Positions 1 to 64,000 of a stretch of DNA of 64,000 nt are shown in pieces. This stretch comes from Odontesthes bonariensis (Eukaryota > Chordata > Actinopteri > Atheriniformes > Atherinopsidae): assembly GCF_027942865.1 (NCBI RefSeq), contig NC_134529.1, positions 25,460,467 through 25,524,466 on the forward strand, in the 5' to 3' direction. How positions within the stretch are numbered: the first letter of the stretch is position 1; the number at the start of each line of letters is the position of its first letter. The position numbers and the translations under genes were made by a program. The notes under the pieces are model-generated. The model did no database searches and was not told where the DNA came from. It was given only the letters and a program-made list of their open reading frames with translations.

Positions 1-1470
1 TTGTGAAAGTAGCTTAACTTGAAAGTTATGTGAGCAAAATATAAATGAAGACAGAAATACAAAAGGTTTTGGCGATGGAATTCACATTTCTGTTTGGGAT
101 TTTTTCATCGTGCTCTGAGACACCGTTGTTTTTTGTTAGATTTGCATGCTTCCCCCTTTTTATCAAAGTCCACTTTAGTTAGTAGACGTATCTATCCATT
201 AATTTTTCATTTCTTTTTGCTATTTCCTCATGAAGTCACTTCACAAACTTTCAACACCCCTTTCGTTTTCAAGATTCAGGAATTAGGATTCAGTTTACTA
301 TCAGTTTTCTGACAGAGGTTGTAATACCAAATTTCAGAACTTTAATTCAATTAACAAGATTGAATATTAAAATTAATCAATTATGAAGCCGGAAAACAAA
401 AACTATTGTGGTGAAAGCTGTAGTACCACAGCCTGAAAACAAAGACTGCTCCAGTATCTCTGCTGGATGTAGATGAGTACTCAGATGTCTTCATTTGTCA
501 GGACAATCCATAGTGCAGCTCCACAGAGGTTCACAAAAATTTGGCTCCAAAGTTTACCCTTCAGAGATATCCACGAAATTACAGGCTTTCTGAACTAGTT
601 TGAACATATGTGATGACCATTCCAAGTTTTCCGTGGTATTTATTCTGAGGAACTAAAAACAGCTAATCTGCTTAACCTCAACTCTAATGATGTAGAAAGT
701 GGTCTGTCTCTGTGTCCTCCCTATACTAACATGATGATCTACATGTTTTGTTGATGTTTAGCAGCAAATTATTCTCCAAGTACCACTTCTTTTCAGAAGA
801 TTGTTAAATTTCCCCCATCAAATGGAGTTTTATTGTTGTTTGTTGTCTGATGATGGTGGTGCTGTCACCAAACTCCACAATAAAGCTCTCTTCGTGTTTG
901 GTTATGCAGTCATGGGTGAGGGATGTGTGAAGACAGTGTGGAGAGCAGTGGAGATGGCATCTTATGTTGGCCCTTAAGGCAAACTGGTGACAGACCAGGC
1001 TTACCAGGATGTTTCACTTGTTACACTTATTCAGACAGGAAGTGTTTAAGGAATTTCACAGAAATGATGTCTCAAAGAAGGTAGGAACACTCTTTTATCA
1101 CCGGTAAGTAAATATGTCAGTAATAACATCAGTTAGTTGACTGACACATGTTTTAACTGCACAGCCAGTAAAAATTCGGATTCAGAAATCTTTATCTATC
1201 CCAGGAGGCAATTCAGTAACCGTGGCAAAAAAACAACACAATCAGCAGTAACAAAAGCAAAATACAAACATCATGGCGGTGATGATATATTAGCAGCACA
1301 ACAGAGCTTCAGTCCCCTCAGCTTTGCTTGTATTCACCCTCATCAGAATTGTTCTCTCATCAGCTGTTGATTTTTATAGTTGGCAGTTCACCTGGAGGCG
1401 CTGATGATCAGAGTGAGTGTGACTTTGTTTTAAGTTACGTGGTATTCAGCACACATGATGAGTATTCACC
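1..1470. other. Unassigned flank, no gene recognised
   Basis: I found no convincing coding exon, RNA gene or repeat family here. The open frames are short, carry no recognisable motif and lack a splice context. The segment ends where the 3.1-kb tandem repeat begins. An exon of an unrelated gene cannot be excluded. Confidence 0.4.
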
Positions 1471-4400
1471 ACTTCCTTGATGTCTTTCAGTCTCACTCTG
1501 GTAGCGCTCTATGCTTCCCTGTCAACTTACCTAAAGGCTTCTTTTATGGCTCTCCATTCTTTCAGGCCATTATTATTGTGGTTACTGAGTCATCAACACT
1601 TTTGCTGATGAATGTCGTCAGTGTTTAGATCTTAAATCAATGAAAAACATATCTTCTTATGAATCTTCCCTTGTTTTATATCCTGATGAATCTATTAAAA
1701 AGTCTTGATCTGTCTGTGAACCGTCATCTTCAGGTCTTTCCTCAATGGGTTAGTTGCTTGGTTTAAGTCTGGGATTAAACTGGTCCACTCAAGAAGAGAC
1801 TTGTACTGATGCTGTCTTGTATTGCCACCATTATTAATTTGGGAGAGCTTTTATGTTAGGAATATATAAATGAAGATGTAAACTTTTGGAGTTGTTACCC
1901 AGATGCAACTGCTGATTCTTCCTCTTAGATTATCTCCAATCCTAAAGAAGCAAACATTTTTGTAAGAATAATCATCAACTCTGAATTAATACAGAATAAC
2001 TGTTAAACACTATGAACATGTTTTCTTTCTCTCAGCAGATTGATGAGCAAAGATACCTAACAAGACATGCAAATCTGTTTAAACAGAAGTATCATCCCGA
2101 TCAAACTGCTCTGCTGCAGAATAAACCAGTGCATCTGCATTTGTCAGGAATCATGTCACTTAACCGGCCAGACAAGTGTGTGACTCAGACAAAAAATATG
2201 GGGAAGTTAACAAATACTCTGTATGGTACACATGAAAATTAGTCTGTGGCTCCAGTGCAATAAAATGTCGTCCTGACAACAGCCTTTACTGAAGCCAGAA
2301 GACAAGGAGAGGTAAACTAGTCTTGATACATTTTGAAATCTTTCTTCTTATTATAGATTATAGACTTTTACTTATCCCTTCAGTCCAACTGTGGAGCATG
2401 TTATCCAGGAACGGATTATATTGCTTTCTTTCTTTGGCTTAACATTTCACCTTGTGTACAGAATGAACAAAAGGCAAGATGGTACTTAGTGAAGGTAAAT
2501 AGTAATTGTAATGAGATGTTGAACTGAGATGTGGAAAAGAGATTTTTTTCTCTTTTGAGCAGAACTTTTAAAAGAAGCTAAAGGACCATCAACATTTTAA
2601 CTCAGCAACAAACAACAGTAAAGATGCACAGATTGTATTAGCTTGTAAATTCTATTTTGAAATAGAATATGATTATAGGTGAGATTCAGTTTTTTAAAAA
2701 TCTATCAGTGCAGAAAAAAAGAAACAGAGCCACGCTTAATCGGAACAATAATTTTAATTAAATTGTGCTATTGAAGAGGAGCATTGTCACCATTTTTTAG
2801 TTGAACTGAACCGAATCCTTCTATCAAAAAGATTAATCTTTAAATACCCATTTTCACAAAGTGTGAACTTTCACTTTCTGCTTTGTTGTTGAAGTGAGAA
2901 GTGAACAAAGATAAACTCATGCCTGGGCCAGTTTGCCCAAGAGGTTCCAATTTAACGGTTAGAACAATGCTTACAAAGAGTTAACTATCATAAAAAGTTG
3001 ATTCTTGGCACCTACACACTTTTAAAAATCAAATCTAATATGTTATGACCACTTAAGATGCAGCGTTCTCTTATGAGAATTCTGGGTCTCGTGAACTAGA
3101 ACCTGGTACCCATAGGACTTTTTTTCCCCTCAAAAACTATTTACTATTCAACCACAGTGCTTAGATGTCTTACTTTCTTACTGACTTACTCGGTTCAAGG
3201 AATAGCCAGGAGAAATTAAAAAAGATTAAAGAAATTAAGACTTTTTTCAAATCTCAGATAAATTATTTACTGCCACCACCCTAGCTAAATATAAAAAAGG
3301 GTTCAATGAGACTGTACTAAATTGTTACATCTTACAAGATACAAAAACCTATTTGTGTCTCAATCAAATCTTTGCAAAACATATTTGTATAGAATAGTAT
3401 GTATGTATCCATCCTGGAGATCCATATCTGTCATCTCTAATATAATTTTTATATGATCTGTATCCTATTAACATTGGGGAAAAAAGTGAAATGTGGAGCA
3501 AGGGGCCAAACACAAAAAAGAAAAAGCATTCAAAATTGGACTGGACTAATCCTGAAGAGCAACTTGTAAAAATTATAGTGTTAATCATATGTCTTGGTTT
3601 GATTCCTCGTCGGTGAAGACATCTCAAAATAAAATGACAATTGAGGAATTTATGACTTTGTACATTTAATATCAGAGATTTCTTAGGAATCCACAAATAC
3701 CCTAGGTTGAATGTTTACTTTGAAATAAATTTGAAACAGTAGTATTTATTTATTTTTTAAATATTTTTGGGGGCTTTTTATGCCTTTTTAATGGATAGAC
3801 AGTTGGACAGAGAGACAGGAAGCAGGGAGATGGGGAAGACATGCAGCAAAGGGCCGCTCGGTGTGGGATTCAAACCGGGGCCAGCTGCAGCGAGGACTAG
3901 TAGCCTCTGTTCATGGGGTGGCTGTTCATGGGGTGGCTGCTTAACCCACTACGCCACCGACCACCCCAGCAGTATTTATTTTTAAGTCATGTGCACTGTG
4001 TGACTGTATGACAAAATAAAAAAAGTTTTAACACTTTTCAAAAACCGGTTTCACAAAGGTCACGGGGAAGAAGAGTTTCAAACAAGTGCAGTTAACCAGG
4101 AAATGCTGAATATATCATTTAAAAAGAATGCAGTGTTGAGATGATAAACTGAAGGACTAACTGTTAAAATTGCCTGAGTTGGGAGAGTGATAGTATCTCA
4201 TTAATTGAGATTCAGTGAAAAAGATTTCAGTCAGCAAACATGATGATTTAACTGACTCAACTCAACTTTTATCTATAGAGCGCATTTAAAAACAACCGGG
4301 GCTGACCAAAGTGCTGTACAGGTTAAAGCAGCATGGATGATAAGAGAAAGAAATTAAGATAAATACTAAATTTATTCCTTTGTGTCATCTCAGCTTCAGG

Positions 4401-4600
4401 ATTCAATTTACCAATCACTAGGATACACTAATATGCAGTCTAGTCTAGTGGACTTTTATCAACTAAGCATGCACTTTACAGACAGCAGTATTGACTGTGA
4501 AAGCAGAGTGCCTCAAAACTGACACAGTCCCCATTGTTTAGAAAACATTAAGTACAGGAACTGCAGTTTACATACCAAAGGTTTTTTTCAGACCTGAAAC
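1471..4600. repeat. 3.13-kb tandem repeat, unit 1
   Basis: The sequence from 1471 recurs at 4601 with a shift of 3130-3132 bp and only scattered substitutions and small indels (for example, extra bases near 6240 compared with 3110). A third, partial unit starts at 7733 and another copy lies at 39070-41915. Short open frames (2012-2242, 3364-3696 on the - strand) recur in each unit, but they have no domain signature or splice context, so I treat the unit as non-coding. Similar units upstream of both receptor copies could have served as substrate for unequal crossing-over. Confidence 0.9.
3753..3967 (-). repeat. tRNA-derived SINE
   Basis: On the - strand this reads as a tRNA-like head with an A-box-like stretch (TGGCGTAGTGGG) and a degraded B box, ending near its T-rich + strand edge. 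It is flanked by near-identical direct repeats, about 3739-3752 and 3968-3982 (around AGTATTTATT). The homologous place at about 40938 has one copy of that target and no SINE, which confirms the insertion boundaries. Confidence 0.85.
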
Positions 4601-7600
4601 ACTTCCTTGATGTCTTTCAGTCTCACTCTGGTAGCGCTCTATGCTTCCCTGTCAACTTACCTAAAGGCTTCTTTTATGGCTCTCCATTCTTTCAGGCCAT
4701 TATTATTGTGGTTTCTGAGTCATCAACACTTTTGCTGATGAATGTCGTCAGTGTTTAGATCTTAAATCAATGAAAAACATATCTTCTTATGAATCTTCCC
4801 TTGCTTTATATCCTGATGAATCTATTAAAAAGTCTTGATCTGTCTGAGAACCGTCATCTTCAGGTCTTTCCTCAACGGGTTAGTTGCTTGGTTTAAGTCT
4901 GGGATTAAACTGGTCCACTCAAGAAGAGACTTGTACTGATGCTGTCTTGTATTGCCACCATTATTAATTTGGGAGAGCTTTTATGTTAGGAATATATAAA
5001 TGAAGATGTAAACTTTTGGAGTTGTTACCCAGATGCAACTGCTGATTCTTCCTCTTAGATTATCTCCAATCCTAAAGAAGCAAACATTTTTGTAAGAATA
5101 ATCATCAACTCTGAATTAATACAGAATAACTGTTAAACACTATGAACATGTTTTCTTTCTCTCAGCAGATTGATGAGCAAAGATACCTAACAAGACATGC
5201 AAATCTGTTTAAACAGAAGTATCATCCCGATCAAACTGCTCTGCTGCAGAATAAACCAGTGCATCTGCATTTGTCAGGAATCATGTCACTTAACCGGCCA
5301 GACAAGTGTGTGACTCAGACAAAAAATATGGGGAAGTTAACAAATACTCTGTATGGTACACATGAAAATTAGTCTGTGGCTCCAGTGCAATAAAATGTCG
5401 TCCTGACAACAGCCTTTACTGAAGCCAGAAGACAAGGAGAGGTAAACTAGTCTTGATACATTTTGAAATCTTTCTTCTTATTATATATTATAGACTTTTA
5501 CTTATCCCTTCAGTCCAACTGTGCAGCATGTTATCCAGGAACGGATTATATTGCTTTCTTTCTTTGGCTTAACATTTCACCTTGTGTACAGAATGAACAA
5601 AAGGCAAGATGGTACTTAGTGAAGGTAAATAGTAATTGTAATGAGATGTTGAACTGAGATGTGGAAAAGAGATTTTTTTCTCTTTTGAGCAGAACTTTTA
5701 AAAGAAGCTAAAGGACCATCAACATTTTAACTCAGCAACAAACAACAGTAAAGATGCACAGATTGTATTAGCTTGTAAATTCTATTTTGAAATAGAATAT
5801 GATTATAGGTGAGATTCAGCTTTTTAAAAATCTATCAGTGCAGAAAAAAAGAAACAGAGCCACGCTTAATCGGAACAATAATTTTAATTAAATTGTGCTA
5901 TTGAAGAGGAGCATTGTCACCATTTTTTAGTTGAACTGAACCAAATCCTTCTATCAAAAAGATTAATCTTTAAATACCCATTTTCACAAAGTGTGAACTT
6001 TCACTTTCTGCTTTGTTGTTGAAGTGAGAAGTGAACAAAGATAAACTCATGCCTGGGCCAGTTTGCCCAAGAGGTTCCAATTTAACGGTTAGAACAATGC
6101 TTACAAAGAGTTAACTATCATAAAAAGTTGATTCTTGGCACCTACACACTTTTAAAAATCAAATCTAATATGCTATGACCACTTAAGATGCAGCGTTCTC
6201 TTATGAGAATTCTGGGTCTCGTGAACTAGAACCTGGTCCCCATATGAGGACTTTTTTTCCCCTCAAAAACTATTCACTATTCAACCACAGTGCTTAGATG
6301 TCTTACTTTCTTACTGACTTACTCGGTTCAAGGAATAGCCAGGAGAAATTAAAAAAGATTAAAGAAATTAAGACTTTTTTCAAATCTCATATAAATTATT
6401 TACTGCCACCACCCTAGCTAATATAAAAAAGGGTTCAATGAGACTGTACTAAATTGTTACATCTTACAAGATACAAAAACCTATTTGTGTCTCAATCAAA
6501 TCTTTGCAAAACATATTTTTATAGAATAGTATGTATGTATCCATCCTGGAGATCCATATCTGTCATCTCTAATATAATTTTTATATGATCTGTATCCTAT
6601 TAACGTTGGGGAAAAAAGTGAAATGTGGAGCAAGGGGCCAAACACAAAAAAGAAAAAGCAGTCAAAATTGGACTGGACTAATCCTGAAGAGCAACTTGTA
6701 AAAATTATAGTGTTAATCATATGTCTTGGTTTGATTCCTCGTCGGTGAAGACATCTCAAAATAAAATGACAATTGAGGAATTTATGACTTTGTACATTTA
6801 ATATCAGAGATTTCTTAGGAATCCACAAATACCCTAGGTTGAATGTTTACTTTGAAATAAATTTGAAACAGTAGTATTTATTTATTTTTTAAATATTTTT
6901 GGGGGCTTTTTATGCCTTTTTAATGGATAGACAGTTGGACAGAGAGACAGGAAGCAGGGAGATGGGGAAGACATGCAGCAAAGGGCCGCTCGGTGTGGGA
7001 TTCAAACCGGGGCCAGCTGCAGCGAGGACTAGTAGCCTCTGTTCATGGGGTGGCTGTTCATGGGGTGGCTGCTTAACCCACTACGCCACCGACCACCCCA
7101 GCAGTATTTATTTTTAAGTCATGTGCACTGTGTGACTGTATGACAAAATAAAAAAAGTTTTCACACTTTTCAAAAACCGGTTTCACAAAGGTCACGGGGA
7201 AGAAGAGTTTCAAACAAGTGCAGTTAACCAGGAAATGCTGAATATATCATTTAAAAAGAATGCAGTGTTGAGATGATAAACTGAAGGACTAACTGTTAAA
7301 ATTGCCTGAGTTGGGAGAGTGATAGTATCTCATTAATTGAGATTCAGTGAAAAAGATTTCAGTCAGCAAACATGATGATTTAACTGACTCAACTCAACTT
7401 TTATCTATAGAGCGCATTTAAAAACAACCGGGGCTGACCAAAGTGCTGTACAGGTTAAAGCTGCATGGATGATAAGAGAAAGAAATTAAGATAAATACTA
7501 AATTTATTCCTTTGTGTCATCTCAGCTTCAGGATTCAATTTACCAATCACTAGGATACACTAATATGCAGTCTAGTCTAGTGGACTTTTATCAACTAAGC

Positions 7601-7732
7601 ATGCACTTTACAGACAGCAGTATTGACTGTGAAAGCAGAGAGCCTCAAAACTGACAATGTCCCCATTGCTTGGAAAACATGAAGTACAGGAACTGCAGTT
7701 TACATACCAAAGGTTTTTTTCAGACCTGAAAC
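4601..7732. repeat. 3.13-kb tandem repeat, unit 2
   Basis: Near-identical to the unit at 1471-4600, including the embedded SINE. Differences are single bases and a few indels, so this looks like a genuine recent tandem duplication rather than an exact assembly copy. No gene is supported in it. Confidence 0.9.
6885..7099 (-). repeat. tRNA-derived SINE (unit 2 copy)
   Basis: Same SINE at the same place as in unit 1, shifted by 3132 bp, so it was duplicated along with the unit rather than inserted again. Confidence 0.85.
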
Positions 7733-8086
7733 ACTTCCTTGATGTCTTTCAGTCTCACTCTGGTAGCGCTCTATGCTTCCCTGTCAACTTACCTAAAGGC
7801 TTCTTTTATGGCTCTCCATTCTTTCAGGCCATTATTATTGTGGTTACTGAGTCATCAACACTTTTGCTGATGAATGTCGTCAGTGTTTAGATCTTAAATC
7901 AATGAAAAACATATCTTCTTATGAATCTTCCCTTGCTTTATATCCTGATGAATCTATTAAAAAGTCTTGATCTGTCTGAGAACCGTCATCTTCAGGTCTT
8001 TCCTCAACGGGTTAGTTGCTTGGTTTAAGTCTGGGATTAAACTGGTCCACTTAAGAAGAGACTTGTACTGATGCTGTCTTGTATTG
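7733..8086. repeat. 3.13-kb repeat, partial third unit
   Basis: Matches the start of the 3.13-kb unit up to about 8086, then switches to sequence that is shared only with the copy-B flank (matching from about 41920). This marks one edge of the local tandem array. Confidence 0.85.
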
Positions 8087-8210
8087 TTGTGGCTGTAAAC
8101 TTCGGCAGAATGTTGTGGAGATGACGTGTCACCAGTCGGACTTTGCTGCACTTCAGAACAAATTATTTAAAAGGAACTCTCTGAATTAAGGTGGTTTTAT
8201 TCCTCCCTTG

Positions 8211-8393
8211 ATTTTTTTGGGGGGGGATTTTTATGCCTTTAATGGATAGGACAGTTGAAGAGAGACAGGAAGCAGGGGGCAGAGAGAGGGCCGTCCGATG
8301 CAGGATTTGAACCGGGGCCAGCTGCAGCGAGAACTGTAACCTCTGTACATGGGGCAGCTGCTTAACCCACTACGCCACCGACCACCAACTACC
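8211..8393 (-). repeat. tRNA-derived SINE, second locus
   Basis: Same family as the SINEs at 3753 and 6885 but at an independent site. Read on the - strand it has a B-box-like GGTTCAAATCC. Target-site repeats resembling CTCCCTTGATTTT flank it near 8203 and 8398. The insertion is shared with copy B (42054-42252), so it predates the receptor duplication. Confidence 0.8.
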
Positions 8394-8936
8394 CCCCTCT
8401 CTTGATTTTGAACAATTTATCATCTTCATCATCCCAGGGGCATCAAATTTCCCCCTATCTGTCAAAGGCACTGGCATCTGTGGCACACAAAGTATCTTTT
8501 GTTGCACACAGCAGGCAATTATTAGACAATGACAGCAAAGACTGCAACCCTAACAATAAAGTGGTAATTTATGAAGAAAATACAGGGTCATTATAAGGAG
8601 GCTGGAAGGGGTGGGGTTTCATGTATCAGCTATTGTTTTTGTACTTCCTTGTTGTCATTCATTCCCTCGGTTCTAAAAGTTTCTCAGTTTCTTTGATTAC
8701 GTTTTTGATTAAAGTGCTTATGAAACAAATTTTAATTGTTGGAATTTCACAGTTTTTGCTGCTGATTCTAAAGGTTCCAAGCCTTGCGATTAAAATGAGA
8801 TATTGTCTGGATAATAATTTATCCGGGAAGTTATGTTAAAACGGGCTCAAAAGGAGCCACATTTTGTCTTTTTGTGCGAATTCTTTTTTTAATGCGTGAC
8901 GTCATAGGGTTGACACAGAAGTTCTCGTAGTCTGTA

Positions 8937-9351
8937 ATGGCGGCGTCTATGGCTAAGACATCACAGCACGGCAGAAAATATTGTGTTGCTGGAGGAACAA
9001 ATGGTGTTAGTTGCAAAAATAGCAGCTTCACTGAAGGGATCTCTCTGCACATGTTTCCCAAACCAAAAACTACTGGAACTGAGGCTGACAAGGAGAAGGC
9101 AAAGACAAGAGCACGGTGGGTACAGTTTGTACGGAGGCATCGTCGTGATTTTGAAGTGTCCTCAACATCCGTGTTGTGCTCCGTACATTTCCATCACAAC
9201 TGTTTCACTAAAAATGTGGAGATCGCGGGAATGGTTGGGAATAGGAGACGTCTTTTAGCTGAAGCTGTTCCAACTATTGACATCGCTGGACCTGGTGTGC
9301 CGACGGAGACTGTCCCTGCTCGAACTACTGCTCAGGCGCGAAGACAGCTAG
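8937..9351 (+). CDS. THAP-domain first exon of transposon gene
   Basis: Starts with ATG at 8937 and reads to a good splice donor (G|GTGAGT) at 9351/9352. The roughly 138 residues contain a C2CH THAP zinc finger: a Cys pair near residues 17-27, the HMFPKPK stretch, a conserved Trp in RARWVQFVRRHR, and the CSVH motif followed by CF. THAP domains bind DNA, here presumably the transposon ends. The downstream catalytic exons were not found: the following sequence is broken by nested hAT insertions and has only short frames. I read it as the remaining 5' exon of a Kolobok-type transposase rather than a host THAP gene. A fragment or a captured THAP exon cannot be excluded. Confidence 0.65.
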
Positions 9352-9749
9352 GTGAGTCTGAAATTTCCAGATCGGACATTACTGGACTTGTTTTTTTTAT
9401 ATATAATAATGTTCGCTTACTGTTCGCTTCTGAGAGGCAAGTGTCGACCACTGCTATTGGCTGAGAGCACGGTGGATCGTATCACTGCGCGCTGCCGCCT
9501 GCCGATAGCTGCACCTGAATTGCTGCTCGGAAGCAGGGGACTGCTCGCTTTGCTCTTCGGTCTACACACATATCCAGCTAGAATTGCTGTCTGGTCTCTC
9601 CGGTGATTGCGCCGGCTACGACATCCGAGGCTCCGTGGATCAGTCCTACCGATGGCTGCTGCCAGTCGTGCCGAGGCCGGGTGCCCATCTCCCTGCCGCC
9701 GACCCGTGAGGATCCGCAGACGGGGCCGCGCACTGGAGGATCTCCGACC

Positions 9750-11317
9750 CAGGGGCGTAGCACCAAATTTGGGGCCCCAGGAACAACCACTACGATGCAT
9801 ATTTGAACCAACATCGACCCTATGTTAGGCTTTTGGGACACTTGTATAGGCTAATAGTCATTTTGAAAATAAATACATTTAAGACAAATATGGCTTCTAT
9901 TTCACAATTATGTGGTAGCCAACAAAATGAGAGATTATTTTTTTAATTATTTGACTTCGGCTGCTATCAGGGCCGTAGCCAGGATTCAGGAATAGGTGAG
10001 CTTCAAGATGCGCGCGCATAGCGCGCGCCGAAATTTTTACAATATATATTAAATTATATAGTTTTTAATATATAGCAGTGTTGCACATTGAGGCTAGTAG
10101 CAAAATAAACCATTATAATGTAACAAGAACCCATAGCTAAAAAGAACCTGATTATTTCCCAATGCAAGCCTATACAAATGTTTGGTACAAGCAAAGGCCA
10201 TTTGGCCAGGCATAGAGTAAGGCTAACTAACCAATATAAAAAATAGAGTTAAATATAGATGGATAGATGCATATTGTAGGCTATAGCTGTTGCTAAACAA
10301 CCTATAAAGATTTATGGGCTATATTGAATTCATTCACTAAATTAGATGTGGAAAATTGTCTCCAGCCTACATAAATGTGCATTGCTATAACAAGGTGCTG
10401 TCTTCTTTATTCACGAACCATACATGACATCGATATAACAATCATATCATTCTAAAGAGCTCGAGCAGAGCTTTCCGTCAGTATATAGCAATCGCCGCTG
10501 CACTGCAGAGTGGCCGAGGAAATCGTTCGTCAAATTCGTCTAATTTTTCCATTACTGATTGCTGGTATGCAGCTACTATGTTGACGGTACTTACACGTGT
10601 TATACACACCGTTGGAAGGGCAGAGACAGACCTTTCAAATGGTACCACGCAGTCACACATTCACGAAAGTGATGTAAACACAAACGTCAATTGAAACGTG
10701 TATGCGAAAACCGAGATTAAAAAAATAAATAAATAAAAAATCCCTGAAAATTACCGAGGTCCAGACCTCGCTTTCCTCATAGCTGGCTACGGCTATGGCT
10801 GGTATCACAGTGGTATGCAACGGAATGTGAATGGGATAATCAGTTACTGTAGGCTGTAATTTTGACATTTGGGCTCACCTTTCTTGGGAAAGAAATAAGT
10901 AAGCAGTTGCTTTCCTTCATTTTGTCTCTCTTGCCTTTCTTTTCTTTTCTGAAAGCCTGATTTTTTTTGGATGACATCTTTCATGTGCCGGCTGCTGCGT
11001 TTAATGCCTAATAATGAAGTGAGTGAAATTTATGGCGCATGTACAATCAAAAGTCCGCCAGAGGGCGGACTAAACCAATGCGCACTAATAATGGGGGTGT
11101 CTGATATAGATTATAGCCTATTTGCAGGCTGGGATATACATTTCAACAGATGTATTTCCAGAGAACATTGGATTTTTATAAATTACCAACATATATTGAT
11201 ATTATTTAAAAAATGATTTTTAAAAAACGAAAGAAGAAGAAAATTTCCCTTAGGGCCCCCCCTGTAGGCTGGACCCTGTGAATCAGTCTGACTTTTCCCC
11301 CCTGTTCGACGCCGCTG
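9750..11317. mobile_element. Nested hAT-like element 1
   Basis: Bounded by CAGGGGCGTAG on the left and its imperfect inverse (CGACGCCGCTG) on the right, with a perfect 8-bp target duplication CTCCGACC at 9742-9749 and 11318-11325. The CAG ends and 8-bp duplication are hAT hallmarks. It sits inside the THAP transposon and itself contains another hAT-like element (9968-10797). No intact transposase was seen. Confidence 0.75.
9968..10797. mobile_element. Nested hAT-like element 2
   Basis: Ends are CAGGGCCGTAGCC and the near-inverse GGCTACGGCTATG. Flanking 8-mers are GCTGCTAT (9960-9967) and GCTGGTAT (10798-10805), 7 of 8 matching, as expected for a somewhat aged hAT insertion. The short - strand frame at 10478-10660 might be a transposase remnant, but it has no diagnostic motif. 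Confidence 0.65.
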
Positions 11318-12022
11318 CTCCGACCCGTTAATCCATGCCATTGTTTATTAAGCTTACATTAAAACCATGTTATTATCACATACGTTTTTTTTTAAGTGGC
11401 TGGATTTCAAAGTGCCCCTTCGTTAGGTTTCAACGTGTCAAAGACAGCGCAGCAGAATGCCAAATCTGCGAAACCGGCATGTTCAAATCTTTTCCAGTTT
11501 ACCACAGCAAACATACACTATTGTGTCATTTGATTGATAACATCTTAATAATAATCAGCGTGTAGTAGGAGCGATGGCTGTTTTGTGCCGCCGATCCTGT
11601 GCTGAAAATGGTAACTTTCTTTCATTTCCATTATCCATACGGGAGGTGCAGAGAGCCTCTACAATATAGATATTACATCGATTTGTGTGGCTTAAATTCA
11701 ATGAAAGATTTTCCACATAATGTTAGAGGTGTGTTCTTTCGACCTGCTGATGTTTGTATCAGAATTTTGGTTCCTTTATGAGATAGAGGTCCATCAAATG
11801 TATGTTATTATCGCAACCAGCCATACTAGCAAATAAGGGAGTCAACCCTATGACGTCACGGTCATGTGGCCAATTTCGCACCAAAGGCCACATAATTCAC
11901 ACTTTTAAATGGCCGTTTTAACCAGTTATGCCCGGAAAATTTAGTTCAAGTTGGATTGATGGTTTTAGAAAAAGACAAAAATTTCATTTGAATGATAGAT
12001 GAACATTCGTTTCAGTGCATCT

Positions 12023-12607
12023 TTAAGACTGTGGGCAGGTTTTTAAAACACAGCTAAGGATCCAGCATGACAGATAACAATGTGGAATACACTTTTTCCA
12101 TATTTAGCCAGTGCAGAAGATGCCTGAGGCAACTTTATTTGATAGTTAGGGCCATTAAGGTCCCTATAAAGTGTGCCAACACACAGTTACCTTCCATAAG
12201 ACAAGGACTTTTTACAATTCAGGTTTGTCCTACTCATCCAGGTTGTATTCCATAAATGTGGAACTATTGATCTAAATCTTTCTAGCTGGCCATTATTATA
12301 TTGGGCATTAGCCTTATCTGTAGTCAGTGGAGCTTACCAAGGCTCTCCAGCCAACTGAAAACAAAAGCCAATCGAGGAAATTCCAAAAACAGGTCAAGTC
12401 AGAAAAGGTATTGCATTCTTTCATTGTGAGCTTCCTGGTAGCGTTTTGAACAAAGATAATGATCTAGTACAGCCTTACATAACACCTCAAGCATCAATTC
12501 TATCTTTTAGAATCTACTGTCTACACAGTTTATTCCCACATTACATGAATGTATACATGTTATCTAACTTAGTTTATGATGTTCATTATTTCCTCGCTGT
12601 AGTCAGG
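12023..12607 (+). promoter_or_regulatory. 5' flank of receptor copy A
   Basis: This stretch between the THAP transposon and the first coding exon is shared with copy B (42570-43204), apart from about 46 bp missing from A near 12406. It should hold the promoter and 5' UTR. I could not pick out a convincing TATA box or a non-coding first exon, so no transcription start is assigned. Confidence 0.4.
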
Positions 12608-12963
12608 ATGGCATTACCAAAGGCAGTACAGTTTGCCGTTATTCTTCTGGTTGTATGCTACAGTCTTGAGAAGCAGGGATACAGAACGTCTTTGACTGTC
12701 TTCTTTGAGGTAAGATTAAGACTTAATATAAAAGGTTGTAGTGCTTACAATGTGAAACTAAAAGGGTTGTGATTTGGCCACATCACAAAACATACTCTAA
12801 GAACTGCTATAGTACACATAGCACTTGTCTATTTATAAACTGGTAAATGGTTGTAGATATTGCTCTTTGTAGCTAGAATGCAGAGTTGAACTCATCTATT
12901 AATTATTCCAGGAACTGATTGGTATCAAAACCTCTAGTCTTCATGGCAGAGAAAAAAGAGCAA
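12608..12963 (+). other. Copy A: signal peptide and furin-like site exons
   Basis: Exon 12608-12709 encodes a short hydrophobic signal peptide ([14 protein letters not shown] core) and ends in phase 0. Exon 12912-12963 ends with HGREKRA, a match to the R-X-K/R-R furin consensus. ADGRF5-type receptors are known to be cut by furin in the ectodomain, so early maturation in the secretory pathway is likely. Both exons are identical in protein sequence in copy B. Confidence 0.75.
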
Positions 12964-15900
12964 GTGAGTCATTGCAAAGAACTTTGACATTCTCTTACTA
13001 GATCTATCCTATCCTTGTTATTGAAGGAAGGATTATCAGTTCAACAGTGATGCAGTATCTCATTATATATTTTTTTTCCAATTCTAGCACTCCCAAATGC
13101 CACTGATTACGAGCTCCAAGTTGTTATAAGCCTCTCTGAACTGGAGAGTCTCAGAGTGCTTTTAAACTCACTCAGCCTACCCATACTGATCAACAGCACT
13201 GCTGAAATTACCAGCATTAACACCACAACAGGTATAACATTCTTATATTTTATCACTCCACTGTTTGCTATAGGTTAGTATTGCATATTCTGACATTACC
13301 TGCAGACATAATCATTAAAAATTGATAATTGTTTGGTTCTGTATTTCTCCATAGTATGTTCATCAAACATGACAGTATACCAGTGCAGATGTGAGGAGAG
13401 CTATGCTTGGTCTTATAACAACTGCATTAGCCATGGAGCCTGTGATCGCATTATTGGTAACACATGTGGATGCATTAATGACCTCCCGGCAGACAACCAA
13501 TACTGCCAGCCAAAACAAACAGGTAGGCCTGAGGGCTGTCACACTATATATAATTTTATTGCATTAGATGTAAAGTACATTTATCCAGGTCTGTGTCTCG
13601 AAATATCTCTAAAGAAGGGTTGTTTTTTTTTGTTTCATTATGCTTTATACTGTTACCCACTACGTTTATCTGTAGTGAAGTCCGAGTAGTGAATATACAC
13701 GGCACCCATCAAAACCCTCTGAGCCTTCAGTGTCTCACTAATTGTATCTCATTTTAGAAGGGTATCAACAGTATTAAACCTGAATTTAACAGCTTGATTG
13801 TTAAATAAAATAAAAAATGTCTGCAAAATTATGATGAATTTGAAAATGTATTATAACTGTCTTTTTGTGTAAAATTAAGCAAAATTATCTTTAAAATATG
13901 GAAGTTTAATGTATTTTCACAGCCACAGTTTTTCATGTTACTTTACATTAAACATGTAAATGTTTCACATCACAGTCAATATCTATAATATTTTTGATGT
14001 TTTCCCATATTTCAAAAGTACTGGAAGAAACTGTAAAATAACATTTGTAATGTACCAGATTTTTTTACAGTACAGATTCAAGGCAGAAATTCCAGTCACA
14101 GCAGTCATGGCTGACTTGTCTTATGTCATAACGTAACAAATAAAATACCGTGTGGACATGTTACAAACTTGGATGACAAGCAAATGTCTAACCAGGATTT
14201 TAAGTCCTGTTCAGGTGCAGCAGAAGTGGTGGACCCAGGAAAAACTTAGTTTTTGTTGACAACAACCTTTCTTTATCAAGTTCACAAAGTGATATAATAC
14301 CAGAGTATCTGTTAGTTTCCTGTTACCTTTCTTTCTTAAAAGGATAAACTAATTCCCATAAACTCAAGTCTGATTAATGCAACTCATTAATACACCATTG
14401 TGGTTACTGATTTCATTTTAAAAGAAAAATGGCTTCTAAGGATTCCAACACAACTTATTTTTTGTTGTTGACACCACTCAGCATCAACAAAAGCCATTCG
14501 AAGCACCAATTGGTATGGCTCATTATTTCTTAAAGATGGCAGTTAGTATGTGAGCTTCTGAATGTTGGCACTTGCACTATAAAATGTGAAGCAAAATTTT
14601 AGATATCTCTCGCTTTTTTATGAATTTAGAATTTATTTTAAGTATGCAGCTTTAATTTAATAAATATAATTATTATAAAGATAATAAATATATTTGACCT
14701 GGAAATCAGTATTTTACTCAAGCTTCTTCTATTTTCCATCATGTAAACTGTACTTAAGCTAAGTTCAACACAGTTTGCCAACCTGGAACCTTTATTCTAA
14801 AATATCCCTGTGAATCTTGGTTTGCAAGATCATGACAAATTGATGTGATGGATTCTCTCCTGCTCACCTCTATAGACCCAGTGGACAATGATGTAGTCCT
14901 TGAATTGCACATCCCGCTCTCCAGTGTGTCATCTGGTTTCATGGACATTTTCAGGAACAATCTGAATAATGTCTCATTCCCCCGAAACATCTCACAGTCC
15001 TTAATATTAGTGGACCTGAACTTCACCACAGGTAAGAACATCTGCTTTTTCATTTACTGATGTTTGGATTTAATCCTGATTGTAAACAGTGTATATACTT
15101 ACATTAATTGAAATGTCTTTATTAGGATGTTATCCAAATTCCACTGGAGGACTGCAGTGCCAATGCGAGGATGAGTATGCCTGGTCATGTAACAAGTGTA
15201 TTGTTTATGGTCACTGCAGTAATACAAGCAGTCAAAGATGTAGCTGCATAAATGGACTTCCTCCTGACAGAGAATTCTGTCAGCCAATCACAGGTAAGCA
15301 TTCCTGTTTAGTAACTGTAATATGAAATATGTATCTTTGTCCACAAAGCTTTTACAAACAGCTCATATGTCTTACATTACAATGTAGTACAGTACAGTTT
15401 TCAGACCCTTTCTAGTTTCCTGCATTTTGTGGTGTTTCAGACTAAACATGACATAGATTCAGTCATTTTTATTCTAATAAATCTACACACTCAAGTTATC
15501 TTCAAAGACACAATGTCTGTTACATGCTTTAGTCAAAATACCACAATGACACAGTACAACAGCTTCCTATTCATCCATGTCTTTAAACATTTTTAAGGTT
15601 AAATACTTAACTTTTAATTTCAGTCTGTACAGAGGATTTGATCTGAAGGCATGTTAAAGGTTAACAATTGTGCTCCTGAAGTTGTTTTTTCCACACACTG
15701 CTTCTGCATGTGGTTTTACCTTTTAATTAATCAGTGATGACAGAGTTAGGGACCATACGTTTTTTAATATAAGTTTATTTTAATTTAAGTTTAACAAGTT
15801 TTATATAAGTATATACATCATATTCATGTGGTGATTCCTATAGAATTTTTGTTTCTGGTTGTAAGTAACACAGGCAAGTTATAAGTAATTAGTAAGAATA

Positions 15901-18900
15901 TTTGAGTGTCTGCATTTCCTCTGTTATATTTCAGTTGGTCAGAGAAATGTGATGTCCTTGATCCGTGTTCAAGGAATGCTTCTACAATCCTTCTTAAGTG
16001 CACATAAGGCAAAAAAATCCTGTTTAAAAATATGTCTCTTAAGTTACCCATACAGTATGTTGGGGTCTCATTCAGTGGTAAATCATCACAATGAATATGA
16101 AATTTGACTTGTTGATTTGAAAAGCTTTGATGAGCATGAGCATGAGATCTTCAGCACTCTGGAGAAGTGACTGTATATTGATGAGAAAAAAAGAGTAATG
16201 AACTGTCCTTATATTGCACGTTTCTAGTCTAGTTATAATGTTATAGGCCACACAGTGCTTTTTTCTTTATGAAACACACTGAAACACCGATTGACACATT
16301 GGAACCACCGTATGTCTTACCCAAGGACAATTTGACATATGGTCCAGGTAAGCTGGGAGTAGAACTGCTGACCTTCTGGTTGGCAGACAACTGATCTTCC
16401 TTTTGGCCTACAGCTACCCAATAGAGTTTGCAATAGAATCTGAAACTCTATTGCAAACTGTGTTAATACACAGATAATAATTATGTCTCAATACTCTGAT
16501 GCTAACTACAATTGAAGGGTGTTTGGTTTCTGACCACCAAATTAAACAATTCTGTTCTGTTTGTTGCTCCACAGATGTCTCTTTATGTCCCACACCACCT
16601 CCTGGTATGAAAAACATTTAGCTTATTTTTACAATTCAACAAATACGGTTAGTAAATATTTTTTTGTTTCAGAACAGCTGAATGGAGTTAGTTGAGCGAC
16701 TTCTATGTTAACTCTGAATTAAACATTCAAACGTGTTTTGAAAAATGCAATCATTACTGGGGCTCCAATACTGTGATTCACCACTGGCAACAAGTGCACT
16801 GATAGCAGCTCCATTTCTATACAAATGATCTACAAATATAAATGTATGCCAATGTATATTTGTGTAAAGAGAGATTAGATAGGGGTCAATAAGAAAGTGC
16901 TGTTACATTTTATTCAGCATAATCCATAGCTGGAATCCTACTGGATCTTTTGACTATACTACATTGGAATTATAACTTGTTTATTAGTCGTAACCTGGTT
17001 GCAGAAAATACATTTCACACAAATGAAAATGAAAATATGAATTGAATAAATTGAATACATTGGGTTATGGACCTATAATTAAAAGTGCAGCCCAAACCAA
17101 CAATATTGATTTTGAGATTTTTCCAACTGGAAAGGTCTCAGTTCAAAAATTATTTTGAATTTATAAAAATGTATAAAATTTATTTTTACTCCAGAAGTAG
17201 AATCTTAAAAACTAATTTCAGACCACAATCATTCTCATCTAAAAAGGTTCCTTTTTCCTGACTGATCACAGCATAACAAATTATTGGTAATTTATCAGAG
17301 GAAACAAACCAAGAGTTTCTCCAACACTTACTTTCTGGAATAACCCCTGTAGCTATTCAACTTTTTATCTAAATCCTTTTTCATGCTTATAAGGCTGATT
17401 GTTTTATTTACAGTGACGATGACCACAGTAACAGCTTTTCCAAACACAACAGCAGCATCTTCTCCAACACCAACTGGTATGACTTGTGAAATGTTAAAGA
17501 TGAAGGTCTGTGTCTAAGACTCTGACTATCGCCACTTGCTCTGTGAACCCCTGCAAAGACTGAACAGCTATCAGAGTATCTCTTGTAATAGTATGGCGTG
17601 ATGATGCAGTTTTGCTCCTGTTCACCTAATCAGAACCCAGTCCTTGATATTATATTTGCAGATCATTTGCTGCGTTTTCTTGTTAATGTTGTTTGATATG
17701 TGTTTGTGCTCCATACCACTTATGTGGTCGTGAGAAAATAAAAAGTGAAGTGAAGTGAATAAGATATCCATGTCATCAGAGTGACATCACAAGTACTGGG
17801 CAAGCTCCATGTCCTGGGGCAATAATCTCTCATAAAGCCTGGAAGCCTCACATTTTTTTTATTTGTTTGTTTGTTGTTTTTTTTTTAATCTTTGGATGAT
17901 TTGTAATAATGTCCTGCAATCTCCTGCAGTTGATTATAGTACTGCAGGAGATTGCAAGCACATTGAGTTGCCTGTGGTATGAAATGCGCTATATGAATAA
18001 AGATCCCTTGCCACATTCATATTATTATTGGTAATGTATTGTAATTTGCTTTTTTGTAGTAGCTTTTTAATTGGCAATTAAAACTGTATTGTTTAGTGTC
18101 CATATGTAGAATAGTTTGTTGAAGAATAAGACTACCAGCAAGCAAGTTAGACTTGCATAATCTGTTACCATTAGTTGTAGCTCGTTCTGAATGGGGAAAA
18201 AGGTGAAAAACCGCGGGGAAAAAAGATACTGCTGTTTTTTTTTATTTTCAGTTATTTCAACAGTGACAACAGTCATGCCAACCTTCTCTACTCTACCGCC
18301 AACTGGCATGATTAATTAAATGTTTCGGATGAACATATTTATTTTTCTTTTCTTCACTGTGGATTTGCTGAACTAAAGAATAATAACTGGCTTTAAACCG
18401 TTTATTTTATTTAGTTTTCTTTTCTTTTCTTTAATTTAATTTTGATTTATCTTATTTTATCTTATTTTATCTTACAGTGACATCAACTACATCAATAATG
18501 ACAACAATGCAAAACATAACATCAAATCTGACAACCACTTTGCCAGTGACTACGACAACAACAGCAACAACAACAGCGCCTGGTAGGAAAATGTTTACTT
18601 TTCTTTTCAATACAGTGGAGTTGCTGAACTAAAGAATAATTACTGGCTTTAAACCGTTTATTTTATTTAGTTTTATTTTATTTAATTTAATTTTGATTTA
18701 TCTTATTTTATCTTATTTTATCTTACAGTGACATCAACTACATCAATAATGACAACAATGCAAAACATAACATCAAATCTGACAACCACTTTGCCAGTGA
18801 CTACGACAACAACAGCAACAACAACAGCGCCTGGTAGGAAAATGTTTACTTTTCTTTTCAATACAGTGGAGTTGCTGAACTAAAGAATAATTACTGGCTT

Positions 18901-21900
18901 TAAACCGTTTATTTTATTTAGTTTTATTTTATTTTACTTAATTTTATTTTGATTGATCTTATTTTATCTTACAGTGATATCAACTACATCAATAACGACA
19001 ACAATGCAAAACATAACATCAAATCTGACAACCACTTTGCCAGTGACTACGACAACAACAGCAACAACAACGCCTGGTAGGAAAATGTTTACTTTTCTTT
19101 TCAATACTGTGGAGTTGCTGAACTAAAGAATAATTACTGGCTTTAAACCGTTTATTTTATTTAGTTTTATTTTATTTTACTTAATTTTATTTTGATTGAT
19201 CTTATTTTATCTTACAGTGACATCAACTACATCAATAATGACAACAATGCAAAACATAACATCAAAGCTGACAACCAATTTGCCAGTGACTACGACAGCA
19301 ACAGCAACAACAACAACGCCTGGTAGGAAAATGTTTACTTTTCTTTTCAATACTGTGGAGTTGCTGAACTAAAGAATAATTACTGGCTTTAAACCGTTTA
19401 TTTTATTTAGTTTTATTTTATTTTATTTTACTTAATTTTATTTTGATTGATCTTATTTTATCTTACAGTGACATCAACTACATCAATAACGACAACAATG
19501 CAAAACATAACATCAAATCTGACAACCACTTTGCCAGTGACTACGACAGCAACAGCAACAACACCAACGCCTGGTAGGAAAGAAAGGTTGGACCTTTTCA
19601 TGAACTTGCCTTTCAAGGAGTCCTACAATACTCCAAGCGATCCATTGTACAAAGCCATTGAAGAAGTTGTAAGTCCTAATTCATTTCTGTCAGTATATTT
19701 TATTTTTAATACACTGTTTCACTGAATGTACAGTATGTGATTATTATTCTACTATTTCTGTGTCTGTTTTTCAAACAGATTAAAAGTAAATGTCGGGAGC
19801 ACATTAAAAATCTACTGTCAGTAAAGCTTCTGAATATCCGGTGAGCTAAGTCTTTTGATTTTACTCTTTAAGTAATTTTTTACTTAGATTATATGTATCT
19901 ATCTATTTATGCAGGAACAGAAAATGAACATACATATCTATATATATACAGATATGTATTTATATGAATTTTCTGTACATATAAACATGGGGCTGCTGCT
20001 CAAGAGTGTGTCTATGTTCTATGTTCTGTACTGACAATGTATTACTTTAGTTACTTTGAAGGGATACAAGGTAGTTTAGCGGCAGTATAGCGATCTCTAT
20101 TGGTCAAACTGAAATTCTACACTGTCATAAAAATGCCCACCTGTACACACCCACTAACTAAACATTGTGGCGAATGGTGCCGTTGTGTTATTTAGTCAGT
20201 GCAGTTAGGTCATCTGATTCACAAGTGTAGACTGCCCACGTAAGATACTACAATCAGAGATTTTCTGAAGAAAGAACTCAAGATAATATGCTATAATCCT
20301 GTTGCTGGAGGAAGTGGCCGGGGACAGCTCGTCTGGGTTTCTCTGCTCAGGCTGCTGTCCCCGCGACCCGATCCCCGGACAAGCGGCAGATAATGGATGT
20401 ATGAATGTATGGATGGACTGTTGCTGATCTTGAATGGGATTCTTCCCTCATCATGGTGTATTCGTGGAGTGATTCCTTTGTATTAGCAGACACTTACAAA
20501 AGTTACATCTTAGACAGATGCGCGCAGGCACTACCAACATACACGCCGCAATAAACGCAGACTAGCTCTATACTATTCCGATTACAATCACAAATTAATC
20601 AATTTTCATTTGTAGATAACTATTCTTGTTCGGATCAAAATGCTATTCTTATTCTAATCAGGTCAGTCCGTGTATTTCTGAAGCTAGGCTACGTCTCGAA
20701 CTCAGGAGGAATTAGAGCACCGTCATCACCTGTCTCTTTACGATCTGAAACGCAGATCACTATGGTAGATGAACAAGATCACGCTTGGAGAAATTTCACA
20801 AACATCGTGCCAACATCGAACGTTTCATATTCAGTCTGTGAAAGGCAGAATATGAAACGCTTGGTGTTGGCTCCTCAACGCAAGCGAACACATAGCCTAC
20901 AACTACAGCTAGCATACAGTACCTAGCTAAGTGCCGTAAACACAAACGACTCTTCTCGCGCATCACGACACTTCAGAAGCGGGTCGCTCCTGTCGAAGTT
21001 ACATATGGGATTTTCAGCATACAGACCCCTGTTGGGAGCGAGACAGGCTTCATTCGCTTACCATTGACTTGTTTAACCTTTGGTAAACTCCTGAAGGCTA
21101 TAACTTTAGGTGAAAATGCTACCTAGTCACTGTGTTTTGATTTTAAGTAAATAAGAACTTTTAGTTTATTTCTATTTTATTTTTGCTGTTATTTGCACTG
21201 TCAGAAGCTGGTGAGAAACAACATTTAATTTTGGACTGTGTATTTTTGTAAGTACCATATGAGATGACAATGAAGAATTGTAATAATTTGATCATTATTG
21301 TTATAATAGATTCTTTAAGTGATTGGTTAATGATGATTAACAATGATGCTCTTGAGTAGATATGATATGCTTCTAAATATTATGTCTCCTAGTGATGGAG
21401 TTTTCATTTGGATTCTATTCTGTATTGCAGGAATGGAAGCACAATTGCTCAGTATGAAGTTGAAGCTCCTTTTATCAATGCTGAAGAAATTGAAAATGTA
21501 AAAACTGGGATATTTGGTGAGCTGGCTAAAAGCTACTCAATGATATATGAAGGTAAGACAGTCTAATAAATTTTTTGCGCTTTCTAAATAGCCATACTCA
21601 GACATACCTGATCTTTGTGTCAGAAACATTCTGTAATAATTTCATGACTTTTGTGTCCTTCTCATAAAGGCGGGACTTTAGACTTTTATCCAAACAAAAC
21701 TTTTTTCTTTGGACAAACTATGATTGTGAAGTGTGGACCTCCACCACAGAATTTAGGTAAAAACTGGACAGCTGAGTGGACACGTAATAGCAAACTCATA
21801 GTTTTTGATGACCAACACACTGTTTCAGAAGAAAATGGACAATCGAATTTAACTGTGAAGAGTTTTTTAAAAGGTGATGAAGGTAAGAAATAAATGGAGT

Positions 21901-24900
21901 ATGTTATGGTACATAGTTTCCTTCCCAAAATACACACATCTAAAATGGACATGTTGCTTGAGACTTTTATTTGAGGTCTGACCTAATTGGTTTGCCATTG
22001 CAACCATGGTTTATTCTGACGCAATGCCCCAAAATAGATATAGATAGATACAATGTACTATCTGTTGTAAAAATATATTTATTTATTTTTTGTACAAACT
22101 AGCGGCTGAACTATTAACCTTGTTGCAGTAAAGACAAAATCTCGAATCTCTGTTGCAATTTGAGTAATACACTGTTCCACTGCTGCACTGATCAAGTTAT
22201 TAACTATCTAGCTTGTCCACCACTAGAATTCCTACTGATTCTTGTTACTGTCCAGAATATTAAGAATACACTTACCATCTTTTGAGATAATCAACAATAT
22301 TCAAACCAGTTAAAGCAAAACGTGTGGTGTGTTTACCGTCAGGCCATCGTATTTGTATTTTTGTACATTGTACTATGATGATGATGATAATTGTCTTTCA
22401 TTTCAGGACTTTATGAATGTAAGTTGAAATTTGGAGAGTCATATTTCAGACAGACAGGAGAGCCCAAAGCAGAGGAAAAACCTGATATCCTAGTGAAACC
22501 ACTCAAACGTCTTGTGCATTGTAAAAATGAATCTGTGACGCTGGAATGCTCCGTTAATGGTACCTATAAAGTCAAGTTTAAAGACTTTGGGCAAGGTAAA
22601 TGTCCCACAGTCCAAAGGCAATTACAGTATGTTAGATTGATTGGTGACTCTAAACTGGCTGTTTGGTTCTCTGTCTTTGTGTGTTAGCCCAGTAAATGAC
22701 TGGTAACCTGTTTTATCTCTCTTCTGGCCAAGTGTCAGGCTGTGATGGGTTCTGGCTCCTTGGGTTAAGGGATGGATGGATGGATGGATGGATGGATGGA
22801 TGGATGGAAAGATCAAATATTTATACTGCACTACTCGCCAAAAGTTAACTTTTGTCAATGTTTTCATTTAGTTCTGGGTAACAAGATCACCTATGAGTAC
22901 GTAATACCTAGGAACTGTACTAATGGGACCCAAATGTTCAGCTGTCAATTGGAAAACAAGACATTAGTTGAACGTAACATCACACTGGACTTCACCGAAA
23001 CCGGTGAATACTTATCCAAACATTTGAACATTTAGCATTTAATGCTATCCAGATAAAGATATGTCAAAGTAATGATAAAAGTATTCTTTTAAGGTGAATT
23101 AAAACTTTTCTTTTTTTCAGATTTTGTATGCTTCGATGATGTCTATGGTAATGGAATATTAGATTTCAAAGCTGAGGTACCTTGTGAGGAAAACAAAGTT
23201 GGAAAAAAGACAGCAGTCTGTTCTGCAGATGGTACCTATGTAAAAAAACAAGACAACTGTGTCCTGAAAGAAGTTCAGAAACTGCTCGATCAGTCTAAGG
23301 TGACATTCTTCTGCTGTTTCTGGCACCAAATGATAGCATGCACAATGCAAAATCAGGCAGGTGGCATGTTGTGCCCATATGTATAATGAATGTTGTAAGT
23401 TTGTTCAAATGTAAATATTTTAAAGAATTTCATGGGGGCAAACAATATTTCAACCTTTTGGTGATCAGACATAACAAAGCAGTTGATTCTATGGATCTAT
23501 GGATATTTCACTATTTTTGGAACAGATAATGAATATGAAAAGGTAATGTGTTAAAGACAGCATGAAACTTTAAAGTCATGACGAAATCATTCTCAGTGTA
23601 CAGGCCACAATTTAAAAACTAGCCTGCATTTCATGTACTGCAGATTCCCACGAAAACAGAAGGTGATCAATATGCTCTCACTAAATTAATGTAATAATTT
23701 TCCAAACAATTTTTCAAACACTGATGGCTGATAATAAAATGATAAAATTCAGTCTTTAAAGCAATTAAAATGAGACCCCTGAAAATGATGAAAATGAGAC
23801 TGCAACTCAGAACTTTCTTCCATCAGCATTAGCGTTTTAACTGTGGCCAGTTCAAGGACAAACAATAACTAAATCTTTTTCTCTCAACCGTCACAGAGTC
23901 TAACTGCAGAAAGACTGCCAGAATTCTTGGAGCAACTCAGCAAAGTCACTGTGAGCAACGCAGTAGGTGTAACTGACTCTCCTGCCACCATTAAAGCCAT
24001 TGTTTCCATATTTGAAAATGTAGCCAAAGCAACTTTAACATCAAAGATCCTGATAAATAGTAACTTAATGGAGGTAAGTGAATGTATGTGATTACTAAAA
24101 ATGAATGGTTTACATATGCCAAGCAACACAGACTTTTGGATCTAATATTTTCCCTTTTTGTTTATTTGCTTTCCAATTTAGGATGTCTTGTTAACTGCAG
24201 GTGTTCTCACCAGTGAGAACGCAACAAATTCATGGGTGACTCTGAACAGTGATACCACAAACAATATAAAAACAAAAAGTAACCACTCTGAACCCACAAG
24301 TTTCAGCTCATCCTTCTTACAGTCGCTTGAGAATATTACAAAAAGTCTAAACAATGAGTCCTTTAACATTGCCACAGATTTTATTCTCTTGAACAAAACT
24401 ACATTCACTGACAGCTTTAATGAGGAGTTTGATTCCTCAGTGGAGATAGAAATATCAGAAGCTGATGGAGGAAGGAAGTCAATCACTGTGATAACATTTT
24501 TCTCCATGGATAATGTGCTCCCTGCAAGAGAAGAAGCCAATTCATCGTTTAATTCTATCAATGGAAGGGTTGCACTTATTCAGTCAAGTGGCAAAATCAA
24601 TAATATCTCAATAACCTTTGATACTCTAAATGATAATCTGGGGAATCCTAAATGTGTTTTCTGGAACTTCAATCTCTTAGATGGTCTCGGAGGATGGGAC
24701 GATGAGGGCTGTTCCTTGGTAGTCTTTAAAAATAAAACCGTCAGCTGCAACTGCAACCATCTCACCTCTTTCTCCATCCTTATGTCACCAAAAAGTCCTA
24801 AAAACCTTCCTTTGGACATCATAACCTACATTGGAGTTGGCATATCCATGGCTTCTTTGGTCATTTGTCTCATCATTGAAGCTGTTATATGGAGAAAAAT

Positions 24901-26612
24901 AAGAAGGAACACTACATCTTACTTGCGTCATGTCTCCATCGTTAACATCGCTGTGTCTCTCCTGATTGCAAACATCTGGTTTATTGTCGGGGCGTTCATT
25001 TCCGAAGCAGATCAGGCAAATCCACCAGCATGCAGTGCAGCAGCCTTTTTTATCCATTTTTTCTATCTATCCCTGTTCTTCTGGATGTTAGCCTCAGCTT
25101 TGCTGCTGTTCTACCGCACAGTCAGCGTCTTTGACGGGTTGTCTAAAACGGCAATGTTGGCTATTGGATTCTCTCTCGGATATGGTGTACCTCTCATCAT
25201 AGCAACAATAACCATAGCTGTCACTGCACCCAAAGAAGAATACATCAGAGATATTGAGGTCTGCTGGCTTAACTGGGACGAGTCCAGAGCTCTGTTGGCA
25301 TTTGTGGTCCCTGCACTGTTAATAGTGCTGATAAACTTCATAATCCTGGTTGTGGTGGTATACAAAATGTTGAGGAGAAGGGTTGGGGCAAGTGCTGCAC
25401 AAGCAGCCGAAAAACATGTGCTGGTGGTTATTGCCAGATGTTTGGCTGTGCTCACACCATTCTTTGGATTAACTTGGGGTTTGGGAGTTGGAATCATGAT
25501 CGACCCAACAAATAATGGAATCCATATTACATTTGCATTCTTCAATTCATTGCAGGTACAAATTTATTACCTTTGAATATTGATCTGTATATCATATTGT
25601 TTAATGATGTTTTTCTTTTATCACCAAATCCCTCAGAGTTGACATTACTTTGTGTCTTTAGGGTTTCTTCATTTTGGTATTTGGAACACTGTTGGACAAA
25701 AAGGTATGTCTAAATATTGAAATTTTTAACCAACTTTATTTTACTAACTTTTAAGAAACATCCACCTCTACTCATACTTTTGAAAATGTGTAACTAAAGT
25801 TTTATATATGAATGAATGATTCCAGTAGAGTTATGGTGTTTATATTACAAAGTGATCTGCTAGGATTCAAATCTAATCAGTAAAAGGCTAAATGCTTTTA
25901 ACAGAAATTTTATTCATTCACAAACCAACCACAAGTAGTTGTTAAAATACTGCTACAAAATTTCTCCTACTGAAATCATACCTGAATGTTTAAGTTTCTC
26001 CATGCTGCAAAAGACCAGTGCAGTAATGAGGCTTCACCATTTCTTTCAAGTGTATGCATGAGTTTTTAAAGCGGCACACAAACTTTTGAGAATTAACTTT
26101 TCAGGTGCGGTCTGAATTAACATCAACGTCACAAACTTCCCAGAGTCGCACAGCGGTAAGAACAGTTTTTCCAATCATGTCTGTTGTTGTTGTTTTTGGT
26201 AATTCTTTGTTTGCTTTTTGAGGTGGTGTTTTATTTTTTACTTTTGCTTTCATTTTAGAGCACCAGTGCTGGATTTTCATTCAGCAATCTGAGAATTTTC
26301 AGGAAATTGAGACCAAAAAGAGGTACATCAGTCATGAATAAACTGAGGCTAAATTTAATAGCATGTTTAATATTTTTGGACATTTTATGCTCCTGTCCAA
26401 AACTTGGGTACAGGCAGAAATCAACTATTGGATTTATCATCTTGAACTTTTGACAGGCTTACTTTTAGATTTATAGCCTCTTGTACTATTACTTTATCTG
26501 CTGTTGTATTATTTTGCCTAAGACAGAATGATGTTTGTTTGTTGCAGGTTCTTCAAGTGGCTTAAATGTGTCCTCAAATGCATCTGAATCTCAGTCATTC
26601 GCCAACACTTAA
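12608..26612 (+). CDS. ADGRF (group VI, ADGRF5-like) adhesion GPCR, copy A
   Basis: I rebuilt 26 exons by splice sites and phase: 12608-12709, 12912-12963, 13088-13231, 13355-13522, 14876-15031, 15126-15293, 16575-16604, 17414-17476, 18252-18305, 18478-18582, 18729-18833, 18975-19076, 19218-19322, 19469-19668, 19779-19840, 21431-21552, 21670-21882, 22407-22595, 22872-23003, 23121-23299, 23897-24073, 24182-25555, 25662-25703, 26105-26155, 26259-26322, 26548-26612. They sum to 4224 nt with no stop, about 1407 aa. Order: signal peptide (1-24), furin-like REKR (near 47-50), two SEA-like/EGF-like pairs (51-263), mucin region (264-490), SEA (490-579), two Ig-like domains (580-757), Cys-rich segment (758-817), GAIN/GPS (818-1085), 7TM and Ser-rich tail. 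GPS cleavage is predicted between L1070 and T1071. The 7TM resembles ADGRF5 (GPR116). The exact paralog name is uncertain, as is inclusion of exon 18252-18305, which has a GC donor. Confidence 0.85.
13088..15293 (+). other. Copy A: two SEA-like/EGF-like exon pairs
   Basis: Pair 1 is 13088-13231 plus 13355-13522; pair 2 is 14876-15031 plus 15126-15293. The second exon of each pair is 168 nt and encodes a six-or-more-Cys module with the pattern CxCE-YAWS--C then CGCI/CSCI-LP-D--(Y/F)CQP, which is characteristic of ADGRF ectodomains. All four exons are phase 1-1, so pairs can be added or lost without changing frame, as seen on comparison with copy B. The 1.35-kb intron between the pairs has no recognised feature. 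Confidence 0.75.
17915..17956. repeat. Intronic perfect 16-bp inverted repeat
   Basis: TGCAATCTCCTGCAGT at 17915-17930 and its exact reverse complement at 17941-17956 are separated by a 10-nt loop. It lies just before a LINE/SINE-like tail (GAAATGCGCTATATGAATAAA). The hairpin is kept in copy B near 46231-46273, so it probably belongs to an older repeat. Confidence 0.7.
18478..19668 (+). repeat. Copy A: tandem array of five mucin-type exons
   Basis: Five repeats of 243-251 bp each hold one exon with its flanking intron. Exons: 18478-18582, 18729-18833, 18975-19076, 19218-19322 and the start of 19469-19668. Each 102-105-nt exon encodes about 35 residues rich in Thr and Ser with NIT/NLT sequons ([16 protein letters not shown]). 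All are phase 1-1. The last exon reads through its old donor position into the SEA domain start ([18 protein letters not shown]), so it is a fusion exon. Copy B has fewer repeats. Such sequence normally forms a heavily O-glycosylated stalk. Confidence 0.85.
19469..21552 (+). other. Copy A: SEA domain exons
   Basis: The 3' part of 19469-19668, then 19779-19840 and 21431-21552 encode a SEA-type fold: a hydrophobic strand, SPLYKAI-type helix start, [10 protein letters not shown], then [13 protein letters not shown], which is the characteristic strand after the SEA turn. The SEA domains of mucins and ADGRF receptors can self-cleave at a G-S site in this turn; here N-G-S-T is present. The large intron 19841-21430 contains a RTE-type LINE tail near 20300-20420. 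Confidence 0.7.
20057..21122. repeat. Intron insertion in copy A with RTE-like LINE tail
   Basis: About 1.07 kb present in copy A but absent from the same intron of copy B (junction near 53528). The middle (about 20300-20420) resembles the 3' tail of fish RTE-type LINEs: CCCGCGACCCGATCCCCGG, an AAGCGG block, then ATGGATG repeats. I could not define target duplications, so the whole block may be composite, or a deletion in B. Confidence 0.5.
21670..23003 (+). other. Copy A: two Ig-like domain exons
   Basis: Exons 21670-21882, 22407-22595 and 22872-23003 encode two Ig-like domains. Domain 1 has IVKCGPP, the WTAEW core tryptophans, NLTVKSF and the closing DEGLYEC motif across an exon boundary. 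Domain 2 has SVTLECSV and FSCQLEN. ADGRF5 also carries Ig repeats between its SEA and GAIN domains. These exons are the fastest-diverging part between the two copies, although the introns next to them are nearly identical. Confidence 0.8.
22770..22808. repeat. ATGG microsatellite in receptor intron
   Basis: (ATGG)n, longer than the equivalent tract in copy B (58451-58476), at the end of an old LINE-like tail (GTTCTGGCTCCTTGGGTTAAG). Confidence 0.85.
23897..25555 (+). other. Copy A: GAIN/GPS and 7TM exons
   Basis: Exon 23897-24073 opens the GAIN domain. The 1374-nt exon 24182-25555 carries the rest of the GAIN, the GPS and most of the 7TM. The GPS has CVFWNF, GCSL, then CNCNHLTSF; the HL|T self-cleavage point falls at nt 24763/24764 and frees a TSFSILMS tethered peptide. 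TM segments start near 24823 ([11 protein letters not shown]). Conserved family features include [37 protein letters not shown] and [10 protein letters not shown] in TM6. The end of TM7 is on the next small exon (25662-25703). Confidence 0.92.
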
Positions 26613-27386
26613 TATGTGCATTAAACATTTGTCAATTTAGAAAGAAAAGCAGTGAAGCAAAACCAGCCCTTTATTTTTCTTCATTGCGGCCAAAATCATT
26701 CAAAAGTATCTAGTGTGTGATGTTACATTCTAAAAGAGTTTGGTTTGATTTGTCTTTTTTTTTCATCTTTCTTTTTTCAAAAAATGAAGAAAACATTGTA
26801 AAACTATGTATCATCAACTATATATCTTGAAAAAGTGTACTTGTCTGAAAGCTGCTGACAACTTGTCATGTACACCAGCCAAATGTTTTAATATTATATG
26901 TTTAATTTTGACAGTTAGGTGATGCAGTGATCCACGTGAAAACCTATGTTGATTGTGTTGTTGTTGAACGTTGATTGTGATATTCAATACAGGTTATGTT
27001 CAGTCGCACTGTCTTGCACAAAACTAAACAGATGCACTTTATGAAAGCTCTGTTTTAATTTGTTTTGTTTGAATTTTAAAAAGACCAGCTGTTATTTTGT
27101 AGTGTGATTGTCTTACTTTTACCTACTTTTGTTGTGATAATGAGTGGCACACTAATATTAAATGTACCCTGTCAATGCTATGCCTGGAGATATTAATATG
27201 TTGTTGCATGTACAGTTAAGCCCCAAATTATTCATATCCATGCCAAATTCAGATATCTGTTGAATTCCTAATTGACCAATAGTTTCTGTCCGAGTGGAAC
27301 TAATAGAAAGAAGTCAAAAACAAAGCAAGGAACTGTTTTACAGATGCCAGTGAAAACGTTTCATGTTTTGTTTTAGATTTGGGAGA

Positions 27387-27392
27387 AATAAA
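27387..27392 (+). promoter_or_regulatory. Copy A polyadenylation signal
   Basis: AATAAA about 775 bp after the stop codon, in sequence conserved with copy B, just before the L2 remnant. No closer canonical signal stands out, so it is the likely poly(A) signal. Confidence 0.6.
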
Positions 27393-27423
27393 AAGTCATG
27401 GCCTTTCAATACATTTCTTTTAT

Positions 27424-29385
27424 TAGTAGCCCCGCCCTCCGCCAAAATTCTGTCTGTTGAATATCAGATCCCTCAGTAACAAGGCTCTGTTGATCGCCGA
27501 CTTTATTGCTGACCACAACCTAGACATTCTATGCCTCACTGAGAGCTGCCAACAACCACATGACTTCTCCCATCTCAACGCCGCTGTCCCGCCTGGTTTT
27601 TCTTTTATTAGTAAAACCCTCTGCTGCCTTCCTCACTGAATTCTCATCACTATTAACATCTTTATGTGCAATGTCCCCCACTGTTATCCTCCTCGGCGAT
27701 TTCAATATCCACATTGACAACCCATCTAGTATCTTTGCTAAAGACTTCACATCACTCCTGGACTGTCTTGGTATCACACAACATGTCAACCTCCCAATCC
27801 ATAACAAAGGTCATATATTGGACTTAATCTGCTGTACTGACATCACCCCCACTAACCTTAATGTCACTGATTTCCCCATTTCCGACCACAAAGCTGTACT
27901 TTTTGACATTCACACCCAACTACACAAAGCCAAAGAACAACGGACCGTCTTCTTCAGAAACATCAAACACATCGACACCACAGACCTCTCCACCCTGATC
28001 AGCTCCTACCCCAGCCCTCACCCAGCATCCTCCCCAGCTGACCTGGTGACTCACTATAACAACTGCCTCTCCTTTTCTCTCACCACCCTGGCCCCCCTGA
28101 AAAAACGCTCAGTCTCATTTACCCACACTGCTCCCTGGTTCACCCCTGAGCTTCGCCAGCTCAAAGCCACTGGCCGTCGATTGGAGCGACTCTACAAAAG
28201 GACTGGACTCACTGTACACAGCCAAATGTACTCAGACCACCTCCATCACTACAAGGATGCCCTCACCACTGCCAAATCTTCATACTACTCCAACCTCATC
28301 AACACTGGTACAGGAAACAACAGAGTCCTCTTCTCAACTGTCAGCCGCTTGCTCCAACCGCCAAAAACCCTCCCTCCTGACATCTCCACCGATCAGTGTA
28401 CAGCCTTCTTGGACTTCTTCAACTCCAAAATCAACACTATTCACCAACAACTGGCCTCATCCTGCACCTCCCCAAAAGATCCACCCTGGATGATCACCAC
28501 TGGAAAACCTCTCATCAGCTCTCTCTCTGACTTCACCCCAGCATCAGAACACACCATCTCAGAATACATCAAGAAAGCCAAAACCACCACCTGTCAGCTT
28601 GATCCTCTTCCCACCTCGCTTGTCAAAGCCTGTCTGCCATCCATTTCTCCCATGATCACCAACATAATTAACTCCTCCCTCACCACTGGTATTGTACCCC
28701 CCATTCTCAAACTGGCTGCCATCACACCCATCCTGAAAAAACCTGGTGCTGACCCACTCACCCGAACCACATTCTTCCACCTCCGCAACATCTCCAGACT
28801 CCGCCCATCACTGACCCAATCCAGCACTGAAATCCTGGTTCATTCATTTGTCACATCCCACATTGACTATTGCAATGCCCTGCTTACTGGACTCCCCACC
28901 AAACTCATTAACAGACTGCAAATCATCCAGAATTCAGCCGCACGGATCATCACCGGTACCAAATCTCCGGACCACATCACCCCTGTTCTCATTCAACTTC
29001 ACTGGCTCCCAGTACAATACCGCATTCACTACAAAAATCTTCTCCTTACCTATAAAGCTCTCCACAACCTAGCCCCCACCTACCTCAGCGACCTCCTTCA
29101 CCAACACACTCCCTCCCACACCCTCCAATCAACGTCTGCTGAACTGCTAACCATCCCCACGTCACGCCTCAAGACCATGGGTGACCGAGCCTTCGGTCAG
29201 ACTCCATCACATCATTCAAATCCCAACTTAAAACTCACCTATTCAAACTGGCATTCTCCCTATAAACTGGACTCTGTGCACTTCTGTTTTATGTTGTCTC
29301 ATGTTTTTATGCTTTTATTATTATTTTTTAATGCTCTCAAATTTTAATGTAAGGTGACCTTGGGTGACCTGAAAGGCGTCACAGA
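27424..29385 (+). mobile_element. Internally deleted L2-clade LINE
   Basis: Starts with the endonuclease motif NIRSLSNKALLIADFI and continues in another frame as GDFNIHIDN, HILDLICC and SDHKAVLFD (endonuclease), a linker with PWFTPELRQLK, then jumps from [10 protein letters not shown] directly to the RT C-terminal region (SHIDYCNALLTGLP, LHWLPV). The catalytic YADD part of RT is missing, as is the middle of the endonuclease. The 3' end resembles L2 tails (GTAAGGTGACCTTGGGTG). The same element follows copy B (from about 63770), so it predates the receptor duplication. Confidence 0.85.
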
Positions 29386-30416
29386 GTCTGGATGTTTTTC
29401 ATTTCAGGACTCTCCCAAATAATTTCTGTTCAAACGAAGTTGAGCAAGAAGAAGTTTTTCTGCAAAGAGCTAACTCTACTTCTCCAGGTCATCACTAAGG
29501 CCCTCCTAATTGGAGACAAAGATTCTTCATGATCAGCCTTGACCAAGGCAGAAACACTTACTGAACAGTGTCTGACTAATCAGTGAGACTTTCACACATA
29601 TTTGACCCATACTGGCTTAATAAGCAGGATATGTAAATCTTGGCAACCCAAAATTCTGCACTGCTGAGTCATGCCTCCTTGTGTACTCCTTGTGTTGAAA
29701 TATAGACATTTGAGAGTCTAATTGTATATCCTACATAGAAATTGATATGTTCAGATGTAGCATTGTGAGTTCCACATGTGTACTGTACATATACATATAT
29801 GTGTACTGTACAGTACACATATGGCTTTGAAAAATGCAATACAAACCTCGGCAACCCCAAACTCAGCACTGCCAAATGAAAACTCCAAGAAATGTAATGC
29901 TCTACAGAGCCCACCCGTGGCATCAATACAGCAAGAATAGAAATGTAAACATCAATTGCCAGGTATATTCATCACATAGTCAACAGCGTAGTGATTTCAT
30001 GAGTGTGTTACATGCTGTGCCAGAAAAACAAAATACACTGAGCACAGAAAAAAAGTTTGACTATTAAAAGGTTCAGATGAAACGTATAAAGAACATTTCT
30101 CTCAGTGGAATAGCTTTAAATGTTTGTAAACTACATAATACTCGAGATAATGTATATCCATGAATGAAACCTATAACCTATGGTGCTTTGATTTTGACCC
30201 GTAATACACCTCATAAATCTTTGTAATGAGTGACAATAACCGATAGACTCTGTTTATTTTGCTGTGCGTGTTCCCGCAATGGGCATTCAGGGCATTGCAG
30301 TTCGCGGCATAACCCGACCAATGCACGATTACTTCCGGGTTTTAAATAGGCCAGCTAGGGCATTTCCGGTCAAGATGGCTTTCTATACGCGCTGCCTGCA
30401 GGACCTCCCGCAAGTT
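29386..30416. other. Unassigned spacer
   Basis: No gene or clear repeat family recognised. It contains a palindrome-rich stretch around 29781-29820 (TGTGTACTGTACATATAC and its inverse). The frame opening at 30264 is a chance fusion of this spacer with the L2 fragment that starts near 30417. Confidence 0.4.
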
Positions 30417-31270
30417 AATATTTTGAGACTCGGGACAATCACTGACCAAGTTGGTAACCTCGGAGTGTTGATAGACTCAGATCTGACTTTCAGCAGCCAC
30501 ATCAAAGCTGTCACCAAGGCAGCTTTTTACCATCTCAAAAACATCAACAGAATTAAAGGTTTCCTCTCCCAAAAATACCAGGAGAAACTCATCCATGCAT
30601 TCATCTCCAGTAGACTCGATTACTGTAATGCTCTTTTAACTGGACTTCCCAAAAAGAGCATTAAACATCTGCAGCTCATCCAGAACGCTGCTGCTAGAGT
30701 TTTAACCCGGACTAAGAGATCTGAACACATCACACCAGTTTTAAAATCTTTACACTGGCTTCCAGTCAGTCACAGAATAGATTTTAAAAGCCTGCTGATG
30801 GTTTACAAATCCCAGAATGGTTTAGGCCCAAAATACATCTGTGATATGTTCAGAGAATATAAACCCAGCAGAGCTCTTAGATCCAAGGACTCAGGTCAGC
30901 TGGTCCAGTCCAGAGTCCAGACTAAACATGGAGAAACAGCATTTAGCTGTAATGCTGCAAACAAGTGGAACAAACTGCCAGTGGAGATTAAACTTTCACC
31001 AAATGTAGACATTTTTAAATCCAGGTTAAAAATATTTCTTTTCTCATGTGTCTATGCATGAAATCTGCACATTATCTTTTAATTTATCTGGACTGTTGCT
31101 TGCTTTTAAATAAATTTAAATAATTGTATTTGTTTCTCTTTATATTCTTTTATGTATTTTTAATGCTTCTTACACTCCCTGCTGCAATGCTTTTATTTTA
31201 TGTGAAGCACTTTGAATTGTTTTGTACATGAAATGTGCTATACAAATAAATTTGATTTGATTTGATTTGA
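30417..31270 (+). mobile_element. L2-clade LINE, 3' fragment
   Basis: 5'-truncated L2 encoding only the RT C-terminal portion (DSDLTFSSHIKAV, SSRLDYCNALLTGLP, LHWLPVSHRIDFK, NKWNKLPVEIKLS). It then continues into the L2 3' UTR (GAAATGTGCTATACAAATAAA) and a short TTTGA repeat tail at 31256-31270. It is closely related to the L2 in copy B's intron (54873-57881). Confidence 0.85.
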
Positions 31271-33387
31271 AAATTAAGTGGTATGTTCTGGTGTTACTTT
31301 CCTTAACTACCTGGGTAACATTAAGACCGAGACCACTTCATCTTGCGCCCGTAGCCATTTTATTTTATTGCTTTTATGAACCGGCAATCTCATGTACATC
31401 AACGCGTCTATAACATCAGACCTCTAGAGGGCAGCATCAGACTACAAATCTCATACATGAACAAACGTCCTTGCGTGCCTCAATATACACATACTCCTCC
31501 CCACTAAATGAAAAAGCTATACTGAAATAAATGTTCCTCATATTCGTCACTTGCATATTCCTATATGACAACTAGAATAAGTTGCAACAAGAGTGTAACA
31601 TTAACAATGTAAACGTATGGCCTTCTTGTGTAACTGAAACAATACTGTAAGTCCCTCATTACGGTTTAACAGAAAATCACAGTATACTCTTTAACTAATC
31701 AAAAATTCAATTTTCAATTCAATTCAATTCATTTTTATTTATATAGCGCCAAATACAACACATGTCATCTCAAGGCACTTAGATAGTAAGTCCAATTCAA
31801 GCCAATTGGAATTCAATTAATTAATAAAAATGCCACGAAACAATAAACACAGTGCATACATCAGCTCAAATATTTCTGTCTCTTTTTTTTTTTCTTTCTT
31901 TCTAAGGGAATGAGGTAGCCTGCTCATCCCTGACATTACCCTGGGGGTTATTCTGCCCTGCACTTTTTCATGGAGCCACATTGCCACCTAGTGCTCCATA
32001 GCACCGAGTAGTTAAACTTAATCTTACTAGATAAACTGGGTTATCAGTCTTTATATACATTTGACTCAAAACTTATAAAACTCAGCCTAGAGAGCCTAAA
32101 CAAATTTAAGGTAGTCAGTGTTGTGTTGACAATTATTTGCTCATAATTATGGTGTTATTATGTGCATAATTACTTAACCAACTGATCAATCATAATTGCT
32201 TTGTGTATCACATGATTTTTAAAAACTTCCCTATAAACAGGAAGATACTGCTATCTCATGATATCTGCTTCAAGTTATAACTTCAGTTATAACACAAAAT
32301 TACCTGTACAAAACTTTACAATTACTTTTAGTGTTGAAGTAGCTTGACCCATCTTGGTGTTTGGTCTGCAACAATGTTCATGTCGGTGATACATGTTAAA
32401 GACGCTTTCCAGTTAATAGGGACCCAACTTTTCGTACTAAAAAGTTGCATTGCAACATTATGAGTTATTCACCTGCAACTGTCAGTGTTGTGCAAATATG
32501 TGTTTAGGTAAAGCTACATCAATGCACATTTGAAGTAGCATTCATAGGAATCTACCCTCAGACATGGATAATTCATTCCTCTTTATGTAATTAATTCTTC
32601 TTGCTTTTGAAACTTAAAAATGCGATGTGCAGTATGATACTTTGACAATCATGAAATTGCTTTTATAAATTGCCTATGCTTGATTGTCTGGCCTTGTTTG
32701 TGTATTTGTTGGGTGGTTTATTTTTTTTTATTGCTGTTGGTGAACAAGGTGTATTGTGGTTAGGTGTTTTAACAGTGTCAAACTGAAAATGAAGCTTTTT
32801 TTATTCTAATCTTTAACTATAATAATCAAATTCTCAGTGCCATATTTTTTGTATGCAGATGGCTTAACAAACCATATATAGCTCCTGACAGGGCTGGCAT
32901 TAACTCCTTTCGTACAGCTTTAAAGTTTTAGTTTTTTTTTTCAAAGCATACTCATGTCATGCTGGCCTGAAGGAATAAGCTGTAAGGAAAACAGCTTAGA
33001 ATAGCACAGCAGAGTATTCTGAGAGAGTTACACAAGTGTCAGCTGGTCGTCACTAATCCAGAACAGAAGTACAGTATTAAAGTTACTTGTCCAGTAAAAA
33101 TGCAAACACCCTTACCATGGTCAGAGACTAAAACATCAATACTTTCTTTTAATTACAATTAAACACATCCAATAGTTTGCTATTACCAATTTTCTGTGAT
33201 AGCTCTTTTTTCACTTGGACAGCCAAAAGACAATGCAGTCTTTATGTAGTTTATGTTTCTGTTGTCAAATGGCTGAATTAATACAGCCAAGTCTCACAAG
33301 AAAACATGCAATAGATATATTTGTTCACATGTCCAAAACATAGCAGTGGCTTAATTCAAGGTTAAAAAATTAATTCAGGGGAAAAAG
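31271..33387. other. Intergenic repeat-rich DNA
   Basis: No coding exon supported. There is a SINE/LINE-like tail near 31700-31800 (TTTATTTATATAGCGCC preceded by AATTC repeats) and AT-rich sequence. The hAT element starts at its right edge. Confidence 0.45.
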
Positions 33388-33706
33388 CAGGAGCGCAACT
33401 ACATATTTTTTAGGTGGATGCGAACACATCATCGGCACCCCCCCCCCCCCCCCCTCCTTTTTACCTGCCGCCTCATACAGCTTTCCTCCCTTAGTCATGC
33501 ACTTAGAAAATACAGTAGTAATATTACGGATTTTTTTTAATGTTACATATTATATCAGGTGATCATTTCAATCATAAACAAATAAGAAGTTTAATAAAGT
33601 ACAAATATATAACAGTAGTGGTACTCAGTGCTCAACATTTTATGTAGTGGAAATATGAAATCTTAACAGCCTGGAGTCCATGTCAGAGTTTTAAGATTTA
33701 TTACAT

Positions 33707-36700
33707 TTAAACTGTTACATTCCGTGACTTTGCATTTGCCCATTTGTCAATTATAACATCAAATGAAATAGACCGTGCCACACTGTTTTCAACAGAGATC
33801 ACTGCTAACTGGGACAAGCGATCATTACTCATATTTGAACGAAGGTATGTTTTGATGAGCTTCAGCTTGCTAAATGATCTCTCTGCAGATGCAACTGTCA
33901 GAGGCATGGTTAAAAATACTCTAAGGGCTACTGTCAAATTTGGAAATACCAAATCAAGGTCTTCTTGAATTAGGAAATTTAACTTTTCTAGAGCCTTGTA
34001 ACCCTTCAGTAGACGGCTTGCTGGGTATATTTCTTGGATTATATCTCTTGAAACATCACAAGTGGCGAGGGCATATGTGGTCACTGATTCCTCCAGCTCA
34101 GCTCTTGTCATGTGGTCCATGTTAGTGATGAATTTAAATTTCTCAGACACAAGTTGAAAATTGGAAAACCTCTCAGACAGCTCTTGGAGGAGTGTGTCAA
34201 CAATAACATTAAAAACCATGAACCTGAATTGCCTTGTGGGTTCCTTTTCATGATGACCAGTGCAGGAATTGTCATCTGGGAAATTCTTTTGCTTCCTAAG
34301 TCGTTTCTCTTTGAATTCAGGAGAAGCATCCATTTCGATGGCTATTTTGCTTGCAATGTCAAGTGACTTCTGAAAGCCCTCTTCTCTATACTTGAGCAAA
34401 AATTCTTTCAGCGACTCGATTAGCCTAATGGCTGTGTCCATTGACACATCTGCTGCTTGTAGTGCCTTGCTTGCAAAGTTGATCTCACATAATAAGTCAT
34501 ACCAAATTATGAGGCACACAAGGAACTCCATACTGACAATCACATCAGATAGTGATTTTGCCTCTGAGACAATCTTGCTGTCTCCTGCCACTTCTCCAAG
34601 CTTTTGTAGTGCATCTAAAATTCCCCCCATCTGGAAACGTATAGCTTTGACAGAGTCTAGCTTTGCCTCCCACCGGGTGTCACTCAGAGGCTTCAGTGTG
34701 ATGTCGACAAACTCTGTGAGAATGTCCCACCTCTTCACAGAAGACGAAAAGATTGTGTACAATCTTTGAACAGTGCCAAAAAAAGTTAGACACTCTCTGC
34801 TAGATGAGGCTGCATCACATAACAAAAGGTTCAGGCTGTGGCTGCAGCAGGGGATGAATAGAGCCTCTGGACATCTCTGTTGTATTAAAGCTTGAACACC
34901 CTTGTTTATTCCCCTCATATTAGAGCCATTGTCGTAACTTTGCCCTCTACAATTAGCCAAATCCAACCCCAGACTCTCCAGAACCCCTGTTAGTGTATCT
35001 GTGAGGCCTTTCCCAGTTGTGTCCTTCACAGGAGTGAACCCCACAAAAGACTCTGCAATAGTGACTTTTTTCCTCTCATCAGTATTAATGTATCGAATAA
35101 TGACTGAGGCCTGCTCTTGCTTTGAAATATCAGGTGTGCAGTCCAGTTCCACTGCAAAGTACTTAGAGGCTTTGATCTGGGCAGATATTTTACCCAAAAC
35201 ACACTCTGATATTGAATCTAAAAATTCATTCTGAGTGCACCATGTCAGATATCCAGTGGTTTGTTTGGAGGCAGCCTTTCTAAGATGTTCTGCCAGTGTG
35301 ACATCGTATCGTGCAATGAGCTCAAGGATTCCCAGAAAATTTCCATTTTTAGGATTTCCTAAATGAGAATTTTTCCCCCGTAGTGGCAAGTTTCTCTCTG
35401 CAAGGAAGAGTATGCAGTCAATAACTCGAGTCAACACACTTCTCCAGTGTGCTTTTTCAGCTGCCATGGTTCTCTGCAGTTCACTATCAATAGTCTTACC
35501 TAGGCGTAAGCGAGATACCATTTCTTTCCACATCAGATAAGCGTTTATGTGAGAACTACTGGTTTCATGGTGCTTCAGTGTTTTTGAAAGACATCGCCAG
35601 TTATTGTACCCTGCCACAAGGCATGTATCAGAAACTTTAGCTTCACCAAAAAGCTTACACGCAAAACAATAGACTCTGTTAGTATTTTTGGAATACAGTA
35701 ACCAATCTCGTTCAACTTTCTCTCCATTAGACATTATACGAAAACAGTACGCTTTGGAAAAACACCTCTTACTCTTCTCTGATCTTGGATATGGGCCATC
35801 AGAAACTTTCTGTGGGCCATTTTCAACCATGTACTGCCTAAATGTGTCCCCCATTTTGTGTGGTAAAGGCCATTCAGATGGATCTTCTGAATAAAGCCTT
35901 GCCTCAGCCCTCTCCTCTGCAGCTCTGTGCTTCTCTCCCTCTTCATCATCTGGACCTCTCTGCTTCTCTCCCTCTTCATCATCTGGACCTCTCTGCTTCT
36001 CTCCCTCTTCATCATCTGGACCTCTCTGCTTCTCTCCCTCTTCATCATCTGGACCTCTCTGCTTCTCTCCCTCATCTGCACCTTTCTGTTCCACATTCTC
36101 CTTTGTGGTGATTAACTCACCATGTCTGCCTGAACTAATTTTCCCAAAAAAGAACACAATGAAAGATGTTCATCAGAAATTCAAACCGTCATGGTATATA
36201 GGTTTTTGTTGCCTCCCTAATGTAATTATTCCTACCTGAAGTCATCACTTGTCTCCTCTATCACTGACCTCGTGTCTGTCTCCTTCACCCTTTGTCTGTG
36301 GCATTCAGCACTAAGTCATATGGTCAAAAAAAGCATTATATATTAGTTGTAAAAATTACAGATCTTAATGCAGTTTAAAAAAAACAATGTTTACACGTTA
36401 TTGCTTGGGATTAAGTAGCTGTTCCCTCACTTCCACCTGCAATAGACAAACCTGGTGCCTTCCCCAGTCTGTCCTGATTCTTCCTCTGTCATCTTTTCTT
36501 CCTTCTGTCCATCCTCACAGCTGAATGACATTAATTTTGTGTTAAGTAGGTTTAAAAACACAGCAGTCAAACCACAATAGAAATTAAAATTTAATTTAAA
36601 TGATCTCCTTGTTGGATAACAGTTACTGACTGGACATTTCATCTGATCTGACTTACCAGATACATCACAACACACACCACTGTAGTGATATTGAATAAGA

Positions 36701-37279
36701 CATTTACTCAAGTGTCCCTCTGCCAAAAAGGTTGGTAACATGGGTCACCAAGCTTTTTTAGTCTAAGGGCTATAGTGACACTGAGGACTAATTTGTCTGA
36801 TACACACATAAACGTGTACAGCTCATCTTTAATTAAAGAATCAATAATAATAAATGTACATATGAGTGAATAAATTGCAGCACTGAGGGCTAAACATTGA
36901 AACATAGCTGGGAACTGCCGCCACAACAGTTTAGCTTTCCTGTGTTAATATTTCCTGACTTTTATTTCGGTCATTCTTACACTTAGTGTGTGGATATGTG
37001 TGTGTGTGACAGGCGTATGTATCAAATATTCATAAAAATACGAAACAAATCACGTCAATAGGGGAGGCAACATTTAATAGCCAAATATGGGACGATTCCG
37101 TATTAGGCTAGCTTTAGCTAACCTGAATATTTACTGTCCTGCTAACACACTGACGGTACTTACCTGTTATCTTTCAACCACATTGAAAGGCTTTTTTTCA
37201 TCCCGCCAACATTTTTATCTTTCTCCCTTTTCCTTTTTCTGTTTTGCGCCCCGGATAGCTTTTTCTTCTGCCGCTCCAT
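33707..37279 (-). CDS. hAT transposase, ZMYM1-like (TTF zinc finger, DUF4371)
   Basis: Four exons on the - strand: 37279-37164, 36520-36452, 36295-36236 and 36134-33707. Junctions are all phase 2, with GT donors and AG acceptors, and the total is 2673 nt (890 aa). Exon 1 starts MERQKKKLSGAQNRKRKREK, a typical start of ZMYM1-like hAT proteins. The last exon has four copies of an 11-residue Glu/Asp-rich repeat, a TTF-type zinc finger (RVYCFACKLFG ... HHETSSSH), a DUF4371-like RNase H fold with YDNGSNMRG, the hAT signature LSDTRW, and the C-terminal dimerisation block (SAERSFSKLKLIKTYLRS). No internal stop, so it may be recently active. It would bind the element's ends and catalyse cut-and-paste transposition in the nucleus. 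Confidence 0.82.
35930..36072 (-). repeat. 33-bp coding minisatellite in transposase
   Basis: A 33-bp unit repeats about four times in tandem without frame change, encoding EGEKQRGPDDE-like 11-residue repeats near the N-terminus of the transposase. The repeats are nearly identical, which implies recent slippage or a young copy. Confidence 0.9.
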
Positions 37280-37829
37280 CTTGTTGTCAAGTGCACGAGT
37301 GGTACTCCAAGATTTAAAAAAAAAAAAAAAAAAAAGAAAAACGCCTGAGTGCGTCTCTTAGGGGCGTGTTCACAGCTACCTGTGTGGGAAGGGAGAGCGA
37401 TAGGAGGGGAGGTGAAGGAGCAGAGGGGCGCCTAATCAGTGCTGTTCCCCTGTTTTAATGCTGTTAAATATAGAAAATGCCTACTAGAAAAAAAAAAATT
37501 CTAGAGAGGGTTTTGACGCCCCCTGTAGTGCAGCGCCCCTATGCGTTGCATACACTGCATACCCGCTTTTTGCGCCACTGACGGATGCCCGCGAGTCGGA
37601 TAAAATATCCCGGATTTTAGACTATTCGAGGGAGTTTTTTTTTTTTTTTTTTTCAATGCGAGCGAGAGCGTGCAGGCAATAAAATAACTCGTGCAACTTG
37701 CGCGTGTGACTGCGCAGGCACGAGAGAGAGAGGGGTGTGGGGAGAGGTTGCTTGTGAAACCTGTCTGTCCAAAGCGACGCTCTGGACAGACAGGTTTCCA
37801 AAGCGACGGGGGGGGGGGGAGGAGACTTA

Positions 37830-38482
37830 AGGCTGATTCATACTCGGCGCAAACGCGCAACTGTTCTGGCTCGAGAACCATTAATGACGTCATCGAAAGC
37901 GCCAGCCCCTTCACAGTTCCTTCAGCTCATAAGCGCAGTTTGCGCCGAGTATGCGTCACATTTGCAGTTCTCTCCAGACCAGCGAGCGTCACTGTTGAGG
38001 AAACAAGCTGAAAAGCACACGAAGAAAGCATACACAATGCCACCTGTGGTGTCACGTCAGCAGAGGCTGGCACATCTGATGAGGAATGAATTTACTCTGG
38101 GTGTAGAACTGTATATGTATCTCAGAGCTAAGCGGCTGCGGCAAAAACAGAAGAGAAGGTGGAATGTTCGTCCTTTGCAACAAGACGAACTTTGTCAAAC
38201 GTTGTCCCAGTGTAACTTCATAGACGTGTTGTACAGATGTTTGTAGAGGCGCATCCTCTCAGTCACCGCGGTCTCTGCAGTGTTCATTTTTTCTTTTTCT
38301 TGGTCAGCTGTTTCCGGTTGAGCGCGCGTGAAGTCAGAAAAAAAGTTGTGTGCGCGCCCTTGCGCCGCGCGAGGATTTTCTAGCTTGCGACGGGGGCGTG
38401 GCGGAATTTTGGGTCACGTGACCGTTTGCGCCATTTGCGACCAGCTAGTATGAGCGAGGTTGCGCCGAGTATGAATCAGCCT
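37830..38482. mobile_element. PIF/Harbinger-type MITE
   Basis: Ends are perfect inverted repeats (AGGCTGATTCATACTCGG followed by CGCAA). The 3-bp flanks are TTA (37827-37829) and TGA (38483-38485), close to the TWA target of Harbinger elements. Length is 653 bp. Inside, an open frame from ATG 38037 to 38246 includes LRAKRLRQKQKRRWNVRP, which resembles the basic N-terminus of Harbinger nucleases, so this is a deletion derivative. Confidence 0.8.
38037..38246 (+). pseudogene. Truncated Harbinger-like transposase fragment
   Basis: About 69 residues opening with MPPVVSRQQRLAHLM and containing a basic KRLRQKQKRRWNVRP block, like the N-terminal lead-in of HARBI1-type nucleases. The nuclease domain itself is absent. 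It lies wholly inside the Harbinger MITE, so it is an inactive remnant. Similarity is from memory of the family pattern. Confidence 0.5.
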
Positions 38483-39069
38483 TGAGTCATCTCCCTGAAA
38501 TGAGTTTTTGGAACTTGGGATGTCTGCGTTAATGTTTGATTAACTTTCGTGAAAACTTATCCAACTGGTTGGTACATTAGCAACCCTTACACATTTTCTT
38601 TTTCCTTTCAAATAGCCTATAACTATTTTATGCTAGCTCTCCAACCATGGACGTGAAGAAGAATTAAAACAATCCTAATTACAAGTCGAATGTGTTATAG
38701 TTAGCTAAAAAAAAATGTAAAAATGTTAAAGAACATTGCAAGACGGATTCAATGAGTTTTAACTTACCTGGGGATGTGATCAGAAAGTGCAGATTAAGCT
38801 GGATATCCGTTGAAAAATGTTTGCTTCCACATGTCAATGTGTGCCCGAGAAATACGGTAAAATTCTGCTACAGCAGAGACTTCTAACCGTTAAATCCGAG
38901 ATCATTCCCAGAGTGCAATGCTACAGCACAGTATATTACAGTATTTCAAGTGAAAGAGAAAATATTGCCCAGAATGCATTGTATTATATGGTATGGTACT
39001 GTTTTAATAAAACACAGTTTAATACTGTTCCATTTTCACCGTTTTTTTACAGCATTTTGTTACAGTGCA
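38483..39069. other. Unassigned AT-rich spacer
   Basis: No gene recognised. The part at about 38880-39066 (TACAGCACAGTATATTACAG ... TTTTTTTACAGCATTTTGTTACAG) looks like a fish MITE fragment and directly abuts the copy-B repeat unit. Confidence 0.4.
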
Positions 39070-41915
39070 TTATTAATTTGGGAGAGCTTTTATGTTACAA
39101 GGAATATATAAATGAAGATGTAAACTTTTGGAGTTGTTACCCAGATGCAACTGCTGATTCTTCTTCTTAGATTATCTGCAATCCTAAAGAAGCAAACATT
39201 TTTGATAGAATAATCATCAACTCTAAAACACTATAAACATGTTTTCTTTCTCTCAGCAGATTGATGAGCAGCAAAGATTCCTAACAAGAAATCTGTTTAA
39301 ACAGAAGTATCATCCCGATCAAACTGCTCTGCTGCAGAATAAACCAGTGCATCTGCATTTGTCAGGAATCATGTCACTTAACCGGCCAGACAAGTGTGTG
39401 ACTCAGACAATAAATATCCGGAAGTTGAGTATGAAAATTAGTCTGTGGCTCCAGTGCATTAAAATGCCGTCCTGACAACAGCCTTTACTGAAGCCAGAAG
39501 ACAAGGAGAGGTAAACTGGTCTTGATACATTTTGAAATCTTTCTTATTATATATTATAGACTTTTACTTATCCCTTCAGTCCAACTGTGGAGCATGTTAT
39601 CCAGGAACGGATTATATTGCTTTCTTTCTTTGGCTTAACATTTCACCTTGTGTACAGAATGAACAAAAGGCAAGATGGTACTTAGTGAAGGTAAATAGTA
39701 ATTGTAATGAGATATAGGAACTGAGATGTGGAAAAGAGATTTTTTTTCTCTTTTGAGCAGAACTTTTAAAAGAAGCTAAAGGACCATCAACATTTTAACT
39801 CAGCAACAAACAACAGTAAAGATGCACAGATTGTATTAGCTTGTAAATTCTATTTTGAAATAGAATATGATTATAGGTGAGATTCAGCTTTTTAAAAATC
39901 TATCAGTGCAGAAAAAAAGAAACAGAGCCACGCTTAATCGGAACAATAATTTTAATTAAATTGTGCTATTGAAGAGGAGCATTGTCACCATTTTTTAGCT
40001 GAACTGAACCGAATCCTTCTATCAAAAAGATTAATCTTTAAATACCCATTTTCACAAAGTGTGAACTTTCACTTTCTGCTTTGTTGTTGAAGTGAGAAGT
40101 GAACAAAGATAAACTCATGCCTGGGCCAGTTTGTCCAAGAGGTTCCAATTTAACGGTTAGAACAATGCTTACAAAGAGTTAACTATCATAAAAAGTTGAT
40201 TCTTGGCATCTGCACACTTTTAAAAATCAAATCTAATATGTTATGACCATAAGATGCAGCGTTATCTTATGAGAATTCTGGGTCTCGTGAACTAGAACCT
40301 GGTCCCCATATGAGGACTTTTTTTCCCCTCAAAAACTATTCACTATTCAACCACAGTGCTTAGATGTCTTACTTTCTTACTGACTTACTCGGTTCAAGGA
40401 ATAGCCAGGAGAAATTAAAAAAGATTAAAGAAATTAAGACTTTTTCAAATCTCAGATAAATTATTTACTGCCACCACCCTAGCTAAATATGACAAAGGGT
40501 TCAATGAGATGGTACTAAATTGTTACATCTTACAAGATACAAAAACCTGTTTGTGTCTCAATCAAATCTTTGCAAAATATATTTGTATAGAATAGTATGT
40601 ATGTATCCATCCTGGAGATCCATATCTGTCATCTCTAATATAATTTTTATATGATCTGTATCCTATTAACGTTGGGAAAAAAAGTGAAATGTGGAGCAAG
40701 GGGCCAAACACAAAAAAGAAAAGGCATTCAAAATTGGACTGGACTAATCCGGAAGAGCAACTTGTAAAAATTATAGTGTTAATCATATGGCTTGGTTTGA
40801 TTCCTCGTCGGTGAAGACATCTCAAAATAAAATGACAATTGAGGAATTTATGACTTTGTACATTTAACATCAGAGACTTCTTAGGAATCCACAAATACCC
40901 TAGGTTGAATGTTTACTTTGAAATAAATTTTTAACAGCAGTATTTATTTTTAAGTCATGTGCACTGTGTGACTGTATGACAAAATAAAAAAAGTTTTAAC
41001 ACTTTTCAAAAACCGGTTTCACAAAGGTCACGGGGAAGAAGAGTTTCAAACAAGTGCAGTTAACCAGGAAATGCTGAATATATCATTTAAAAAGAATGCA
41101 GTGTTGAGATGATAAACTGAAGGGGTAAACTGTTAAAATTGCCTGAGTTGGGAGAGTGATAGTATCTCATTAATTGAGATTCAGTGAAAAAGATTTCAGT
41201 CAGCAAACATGATGATTTAACTGACTCAACTCAACTTTTATCTATAGAGCGCATTTAAAAACAACCGGGGCTGACCAAAGTGCTGTACAGGTTAAAGCAG
41301 CATGGATGATAAGAGAAAGAAATTAAGATAAATACTAAATTTATTCCTTTGTGTCATCTCAGCTTCAGGATTCAATTTACCAATCACTAGGATACACTAA
41401 TATGCAGTCTAGTCTAGTGGACTTTTATCAACTAAGCATGCACTTTACAGACAGCAGTATTGACTGTGAAAGCAGAGTGCCTCAAAACTGACACAGGCCC
41501 CATTGCTTGGAAAACATGAAGTACAGGAACTGCAGTTTACACACCAAAGGTTTTTTTCAGACCTGAAACACTTCCTTGATGTCTTTCAGTCTCACTCTGA
41601 TAGCGCTCTATGCTTCCCTGTCAACTTACCTAAAGGCTTCTTTTATGGCTCTCCATTCTTTCAGGCCATTATTATTGTGGTTACTGAGTCATCAACACTT
41701 TTGCTGATGAATGTCGTCAGTGTTTAGATCTTAAATCAATGAAAAACATATCTTATTGTGAATCTTCCCTTGTTTTATACCCTTATGAATCTATTAAAAA
41801 GTCTTGATCTGTCTGTGAACCGTCATCTTCAGGTCTTTCCTCAATGGGTTAGTTGCTTGGTTTAAGTCTGGGATTAAACTGGTCCACTTAAGAAGAGACT
41901 TGTACTGATGCTGTC
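39070..41915. repeat. 3.1-kb repeat unit, copy-B flank
   Basis: Homologous to the units at 1471 and 4601, but lacking the SINE at about 40938 and with more substitutions. From about 41573 it repeats the start of the unit and then runs into sequence matching 8087-8712. It marks the start of the second large duplication segment. Confidence 0.88.
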
Positions 41916-42053
41916 TTGTATTGTTGTGGCTGTAAACTTCGGCAGAATGTTGTGGAGATGACGTGTCACCAGTCGGACGTTGCTGCACTTCAGAACAAAT
42001 GATTTAAAAGGAACTCTCTGAATTAAGGTGGTTTTATTCCTCCCTTGATTTTT

Positions 42054-42252
42054 TTTAAATATTTTTGGGGGCTTTTTATGCTTTTAATGGATAGGACAGT
42101 TGAAGAGAGACAGGAAGCAGGGGGCTGAGAGAGGGGGAAGACATGCAGCAAAGGGCCGTTCGGTCTGGGACTCGAACCGGGGCCAGCTGCAGTGAGGACT
42201 GTAGCCTCTGTACATGGGGCGGCTGCTGGGTTACCACTATGCCACCGACCAC
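42054..42252 (-). repeat. tRNA-derived SINE, copy-B ortholog
   Basis: Copy-B counterpart of the SINE at 8211-8393. It keeps a near-consensus B box on the - strand (GGTTCGAGTCC near 42175) and the same flanking TCCCTTGATTTT repeats. It is slightly longer than its partner because it keeps a stretch of about 20 bp next to the B box. Confidence 0.85.
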
Positions 42253-43204
42253 CCCCCTCCCTTGATTTTGAACAATTTATCATTGTCATCATCCCAGGGG
42301 CATCAAATTACCGCCTATCTGTCAAAGGCACTGGCATCTGTGGCACACAAAGTATCTTTTGTTGCACACAGCAGGCAATTATTAGACAATGACAGCAAAG
42401 ACTGCAACCCTAACAATAAAGTGGTAATTTATGAAGAAAATACAGGGTCATTATAAGGAGGCTGGAAGGGGTGGGGTTTCATGTATCAGCTATTGTTTTT
42501 GTACTTCCTTGTTGTCATTCATTCCCTCGGTTCTAAAAGTTTCTCAGTTTCTTTGATTAGGTTTTTGATTAAGACTGTGGGCAGGTTTTTAAAGCACAGC
42601 TAATGAGCCAGCATGACAGATAACAATGTGGAATACACTTTTTCCATATTTAGCCAGTGGAGAAGAAGAATGCCGGAGGCAACTTTATTTGATAGTTAGG
42701 GCCATTAAGGTCCCTATAAAGTGTGCCAACACACAGTTACCTTCCATAAGACAAGGACTTTTTACGATTCAGGTTTGTCCTACTCATCCAGGTTGTATTC
42801 CATAAATGTGGAACTATTTATCTAAATCTTTCTAGCTGGCCATTATTGTATTGGGCATTAGCCTTATCTGTAGTCAGTGGAGCTTACCAAGGCTCTCCAG
42901 TCAACTGAAACCAAAAGCCAATCGAGGAAATTCCAAAAACAGGTGAAGTCAATGGAATGAATTTGAACAGTACCATCAACCTCAGGTTTTCACTCATCAG
43001 AAAGTTATTGCATTCTTTCATTGTGAGCTTCCTGGTAGCGTTTTGAACAAAGATAATGATCTAGTACAGCCTTACATAACACCTCAAGCATCAATTCTAT
43101 CTTTTAGAATCTACTGTCTACACAGTTTATTCCCACATTACATGAATGTATACATGTTATCTAACTTAGTTTATGATGTTCATTATTTCCTCTCTGTAGT
43201 CAGG
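42253..43204 (+). promoter_or_regulatory. 5' flank of receptor copy B
   Basis: Matches 8394-8712 and then 12023-12607 in copy A, without the 3.3-kb THAP transposon that separates those two parts in A. It keeps about 46 bp (42953-43000 region) missing from A. It presumably holds promoter and 5' UTR sequence, but no core element could be identified with confidence. Confidence 0.4.
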
Positions 43205-44191
43205 ATGGCATTACCAAAGGCAGTACAGTTTGCCGTTATTCTTCTGGTTGTATGCTACAGTCTTGAGAAGCAGGGATACAGAACGTCTTTGACTGTCTTC
43301 TTTGAGGTAAGATTAAGACTTAATATAAAAGGTTGTAGTGCTTACAATGTGAAACTAAAAGGGTTGTGATTTGGCCACATCACAAAACATACTCTAAGAA
43401 CTGCTATAGTACACATAGCACTTGTCTATTTATAAACTGGTAAATGGTTGTAGATATTGCTCTTTGTAGCTAGAATGCAGAGTTGAACTCATCTATTAAT
43501 TATTCCAGGAACTGATTGGTATCAAAACCTCTAGTCTTCATGGCAGAGAAAAAAGAGCAAGTGAGTCATTGCAAAGAACTTTGACATTCTCTTACTAGAT
43601 CTATCCTATCCTTGTTATTTAAGGAAGGATTATCAGTTCAACAGTGATGCAGTATCTCATTATGTTTTTCCAATTCTAGCACTTGCAAATGCCACTGAGT
43701 ACGAGCTCCAAGTTGTTATAAGCCTCTCTGAACTGGAGAGTCTCAGAGTGCTTTTAAACTCACTCAGCCTACCCATACTGATCAACAGCACTGCTGAAAT
43801 TACCAGCATTGACACCACAACAGGTATAACATTCTTATATTTTATCACTCCACTGTTTGCTATAGGTTAGTATTGCATATTCTGACATTACCTGCAGACA
43901 TAATCATTAAAAATTGATAATTGTTTGGTTCTGTATTTCTCCATAGTATGTTCATCAAACATGACAGTATACCAGTGCACATGTGAGGAGAGCTTTGCTT
44001 GGTCTTATAACAACTGCATTAGCCATGGAGCCTGTGATCCCATTATTGGTAACACGTGTTTGTTGAAATATTGTTGAAAATGTTAATTTTCTAAAGGATA
44101 AAGTATATGCGATTAAAATGCGATTAATTTCGATTAATTAATTTCAAAGCCTGTAGTTAACTCGATTAAAAATTTTAATCGAGTCACAGCC

Positions 44192-44230
<39 letters not shown>

Positions 44231-47200
44231 TATTCAATGTGGTGATTCCAATAGAATTTTTGTTTCTGGTTATAAGTAACACAGGCAAGTTATAAGTAAT
44301 TAGCAAGAATTTTTGAGTCTCTGCATTTCCTCTGTTATATTTCAGTTGGTAAGAGAAATGTGATGTCCTTGATCTGTGTTCTAGGAATGCTTCTACAATC
44401 CTTCTTAAGTGCACATAAGGCAAAAAAATCCTGTATAAAAATATGTCTCTTAAGCGCAGTTACCCATACAGTATGTTGGGGTCTCAGTCATTCAGTGGTA
44501 TATCATCACAATGTATATGAAATTTGACTTGTTGATTTTAAAACTTTTGAGCATGAGATCTTCAGCACTCTGGAGAAGTGACTGTATATTGATGAGAAAA
44601 AAAAAGAGTAATGGACTGTACTTATATTGCACGTTTCTCGTCTAGTTATAATGTTATAGGCTACACAGTGCTTTTTTCTTTATGACACACTGAAACACCG
44701 ATTGACACATTGGAACCACCGTATGTCTTGCCCAAAGACAATTTGACATATGGTCCAGGTAAGCTGGGAGTAGAATTGCTGACCCTCTGGTTGGCAGACA
44801 ACTGATCTTCCTCTTGACCTACAGCTACCCAATAGAGTTTGGAATAGAATCTAAAACTCTATTGCAAACTGTGTTAATACACAGATAACAGTTATGTCTC
44901 AATACTCTGATGCTAACTATAATTGAAGGGTGTTTGGTTTCTGACCACCAAATTAAATAATTCTGTTCTGTTTGTTGCTCCACAGATGTCTCTTTATGTC
45001 CCACACCACCTCCTGGTATGAAAAACATTTAGCTTATTTTTACAATTCAACAAATACGGTTAGTAAATATTTTTTTGTTTCAGAACAGCTGAATGGAGTT
45101 AGTTGAGCGAATTCTATGTTGACTCTGAATTAAACATTCAAACGTGTTTTGAAAAATGCAATCATTACTGGGGCTCCAATACTGTGATTCACCACTGGCA
45201 ACAAGTGCACTGATAGCAGCTCCATTTCTATACAAATGATCTACAAATATAAATGTATGCCAATGTATATTTGAGAGAGATTAGATAGGGGTCAATAAGA
45301 AAGTGCTGTTACATTTTATTCAGCATAATCCATAGCTGGAATCCTACTGGATCTTTTGACTATACTACATTGGAATTATAACTTGTTTATTAGTCGTAAC
45401 CTGGTAGCAGAAAATACATTTCACACAAATGAAAATGAAAATGAAAATATGAATTGAATAAATTGAATACATTGGGTTATGGACCTATAATTAAAAGTGC
45501 AGTCCAAACCAATAATATTTATTTTGAGATTTTTCCAACTGGAAAGGTCTCAGTTCAAAAATGATTTTGAATTCATAAATGTGTGTGAAACACAATCAAA
45601 ATGCCCCTAAAACTTATTTTTACTCCAGAAGTAGAATCTTAAAAACTAATTTCCAACCACAATCATTCTCATCAAAAAGGCTCCCTTTTCCTGACTGATC
45701 ACAGCATAACAAATTATTGGTCATTTATCAGAGGAAACAAACCAAGAGTTTCTCCAAAACTTACTTTCTGGAATAACCCCTGTAGCTATTTAACTTTTTA
45801 TCTAAATCCTTTTTCATGCTTATAAGGCTGATTGTTTTATTTACAGTGATGACGACCACAGTAACAGCTTTGCCAAACACAACAGCAGCATCTTCTCCAA
45901 CACCAACTGGTATGACTTGTAAAATGTTAAAGATGAAGGTCTGTGTCTAAGACTCTGACTATTGCCACTTGCTCTGTGAACCCCTGCAAAGACTGAACAG
46001 CTATCAGAGTATCTCTTGTAATAGTATGGCCTGATGATGCAGTTTTGCTCCTGTTCACTTAATCAGAACCCAGTCCTTGAATAAGATATCCATGTCATCA
46101 GAGTGACATCACAAGTACTGGGCAAGCTCCAAGTCCTGGGGCAATAATCTCTCATAGAGCCTGGAAGCCTCACATTTGTTTTGTTTGTTTGTTTTGTTTT
46201 TTTAAATCTTTGGATGATTTGTAATAATGTCCTGCAATCTCCTGCAGTTGATTATAGTACTGCAGGAGATTGCATACCACAAGCATTGAGTTGCCTGTGG
46301 TATGAAATGTGCTATATGAATAAAGATGCCTTGCCTTGCCTTGTCACCATTCATATTATTATTGGTAATGTATTGTAATTTGCTTTTTTGTAGTAGCTTT
46401 TCAATTGGCAATTAAAACTGTATTGTTTGGTGTCCATATGTAGAATAGTTTGTTGAAGAATAAGACTACCAGCAAGCAAGTTAGGTTTGCATAATCTGTT
46501 ACCATGAGTTGTAGCTCGTTCTGAATGGGAAAAAGGTGAAAAACTGCAGGGAAAAAAGATACTCCTGTTTTTTTTATTTACAGTTATTTCAACAGTGACA
46601 GCAGTCATGCCAACCTTCTCTACTCTACCGCCAACTGGTATGATTAATTAAATGTTTCGGATGAATGTCTGTTTGGTGTGCTTCTGGAGGCTGGTACTTG
46701 CAATGTGAAGGTGTTAGAGTATCTGTCATAACAACTTGGCCTTTTTAATGTTTGCCTGAAGGTTCATGCAACTTGAACATGTAGATTATAACTTCAACTT
46801 CATACAAATATGTTACATTATGATAAACATTACCAAAGGGGATTTGTGCAGTAAACAATGCCAGTATTGTGGGAATAGAGTGGGTAAGAATTATGGAAAA
46901 CGGATTCTGATATAATGTTTCTGCTCATGTGGTTTCATGTGATTGTGATCAAAAGATGATGGAGTCACTCCTGTTCACCTCAACAGATCCTTTGGACACT
47001 GTCGTAGTTCTTGAGTTGCGCATTCCAGTTTCCAGCGTGTCATTAGATTTCACTAGAAATGCTCTGCAAAATTCCTCCTTCCCCGACAACCAATATTTAA
47101 AAGTGATGGACTTAAACTTCACCGCAGGTAAGTATGTCATGGTTTACTTGCTGGTCCATCTCCTTTATTAAACTGAATACTGATCATAAAAAATTTTTTT

Positions 47201-50200
47201 TTATATTTTAAAATGTCTTTAAAAGCATGCTATCCAAACTCAACTGGAGGAATGCAATGTCACTGTGAGGATCAGTTTGCTTGGTCATGTGACAAGTGTG
47301 CCAACTACGGTGAATGTAGTAATGCAAGCAAACAAACCTGTGGGTGTATAAATTATCTTCCTGTTGATGGAGAGTTCTGTCAACCAATCACAAGTAAACA
47401 TTACTATTTTGTAGCTATGGAAATAAAAGCTTCAACGCATTAGGTAAAATTGTTTTAGTAGAAATGGTAATATCTTGATCTTTATTGTTGCTCCATAGGT
47501 ATTGCTCCATGTTCACCATCAACTCGTGGTAGGAATAATGTTATTTTCTGGGGGGTTTTCTATATTGTGTAGTTGCTCATTTTAAGAATATTTATTGATT
47601 TTGAACAATCCTCATTTTATCTCTTTTATCTTATTTTGCAGTGACCCCAACTACATCAGTGATTACAACCACACTGCCAATGACTTCGATAACAACACCA
47701 ACAACACCAACAACACCAACGCCTTGTAGGAAAAATATTTCCTTTTCTTTTCTTCACTGTGGCTAAAGAATAATTACTGGCTTTAAACCGTTTATTTTAT
47801 TTAGTTTTCTTTTCTTTCATTTAATTTTGATTTATCTTATTTTATCTTACAGTGACATCAACTACATCAATAATGACAACAATGCAAAACATAACATCAA
47901 AGCTGACAACCACTCTGCCAATGACTACGACAACAACAGCAACAACAACAACGCCTGGTAGGAAAATGTTTACTTTTCTTTTCTTCACTGTGGAGTTGCT
48001 AAACTAAAGAATAATAACTGGCTTTAAACCATTTATTTTATTTAGTTTTCTTTTCTTTTCTTTAATTTCATTTTGATTTATCTTATTTTATCTTACAGTG
48101 ACATCAACTACATCAATAATGACAACAATGCAAAACATAACATCAAAGCTGACAACCACTCTGCCAATGACTACGACAACAACAGCAACAACAACGCCTG
48201 GTTGGAAAATATTTCCTTTTCTTTTCTTCACTGTGGAGTTGCTAAACTAAAGAATAATTACTGGCTTTAAACCGTTTATTTTATTTAGTTTTATTTTATT
48301 TTATTTTACTTAATTTTATTTTGATTGATCTTATTTTATCGTACAGTGACATCAACTACATCAATAACAACAACAATGCAAAACATAACATCAAAGCCAA
48401 CAACCACTTTGCCAATGACTATGACAACAACAGCAACAACACCAACGCCTGGTAGGAAACAAAAGTTGGACCATGTCATGAACTTGCCTTTCAAGGAGTC
48501 CTACAATACTCCAAGCGATCCATTGTACAAAGCCATTAAAGAAGTTGTAAGTCCTAATTCATTTCTGTCAGTATATTTTATTTTTAATACACTGTTTCAC
48601 TGAATGTACAGTATGTAATTATTATACTACTATTTCTGTGTCTGTTTTTCAAACAGATTGAAAGTAAATGTCGGGAGCACATTAGAAATCTACAGTCAGT
48701 AAAGCTTCAGAATATCCGGTGAGCTAAGTCTTTTGATTTTACTCTTTAAGTAATTTTTTACTTAGATTATACGTATCTATCTATCTATTTGTGCGGGAAC
48801 AGAAAATGGACATACATATCTATACATATATATATATATAGATATATATATATATATATATATATATCTATATATTGTGGAAGTTGCCTTTTGGCGAAAA
48901 GATGAGCCGAAAACTTCTCACATTAAGACTCTGTGAGTCGCGTTTATTAACTGACAAAAACTCACAGTTCCAACTGACAAAAACTGACAGTTCCAACTGA
49001 CAGCTCGCGCATCAACAGAACAGCTGTTATCATGAAACGTCACCAGATCTCTTAAAGAGACCGCAACTATTAAATGCATCATAACATTAAAGACGATGAA
49101 CCAACAACATAACAGATAACAGAACACATATAAGAAAGTGAATTATGCCGTCAGTGTTGAGAGCACTACACATGCCCCCCCAGAATTTACTCTAACAGAA
49201 AACCTGATAAAAAAAAATCAACGGCGTGGGGGGCGAATCAAACGTCCAGTGCGGCTCCGCCGAATTTGAGAGTGCGGAACCGCCCCCTCAGTGGCTGTCT
49301 GTGGGGCTCCCCTGCGGCATGGTCGAGGGGCAGGAGGAACGGAAAGGGGGGGCCTAGTCAGAGGCCGTCCCCGTTTTGGGGGCTGCGCCAACTCAACTGG
49401 CCTGGCCAGATCAAGGTGAGCTGGTTTAAGGCTTTCCACAGAAATACACTCCGGTTTGCCCCCAATGTCCACCACAAAGTGCTTGTCCCCAGTTTCCACA
49501 ACATGGAAAGGGCCCTCGTAAGGCGGACGGAGAGGTCCGCGGTGCCCATCCACACGAATGAAAACATACCCAGCAGACTGTAGGCCACTGGGGACGTTAG
49601 AGTTTGGTAGACCATGGCAGGAGGTAGCAAGTGGAGCAAACAGCTTGGCATTGTCTAACAGGCTGGAGCGCTGGAGTGTGGCTGACCAAGGGGTCGTGGT
49701 GCTGGGGACGAAATCCCCAGGGACCCGCAGTGGCTGACCGTAGACCAGCTCTGCGGAGGAGGCCTGGAGGTCTTCCTTCGGCGCTGTCCTGATGCCCAGC
49801 ATGACCCATGGGAGCTTGTCAGCCCAGGAACTGTCCTTCAGGCTGGCACGCAGGGAGGCTTTCATGGACCTGTGAAATCGTTCACAGAGGCCATTGCTCT
49901 GGGGGTGGTAGGCCGTGGTGCGGTGGAGTTTAACTCCCAAGCTCCCTGCGACAGCGTTCCAAAGCTCGGAAGTAAACTGTGTGCCACGGTCTGAGGAGAT
50001 GTCTGAAGGGGCGCCAAAACGGGACACCCAGGTGCCAATAAATGCCCGTGCCACGTCCGCTGATGTTATGGATGACAGTGGAACAGCCTCTGCCCACCGT
50101 GTGGTCCTGTCGACCATAGTGAGTACATGAGTGTAACCCTGCGAGGGTGGAAGTGGGCCAACTAGGTCGATGTTGACGTGGTCGAAACGTCGTTCAGGCA

Positions 50201-53200
50201 CTTGAAATTGTTCCAGTGGCGCTTTGGTGCGGCGGTGTACTTTGGCACGTTGGCACTCTACACAGGTGTTCGCCCAGTCCCTCACGTCCTTTTTAAGTCC
50301 GTGCCACACAAACTTTGCTGCCACCAGCCGTTGTGAGGCCTTGGTTCCGGGGTGTGAGAGGCTATGGATGGCGTCGAAAACAGGCCGCCTCCACTTCGCA
50401 GGCACAACAGGCCTAGGGGAGCCCATAGAGATGTCGCAAAGCAGAGTGGTGCCAGCGTCGTCGAATGCCACATCCTGAAGCTGCAGCCCAGTAGCGGATG
50501 AACGGCAAGCCTGCACGTCCGGGTCTGTGGCCTGCTCCGTTGCCATGCTGCCGTAGTCCAAACCGAGGTGGACCGCCCCCGCAACAGCACGGGAGAGGCA
50601 GTCAGCAACCTGGTTGTGCTTCCCAGAAAGGTGTGCAATGTCCGTCGTGAACTCTGAGATGTAAGTCAGCTGCCGCTGTTGCCTGCCGGACCATGGCTGA
50701 GTGACTTTGGACATGGCGAAGGTCAGAGGCTTGTGGTCCACAAAAACGGTGAACTGGCGTCCTTCCAGCAGTGAACGAAAGTGTCGGATGGCGAGGTACA
50801 CTCCAAGTAGCTCCCGGTCGAAAGTGCTATACTTCCGTTCACTGGGACGTAACTGCCTGGTGAAAAAGGCGAGAGGCTGCCAAGCATTACCCACCCACTG
50901 CTCGTAAACCGCACCGACCGCGTAGTCCGAGGCGTCCGTGGTAAGTGTGATTGGGGCAGAGGAGGCGGGATGGGCCAACATGGCAGCCTTAGCCAGGGCT
51001 GTCTTAGCGTCCACAAGAGCCTTGTCTCTTTCCGGGTTCCAGTCCACAGTGTGCTTAGGCTTGGCACCTTTCAGAGCCTCGTACAGGGAATGCATAGTTT
51101 GGGCAGCCCTGGGGAGAAAACAGTGGTAAAAGTTAACCATGCCAAGGAACTCCTGTAAGGCTCTGACAGTGACTGGGCGTGGAAAAGTGGTGATGGCCTC
51201 CACTTTTGACGGAAGGGGAACAACCCCGTCCTTCATGACTCTGTGCCCCAGAAAGTCTATGGTGGACCGACCGAACTCGCACTTGGCTGGATTGATGATG
51301 AGCCCGTGCTCGGTAAGTCGCTCGAACAGAGTGCGAAGGTGCGAAAGGTGCTCTGGAGGTGATGAACTGGCCACGAGGATATCGTCAAGGTACACAAACA
51401 GAAAAGGCAGATCCCGTAACACAGAGTCCATGAGACGCTGGAATGTTTGAGCAGCATTTTTGAGCCCAAATGGTGTGCGCAGGAACTCAAACAAACCAAA
51501 CGGTGTGATTACAGCTGTTTTTGGAATGTCGCGAGGGTGTACGGGCACTTGATGGTTTCCTCTGATCAGGTCCACCTTCGAAAACATGACCTTACCAGCC
51601 AGGTGTGCTGAAAAATCCTGGATGTGCGGCACTGGGTAGCGGTCAGGCGTTGTCGCGTCGTTGAGCCGTCGGTAGTCCCCGCAAGGACGCCAGCCCCCCC
51701 CTGGTTTGGGGACGAGGTGTAGGGGAGAGGCCCAAGGACTGTTGGAGCGTCGAACAATCCCCAGGCGCTCCATGGACTCGAACTCTGTCTTGGCTACGGC
51801 AAGCTTGTTCGGCTCGAGGCGTCGAGCGCGGGCGTACACAGGTGGGCCAGTGGTGTCGATGTGGTGCTCTACACCGTGCTTGGCTGTAGAAGAGGAGAAA
51901 GTGGGCTGGGTGAGTGCTGGAAACTCGGCGAGCAGCCGTTGGAAACTGTCCGTGACAGAGAGCAGGCTGGAGAGGTGTTCTGCACCAGAGTCGCTGAGCG
52001 CGCAGGCATAAGAACAGAAAGTGACGGCGTCGATCAAGCGCTGATTTTTAACGTCCACTAACAGTCCAAATGCACACAAAAAATCTGATCCTAAGAGGGG
52101 AACAGCGACTTTGGCAGTCACAAAGTCCCAGCCGAAGCATTGGCCGTCAAAACACAGTTCAACATGCCTTGTGCCGTATGTACGGATAGGGCTTCCATTG
52201 GCGGCTTCCATGGGGGGGCCGTGGGTGTCAGCCACCACGTCCACCTGTGAAGCAGGAAGTAGACTCCGCTGTGCCCTTGTGTCGCAGAGGAATCGCCGGC
52301 CGGAGATGGAGTCGTGGATGAAGAGCAGCCCGCCGGCATGGCCGACGCTCACGGCCACTAGTGAGCGCCGGCCTTGGCGTTTCCCGCTCCACTGAAGTTG
52401 CATGGAGAGCGGCATCGTTTGGCCTTGGGGCCAAACCTGGCATGGTAGTAGCACACACCTGAAGACTGCTGCCGACGCGGGGCTGCTGCTGCGATGAGCA
52501 TGTGATCATCAGATATTTCTGATACAGCAACAGCACCAGCAGGAAGAAGGGCAGCTGCGCAGAGCTGTTGACTAGCCAGGAAACACTTGTCAGCCTCAGC
52601 AGCCAGTTCTCTACAATCAGCTCTGGCAGTGTTGGCCAAAGCAGCTCTCACATGAGCAGGCAGTTGGCGCAGGAAAAGGTGGAGGAAAAGGAAATCTGGC
52701 TTGTTGTCACCGAGCAGATCGAGCATTCGGTCCATTAGCTCTGAGGGCTTGCTGTCACCGAGCCCTTGAAGAGAGAAAAGCCTGCTAGCCCTCTCTGTGT
52801 CAGATAGTTTGAATGTTTTCAGTAAGTATTCTTTCAGAGTTTCATACTTTCTCGTCAGAGGAGAACGTTTAAGAAGGCTCACTACTCTCGATGCCGTAGA
52901 ACTTCCGAGAGCAGATACCACATAGTGGTATTTCGTTTCGTCGGCCGTTATCTGACGCAAGGCAAACTGTGCCTCAGTCTGAGCGAACCAGGCAGAAGAA
53001 GACGATTCCCAGAATTCGGGGAGCTTGAGAGACACAGCGTTTGCGGTCATGGCGATCTGGATACGTCCAGTAAACAAACGTCGGGGTCACCAGTGTGGAA
53101 GTTGCCTTTAGGCGAAAAGATGAGCCGAAAACTTCTCACATTAAGACTCTGTGAGTCACGTTTATTAACTGACAAAAACTCACAGTTCCAACTGACAAAA

Positions 53201-56200
53201 ACTGACAGTTCCAACTGACAAAAACTGACAGTTCCAACTGACAGCTCGCGCATCAACAGAACAGCTGTTATCATGAAACGTCACCGGATCTCTTAAAGAG
53301 ACCGCAACTATTAAATGCATCATAACATTAAAGACGATGAACCAACAACATAACAGATAACAGAACACATATAAGAAAGTGAATTATGCCGTCAGTGTTG
53401 AGAGCACTACAATATATAGATATGTATTTATATGAATTTTCTCTACATATAAACACAGGGCTGCTGCTCAAGAGTGTGTCTATGTTCTATGTTCTGTACT
53501 GACAATGTATTACTTTAGTTACTTTAAGTCATTGTGTTTTGATTTTAAGTAAATAACAACTTTTAGTTTCTTTCTATTTTATTTTTGCTGTTATTTGCAC
53601 TGTCAGAAGCTGGTGAGAAACAACATTTAATTTTGGACTGTGTATTTTTGTAAATACCATGTGAGATGACAATGAAGAATTGTAATAATTTGATCATTAT
53701 TGTTCTAATAGATTCTTTAAGTAATTGGTTAATGATGATTAACAATGATGCTCTTGAGCAGATATGATATGCTTCTAAATATTATGTCTCCTAGTGATGG
53801 AGTTTTCATTTGGATTCTATTCTGTATTGCAGGAGTGGAAGCACAATTGCTCAGTATGAAGTTGAAGCTCCTTTTATCAATGCTGAAGAAATTGAAAATG
53901 TAAAAACTGGGATATTTGGTGAGCTGGCTAAAAGCTACTCAATGACATATGAAGGTAAGACAGTCTAATAAATTTTTTGCGCTTTCTAAATAGTCACAAT
54001 TGTGTTGCCATACTCAGACATACCTGATCTTTGTGTCAGAAACATTCTGTAATAATTTCATGACTTTTGTGTCCTTCTCATAAAGGCGGGACTTTAGAAT
54101 TTTATCCAAAAGAAACTTTTTTCTTTGGACAAACTATGATTGTGAAGTGTGGACCTCCACCAAAGAATTTAGGTTAAGAATGGGAAGCTGAGTGGACACG
54201 TGATAGCAAACCCATAGTTCGCGATACGCAACAAAATGTTTTGAAAGAAAATGGACAATCGAAATTAACTGTGAAGAGTTTTTTTACAGGTGATAAAGGT
54301 AAGAAATAAATGGAGTATGTTATGGTACATAGTTTCCTTCCCAAAATACACACATCTAAAATGGACATGTTGCTTGAGACTTTTATTTGAGGTCTGACCT
54401 AATTGGTTTGCCATTGCAACCATGGTTTATTCTGACGCAATGCCCCAAAATAGATATAGATAGATACAATGTACTATCTGTTGTAAAAATATATTTATTT
54501 ATTTTTTGTACAAACTAGCGGCTGAACTATTGACCTTGTTGCAGTAAAGACAAAATCTCGAATCTCTGTTGCAATTTGAGTAATACGCTGTTCCACTGCT
54601 GCACTGATCAAGTTATGTATCAGTTATGAATTATGGACAACCCTGAACATCCTCTCCATGAGACTGTTATCAGAAAACAGAGTCTCTTCAGTCAAAGGCT
54701 TCTTCAGTTTGGATGCAAAACGGACCGCTACAGGAAATCTTTCCTGCCCACAGCCATCAGCATCTATAATAACTCTTTGATTTAATTTAGCTACATCAAC
54801 ATTTAATTTCCCTCTGGGATAAATAAAGTATTTTGAATTGAATTGAATTGAATTGAATTGAATTAACTATCTATGGATACCATGCCATGATGTGTTCAGG
54901 GTCCCTGCTATAGAAGTCTGATTTCTGACAGCTGTTCTGAGAACAAGCTGGGACCCAATAGGATTCCTGTTTTAGTTAGTAAAAGAAGGAATCGAAAACA
55001 GTCAACCTGCTGGGTGAATCTATCTAATCTGTTAACGGTACCACGTTCAACTCAGAATACATCAGAGACCAGTGTAAACTCCACAAAGCTAGCCTTACTT
55101 AATATTAGATCACTGTCCAACAAGTCACTGTTAGTTAATGACTTCATAATTTCACACAATTTAGATTTTCTTTTTTCTGACAGAAACATGGTTAACAGAG
55201 AGCACAAGTGCGACTGTTGTTAATGAAGCAGCCCCCCCAAACTTTAGTTTTATGGATAAATGCCGAAATGGTAATAAAGGTGGGGTTGAAGCTGCCTTAT
55301 TTAAAGATACCAGTGTAAAGAGATACCAGATACCAGTGTAAAGAGATCTCATTTGGTGATTTCACTTCTTTTGAATATCTGAGTTTTATTTTAAAGGGTG
55401 TTCCTAAAATCCTGTTCTTAATCATTTACAGATCTCCAGGATACTGTGCAAGTTTTATTGATGATTTTTCTGAATTATTGTCTGTTATTTCGACTGATTT
55501 GAACCATTTTATCTTGACCGGGGATTTTAACATTCACATAGATAATATAACGGATGGTCCTGCCAAAGAATTTTCTTCTGTGCTGGACATGTTTGGTTTG
55601 TGGCAACATATAACAGAACCTACCCACTTTCGAGGTCACATTCTGGACCTGGTCATTTGTAAAGGTGTTGATATTTCTTCTGTTGTGGTTATTGATTTGG
55701 CCTTGTCTGACCATTTTTGTATTTTATTTGATTTACATATTACTCAAAATGTTCAAACAACCAGCTTCTCAGTTAAGAAGAGGTACATCAATGAGAAAAC
55801 AAGTGCTCAGTTTAGGAAGGCCATAGCTATGTTACCAATAATGAGCGCAGAGTCGGTTGAAGGAATGCTGGATCATTTTAACTTGAAAATTTTTTATGTA
55901 ATGGAAGCTGTTGCTCCGATAAGAATCAAGAGCACCTTGATCAAGCAGAAAACCCCATGGAGAAACACCACTACGGTCAAAAACCTGAAAAGAGAATGCA
56001 GGAGAGCTGAACGTAAATGGAGGAAAACAAAGCTTCAGATTCACTATGAGCTGTACAAGCTGTGAAAGCCTGCGTAGTTATAACAATGAGCTGTGCAAGG
56101 CCAGACAGCTGCATTTATCTGAAATGATTAATAAGAATGTCAACAATTCTCGAACTCTGTTTGCTATGGTTGAAAAACTCACAAATCCTCCTAAACAGTC

Positions 56201-59200
56201 AAACCCAGTCCTGGTTCTGTTGGACCTCAGCGCTGCGTTTGATACTGTAGATCACAGAATCCTGTTACACAGGCTGGAAAACTGGGTTGGACTTTGTCGA
56301 GGAATTTTCAATGCACGGTGGAAGAATTGAACAAAGTCGTTGCAGTCTTCATAGATTTATTACACACACAAAAACATACAACATGCTCATTTCTGAACAT
56401 GGAGAGATCTCTAACTGAGTGGCTTACTGTCAGTCTTATATAGGCTGACAGTAACTGATAACAGGGCTCATTCCACATCAGCCAATCAGCACAGTTGCTC
56501 TTTGCACTGCTATGTTGAAGAATTGTTGAATGGACACATTAAGCAAACTGAGACTGTATGACTTCACTTGTGTGTGCTTGAGTGTGTTTTCAGTCCAAAG
56601 AACCAGGACTAAAGTGACTTACTGTTCATCACTCAGGTTGACACAGGATGTGCATGTGATAACAGATAAGAGTAATGATGCATTTAAAAGACACAATGCT
56701 TAGTCACACGTTACATACACACGTTAGATTGACAATGCCGTAAACAGAATAATAAAATTCCTTTACAACTTTCTGGAGCGGTCCTTAACTGGTTCAGGTC
56801 CTACTTAGAAGGCCGGAGTTATTTTATTACAATTGGCAGCTATGAATCTGAGCGAGTGGCCATGACTTGTGGAGTCCCCCAGGGGTCAATTCTTGAACCT
56901 CTTCTGTTTAACTTGTATATGCTCCCTTTGGGTCAGATATTGCAGAATTTTAACATCAATTATCACAGTTATGCAGACGATACACAACTTTATGTGTCTC
57001 TGTCACCGGACGACTGCAGCCCAGCAGACGTACTGTGTCAGTGTCTGGAGGAAGTAAACACCTGGATGAGAGAGAATTTTCTACAATTAAATGAAGACAA
57101 AACTGAGATCATTCTGTTTGGTTGCAAAGAGAAGAGGGTCAGCGTTGGTAAATATCTTGAGACTCGGGACCTTACAATCACTGACCAAGTTCGTAACCTC
57201 GGAGTGTTGATAGACTCAGATCTGACTTTCAGCAGCCACATCAAAGCTGTCACCAAGGCAGCTTTTTACCATCTCAGAAACATCAACAGAATTAAAGGTT
57301 TCCGCTCCCAAAAAGACCAGGAGAAACTCATCCATGCATTCCTCTCCAGTAACACATCACACCAGTTTTGAAATCTTTACACTGGCTTCCAGTCAGTCAC
57401 AGAATAGATTTTAAAAGCCTGCTGATGGTTTACAAATCCCAGAACGGTTTAGGCTCAAAATACATCTGTGATATGTTCAGAGAATATAAACCCAGCAGAG
57501 CTCTTAGATCCAAGGACTCAGGCCAGCTGGTCCAGTCCAGAGTCCAGACTAAACATGGAAAAGCAGCATTTAGCTGTTATGCTGCAAACAAGTGGAACAA
57601 ACTGCCAGTGGAGATTAAACTTTCACCAAATGTAGACATTTTTAAATCCAGGTTAAAGACATTTCTGTTCTCATGTGTCTATGCATGCAATATATTTTAA
57701 CTTATCTAGACTGTTGCTTGTTTTTAAATTCATTTAAATTATTTAATTTTTTTCTCTTTATATTCTTTTATGTATTTTTAATGCTTCTTACACTCCTTGC
57801 TGCAATGCTTTTATTTTATGTAAAGCACTTTGAATTGTCTGTACATGAAATGTGCTATATAAATAAATTTTATTTGATTTGATCTAGCTTGTCCACCACT
57901 AGAATTCCTACTGATTCTTGTTACTGTCCAGAATATTAAGAATACACTTACCATCTTTTGAGATAATCAACAATATTCAAACAGTTAAAGCAAAACGTGT
58001 GGTGTGTTTACCGTCAGGCCATTGTATTTGTATTTTTGTACATTGTACTATGATGATGATGATGATGATAATTGTCTTTCATTTCAGGACTTTATGCATC
58101 TAAGTTGAAATTTGGAGAGTCATATTTCAGACAGACGGGAGAGCCCAAAGCAGTGGAAAAACCCGACATCCGAGTGAAACCAGTCAAAAGTCTTGTGCAT
58201 TGTGACAGTACATCTGTGACGCTGGAATGCTCCGTTACTGGTACCTATAAAGTCAAGTTTAATGACTTTGAGGAAGGTAAATATCCCACAGTCCAAAGGC
58301 AATTACAGTAAGTTAGATTGATTGGTGACTCTAAACTGGCTGTTTGGTTCTCTGTCTTTGTGTGTTAGCCCAGTAAATGACCGGTAACCTGTTTTATCTC
58401 TCTTCTGGCCAAGTGTCAGACTGTGATGGGTTCCGGCTCCTTGGGTTAAGGGATGGATGAATGGATGGATGGATGGACAGATAGATCAAATATTTATACT
58501 GCACTACTCGCCAAAAGTTAACTTTAGTCAATGTTTTCATTTAGTTCCAGATAACAAGATCACCCGTAAGTACTCAATACTTGAGGACTGTGAAATAGGG
58601 ACCAAAACGTTCAGCTGTCAATTGGAAAACAATGTATTAGTTAAAAGTGACATCACACTGGACTTCACCAAAACCGGTGAGTACTTATCCAAACATGTGA
58701 ACATTTAGCATTTAATGCTATCCAGATAAAGATATGTCAAAGTAATTATAAAAGTATTCTTTTAAGGTGAATGAAAACTTTCCTTTTTTTTCAGAATTTG
58801 TATGCTTCGATGATGTCTATGGTAATGGAATATTAGATTTCAAAGCTGAGGTAGCTTGTGAGGAAAACAAAGTTGGAAATAAGACAGCAGTCTGTTCTGC
58901 AGATGGTACCTATGTAAATAAACAAGACAACTGTGTCCTGAAAGAGGTTCAGAAACTGCTCGATCAGTCTAAGGTGACATAATTCTTCTGCTGTTTCTGG
59001 CACCAAATGATAGCATGCACAATGCAAAATCAGACAGGTGGCATGTTGTGCCCATGTGTATAATGAATGTTGTAAGTTTGTTCAAATGTAAATATTTTAA
59101 AGAATTTCATGGGGGCAAACAAAATGTCTGCCTTTTGGTGATCACACATAACAAAGGAGTTGGTTCTATGGATCTATGGATATTTCACTATTTTTGGAAC

Positions 59201-62200
59201 AGATAATGAATATGAAAAGGTAATGCGTTAAAGATAGCATGAAACTTTAAAGTCATGACAAAATAATTCTCAGTGTACAGGCCACAATTTAAAAACTAGC
59301 CTTCATTTCATGTACTGCAGATTCCCACGAAAGCAAAAGGTGATCAATATGCTCTAACTAAATTAGTGTAATAATTTTCCAAACAATTTTTCAAACACTG
59401 ATGGTTGATAATAAAATGTTAAAATGAAGACTTTAAAGCGACACTCCGGAATTTTCGACATTGGACCTCATTTCCGAGTCAACCAGAGTGTAAGAAATGT
59501 GTACAGATGTTTGTTTGTTTTTTCCATGCAGCCCTTGTAAAACCACTGGTCGCTGTTGCTAAGCTAGCGCAAGTGATCCACTTTTGGTAGCCTGCCACAA
59601 GAAAACATCTTGCCCAATTCAATAAACACTCAAAGCACATCAATTATTATGTCAGGCAGTGGATGTAAAGGTTTGTGGTGATAGAGTAATGTTTGAAATA
59701 AAACTGACCTTGCATTACATGGATTTTTATCATATGAGGGACTAGTTTCTAGTGGTCAGCGGAATTTTTCCTTGCTCTCGGCAGTTGTGATGTAACTAGT
59801 ACATCGTTCCATAGTCTATTATTGTAAGGTTGGTTTTACTCCCTAAATCTCTCTATCAACGTAGATATTTGCATCGATAGCCTGGCAAGACAATTGATGT
59901 GCTTTGAGTGTTTATTGAATTGGGCAAGACTGTTTTCTTGTGGCAGGCTACAAAAAGTGGATCACTTGCGCTAGCTTAGCAACAGCGACCAGTGGTTTTA
60001 CAAGGGCTGCATGGAAAAAAAAAAAAACATCTGTACACATTTCTTACACTCTGGTTGACTCGGAAATGAGGTCCAATGTCGAAAATTCCGGAGTGTCGCT
60101 TTAAAGCGATTAATAAGAGGCCCCTGAAAATGATGAAAATGAGACTGCAACTCAGAACTTTCTTCCATCAGTATTAACGTTTTAACTGTGGCCAGTTCAA
60201 GGACAAACAATAACTAAATCTTTTTCTCTCAACCGTCACAGAGTATAACTAAAGAAAGACTGCCAGAATTCTTGGACCAACTCAGCAATGTCACTGTGAA
60301 CAACGTAGAGGGTGTAACTGACTCTCCTGCCACCATTAAAGCCATTGTTTCGATATTTGAAAATGTAGCCAATGCAGCTTTATCATTAGGTATCCCAATA
60401 AATAGTAACTTAATGGAGGTAAGTGAATGTATGTGCTTACTAAAAATTAATGGTTTACATATGCTAAGCAATACAGGATTTTGGATCTAATATTTTCCCT
60501 TTTTGTTTATTTGCTTTCCAATTTAGGATGTCTTGTTAACTGCAGGTGTTCTCACCAGTGAGGAAGCAGCAAGTTCATGGGTGACTCTGAACAGTGATAC
60601 CACAAACAATATAGAAACAAAAAGTAACCACTCTGAACCCACAAGTTTCAGCTCATCCTTCTTACAGTCGCTTGAGAATATTACAAAAAGTCTAAACAAC
60701 GAGTCCTTTAACATTGCCACAGATTTTATTCTCTTGAACAAAACTACATTCACTGACAGCTTTAATGAGGAGTTTAATTCCTCAGTGGAGATAGAAATAT
60801 CAGAAGCTGATGGAGGAAGGAAGTCAATCACTGTGATAACATTTTTCTCCATGGATAATGTGCTCCCTGCAAGAGAAGAAGCCAATTCATCGTCTAATTC
60901 TATCAATGGAAGGGTTGCACTTATTCAGTCAAGTGGCAAAATCAATAATATCTCAATAACCTTTGATACTCTAAATGATACTCTGGGGAATCCTAAATGT
61001 GTTTTCTGGAACTTCAGTCTCTTAGATGGTCTCGGAGGATGGGACAATGAGGGCTGTTCCTTGGTAGTCTTTGAAAATGAAACCGTCAGCTGCAACTGCA
61101 ACCATCTCACCTCTTTCTCCATCCTTATGTCACCAAACAGTCCTAAAAACCCTGTTTTGGACATCATAACCTACACTGGAGTTGGCATATCCATGACTTC
61201 TTTGGTCATATGTTTCATCATTGAAGCTGTCATATGGAGAAAATTAAGAAGGAACACTACATCTTACTTGCGTCATGTCTCCATCGTTAACATCGCTGTG
61301 TCTCTCCTGATTGCAAACATCTGGTTTATTATCGGAGCGGCCATTTCCGAAGCAGATCAGGCAAATCCACCAGCATGCAGTGCAGCAGCCTTTTTTATCC
61401 ATTTTTTCTATCTATCCCTGTTCTTCTGGATGTTAGCCTCAGCTTTGCTGCTGTTCTACCGCACAGTCAGCGTCTTTGACGGGTTGTCTAAAACGGCAAT
61501 GTTGGCTATTGGATTCTCTCTCGGATATGGTGCACCTCTCATCATAGCAACAATAACCATAGCTGTAACTGCACCCAAAGAAGAATACATCAGAGATATT
61601 GAGGTCTGCTGGCTTAACTGGGACGAGTCCAGAGCTCTGTTGGCATTTGTGGTCCCTGCACTGTTAATAGTGCTGATAAACTTCATAATCCTGGTTGTGG
61701 TGGTATGCAAATTGTTGAGGAGAAGGGTTGGGGCAAGTGCTGCACAAGCAGCTGAAAAACATGTGCTGGTGGTTATTGCCAGATGTTTGGCTGTGCTCAC
61801 ACCATTATTTGGATCAACTTGGGCTTTGGGAGTTGGAATCATGATCGACCAAACAAATGAGGGAATCCGTATTACATTTGCATTCTTCAATTCATTGCAG
61901 GTACAAATTTATTACCTTTGAATATTGATCTGTATATCATATTGTTTAATGATGTTTTTCTTTTATCACCAAATCCCTCAGAGTTGACATTACTTTGTGT
62001 CTTTAGGGTTTCTTCATTTTGGTGTTTGGACTACTGTTGGACAAAACGGTATGTCTAAATATTGAAATTTTTGACCAACTTTATTTTACTAACTTTTAAG
62101 AAACATCCACCTCTACTCATACTTTTGAAAATGTGTAACTAAAGTTTTATATATGAATGAATGATTCCAGTAGAGTTATGGTGTTTATATTACAAAGTGA

Positions 62201-62957
62201 TCTGCTAGGATTCAAATCTAATCAGTAAAAGGCTAAATGCTTTTAACAGAAATTTTATTCATTCACAAACCAACCACAAGTAGTTGTTAAAATACTGCTA
62301 CAAAATTTCTCCTACTGAAATCATACCTGAATGTTTAAGTTTCTCCATGCTGCAAAAGACCAGTGCAGTAATGAGGCTTCACTATTTCTTTCAAGTGTAT
62401 GCATGAGTTTTTAAAGCGGCACACAAACTTTTGAGAATTAACTTTTCAGGTGCGGTCTGAATTAACATCAACGTCACAAACTTCCCAGAGTCGCACAGCG
62501 GTAAGAACAGTTTTTCCAATCATGTCTGTTGTTGTTGTTTTTAGTAATTCTTTGTTTGCTTTTTGAGGTGGTGTGTTATTTTTTACTTTTGCTTTCATTT
62601 TAGAGAACCAGTGCTGGATTTTCATTCAGCAATCTGAGAATTTTCAGGAAATTGAGACCAAAAAGAGGTACATCAGTCATGAATAAACTGAGGCTAAATT
62701 TAATAGTATGTTTAATACTTTTGGACATTTTATGCTCCTGTCCAAAACTTGGGTACAGGCAGAAATCAACTATTGGATTTATCCTCTTGAACTTTTGACA
62801 GGCTTACTTTTAGATTTATAGCCTCTTGTACTATTACTTTATGTGCTGTTGTATTATTTTGCCTAAGACAGAATAATGTTTGTTTGTTGCAGGTTCTTCA
62901 AGTGGCTTAAATGTGTCCTCAAATGCACCTGAATCTCAGTCATTCGCCAACACTTAA
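43205..62957 (+). CDS. ADGRF (ADGRF5-like) adhesion GPCR, copy B, damaged ectodomain
   Basis: Exons by homology and phase: 43205-43306, 43509-43560, 43680-43823, a truncated 43947-44048, 44986-45015, 45847-45909, 46584-46637, 46987-47127, 47226-47393, 47499-47528, 47642-47725, 47853-47957, 48099-48200, 48347-48546, 48657-48718, 53833-53954, 54086-54298, 58088-58276, 58545-58676, 58795-58973, 60242-60418, 60527-61900, 62007-62048, 62450-62500, 62604-62667, 62893-62957. Two breaks are clear: the first EGF-like exon loses its 3' half and donor, and the first Ig exon has an in-frame TAA (54175-54177). Both are phase 1-1 exons, so skipping them keeps the frame and leaves GPS and 7TM intact. It may be a functional variant with a shorter ectodomain or an early pseudogene. 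Transcript data would decide. Confidence 0.6.
43947..44058 (+). pseudogene. Copy B: truncated first EGF-like exon
   Basis: Matches the copy-A exon 13355-13522 up to about 44058, then runs into unrelated sequence (44059-44195, GCGATTAA-rich, followed by an AT repeat) and soon meets a stop. Sequence equal to A 13470-15811 is missing here, including the rest of this exon and the second SEA-like/EGF-like pair. A GTAACA at 44049 could act as a donor in the correct phase and would yield a 102-nt exon with only part of the Cys module. Confidence 0.75.
44059..44230. repeat. Repeat-derived filler with AT microsatellite
   Basis: Contains direct and inverted ATTAAT/CGATTAA repeats, the GAGTCACAGCCCTAATATAT end typical of a fish DNA-transposon fragment, and a (TA)n tract at about 44196-44228. 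It sits exactly where about 2.3 kb of receptor sequence is missing. Confidence 0.65.
46987..47528 (+). other. Copy B-specific SEA-like/EGF-like pair and mini exon
   Basis: Exons 46987-47127 and 47226-47393 encode a SEA-like plus EGF-like pair ([32 protein letters not shown]). They are paralogous to copy A 14876-15293 but located after the small mucin exons rather than before them. The EGF-like exon keeps a GT donor although its last base is A. The 30-nt exon 47499-47528 follows. Copy A lacks this block altogether. Confidence 0.7.
47642..48546 (+). repeat. Copy B: mucin-type exon array
   Basis: One divergent exon (47642-47725), two standard repeats (47853-47957, 48099-48200) and the fused mucin/SEA exon (48347-48546). 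Copy A has four standard repeats plus the fusion. All are Thr/Ser-rich with NITS sequons and phase 1-1, so stalk length differs between paralogs by whole exons. Confidence 0.8.
48876..49170 (-). repeat. Gypsy LTR (3' LTR of element)
   Basis: Begins TGTGG and ends CTACA. Lies downstream of pol in the element's own direction. Confidence 0.9.
49218..52454 (-). CDS. Gypsy Pol polyprotein (PR-RT-RNaseH-IN)
   Basis: 1078-aa uninterrupted frame. Domains in order: aspartic protease (near residues 44-80), RT with the YLDD catalytic motif near residue 355, RNase H (TDASDYAVGA, DREL), integrase with an HHCC-type zinc region (HPGTKAS ... CVECQRAK) and a DDE core (NIDLVGP, SSDRGTQF, ERFHRS). The protease motif reads D-T-R where a D-T-G triad is usual, a single-base change likely to impair the protease. 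All other catalytic motifs seen look normal. It lies in an intron of the receptor on the opposite strand. Confidence 0.92.
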   Translation of the reverse strand: MLLPCQVWPQGQTMPLSMQLQWSGKRQGRRSLVAVSVGHAGGLLFIHDSISGRRFLCDTRAQRSLLPASQVDVVADTHGPPMEAANGSPIRTYGTRHVELCFDGQCFGWDFVTAKVAVPLLGSDFLCAFGLLVDVKNQRLIDAVTFCSYACALSDSGAEHLSSLLSVTDSFQRLLAEFPALTQPTFSSSTAKHGVEHHIDTTGPPVYARARRLEPNKLAVAKTEFESMERLGIVRRSNSPWASPLHLVPKPGGGWRPCGDYRRLNDATTPDRYPVPHIQDFSAHLAGKVMFSKVDLIRGNHQVPVHPRDIPKTAVITPFGLFEFLRTPFGLKNAAQTFQRLMDSVLRDLPFLFVYLDDILVASSSPPEHLSHLRTLFERLTEHGLIINPAKCEFGRSTIDFLGHRVMKDGVVPLPSKVEAITTFPRPVTVRALQEFLGMVNFYHCFLPRAAQTMHSLYEALKGAKPKHTVDWNPERDKALVDAKTALAKAAMLAHPASSAPITLTTDASDYAVGAVYEQWVGNAWQPLAFFTRQLRPSERKYSTFDRELLGVYLAIRHFRSLLEGRQFTVFVDHKPLTFAMSKVTQPWSGRQQRQLTYISEFTTDIAHLSGKHNQVADCLSRAVAGAVHLGLDYGSMATEQATDPDVQACRSSATGLQLQDVAFDDAGTTLLCDISMGSPRPVVPAKWRRPVFDAIHSLSHPGTKASQRLVAAKFVWHGLKKDVRDWANTCVECQRAKVHRRTKAPLEQFQVPERRFDHVNIDLVGPLPPSQGYTHVLTMVDRTTRWAEAVPLSSITSADVARAFIGTWVSRFGAPSDISSDRGTQFTSELWNAVAGSLGVKLHRTTAYHPQSNGLCERFHRSMKASLRASLKDSSWADKLPWVMLGIRTAPKEDLQASSAELVYGQPLRVPGDFVPSTTTPWSATLQRSSLLDNAKLFAPLATSCHGLPNSNVPSGLQSAGYVFIRVDGHRGPLRPPYEGPFHVVETGDKHFVVDIGGKPECISVESLKPAHLDLARPVELAQPPKRGRPLTRPPLSVPPAPRPCRRGAPQTATEGAVPHSQIRRSRTGRLIRPPRR
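52358..53077 (-). CDS. Gypsy Gag protein
   Basis: About 239 aa open frame immediately inside the 5' LTR. It has a capsid-like helical region (FWESSSSAWFAQTEAQFAL, LKEYLLKTFKLSDTERASRL) and a short C-terminal Cys/His-containing stretch (CYYHARFG...CRSPC) in place of a standard CCHC knuckle. It overlaps the pol frame by about 97 bp, and pol is in the -1 frame relative to gag, which suggests -1 frameshifting. Gag would form the particle that packages element RNA. Confidence 0.85.
   Translation of the reverse strand: MFTGRIQIAMTANAVSLKLPEFWESSSSAWFAQTEAQFALRQITADETKYHYVVSALGSSTASRVVSLLKRSPLTRKYETLKEYLLKTFKLSDTERASRLFSLQGLGDSKPSELMDRMLDLLGDNKPDFLFLHLFLRQLPAHVRAALANTARADCRELAAEADKCFLASQQLCAAALLPAGAVAVSEISDDHMLIAAAAPRRQQSSGVCYYHARFGPKAKRCRSPCNFSGAGNAKAGAH
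53094..53411 (-). repeat. Gypsy LTR (5' LTR of element)
   Basis: Same as the other LTR, with one additional 23-bp unit of the internal CAACTGACAAAAACTGACAG repeat. Directly upstream of gag in the element's direction. Confidence 0.9.
54175..54177 (+). other. In-frame stop in copy B Ig exon
   Basis: In the exon 54086-54298, the phase carried from the previous exon gives TAA at 54175-54177, 29 codons after the first full codon. Copy A has AAA here. Splice sites of the exon are intact, and its length (213 nt, phase 1-1) permits in-frame skipping. Confidence 0.85.
54617..54863 (+). repeat. LINE 3' tail insertion
   Basis: Absent from the copy-A intron. Ends with a CCCTCTGGGATAAATAAAG-type tail and (GAATT)n, typical of a 5'-truncated fish non-LTR retrotransposon. 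An AGTTAT-like repeat marks its left edge. Confidence 0.7.
54873..57881 (+). mobile_element. L2-clade LINE, degraded, in copy B intron
   Basis: Contains endonuclease pieces (LNIRSLSNKSLLVNDFI, GDFNIHIDN, GHILDLVIC) and RT pieces (LDLSAAFDTVDH, GVPQGSILEPLLFNLYMLPL, YADDTQLY, LHWLPVSHRIDFK). It ends in the L2 tail with TTTGAT. Frameshifts near 55180-55340, a deletion before the AFDTVDH motif, and another near 57350 make it inactive. A solo LTR (56295-56767) interrupts it. ATCT flanks both ends (54869-54872, 57882-57885). Confidence 0.87.
56295..56767. mobile_element. Solo LTR-like insertion within L2
   Basis: Starts TGTCGAGGAATTTT and ends AAAATTCCTTTACA (inverted ends, TG...CA), flanked by ACTT on both sides (56291-56294, 56768-56771). 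Joining the flanks restores a continuous L2 RT reading (ENWVGL into SGAVLNWFRSYL). No internal coding region remains, so it looks like a solo LTR, though a short DNA element is possible. It has a TATA-like TCTTATATAGG near 56436. Confidence 0.7.
59437..60100. mobile_element. Foldback TTAA MITE in copy B intron
   Basis: Inverted arms of about 205 bp (starting AGCGACACTCCGGAATTTTC) lie at 59437-59645 and 59890-60100, nearly identical and with a middle of about 245 bp. TTAA flanks both ends (59433-59436, 60101-60104). Copy A has a single TTAA at the empty site (23756-23759). The TTAAAG-type ends fit Kolobok/T2-like or piggyBac-like non-autonomous elements. Confidence 0.85.
60242..61900 (+). other. 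Copy B: GAIN/GPS and 7TM exons
   Basis: Exon 60242-60418 and the 1374-nt exon 60527-61900 correspond exactly in length to A. The GPS is intact, with the HL|T cut at 61108/61109. The 7TM exon differs from A at about 40 positions. In the conserved TM6 motif, A's [10 protein letters not shown] reads FGSTWALGVG in B. Other core motifs ([17 protein letters not shown]) are the same. Confidence 0.9.
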
Positions 62958-63731
62958 TATGTGCATAAAACATTTGTCAATTTAGAAAGAAAAGCAGTGA
63001 AGCAAAACCAGCCCTTTATTTTTCTTCATTGTGGCCAAAATCATTCAAAAGTATCTAGTGTGTGATGTTACATTCTAAAAGAGTTTGGTTTGATTTGTCT
63101 TTTTTTTTCATCTTTCTTTTTTCAAAAAATGAAGAAAACATTGTAAAACTATGTATCATCAACTATATATCTTGAAAAAGTGTACTTGTCTGAAAGCTGC
63201 TGACAACTTGTCATGTACACCAGCCAAATGTTTTAATATTATATGTTTAATTTTGACAGTTAGGTGATGCAGTGATCCACGTGAAAACCTATGTTGATTG
63301 TGTTGTTGTTGAACGTTGATTGTGATATTCAATACAGGTTATGTTCAGTCGCACTGTCTTGCACAAAACTAAACAGGTGCACTTTATGAAAGCTCTGTTT
63401 TAATTTGTTTTGTTTGAATTTTAAAAAGACCAGCTGTTATTTTGTAGTGTGATTGTCTTACTTTTACCTACTTTTGTTGTGATAATGAGTGGCACACTAA
63501 TATTAAATGTACCCTGTCAATGCTATGCCTGGAGATATTAATATGTTCTTGCATGTACAGTTAAGCCCCAAATTATTCATATCCATGCCAAATTCATATA
63601 TCTGTTGAATTCCTAATTGACCAATAGTTTCTGTCCGAGTGGAACTAATAGAAAGAAGTCAAAAACAAAGCAAGGAACTGTTTTACAGATGCCAGTGAAA
63701 ACGTTTCATGTTTTGTTTTAGATTTGAGAGA

Positions 63732-63737
63732 AATAAA
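63732..63737 (+). promoter_or_regulatory. Copy B polyadenylation signal
   Basis: AATAAA at the position equal to the copy-A signal (27387), about 775 bp after the stop. Confidence 0.6.
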
Positions 63738-63769
63738 AAGTCATGGCCTTTCAATACATTTCTTTTATT

Positions 63770-64000
63770 AGTAGCCCCGCCCTCCGCCAAAATTCTGTCT
63801 GTTGAATATCAGATCCCTCAGTAAAAAGGCTCTGTTGATCGCCGACTTTATTGCTGACCACAACCTAGACATTCTATGCCTCACTGAGAGCTGCCAACAA
63901 CCACATGACTTCTCCCATCTCAACGCCGCTGTCCCGCCTGGTTTTTCTTTTATTAGTAAAACCCTCTGCTGCCTTCCTCACTGAATTCTCATCACTATTA
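63770..64000 (+). mobile_element. L2-clade LINE, start of copy-B ortholog
   Basis: Matches 27424-27654 next to copy A almost exactly (NIRSLSKKALLIADFI frame), and is cut by the window end. Its shared position shows it was carried in the duplicated segment. Confidence 0.85.

What the first reader, a model, noticed from the sequence alone, without database searches (positions are those of the whole stretch)
21670..23003. Ig-domain exons diverge much more than their flanking introns between the two receptor copies
Hand counts against copy B (54086-58676): exon 21670-21882 differs at about 26 of 213 sites (12%), exon 22407-22595 at about 18 of 189 (10%), exon 22872-23003 at about 26 of 132 (20%), nearly all changing amino acids. 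The intron between the first two has about 2 differences in 315 bp where alignable, nearby introns about 2-5%, the preceding SEA exon 2 of 122, and the 7TM exon about 3%. Exons evolving faster than adjacent introns is the opposite of the normal pattern. It suggests diversifying selection on ligand-binding Ig domains, or gene conversion that homogenised the introns but not the exons.
Basis: seen in the sequence. Interest (0 to 1): 0.82.

Follow-up and report, generated by a model that had tools for sequence, protein, structure and literature searches.

The report
Fast-evolving Ig exons in duplicated receptor
Two neighbouring copies of what looks like a fish adhesion-receptor gene are nearly identical in their non-coding DNA but strongly different in the exons for their outer immunoglobulin domains, which points to selection for protein change; one copy now carries a stop codon.

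Summary
Between tandem copies A and B of an ADGRF (group VI) adhesion GPCR gene, the three Ig exons differ at 26/213, 18/189 and 26/132 sites, against 80/3914 (2.0%) for non-coding sites of 21125-27655. No run of aligned non-coding sites of equal length reaches those counts. Of 178 Ig codons, 50 change meaning (one to a stop) and 3 are silent-only; dN/dS is 2.8-3.3 (p 0.002-0.007), though singly only the third exon is significant. A's Ig region has nine N-glycosylation motifs, B's none; 33 of 49 replacements change charge, against 18 expected. Non-coding divergence is patchy (0.5% to 4.5%), so gene conversion probably also acted. Best reading: selection for amino-acid change, preserved against conversion. 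The pattern is known from primate opsins and snake-venom genes, and selection in fish ADGRF5 duplicates is published, so this is a new member of a known kind. No related species was available; direction and timing stay open.

The parts
12608..26612 (+). copy A: intact 26-exon, 1407-aa adhesion GPCR gene (ADGRF family), modelled from splice sites and frames
   Evidence: spliced model has one stop, at the end; 24 introns GT-AG and one GC-AG
21670..21882 (+). Ig exon 1, copy A (B: 54086-54298)
   Evidence: 26/213 differences; 19 codons change meaning (one to a stop), none silent-only; 0/200 in the flanking 100 bp each side
22407..22595 (+). Ig exon 2, copy A (B: 58088-58276)
   Evidence: 18/189; 13 residue changes, 3 silent-only codons
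22872..23003 (+). Ig exon 3, copy A (B: 58545-58676)
   Evidence: 26/132; 18 residue changes, no silent-only codon; dN/dS 7.3-8.7
23897..24073 (+). start of the GAIN region, copy A (B: 60242-60418): a fourth fast exon
   Evidence: 19/177; 13 residue changes, 1 silent-only codon
   Evidence: 2/122; no SEA match in Pfam
24182..25555 (+). GAIN/GPS/7TM exon, copy A (B: 60527-61900)
   Evidence: 39/1374; dN 0.033-0.034, dS 0.017-0.018; Pfam 7tm_2 and GPS in the protein
54175..54177 (+). in-frame TAA in Ig exon 1 of copy B (AAA in A)
58099..58101 (+). cysteine of YEC in A changed to serine in copy B
43205..62957 (+). copy B of the gene, with insertions in introns that A lacks and a fourth exon that matches A only up to about 44055

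Best explanation
Copies A and B are tandem duplicates of one ADGRF adhesion receptor gene. After duplication, amino-acid change was selected in the Ig exons and in the first GAIN exon, changing charge and N-glycosylation motifs. Gene conversion between the copies reset the non-coding DNA in patches, while selection kept or rebuilt the differences in those exons. Copy B later acquired a stop codon in its first Ig exon and may be decaying or skipping that exon. Shown: the exon-confined excess of replacement changes, few silent changes, uneven non-coding divergence, the stop. Inferred: conversion, the selective agent (a ligand, partner or microbe at the Ig surface) and the order of events.
For: Replacement changes in the Ig exons exceed the more diverged non-coding stretch 15802-24181 (150/4520) with one-sided p 2e-19. 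ML over the Ig codons: dN/dS 2.83 at kappa 1.5 and 3.28 at kappa 2.5, LRT against 1 p 0.0071 and 0.0018. 50 codons change meaning, 3 are silent-only. Charge-changing replacements 33/49 against 18.3 expected, 0 of 2000 simulations as high; motifs 9 in A and 0 in B, random-swap test 0.002. In the Ig region both copies are equally far from the closest paralog that I compared (46/176 identical each; 5 sites put the change on B, 5 on A), so both changed. No further copy with Ig exons was found in the genome (at E 0.01). Same pattern with the same explanation in human red/green opsin exon 5 (PMC3924837, passages).
Against: Taken singly only Ig exon 3 rejects dN/dS = 1 (p 0.004-0.010); exon 1 gives p 0.10-0.15, exon 2 p 0.32-0.45, exon 23897-24073 p 0.33-0.41. 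By counting, replacement against silent change in the three Ig exons has p 0.04 only. ML dS is above the 2% non-coding rate: p 0.03-0.04 for the Ig exons and p 0.005-0.007 with exon 23897-24073 added, which fits older exons beside homogenised introns; against the 3.3% baseline the counted silent changes (8/111, rounded up from 7.5) give p 0.055. The stop in B means that B is not now under selection as a full receptor unless the exon is skipped. No orthologs or population data were available.
Confidence: 0.66

Rival explanations
1. The copies were once two long-lived alleles of one locus under balancing selection, joined in tandem by unequal crossing over; the exon peak is an allelic peak.
For: Divergence peaks at the Ig and first GAIN exons and falls to 0.66% downstream, as around a balanced site.
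Against: Introns 1 and 2 beside the first Ig exon are the least diverged segment (3/635), whereas linked sites should be raised; 15802-18333 upstream is at 3.5% (78/2254) without an Ig exon.
Confidence: 0.13
2. Old, neutrally diverged exons whose introns alone were homogenised by gene conversion.
For: Patchy non-coding divergence; ML dS above non-coding, p 0.03-0.04 for Ig and 0.005-0.007 with exon 23897-24073.
Against: Replacement changes exceed silent ones per site 2.3-fold by counting and 2.8- to 3.3-fold by ML; neutral exons should give 1. Conversion tracts would have to end at exon edges by chance.
Confidence: 0.1
3. Exon pieces were imported from a diverged donor (segment switch or cDNA-templated conversion).
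For: Change is confined to exons, and 14 of 50 changed Ig codons differ at two or three bases; ASSET in snake-venom genes is described for a like pattern (PMC2474615, passages).
Against: No donor found: one search finds A and B only; one search finds A, B, a fragment without Ig exon, and three weak matches (69-78%) to intron-3 sequence. The changes are scattered, not a solid foreign block.
Confidence: 0.06
4. Copy B is a pseudogene and its exons simply decay without constraint.
For: TAA in Ig exon 1, a lost Ig cysteine, FGLTW changed to FGSTW, a truncated fourth exon; of 50 differing residues from 23121 on, 21 are informative, 14 changed in B and 7 in A.
Against: Neutral decay should not exceed the intron rate; Ig dN is about 5 to 9 times the non-coding baselines. 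The 14:7 split is not significant (p 0.19), and in the Ig region it is 5:5.
Confidence: 0.05

Closest known systems
Human red/green opsin genes, exon 5 (Teshima and Innan model, as reviewed in PMC3924837)
   Same: duplicates (about 24 kb apart there, passage) with low intron divergence and a divergence peak in an exon that carries functional change
   Different: there two residues are known to set function; here 50 Ig codons change, function is unknown and one copy has a stop
Snake-venom three-finger toxin genes (ASSET; PMC2474615, which also cites accelerated coding change in PLA2 genes)
   Same: introns more alike than exons between paralogs; change of surface charge
   Different: venom genes with short exon segments replaced; here a membrane receptor pair with scattered substitutions
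Fish ADGRF5 under positive selection, with duplication on the Clupeocephala branch (PMC8584163)
   Same: fish ADGRF duplicates with a signal of positive selection
   Different: reported per branch from a branch-site screen; here one close pair, resolved by exon and with intron control
Zebrafish group VI-like genes g6l1-5 (PMC4335454)
   Same: group VI adhesion GPCRs labelled gpr110- or gpr116-like
   Different: described as apparently zebrafish-specific; orthology to this pair was not tested

Membership tests
ADGRF (group VI) adhesion GPCR | secretin-type 7TM domain and GPS motif | tested here: met
   Pfam 7tm_2 E 2.5e-36, GPS E 7.6e-16
ADGRF (group VI) adhesion GPCR | closer to ADGRF than to other adhesion GPCRs | tested here: met
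   among solved structures, GAIN-to-7TM matches ADGRF1 at E 7e-112, the next receptor type ADGRL3 at 2.5e-38; Pfam ADGRF3_N E 2.1e-26, two stretches; no tree was built
ADGRF (group VI) adhesion GPCR | Ig domain in the extracellular region (ADGRF5-like; recalled) | tested here: met
   I-set E 9.5e-7 and Ig_3 E 5.5e-7, both over their cut-offs, for the first Ig; the second Ig is by eye only
ADGRF (group VI) adhesion GPCR | SEA domain (recalled) | tested here: inconclusive
   no Pfam SEA match up to E 1
Divergence peak kept by selection against gene conversion | exon divergence above flanking introns in tandem copies | tested here: met
Divergence peak kept by selection against gene conversion | orthologs closer than paralogs in the exon, the reverse in introns | not testable with these tools
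   no related genome is held for G000 (stated)
ASSET / exon segment switch | blocks replaced by unrelated sequence | tested here: not met
   scattered substitutions, no indels in the Ig exons

The most novel reading that the evidence does not exclude
Selection moved the sugar coat between paralogous receptors: A carries nine N-glycosylation motifs in its Ig region and B none, while in the GAIN region B has five that A lacks and A one that B lacks. The broken copy B may persist as a donor of Ig variants for A by gene conversion, so that pseudogene and receptor together form a small germline diversification system.
Probability: 0.12. Interest if true: 0.75.

Novelty: new member of a known kind. 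Interest (0 to 1): 0.5.

Why it matters
Intron controls a few bases away make this a clean case of exon-confined protein change in an adhesion GPCR. It names residues (charge and glycosylation sites) with which to look for what the Ig domains of these receptors bind.

Tried and rejected
Third copy as donor: the protein search of the whole genome gave 8 matches, all exons of A or B. The DNA search also gave 8: A, B (two pieces), a fragment without Ig exon (two pieces) and three weak matches (69-78%, 77-173 bp) to intron-3 sequence. Within 100 kb either side tblastn at E 0.01 found only A and B. Outgroup: the closest paralog among the loci that I compared (C29:25231000-25240000) is too distant in the Ig region to polarise (40 of 50 changed sites match neither copy). 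Dating the element in B by its terminal repeats (4 mismatches over the 295-base copy) against the 0.66% flank gave p 0.13, so it does not prove conversion. The silent excess of exon 24182-25555 over the downstream flank (6/315 against 50/7587, p 0.02) was not pressed; it too would fit introns and flank reset by conversion.

Papers: only listings or passages were seen, no whole paper. The terms 'introns more conserved', 'exons' and 'accelerated evolution' together gave 0 papers. Listings of 6 of 7,391 and 12 of 18 showed no ADGRF title. A search with ADGRF and N-glycosylation terms listed 12 of 37; by title and abstract start none reports this case. Other listings: 20 of 605, 8 of 36, 12 of 127, 6 of 32. 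This says nothing of papers outside those listings.

Left out of counts: alignment gaps, B-specific insertions, stretches of A outside the seven aligned blocks (13468-15801, 17648-17755, 18334-19573 with the T-rich repeats, 19966-21124). 19966-20057, which does align to B, was left out too. The first alignment gave 7/523 for intron 2, with false mismatches at an insertion edge; the separate-block alignment gave 3/635 for introns 1 and 2. The 80/3914, the dN-against-2% tests and the chi-square use the first alignment.

Full report
Location. The window is G000:C29:25460467-25524466 of a 945-Mb genome in 187 contigs. A self-comparison shows a tandem duplication: A about 12 to 33.4 kb, B about 42.5 to 69.7 kb, the latter running past the window.

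The gene. Copy A splices into an intact 26-exon frame of 1407 aa at 12608-26612. It contains two ADGRF3_N-type stretches and an Ig I-set match, a GPS and a secretin-type 7TM domain, and from GAIN to 7TM it matches solved ADGRF1 far better than other solved adhesion GPCRs. The gene model rests on splice sites and frames, not on transcripts.

The observation. Aligned site by site, the Ig exons differ at 26/213, 18/189 and 26/132 (12.2, 9.5 and 19.7%), exon 23897-24073 at 19/177, the preceding exon at 2/122 and the 7TM exon at 39/1374. Non-coding sites differ at 80/3914 for 21125-27655 and 217/13136 for the aligned blocks of the duplication. No run of aligned non-coding sites of equal length reaches the count of any of the four exons; the maxima are 16, 15, 13 and 15.

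Selection. Of 178 Ig codons 50 change meaning and 3 are silent-only; in exons 1 and 3 it is 37 to 0. Counting gives dN 0.165 and dS 0.071, replacement against silent p 0.04. ML gives dN 0.176-0.186, dS 0.057-0.062, dN/dS 2.83-3.28, p 0.0071-0.0018. Singly, only exon 3 is significant. ML dS lies above the 2% non-coding rate (p 0.03-0.04 for Ig; 0.005-0.007 with exon 23897-24073), so the exons may be somewhat older than the DNA beside them. One-sided Fisher tests of replacement changes against the more diverged non-coding stretch 15802-24181 (150/4520) give p 2e-19 for the three exons together, and 1e-8, 2e-4, 3e-13 and 2e-5 for exons 1, 2, 3 and 23897-24073.

Nature of the changes. Charge changes in 33 of 49 replacements, against 18.3 expected from random mutation of A; 0 of 2000 simulations reached that. 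The null does not model surface position, so part of the excess may mean only that exposed sites change. A has nine N-X-S/T motifs in the Ig region, B none. From A, 50 random changes leave 5.1 on average and none in 0.1% of 3000 runs; from B, they create 0.8 on average and at most 5 in 3000 runs; swapping A and B states at random gives a difference of nine or more in 0.2%. In GAIN the motifs are 8 in A and 12 in B; one is A-only and five are B-only (Fisher against Ig p 0.002). These tests were chosen after seeing the data, and a motif is not proof of a glycan.

Mosaic. Non-coding divergence is 1.7% at 12023-13467 (17/1029), 3.5% at 15802-18333 (78/2254), 3.7% at 19574-21430 (20/541), 0.5% in introns 1 and 2 (3/635), 4.5% in introns 3-6 (49/1090) and 0.66% at 25556-33387 (50/7587). 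Eleven non-coding segments differ at p 1e-8. Patchy gene conversion is the simplest reading but was not shown directly. The first Ig exon lies in the most alike of these stretches, with 0/200 differences in the 100 bp on each side.

Copy B. B has TAA at 54175-54177, a cysteine-to-serine change at 58099-58101, FGLTW changed to FGSTW in the 7TM exon (that this motif is conserved is recalled) and a truncated fourth exon. The first Ig exon is 213 bp, so skipping it would keep the frame. Where the distant paralog is informative, 14 changes fall on B and 7 on A from 23121 onward (p 0.19), and 5 and 5 in the Ig region. So A probably changed too, and decay of B does not explain the excess.

Known work. 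[quoted passage not shown] PMC2474615 (passages) describes exon change with similar introns in venom genes. PMC8584163 (passages) reports positive selection in fish ADGRF5 after duplication. PMC4335454 (passages) reports five group VI-like genes that appear zebrafish-specific. PMC13197933 (passages) notes that N-glycosylation affects adhesion-GPCR cleavage and trafficking. I therefore file this as a new member of a known kind.

Noticed in passing
C29:25417371-25417733 (L014), 43 kb upstream of the window: A fragment joins the distal part of intron 2 to part of intron 3 with Ig exon 2 missing, flanked by a repeat. In intron 2 it is closer to B (1 difference, against 3 from A, in 185) and has the repeat at the same point as B; in intron 3 it is closer to A (2, against 8 from B, in 180). 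Perhaps carried there by the repeat.
   Followed up: partly
18478-19573: Five tandem copies of a Thr-rich, mucin-like exon with its intron (about 250 bp each) in copy A; in B three full matches and a partial one.
   Followed up: partly
14876-15293 and 46957-47413: Exon pairs of the same ADGRF3_N-like type at different places in A and B, only 69% alike, as if each copy kept a different one.
   Followed up: partly
48876-53411: An insertion with direct terminal repeats (retroelement-like; no domain search made) in an intron of copy B, absent from A.
   Followed up: no
1470-8086: A 3.1-kb tandem repeat at 99% identity, also matching parts of 39068-42572.
   Followed up: no
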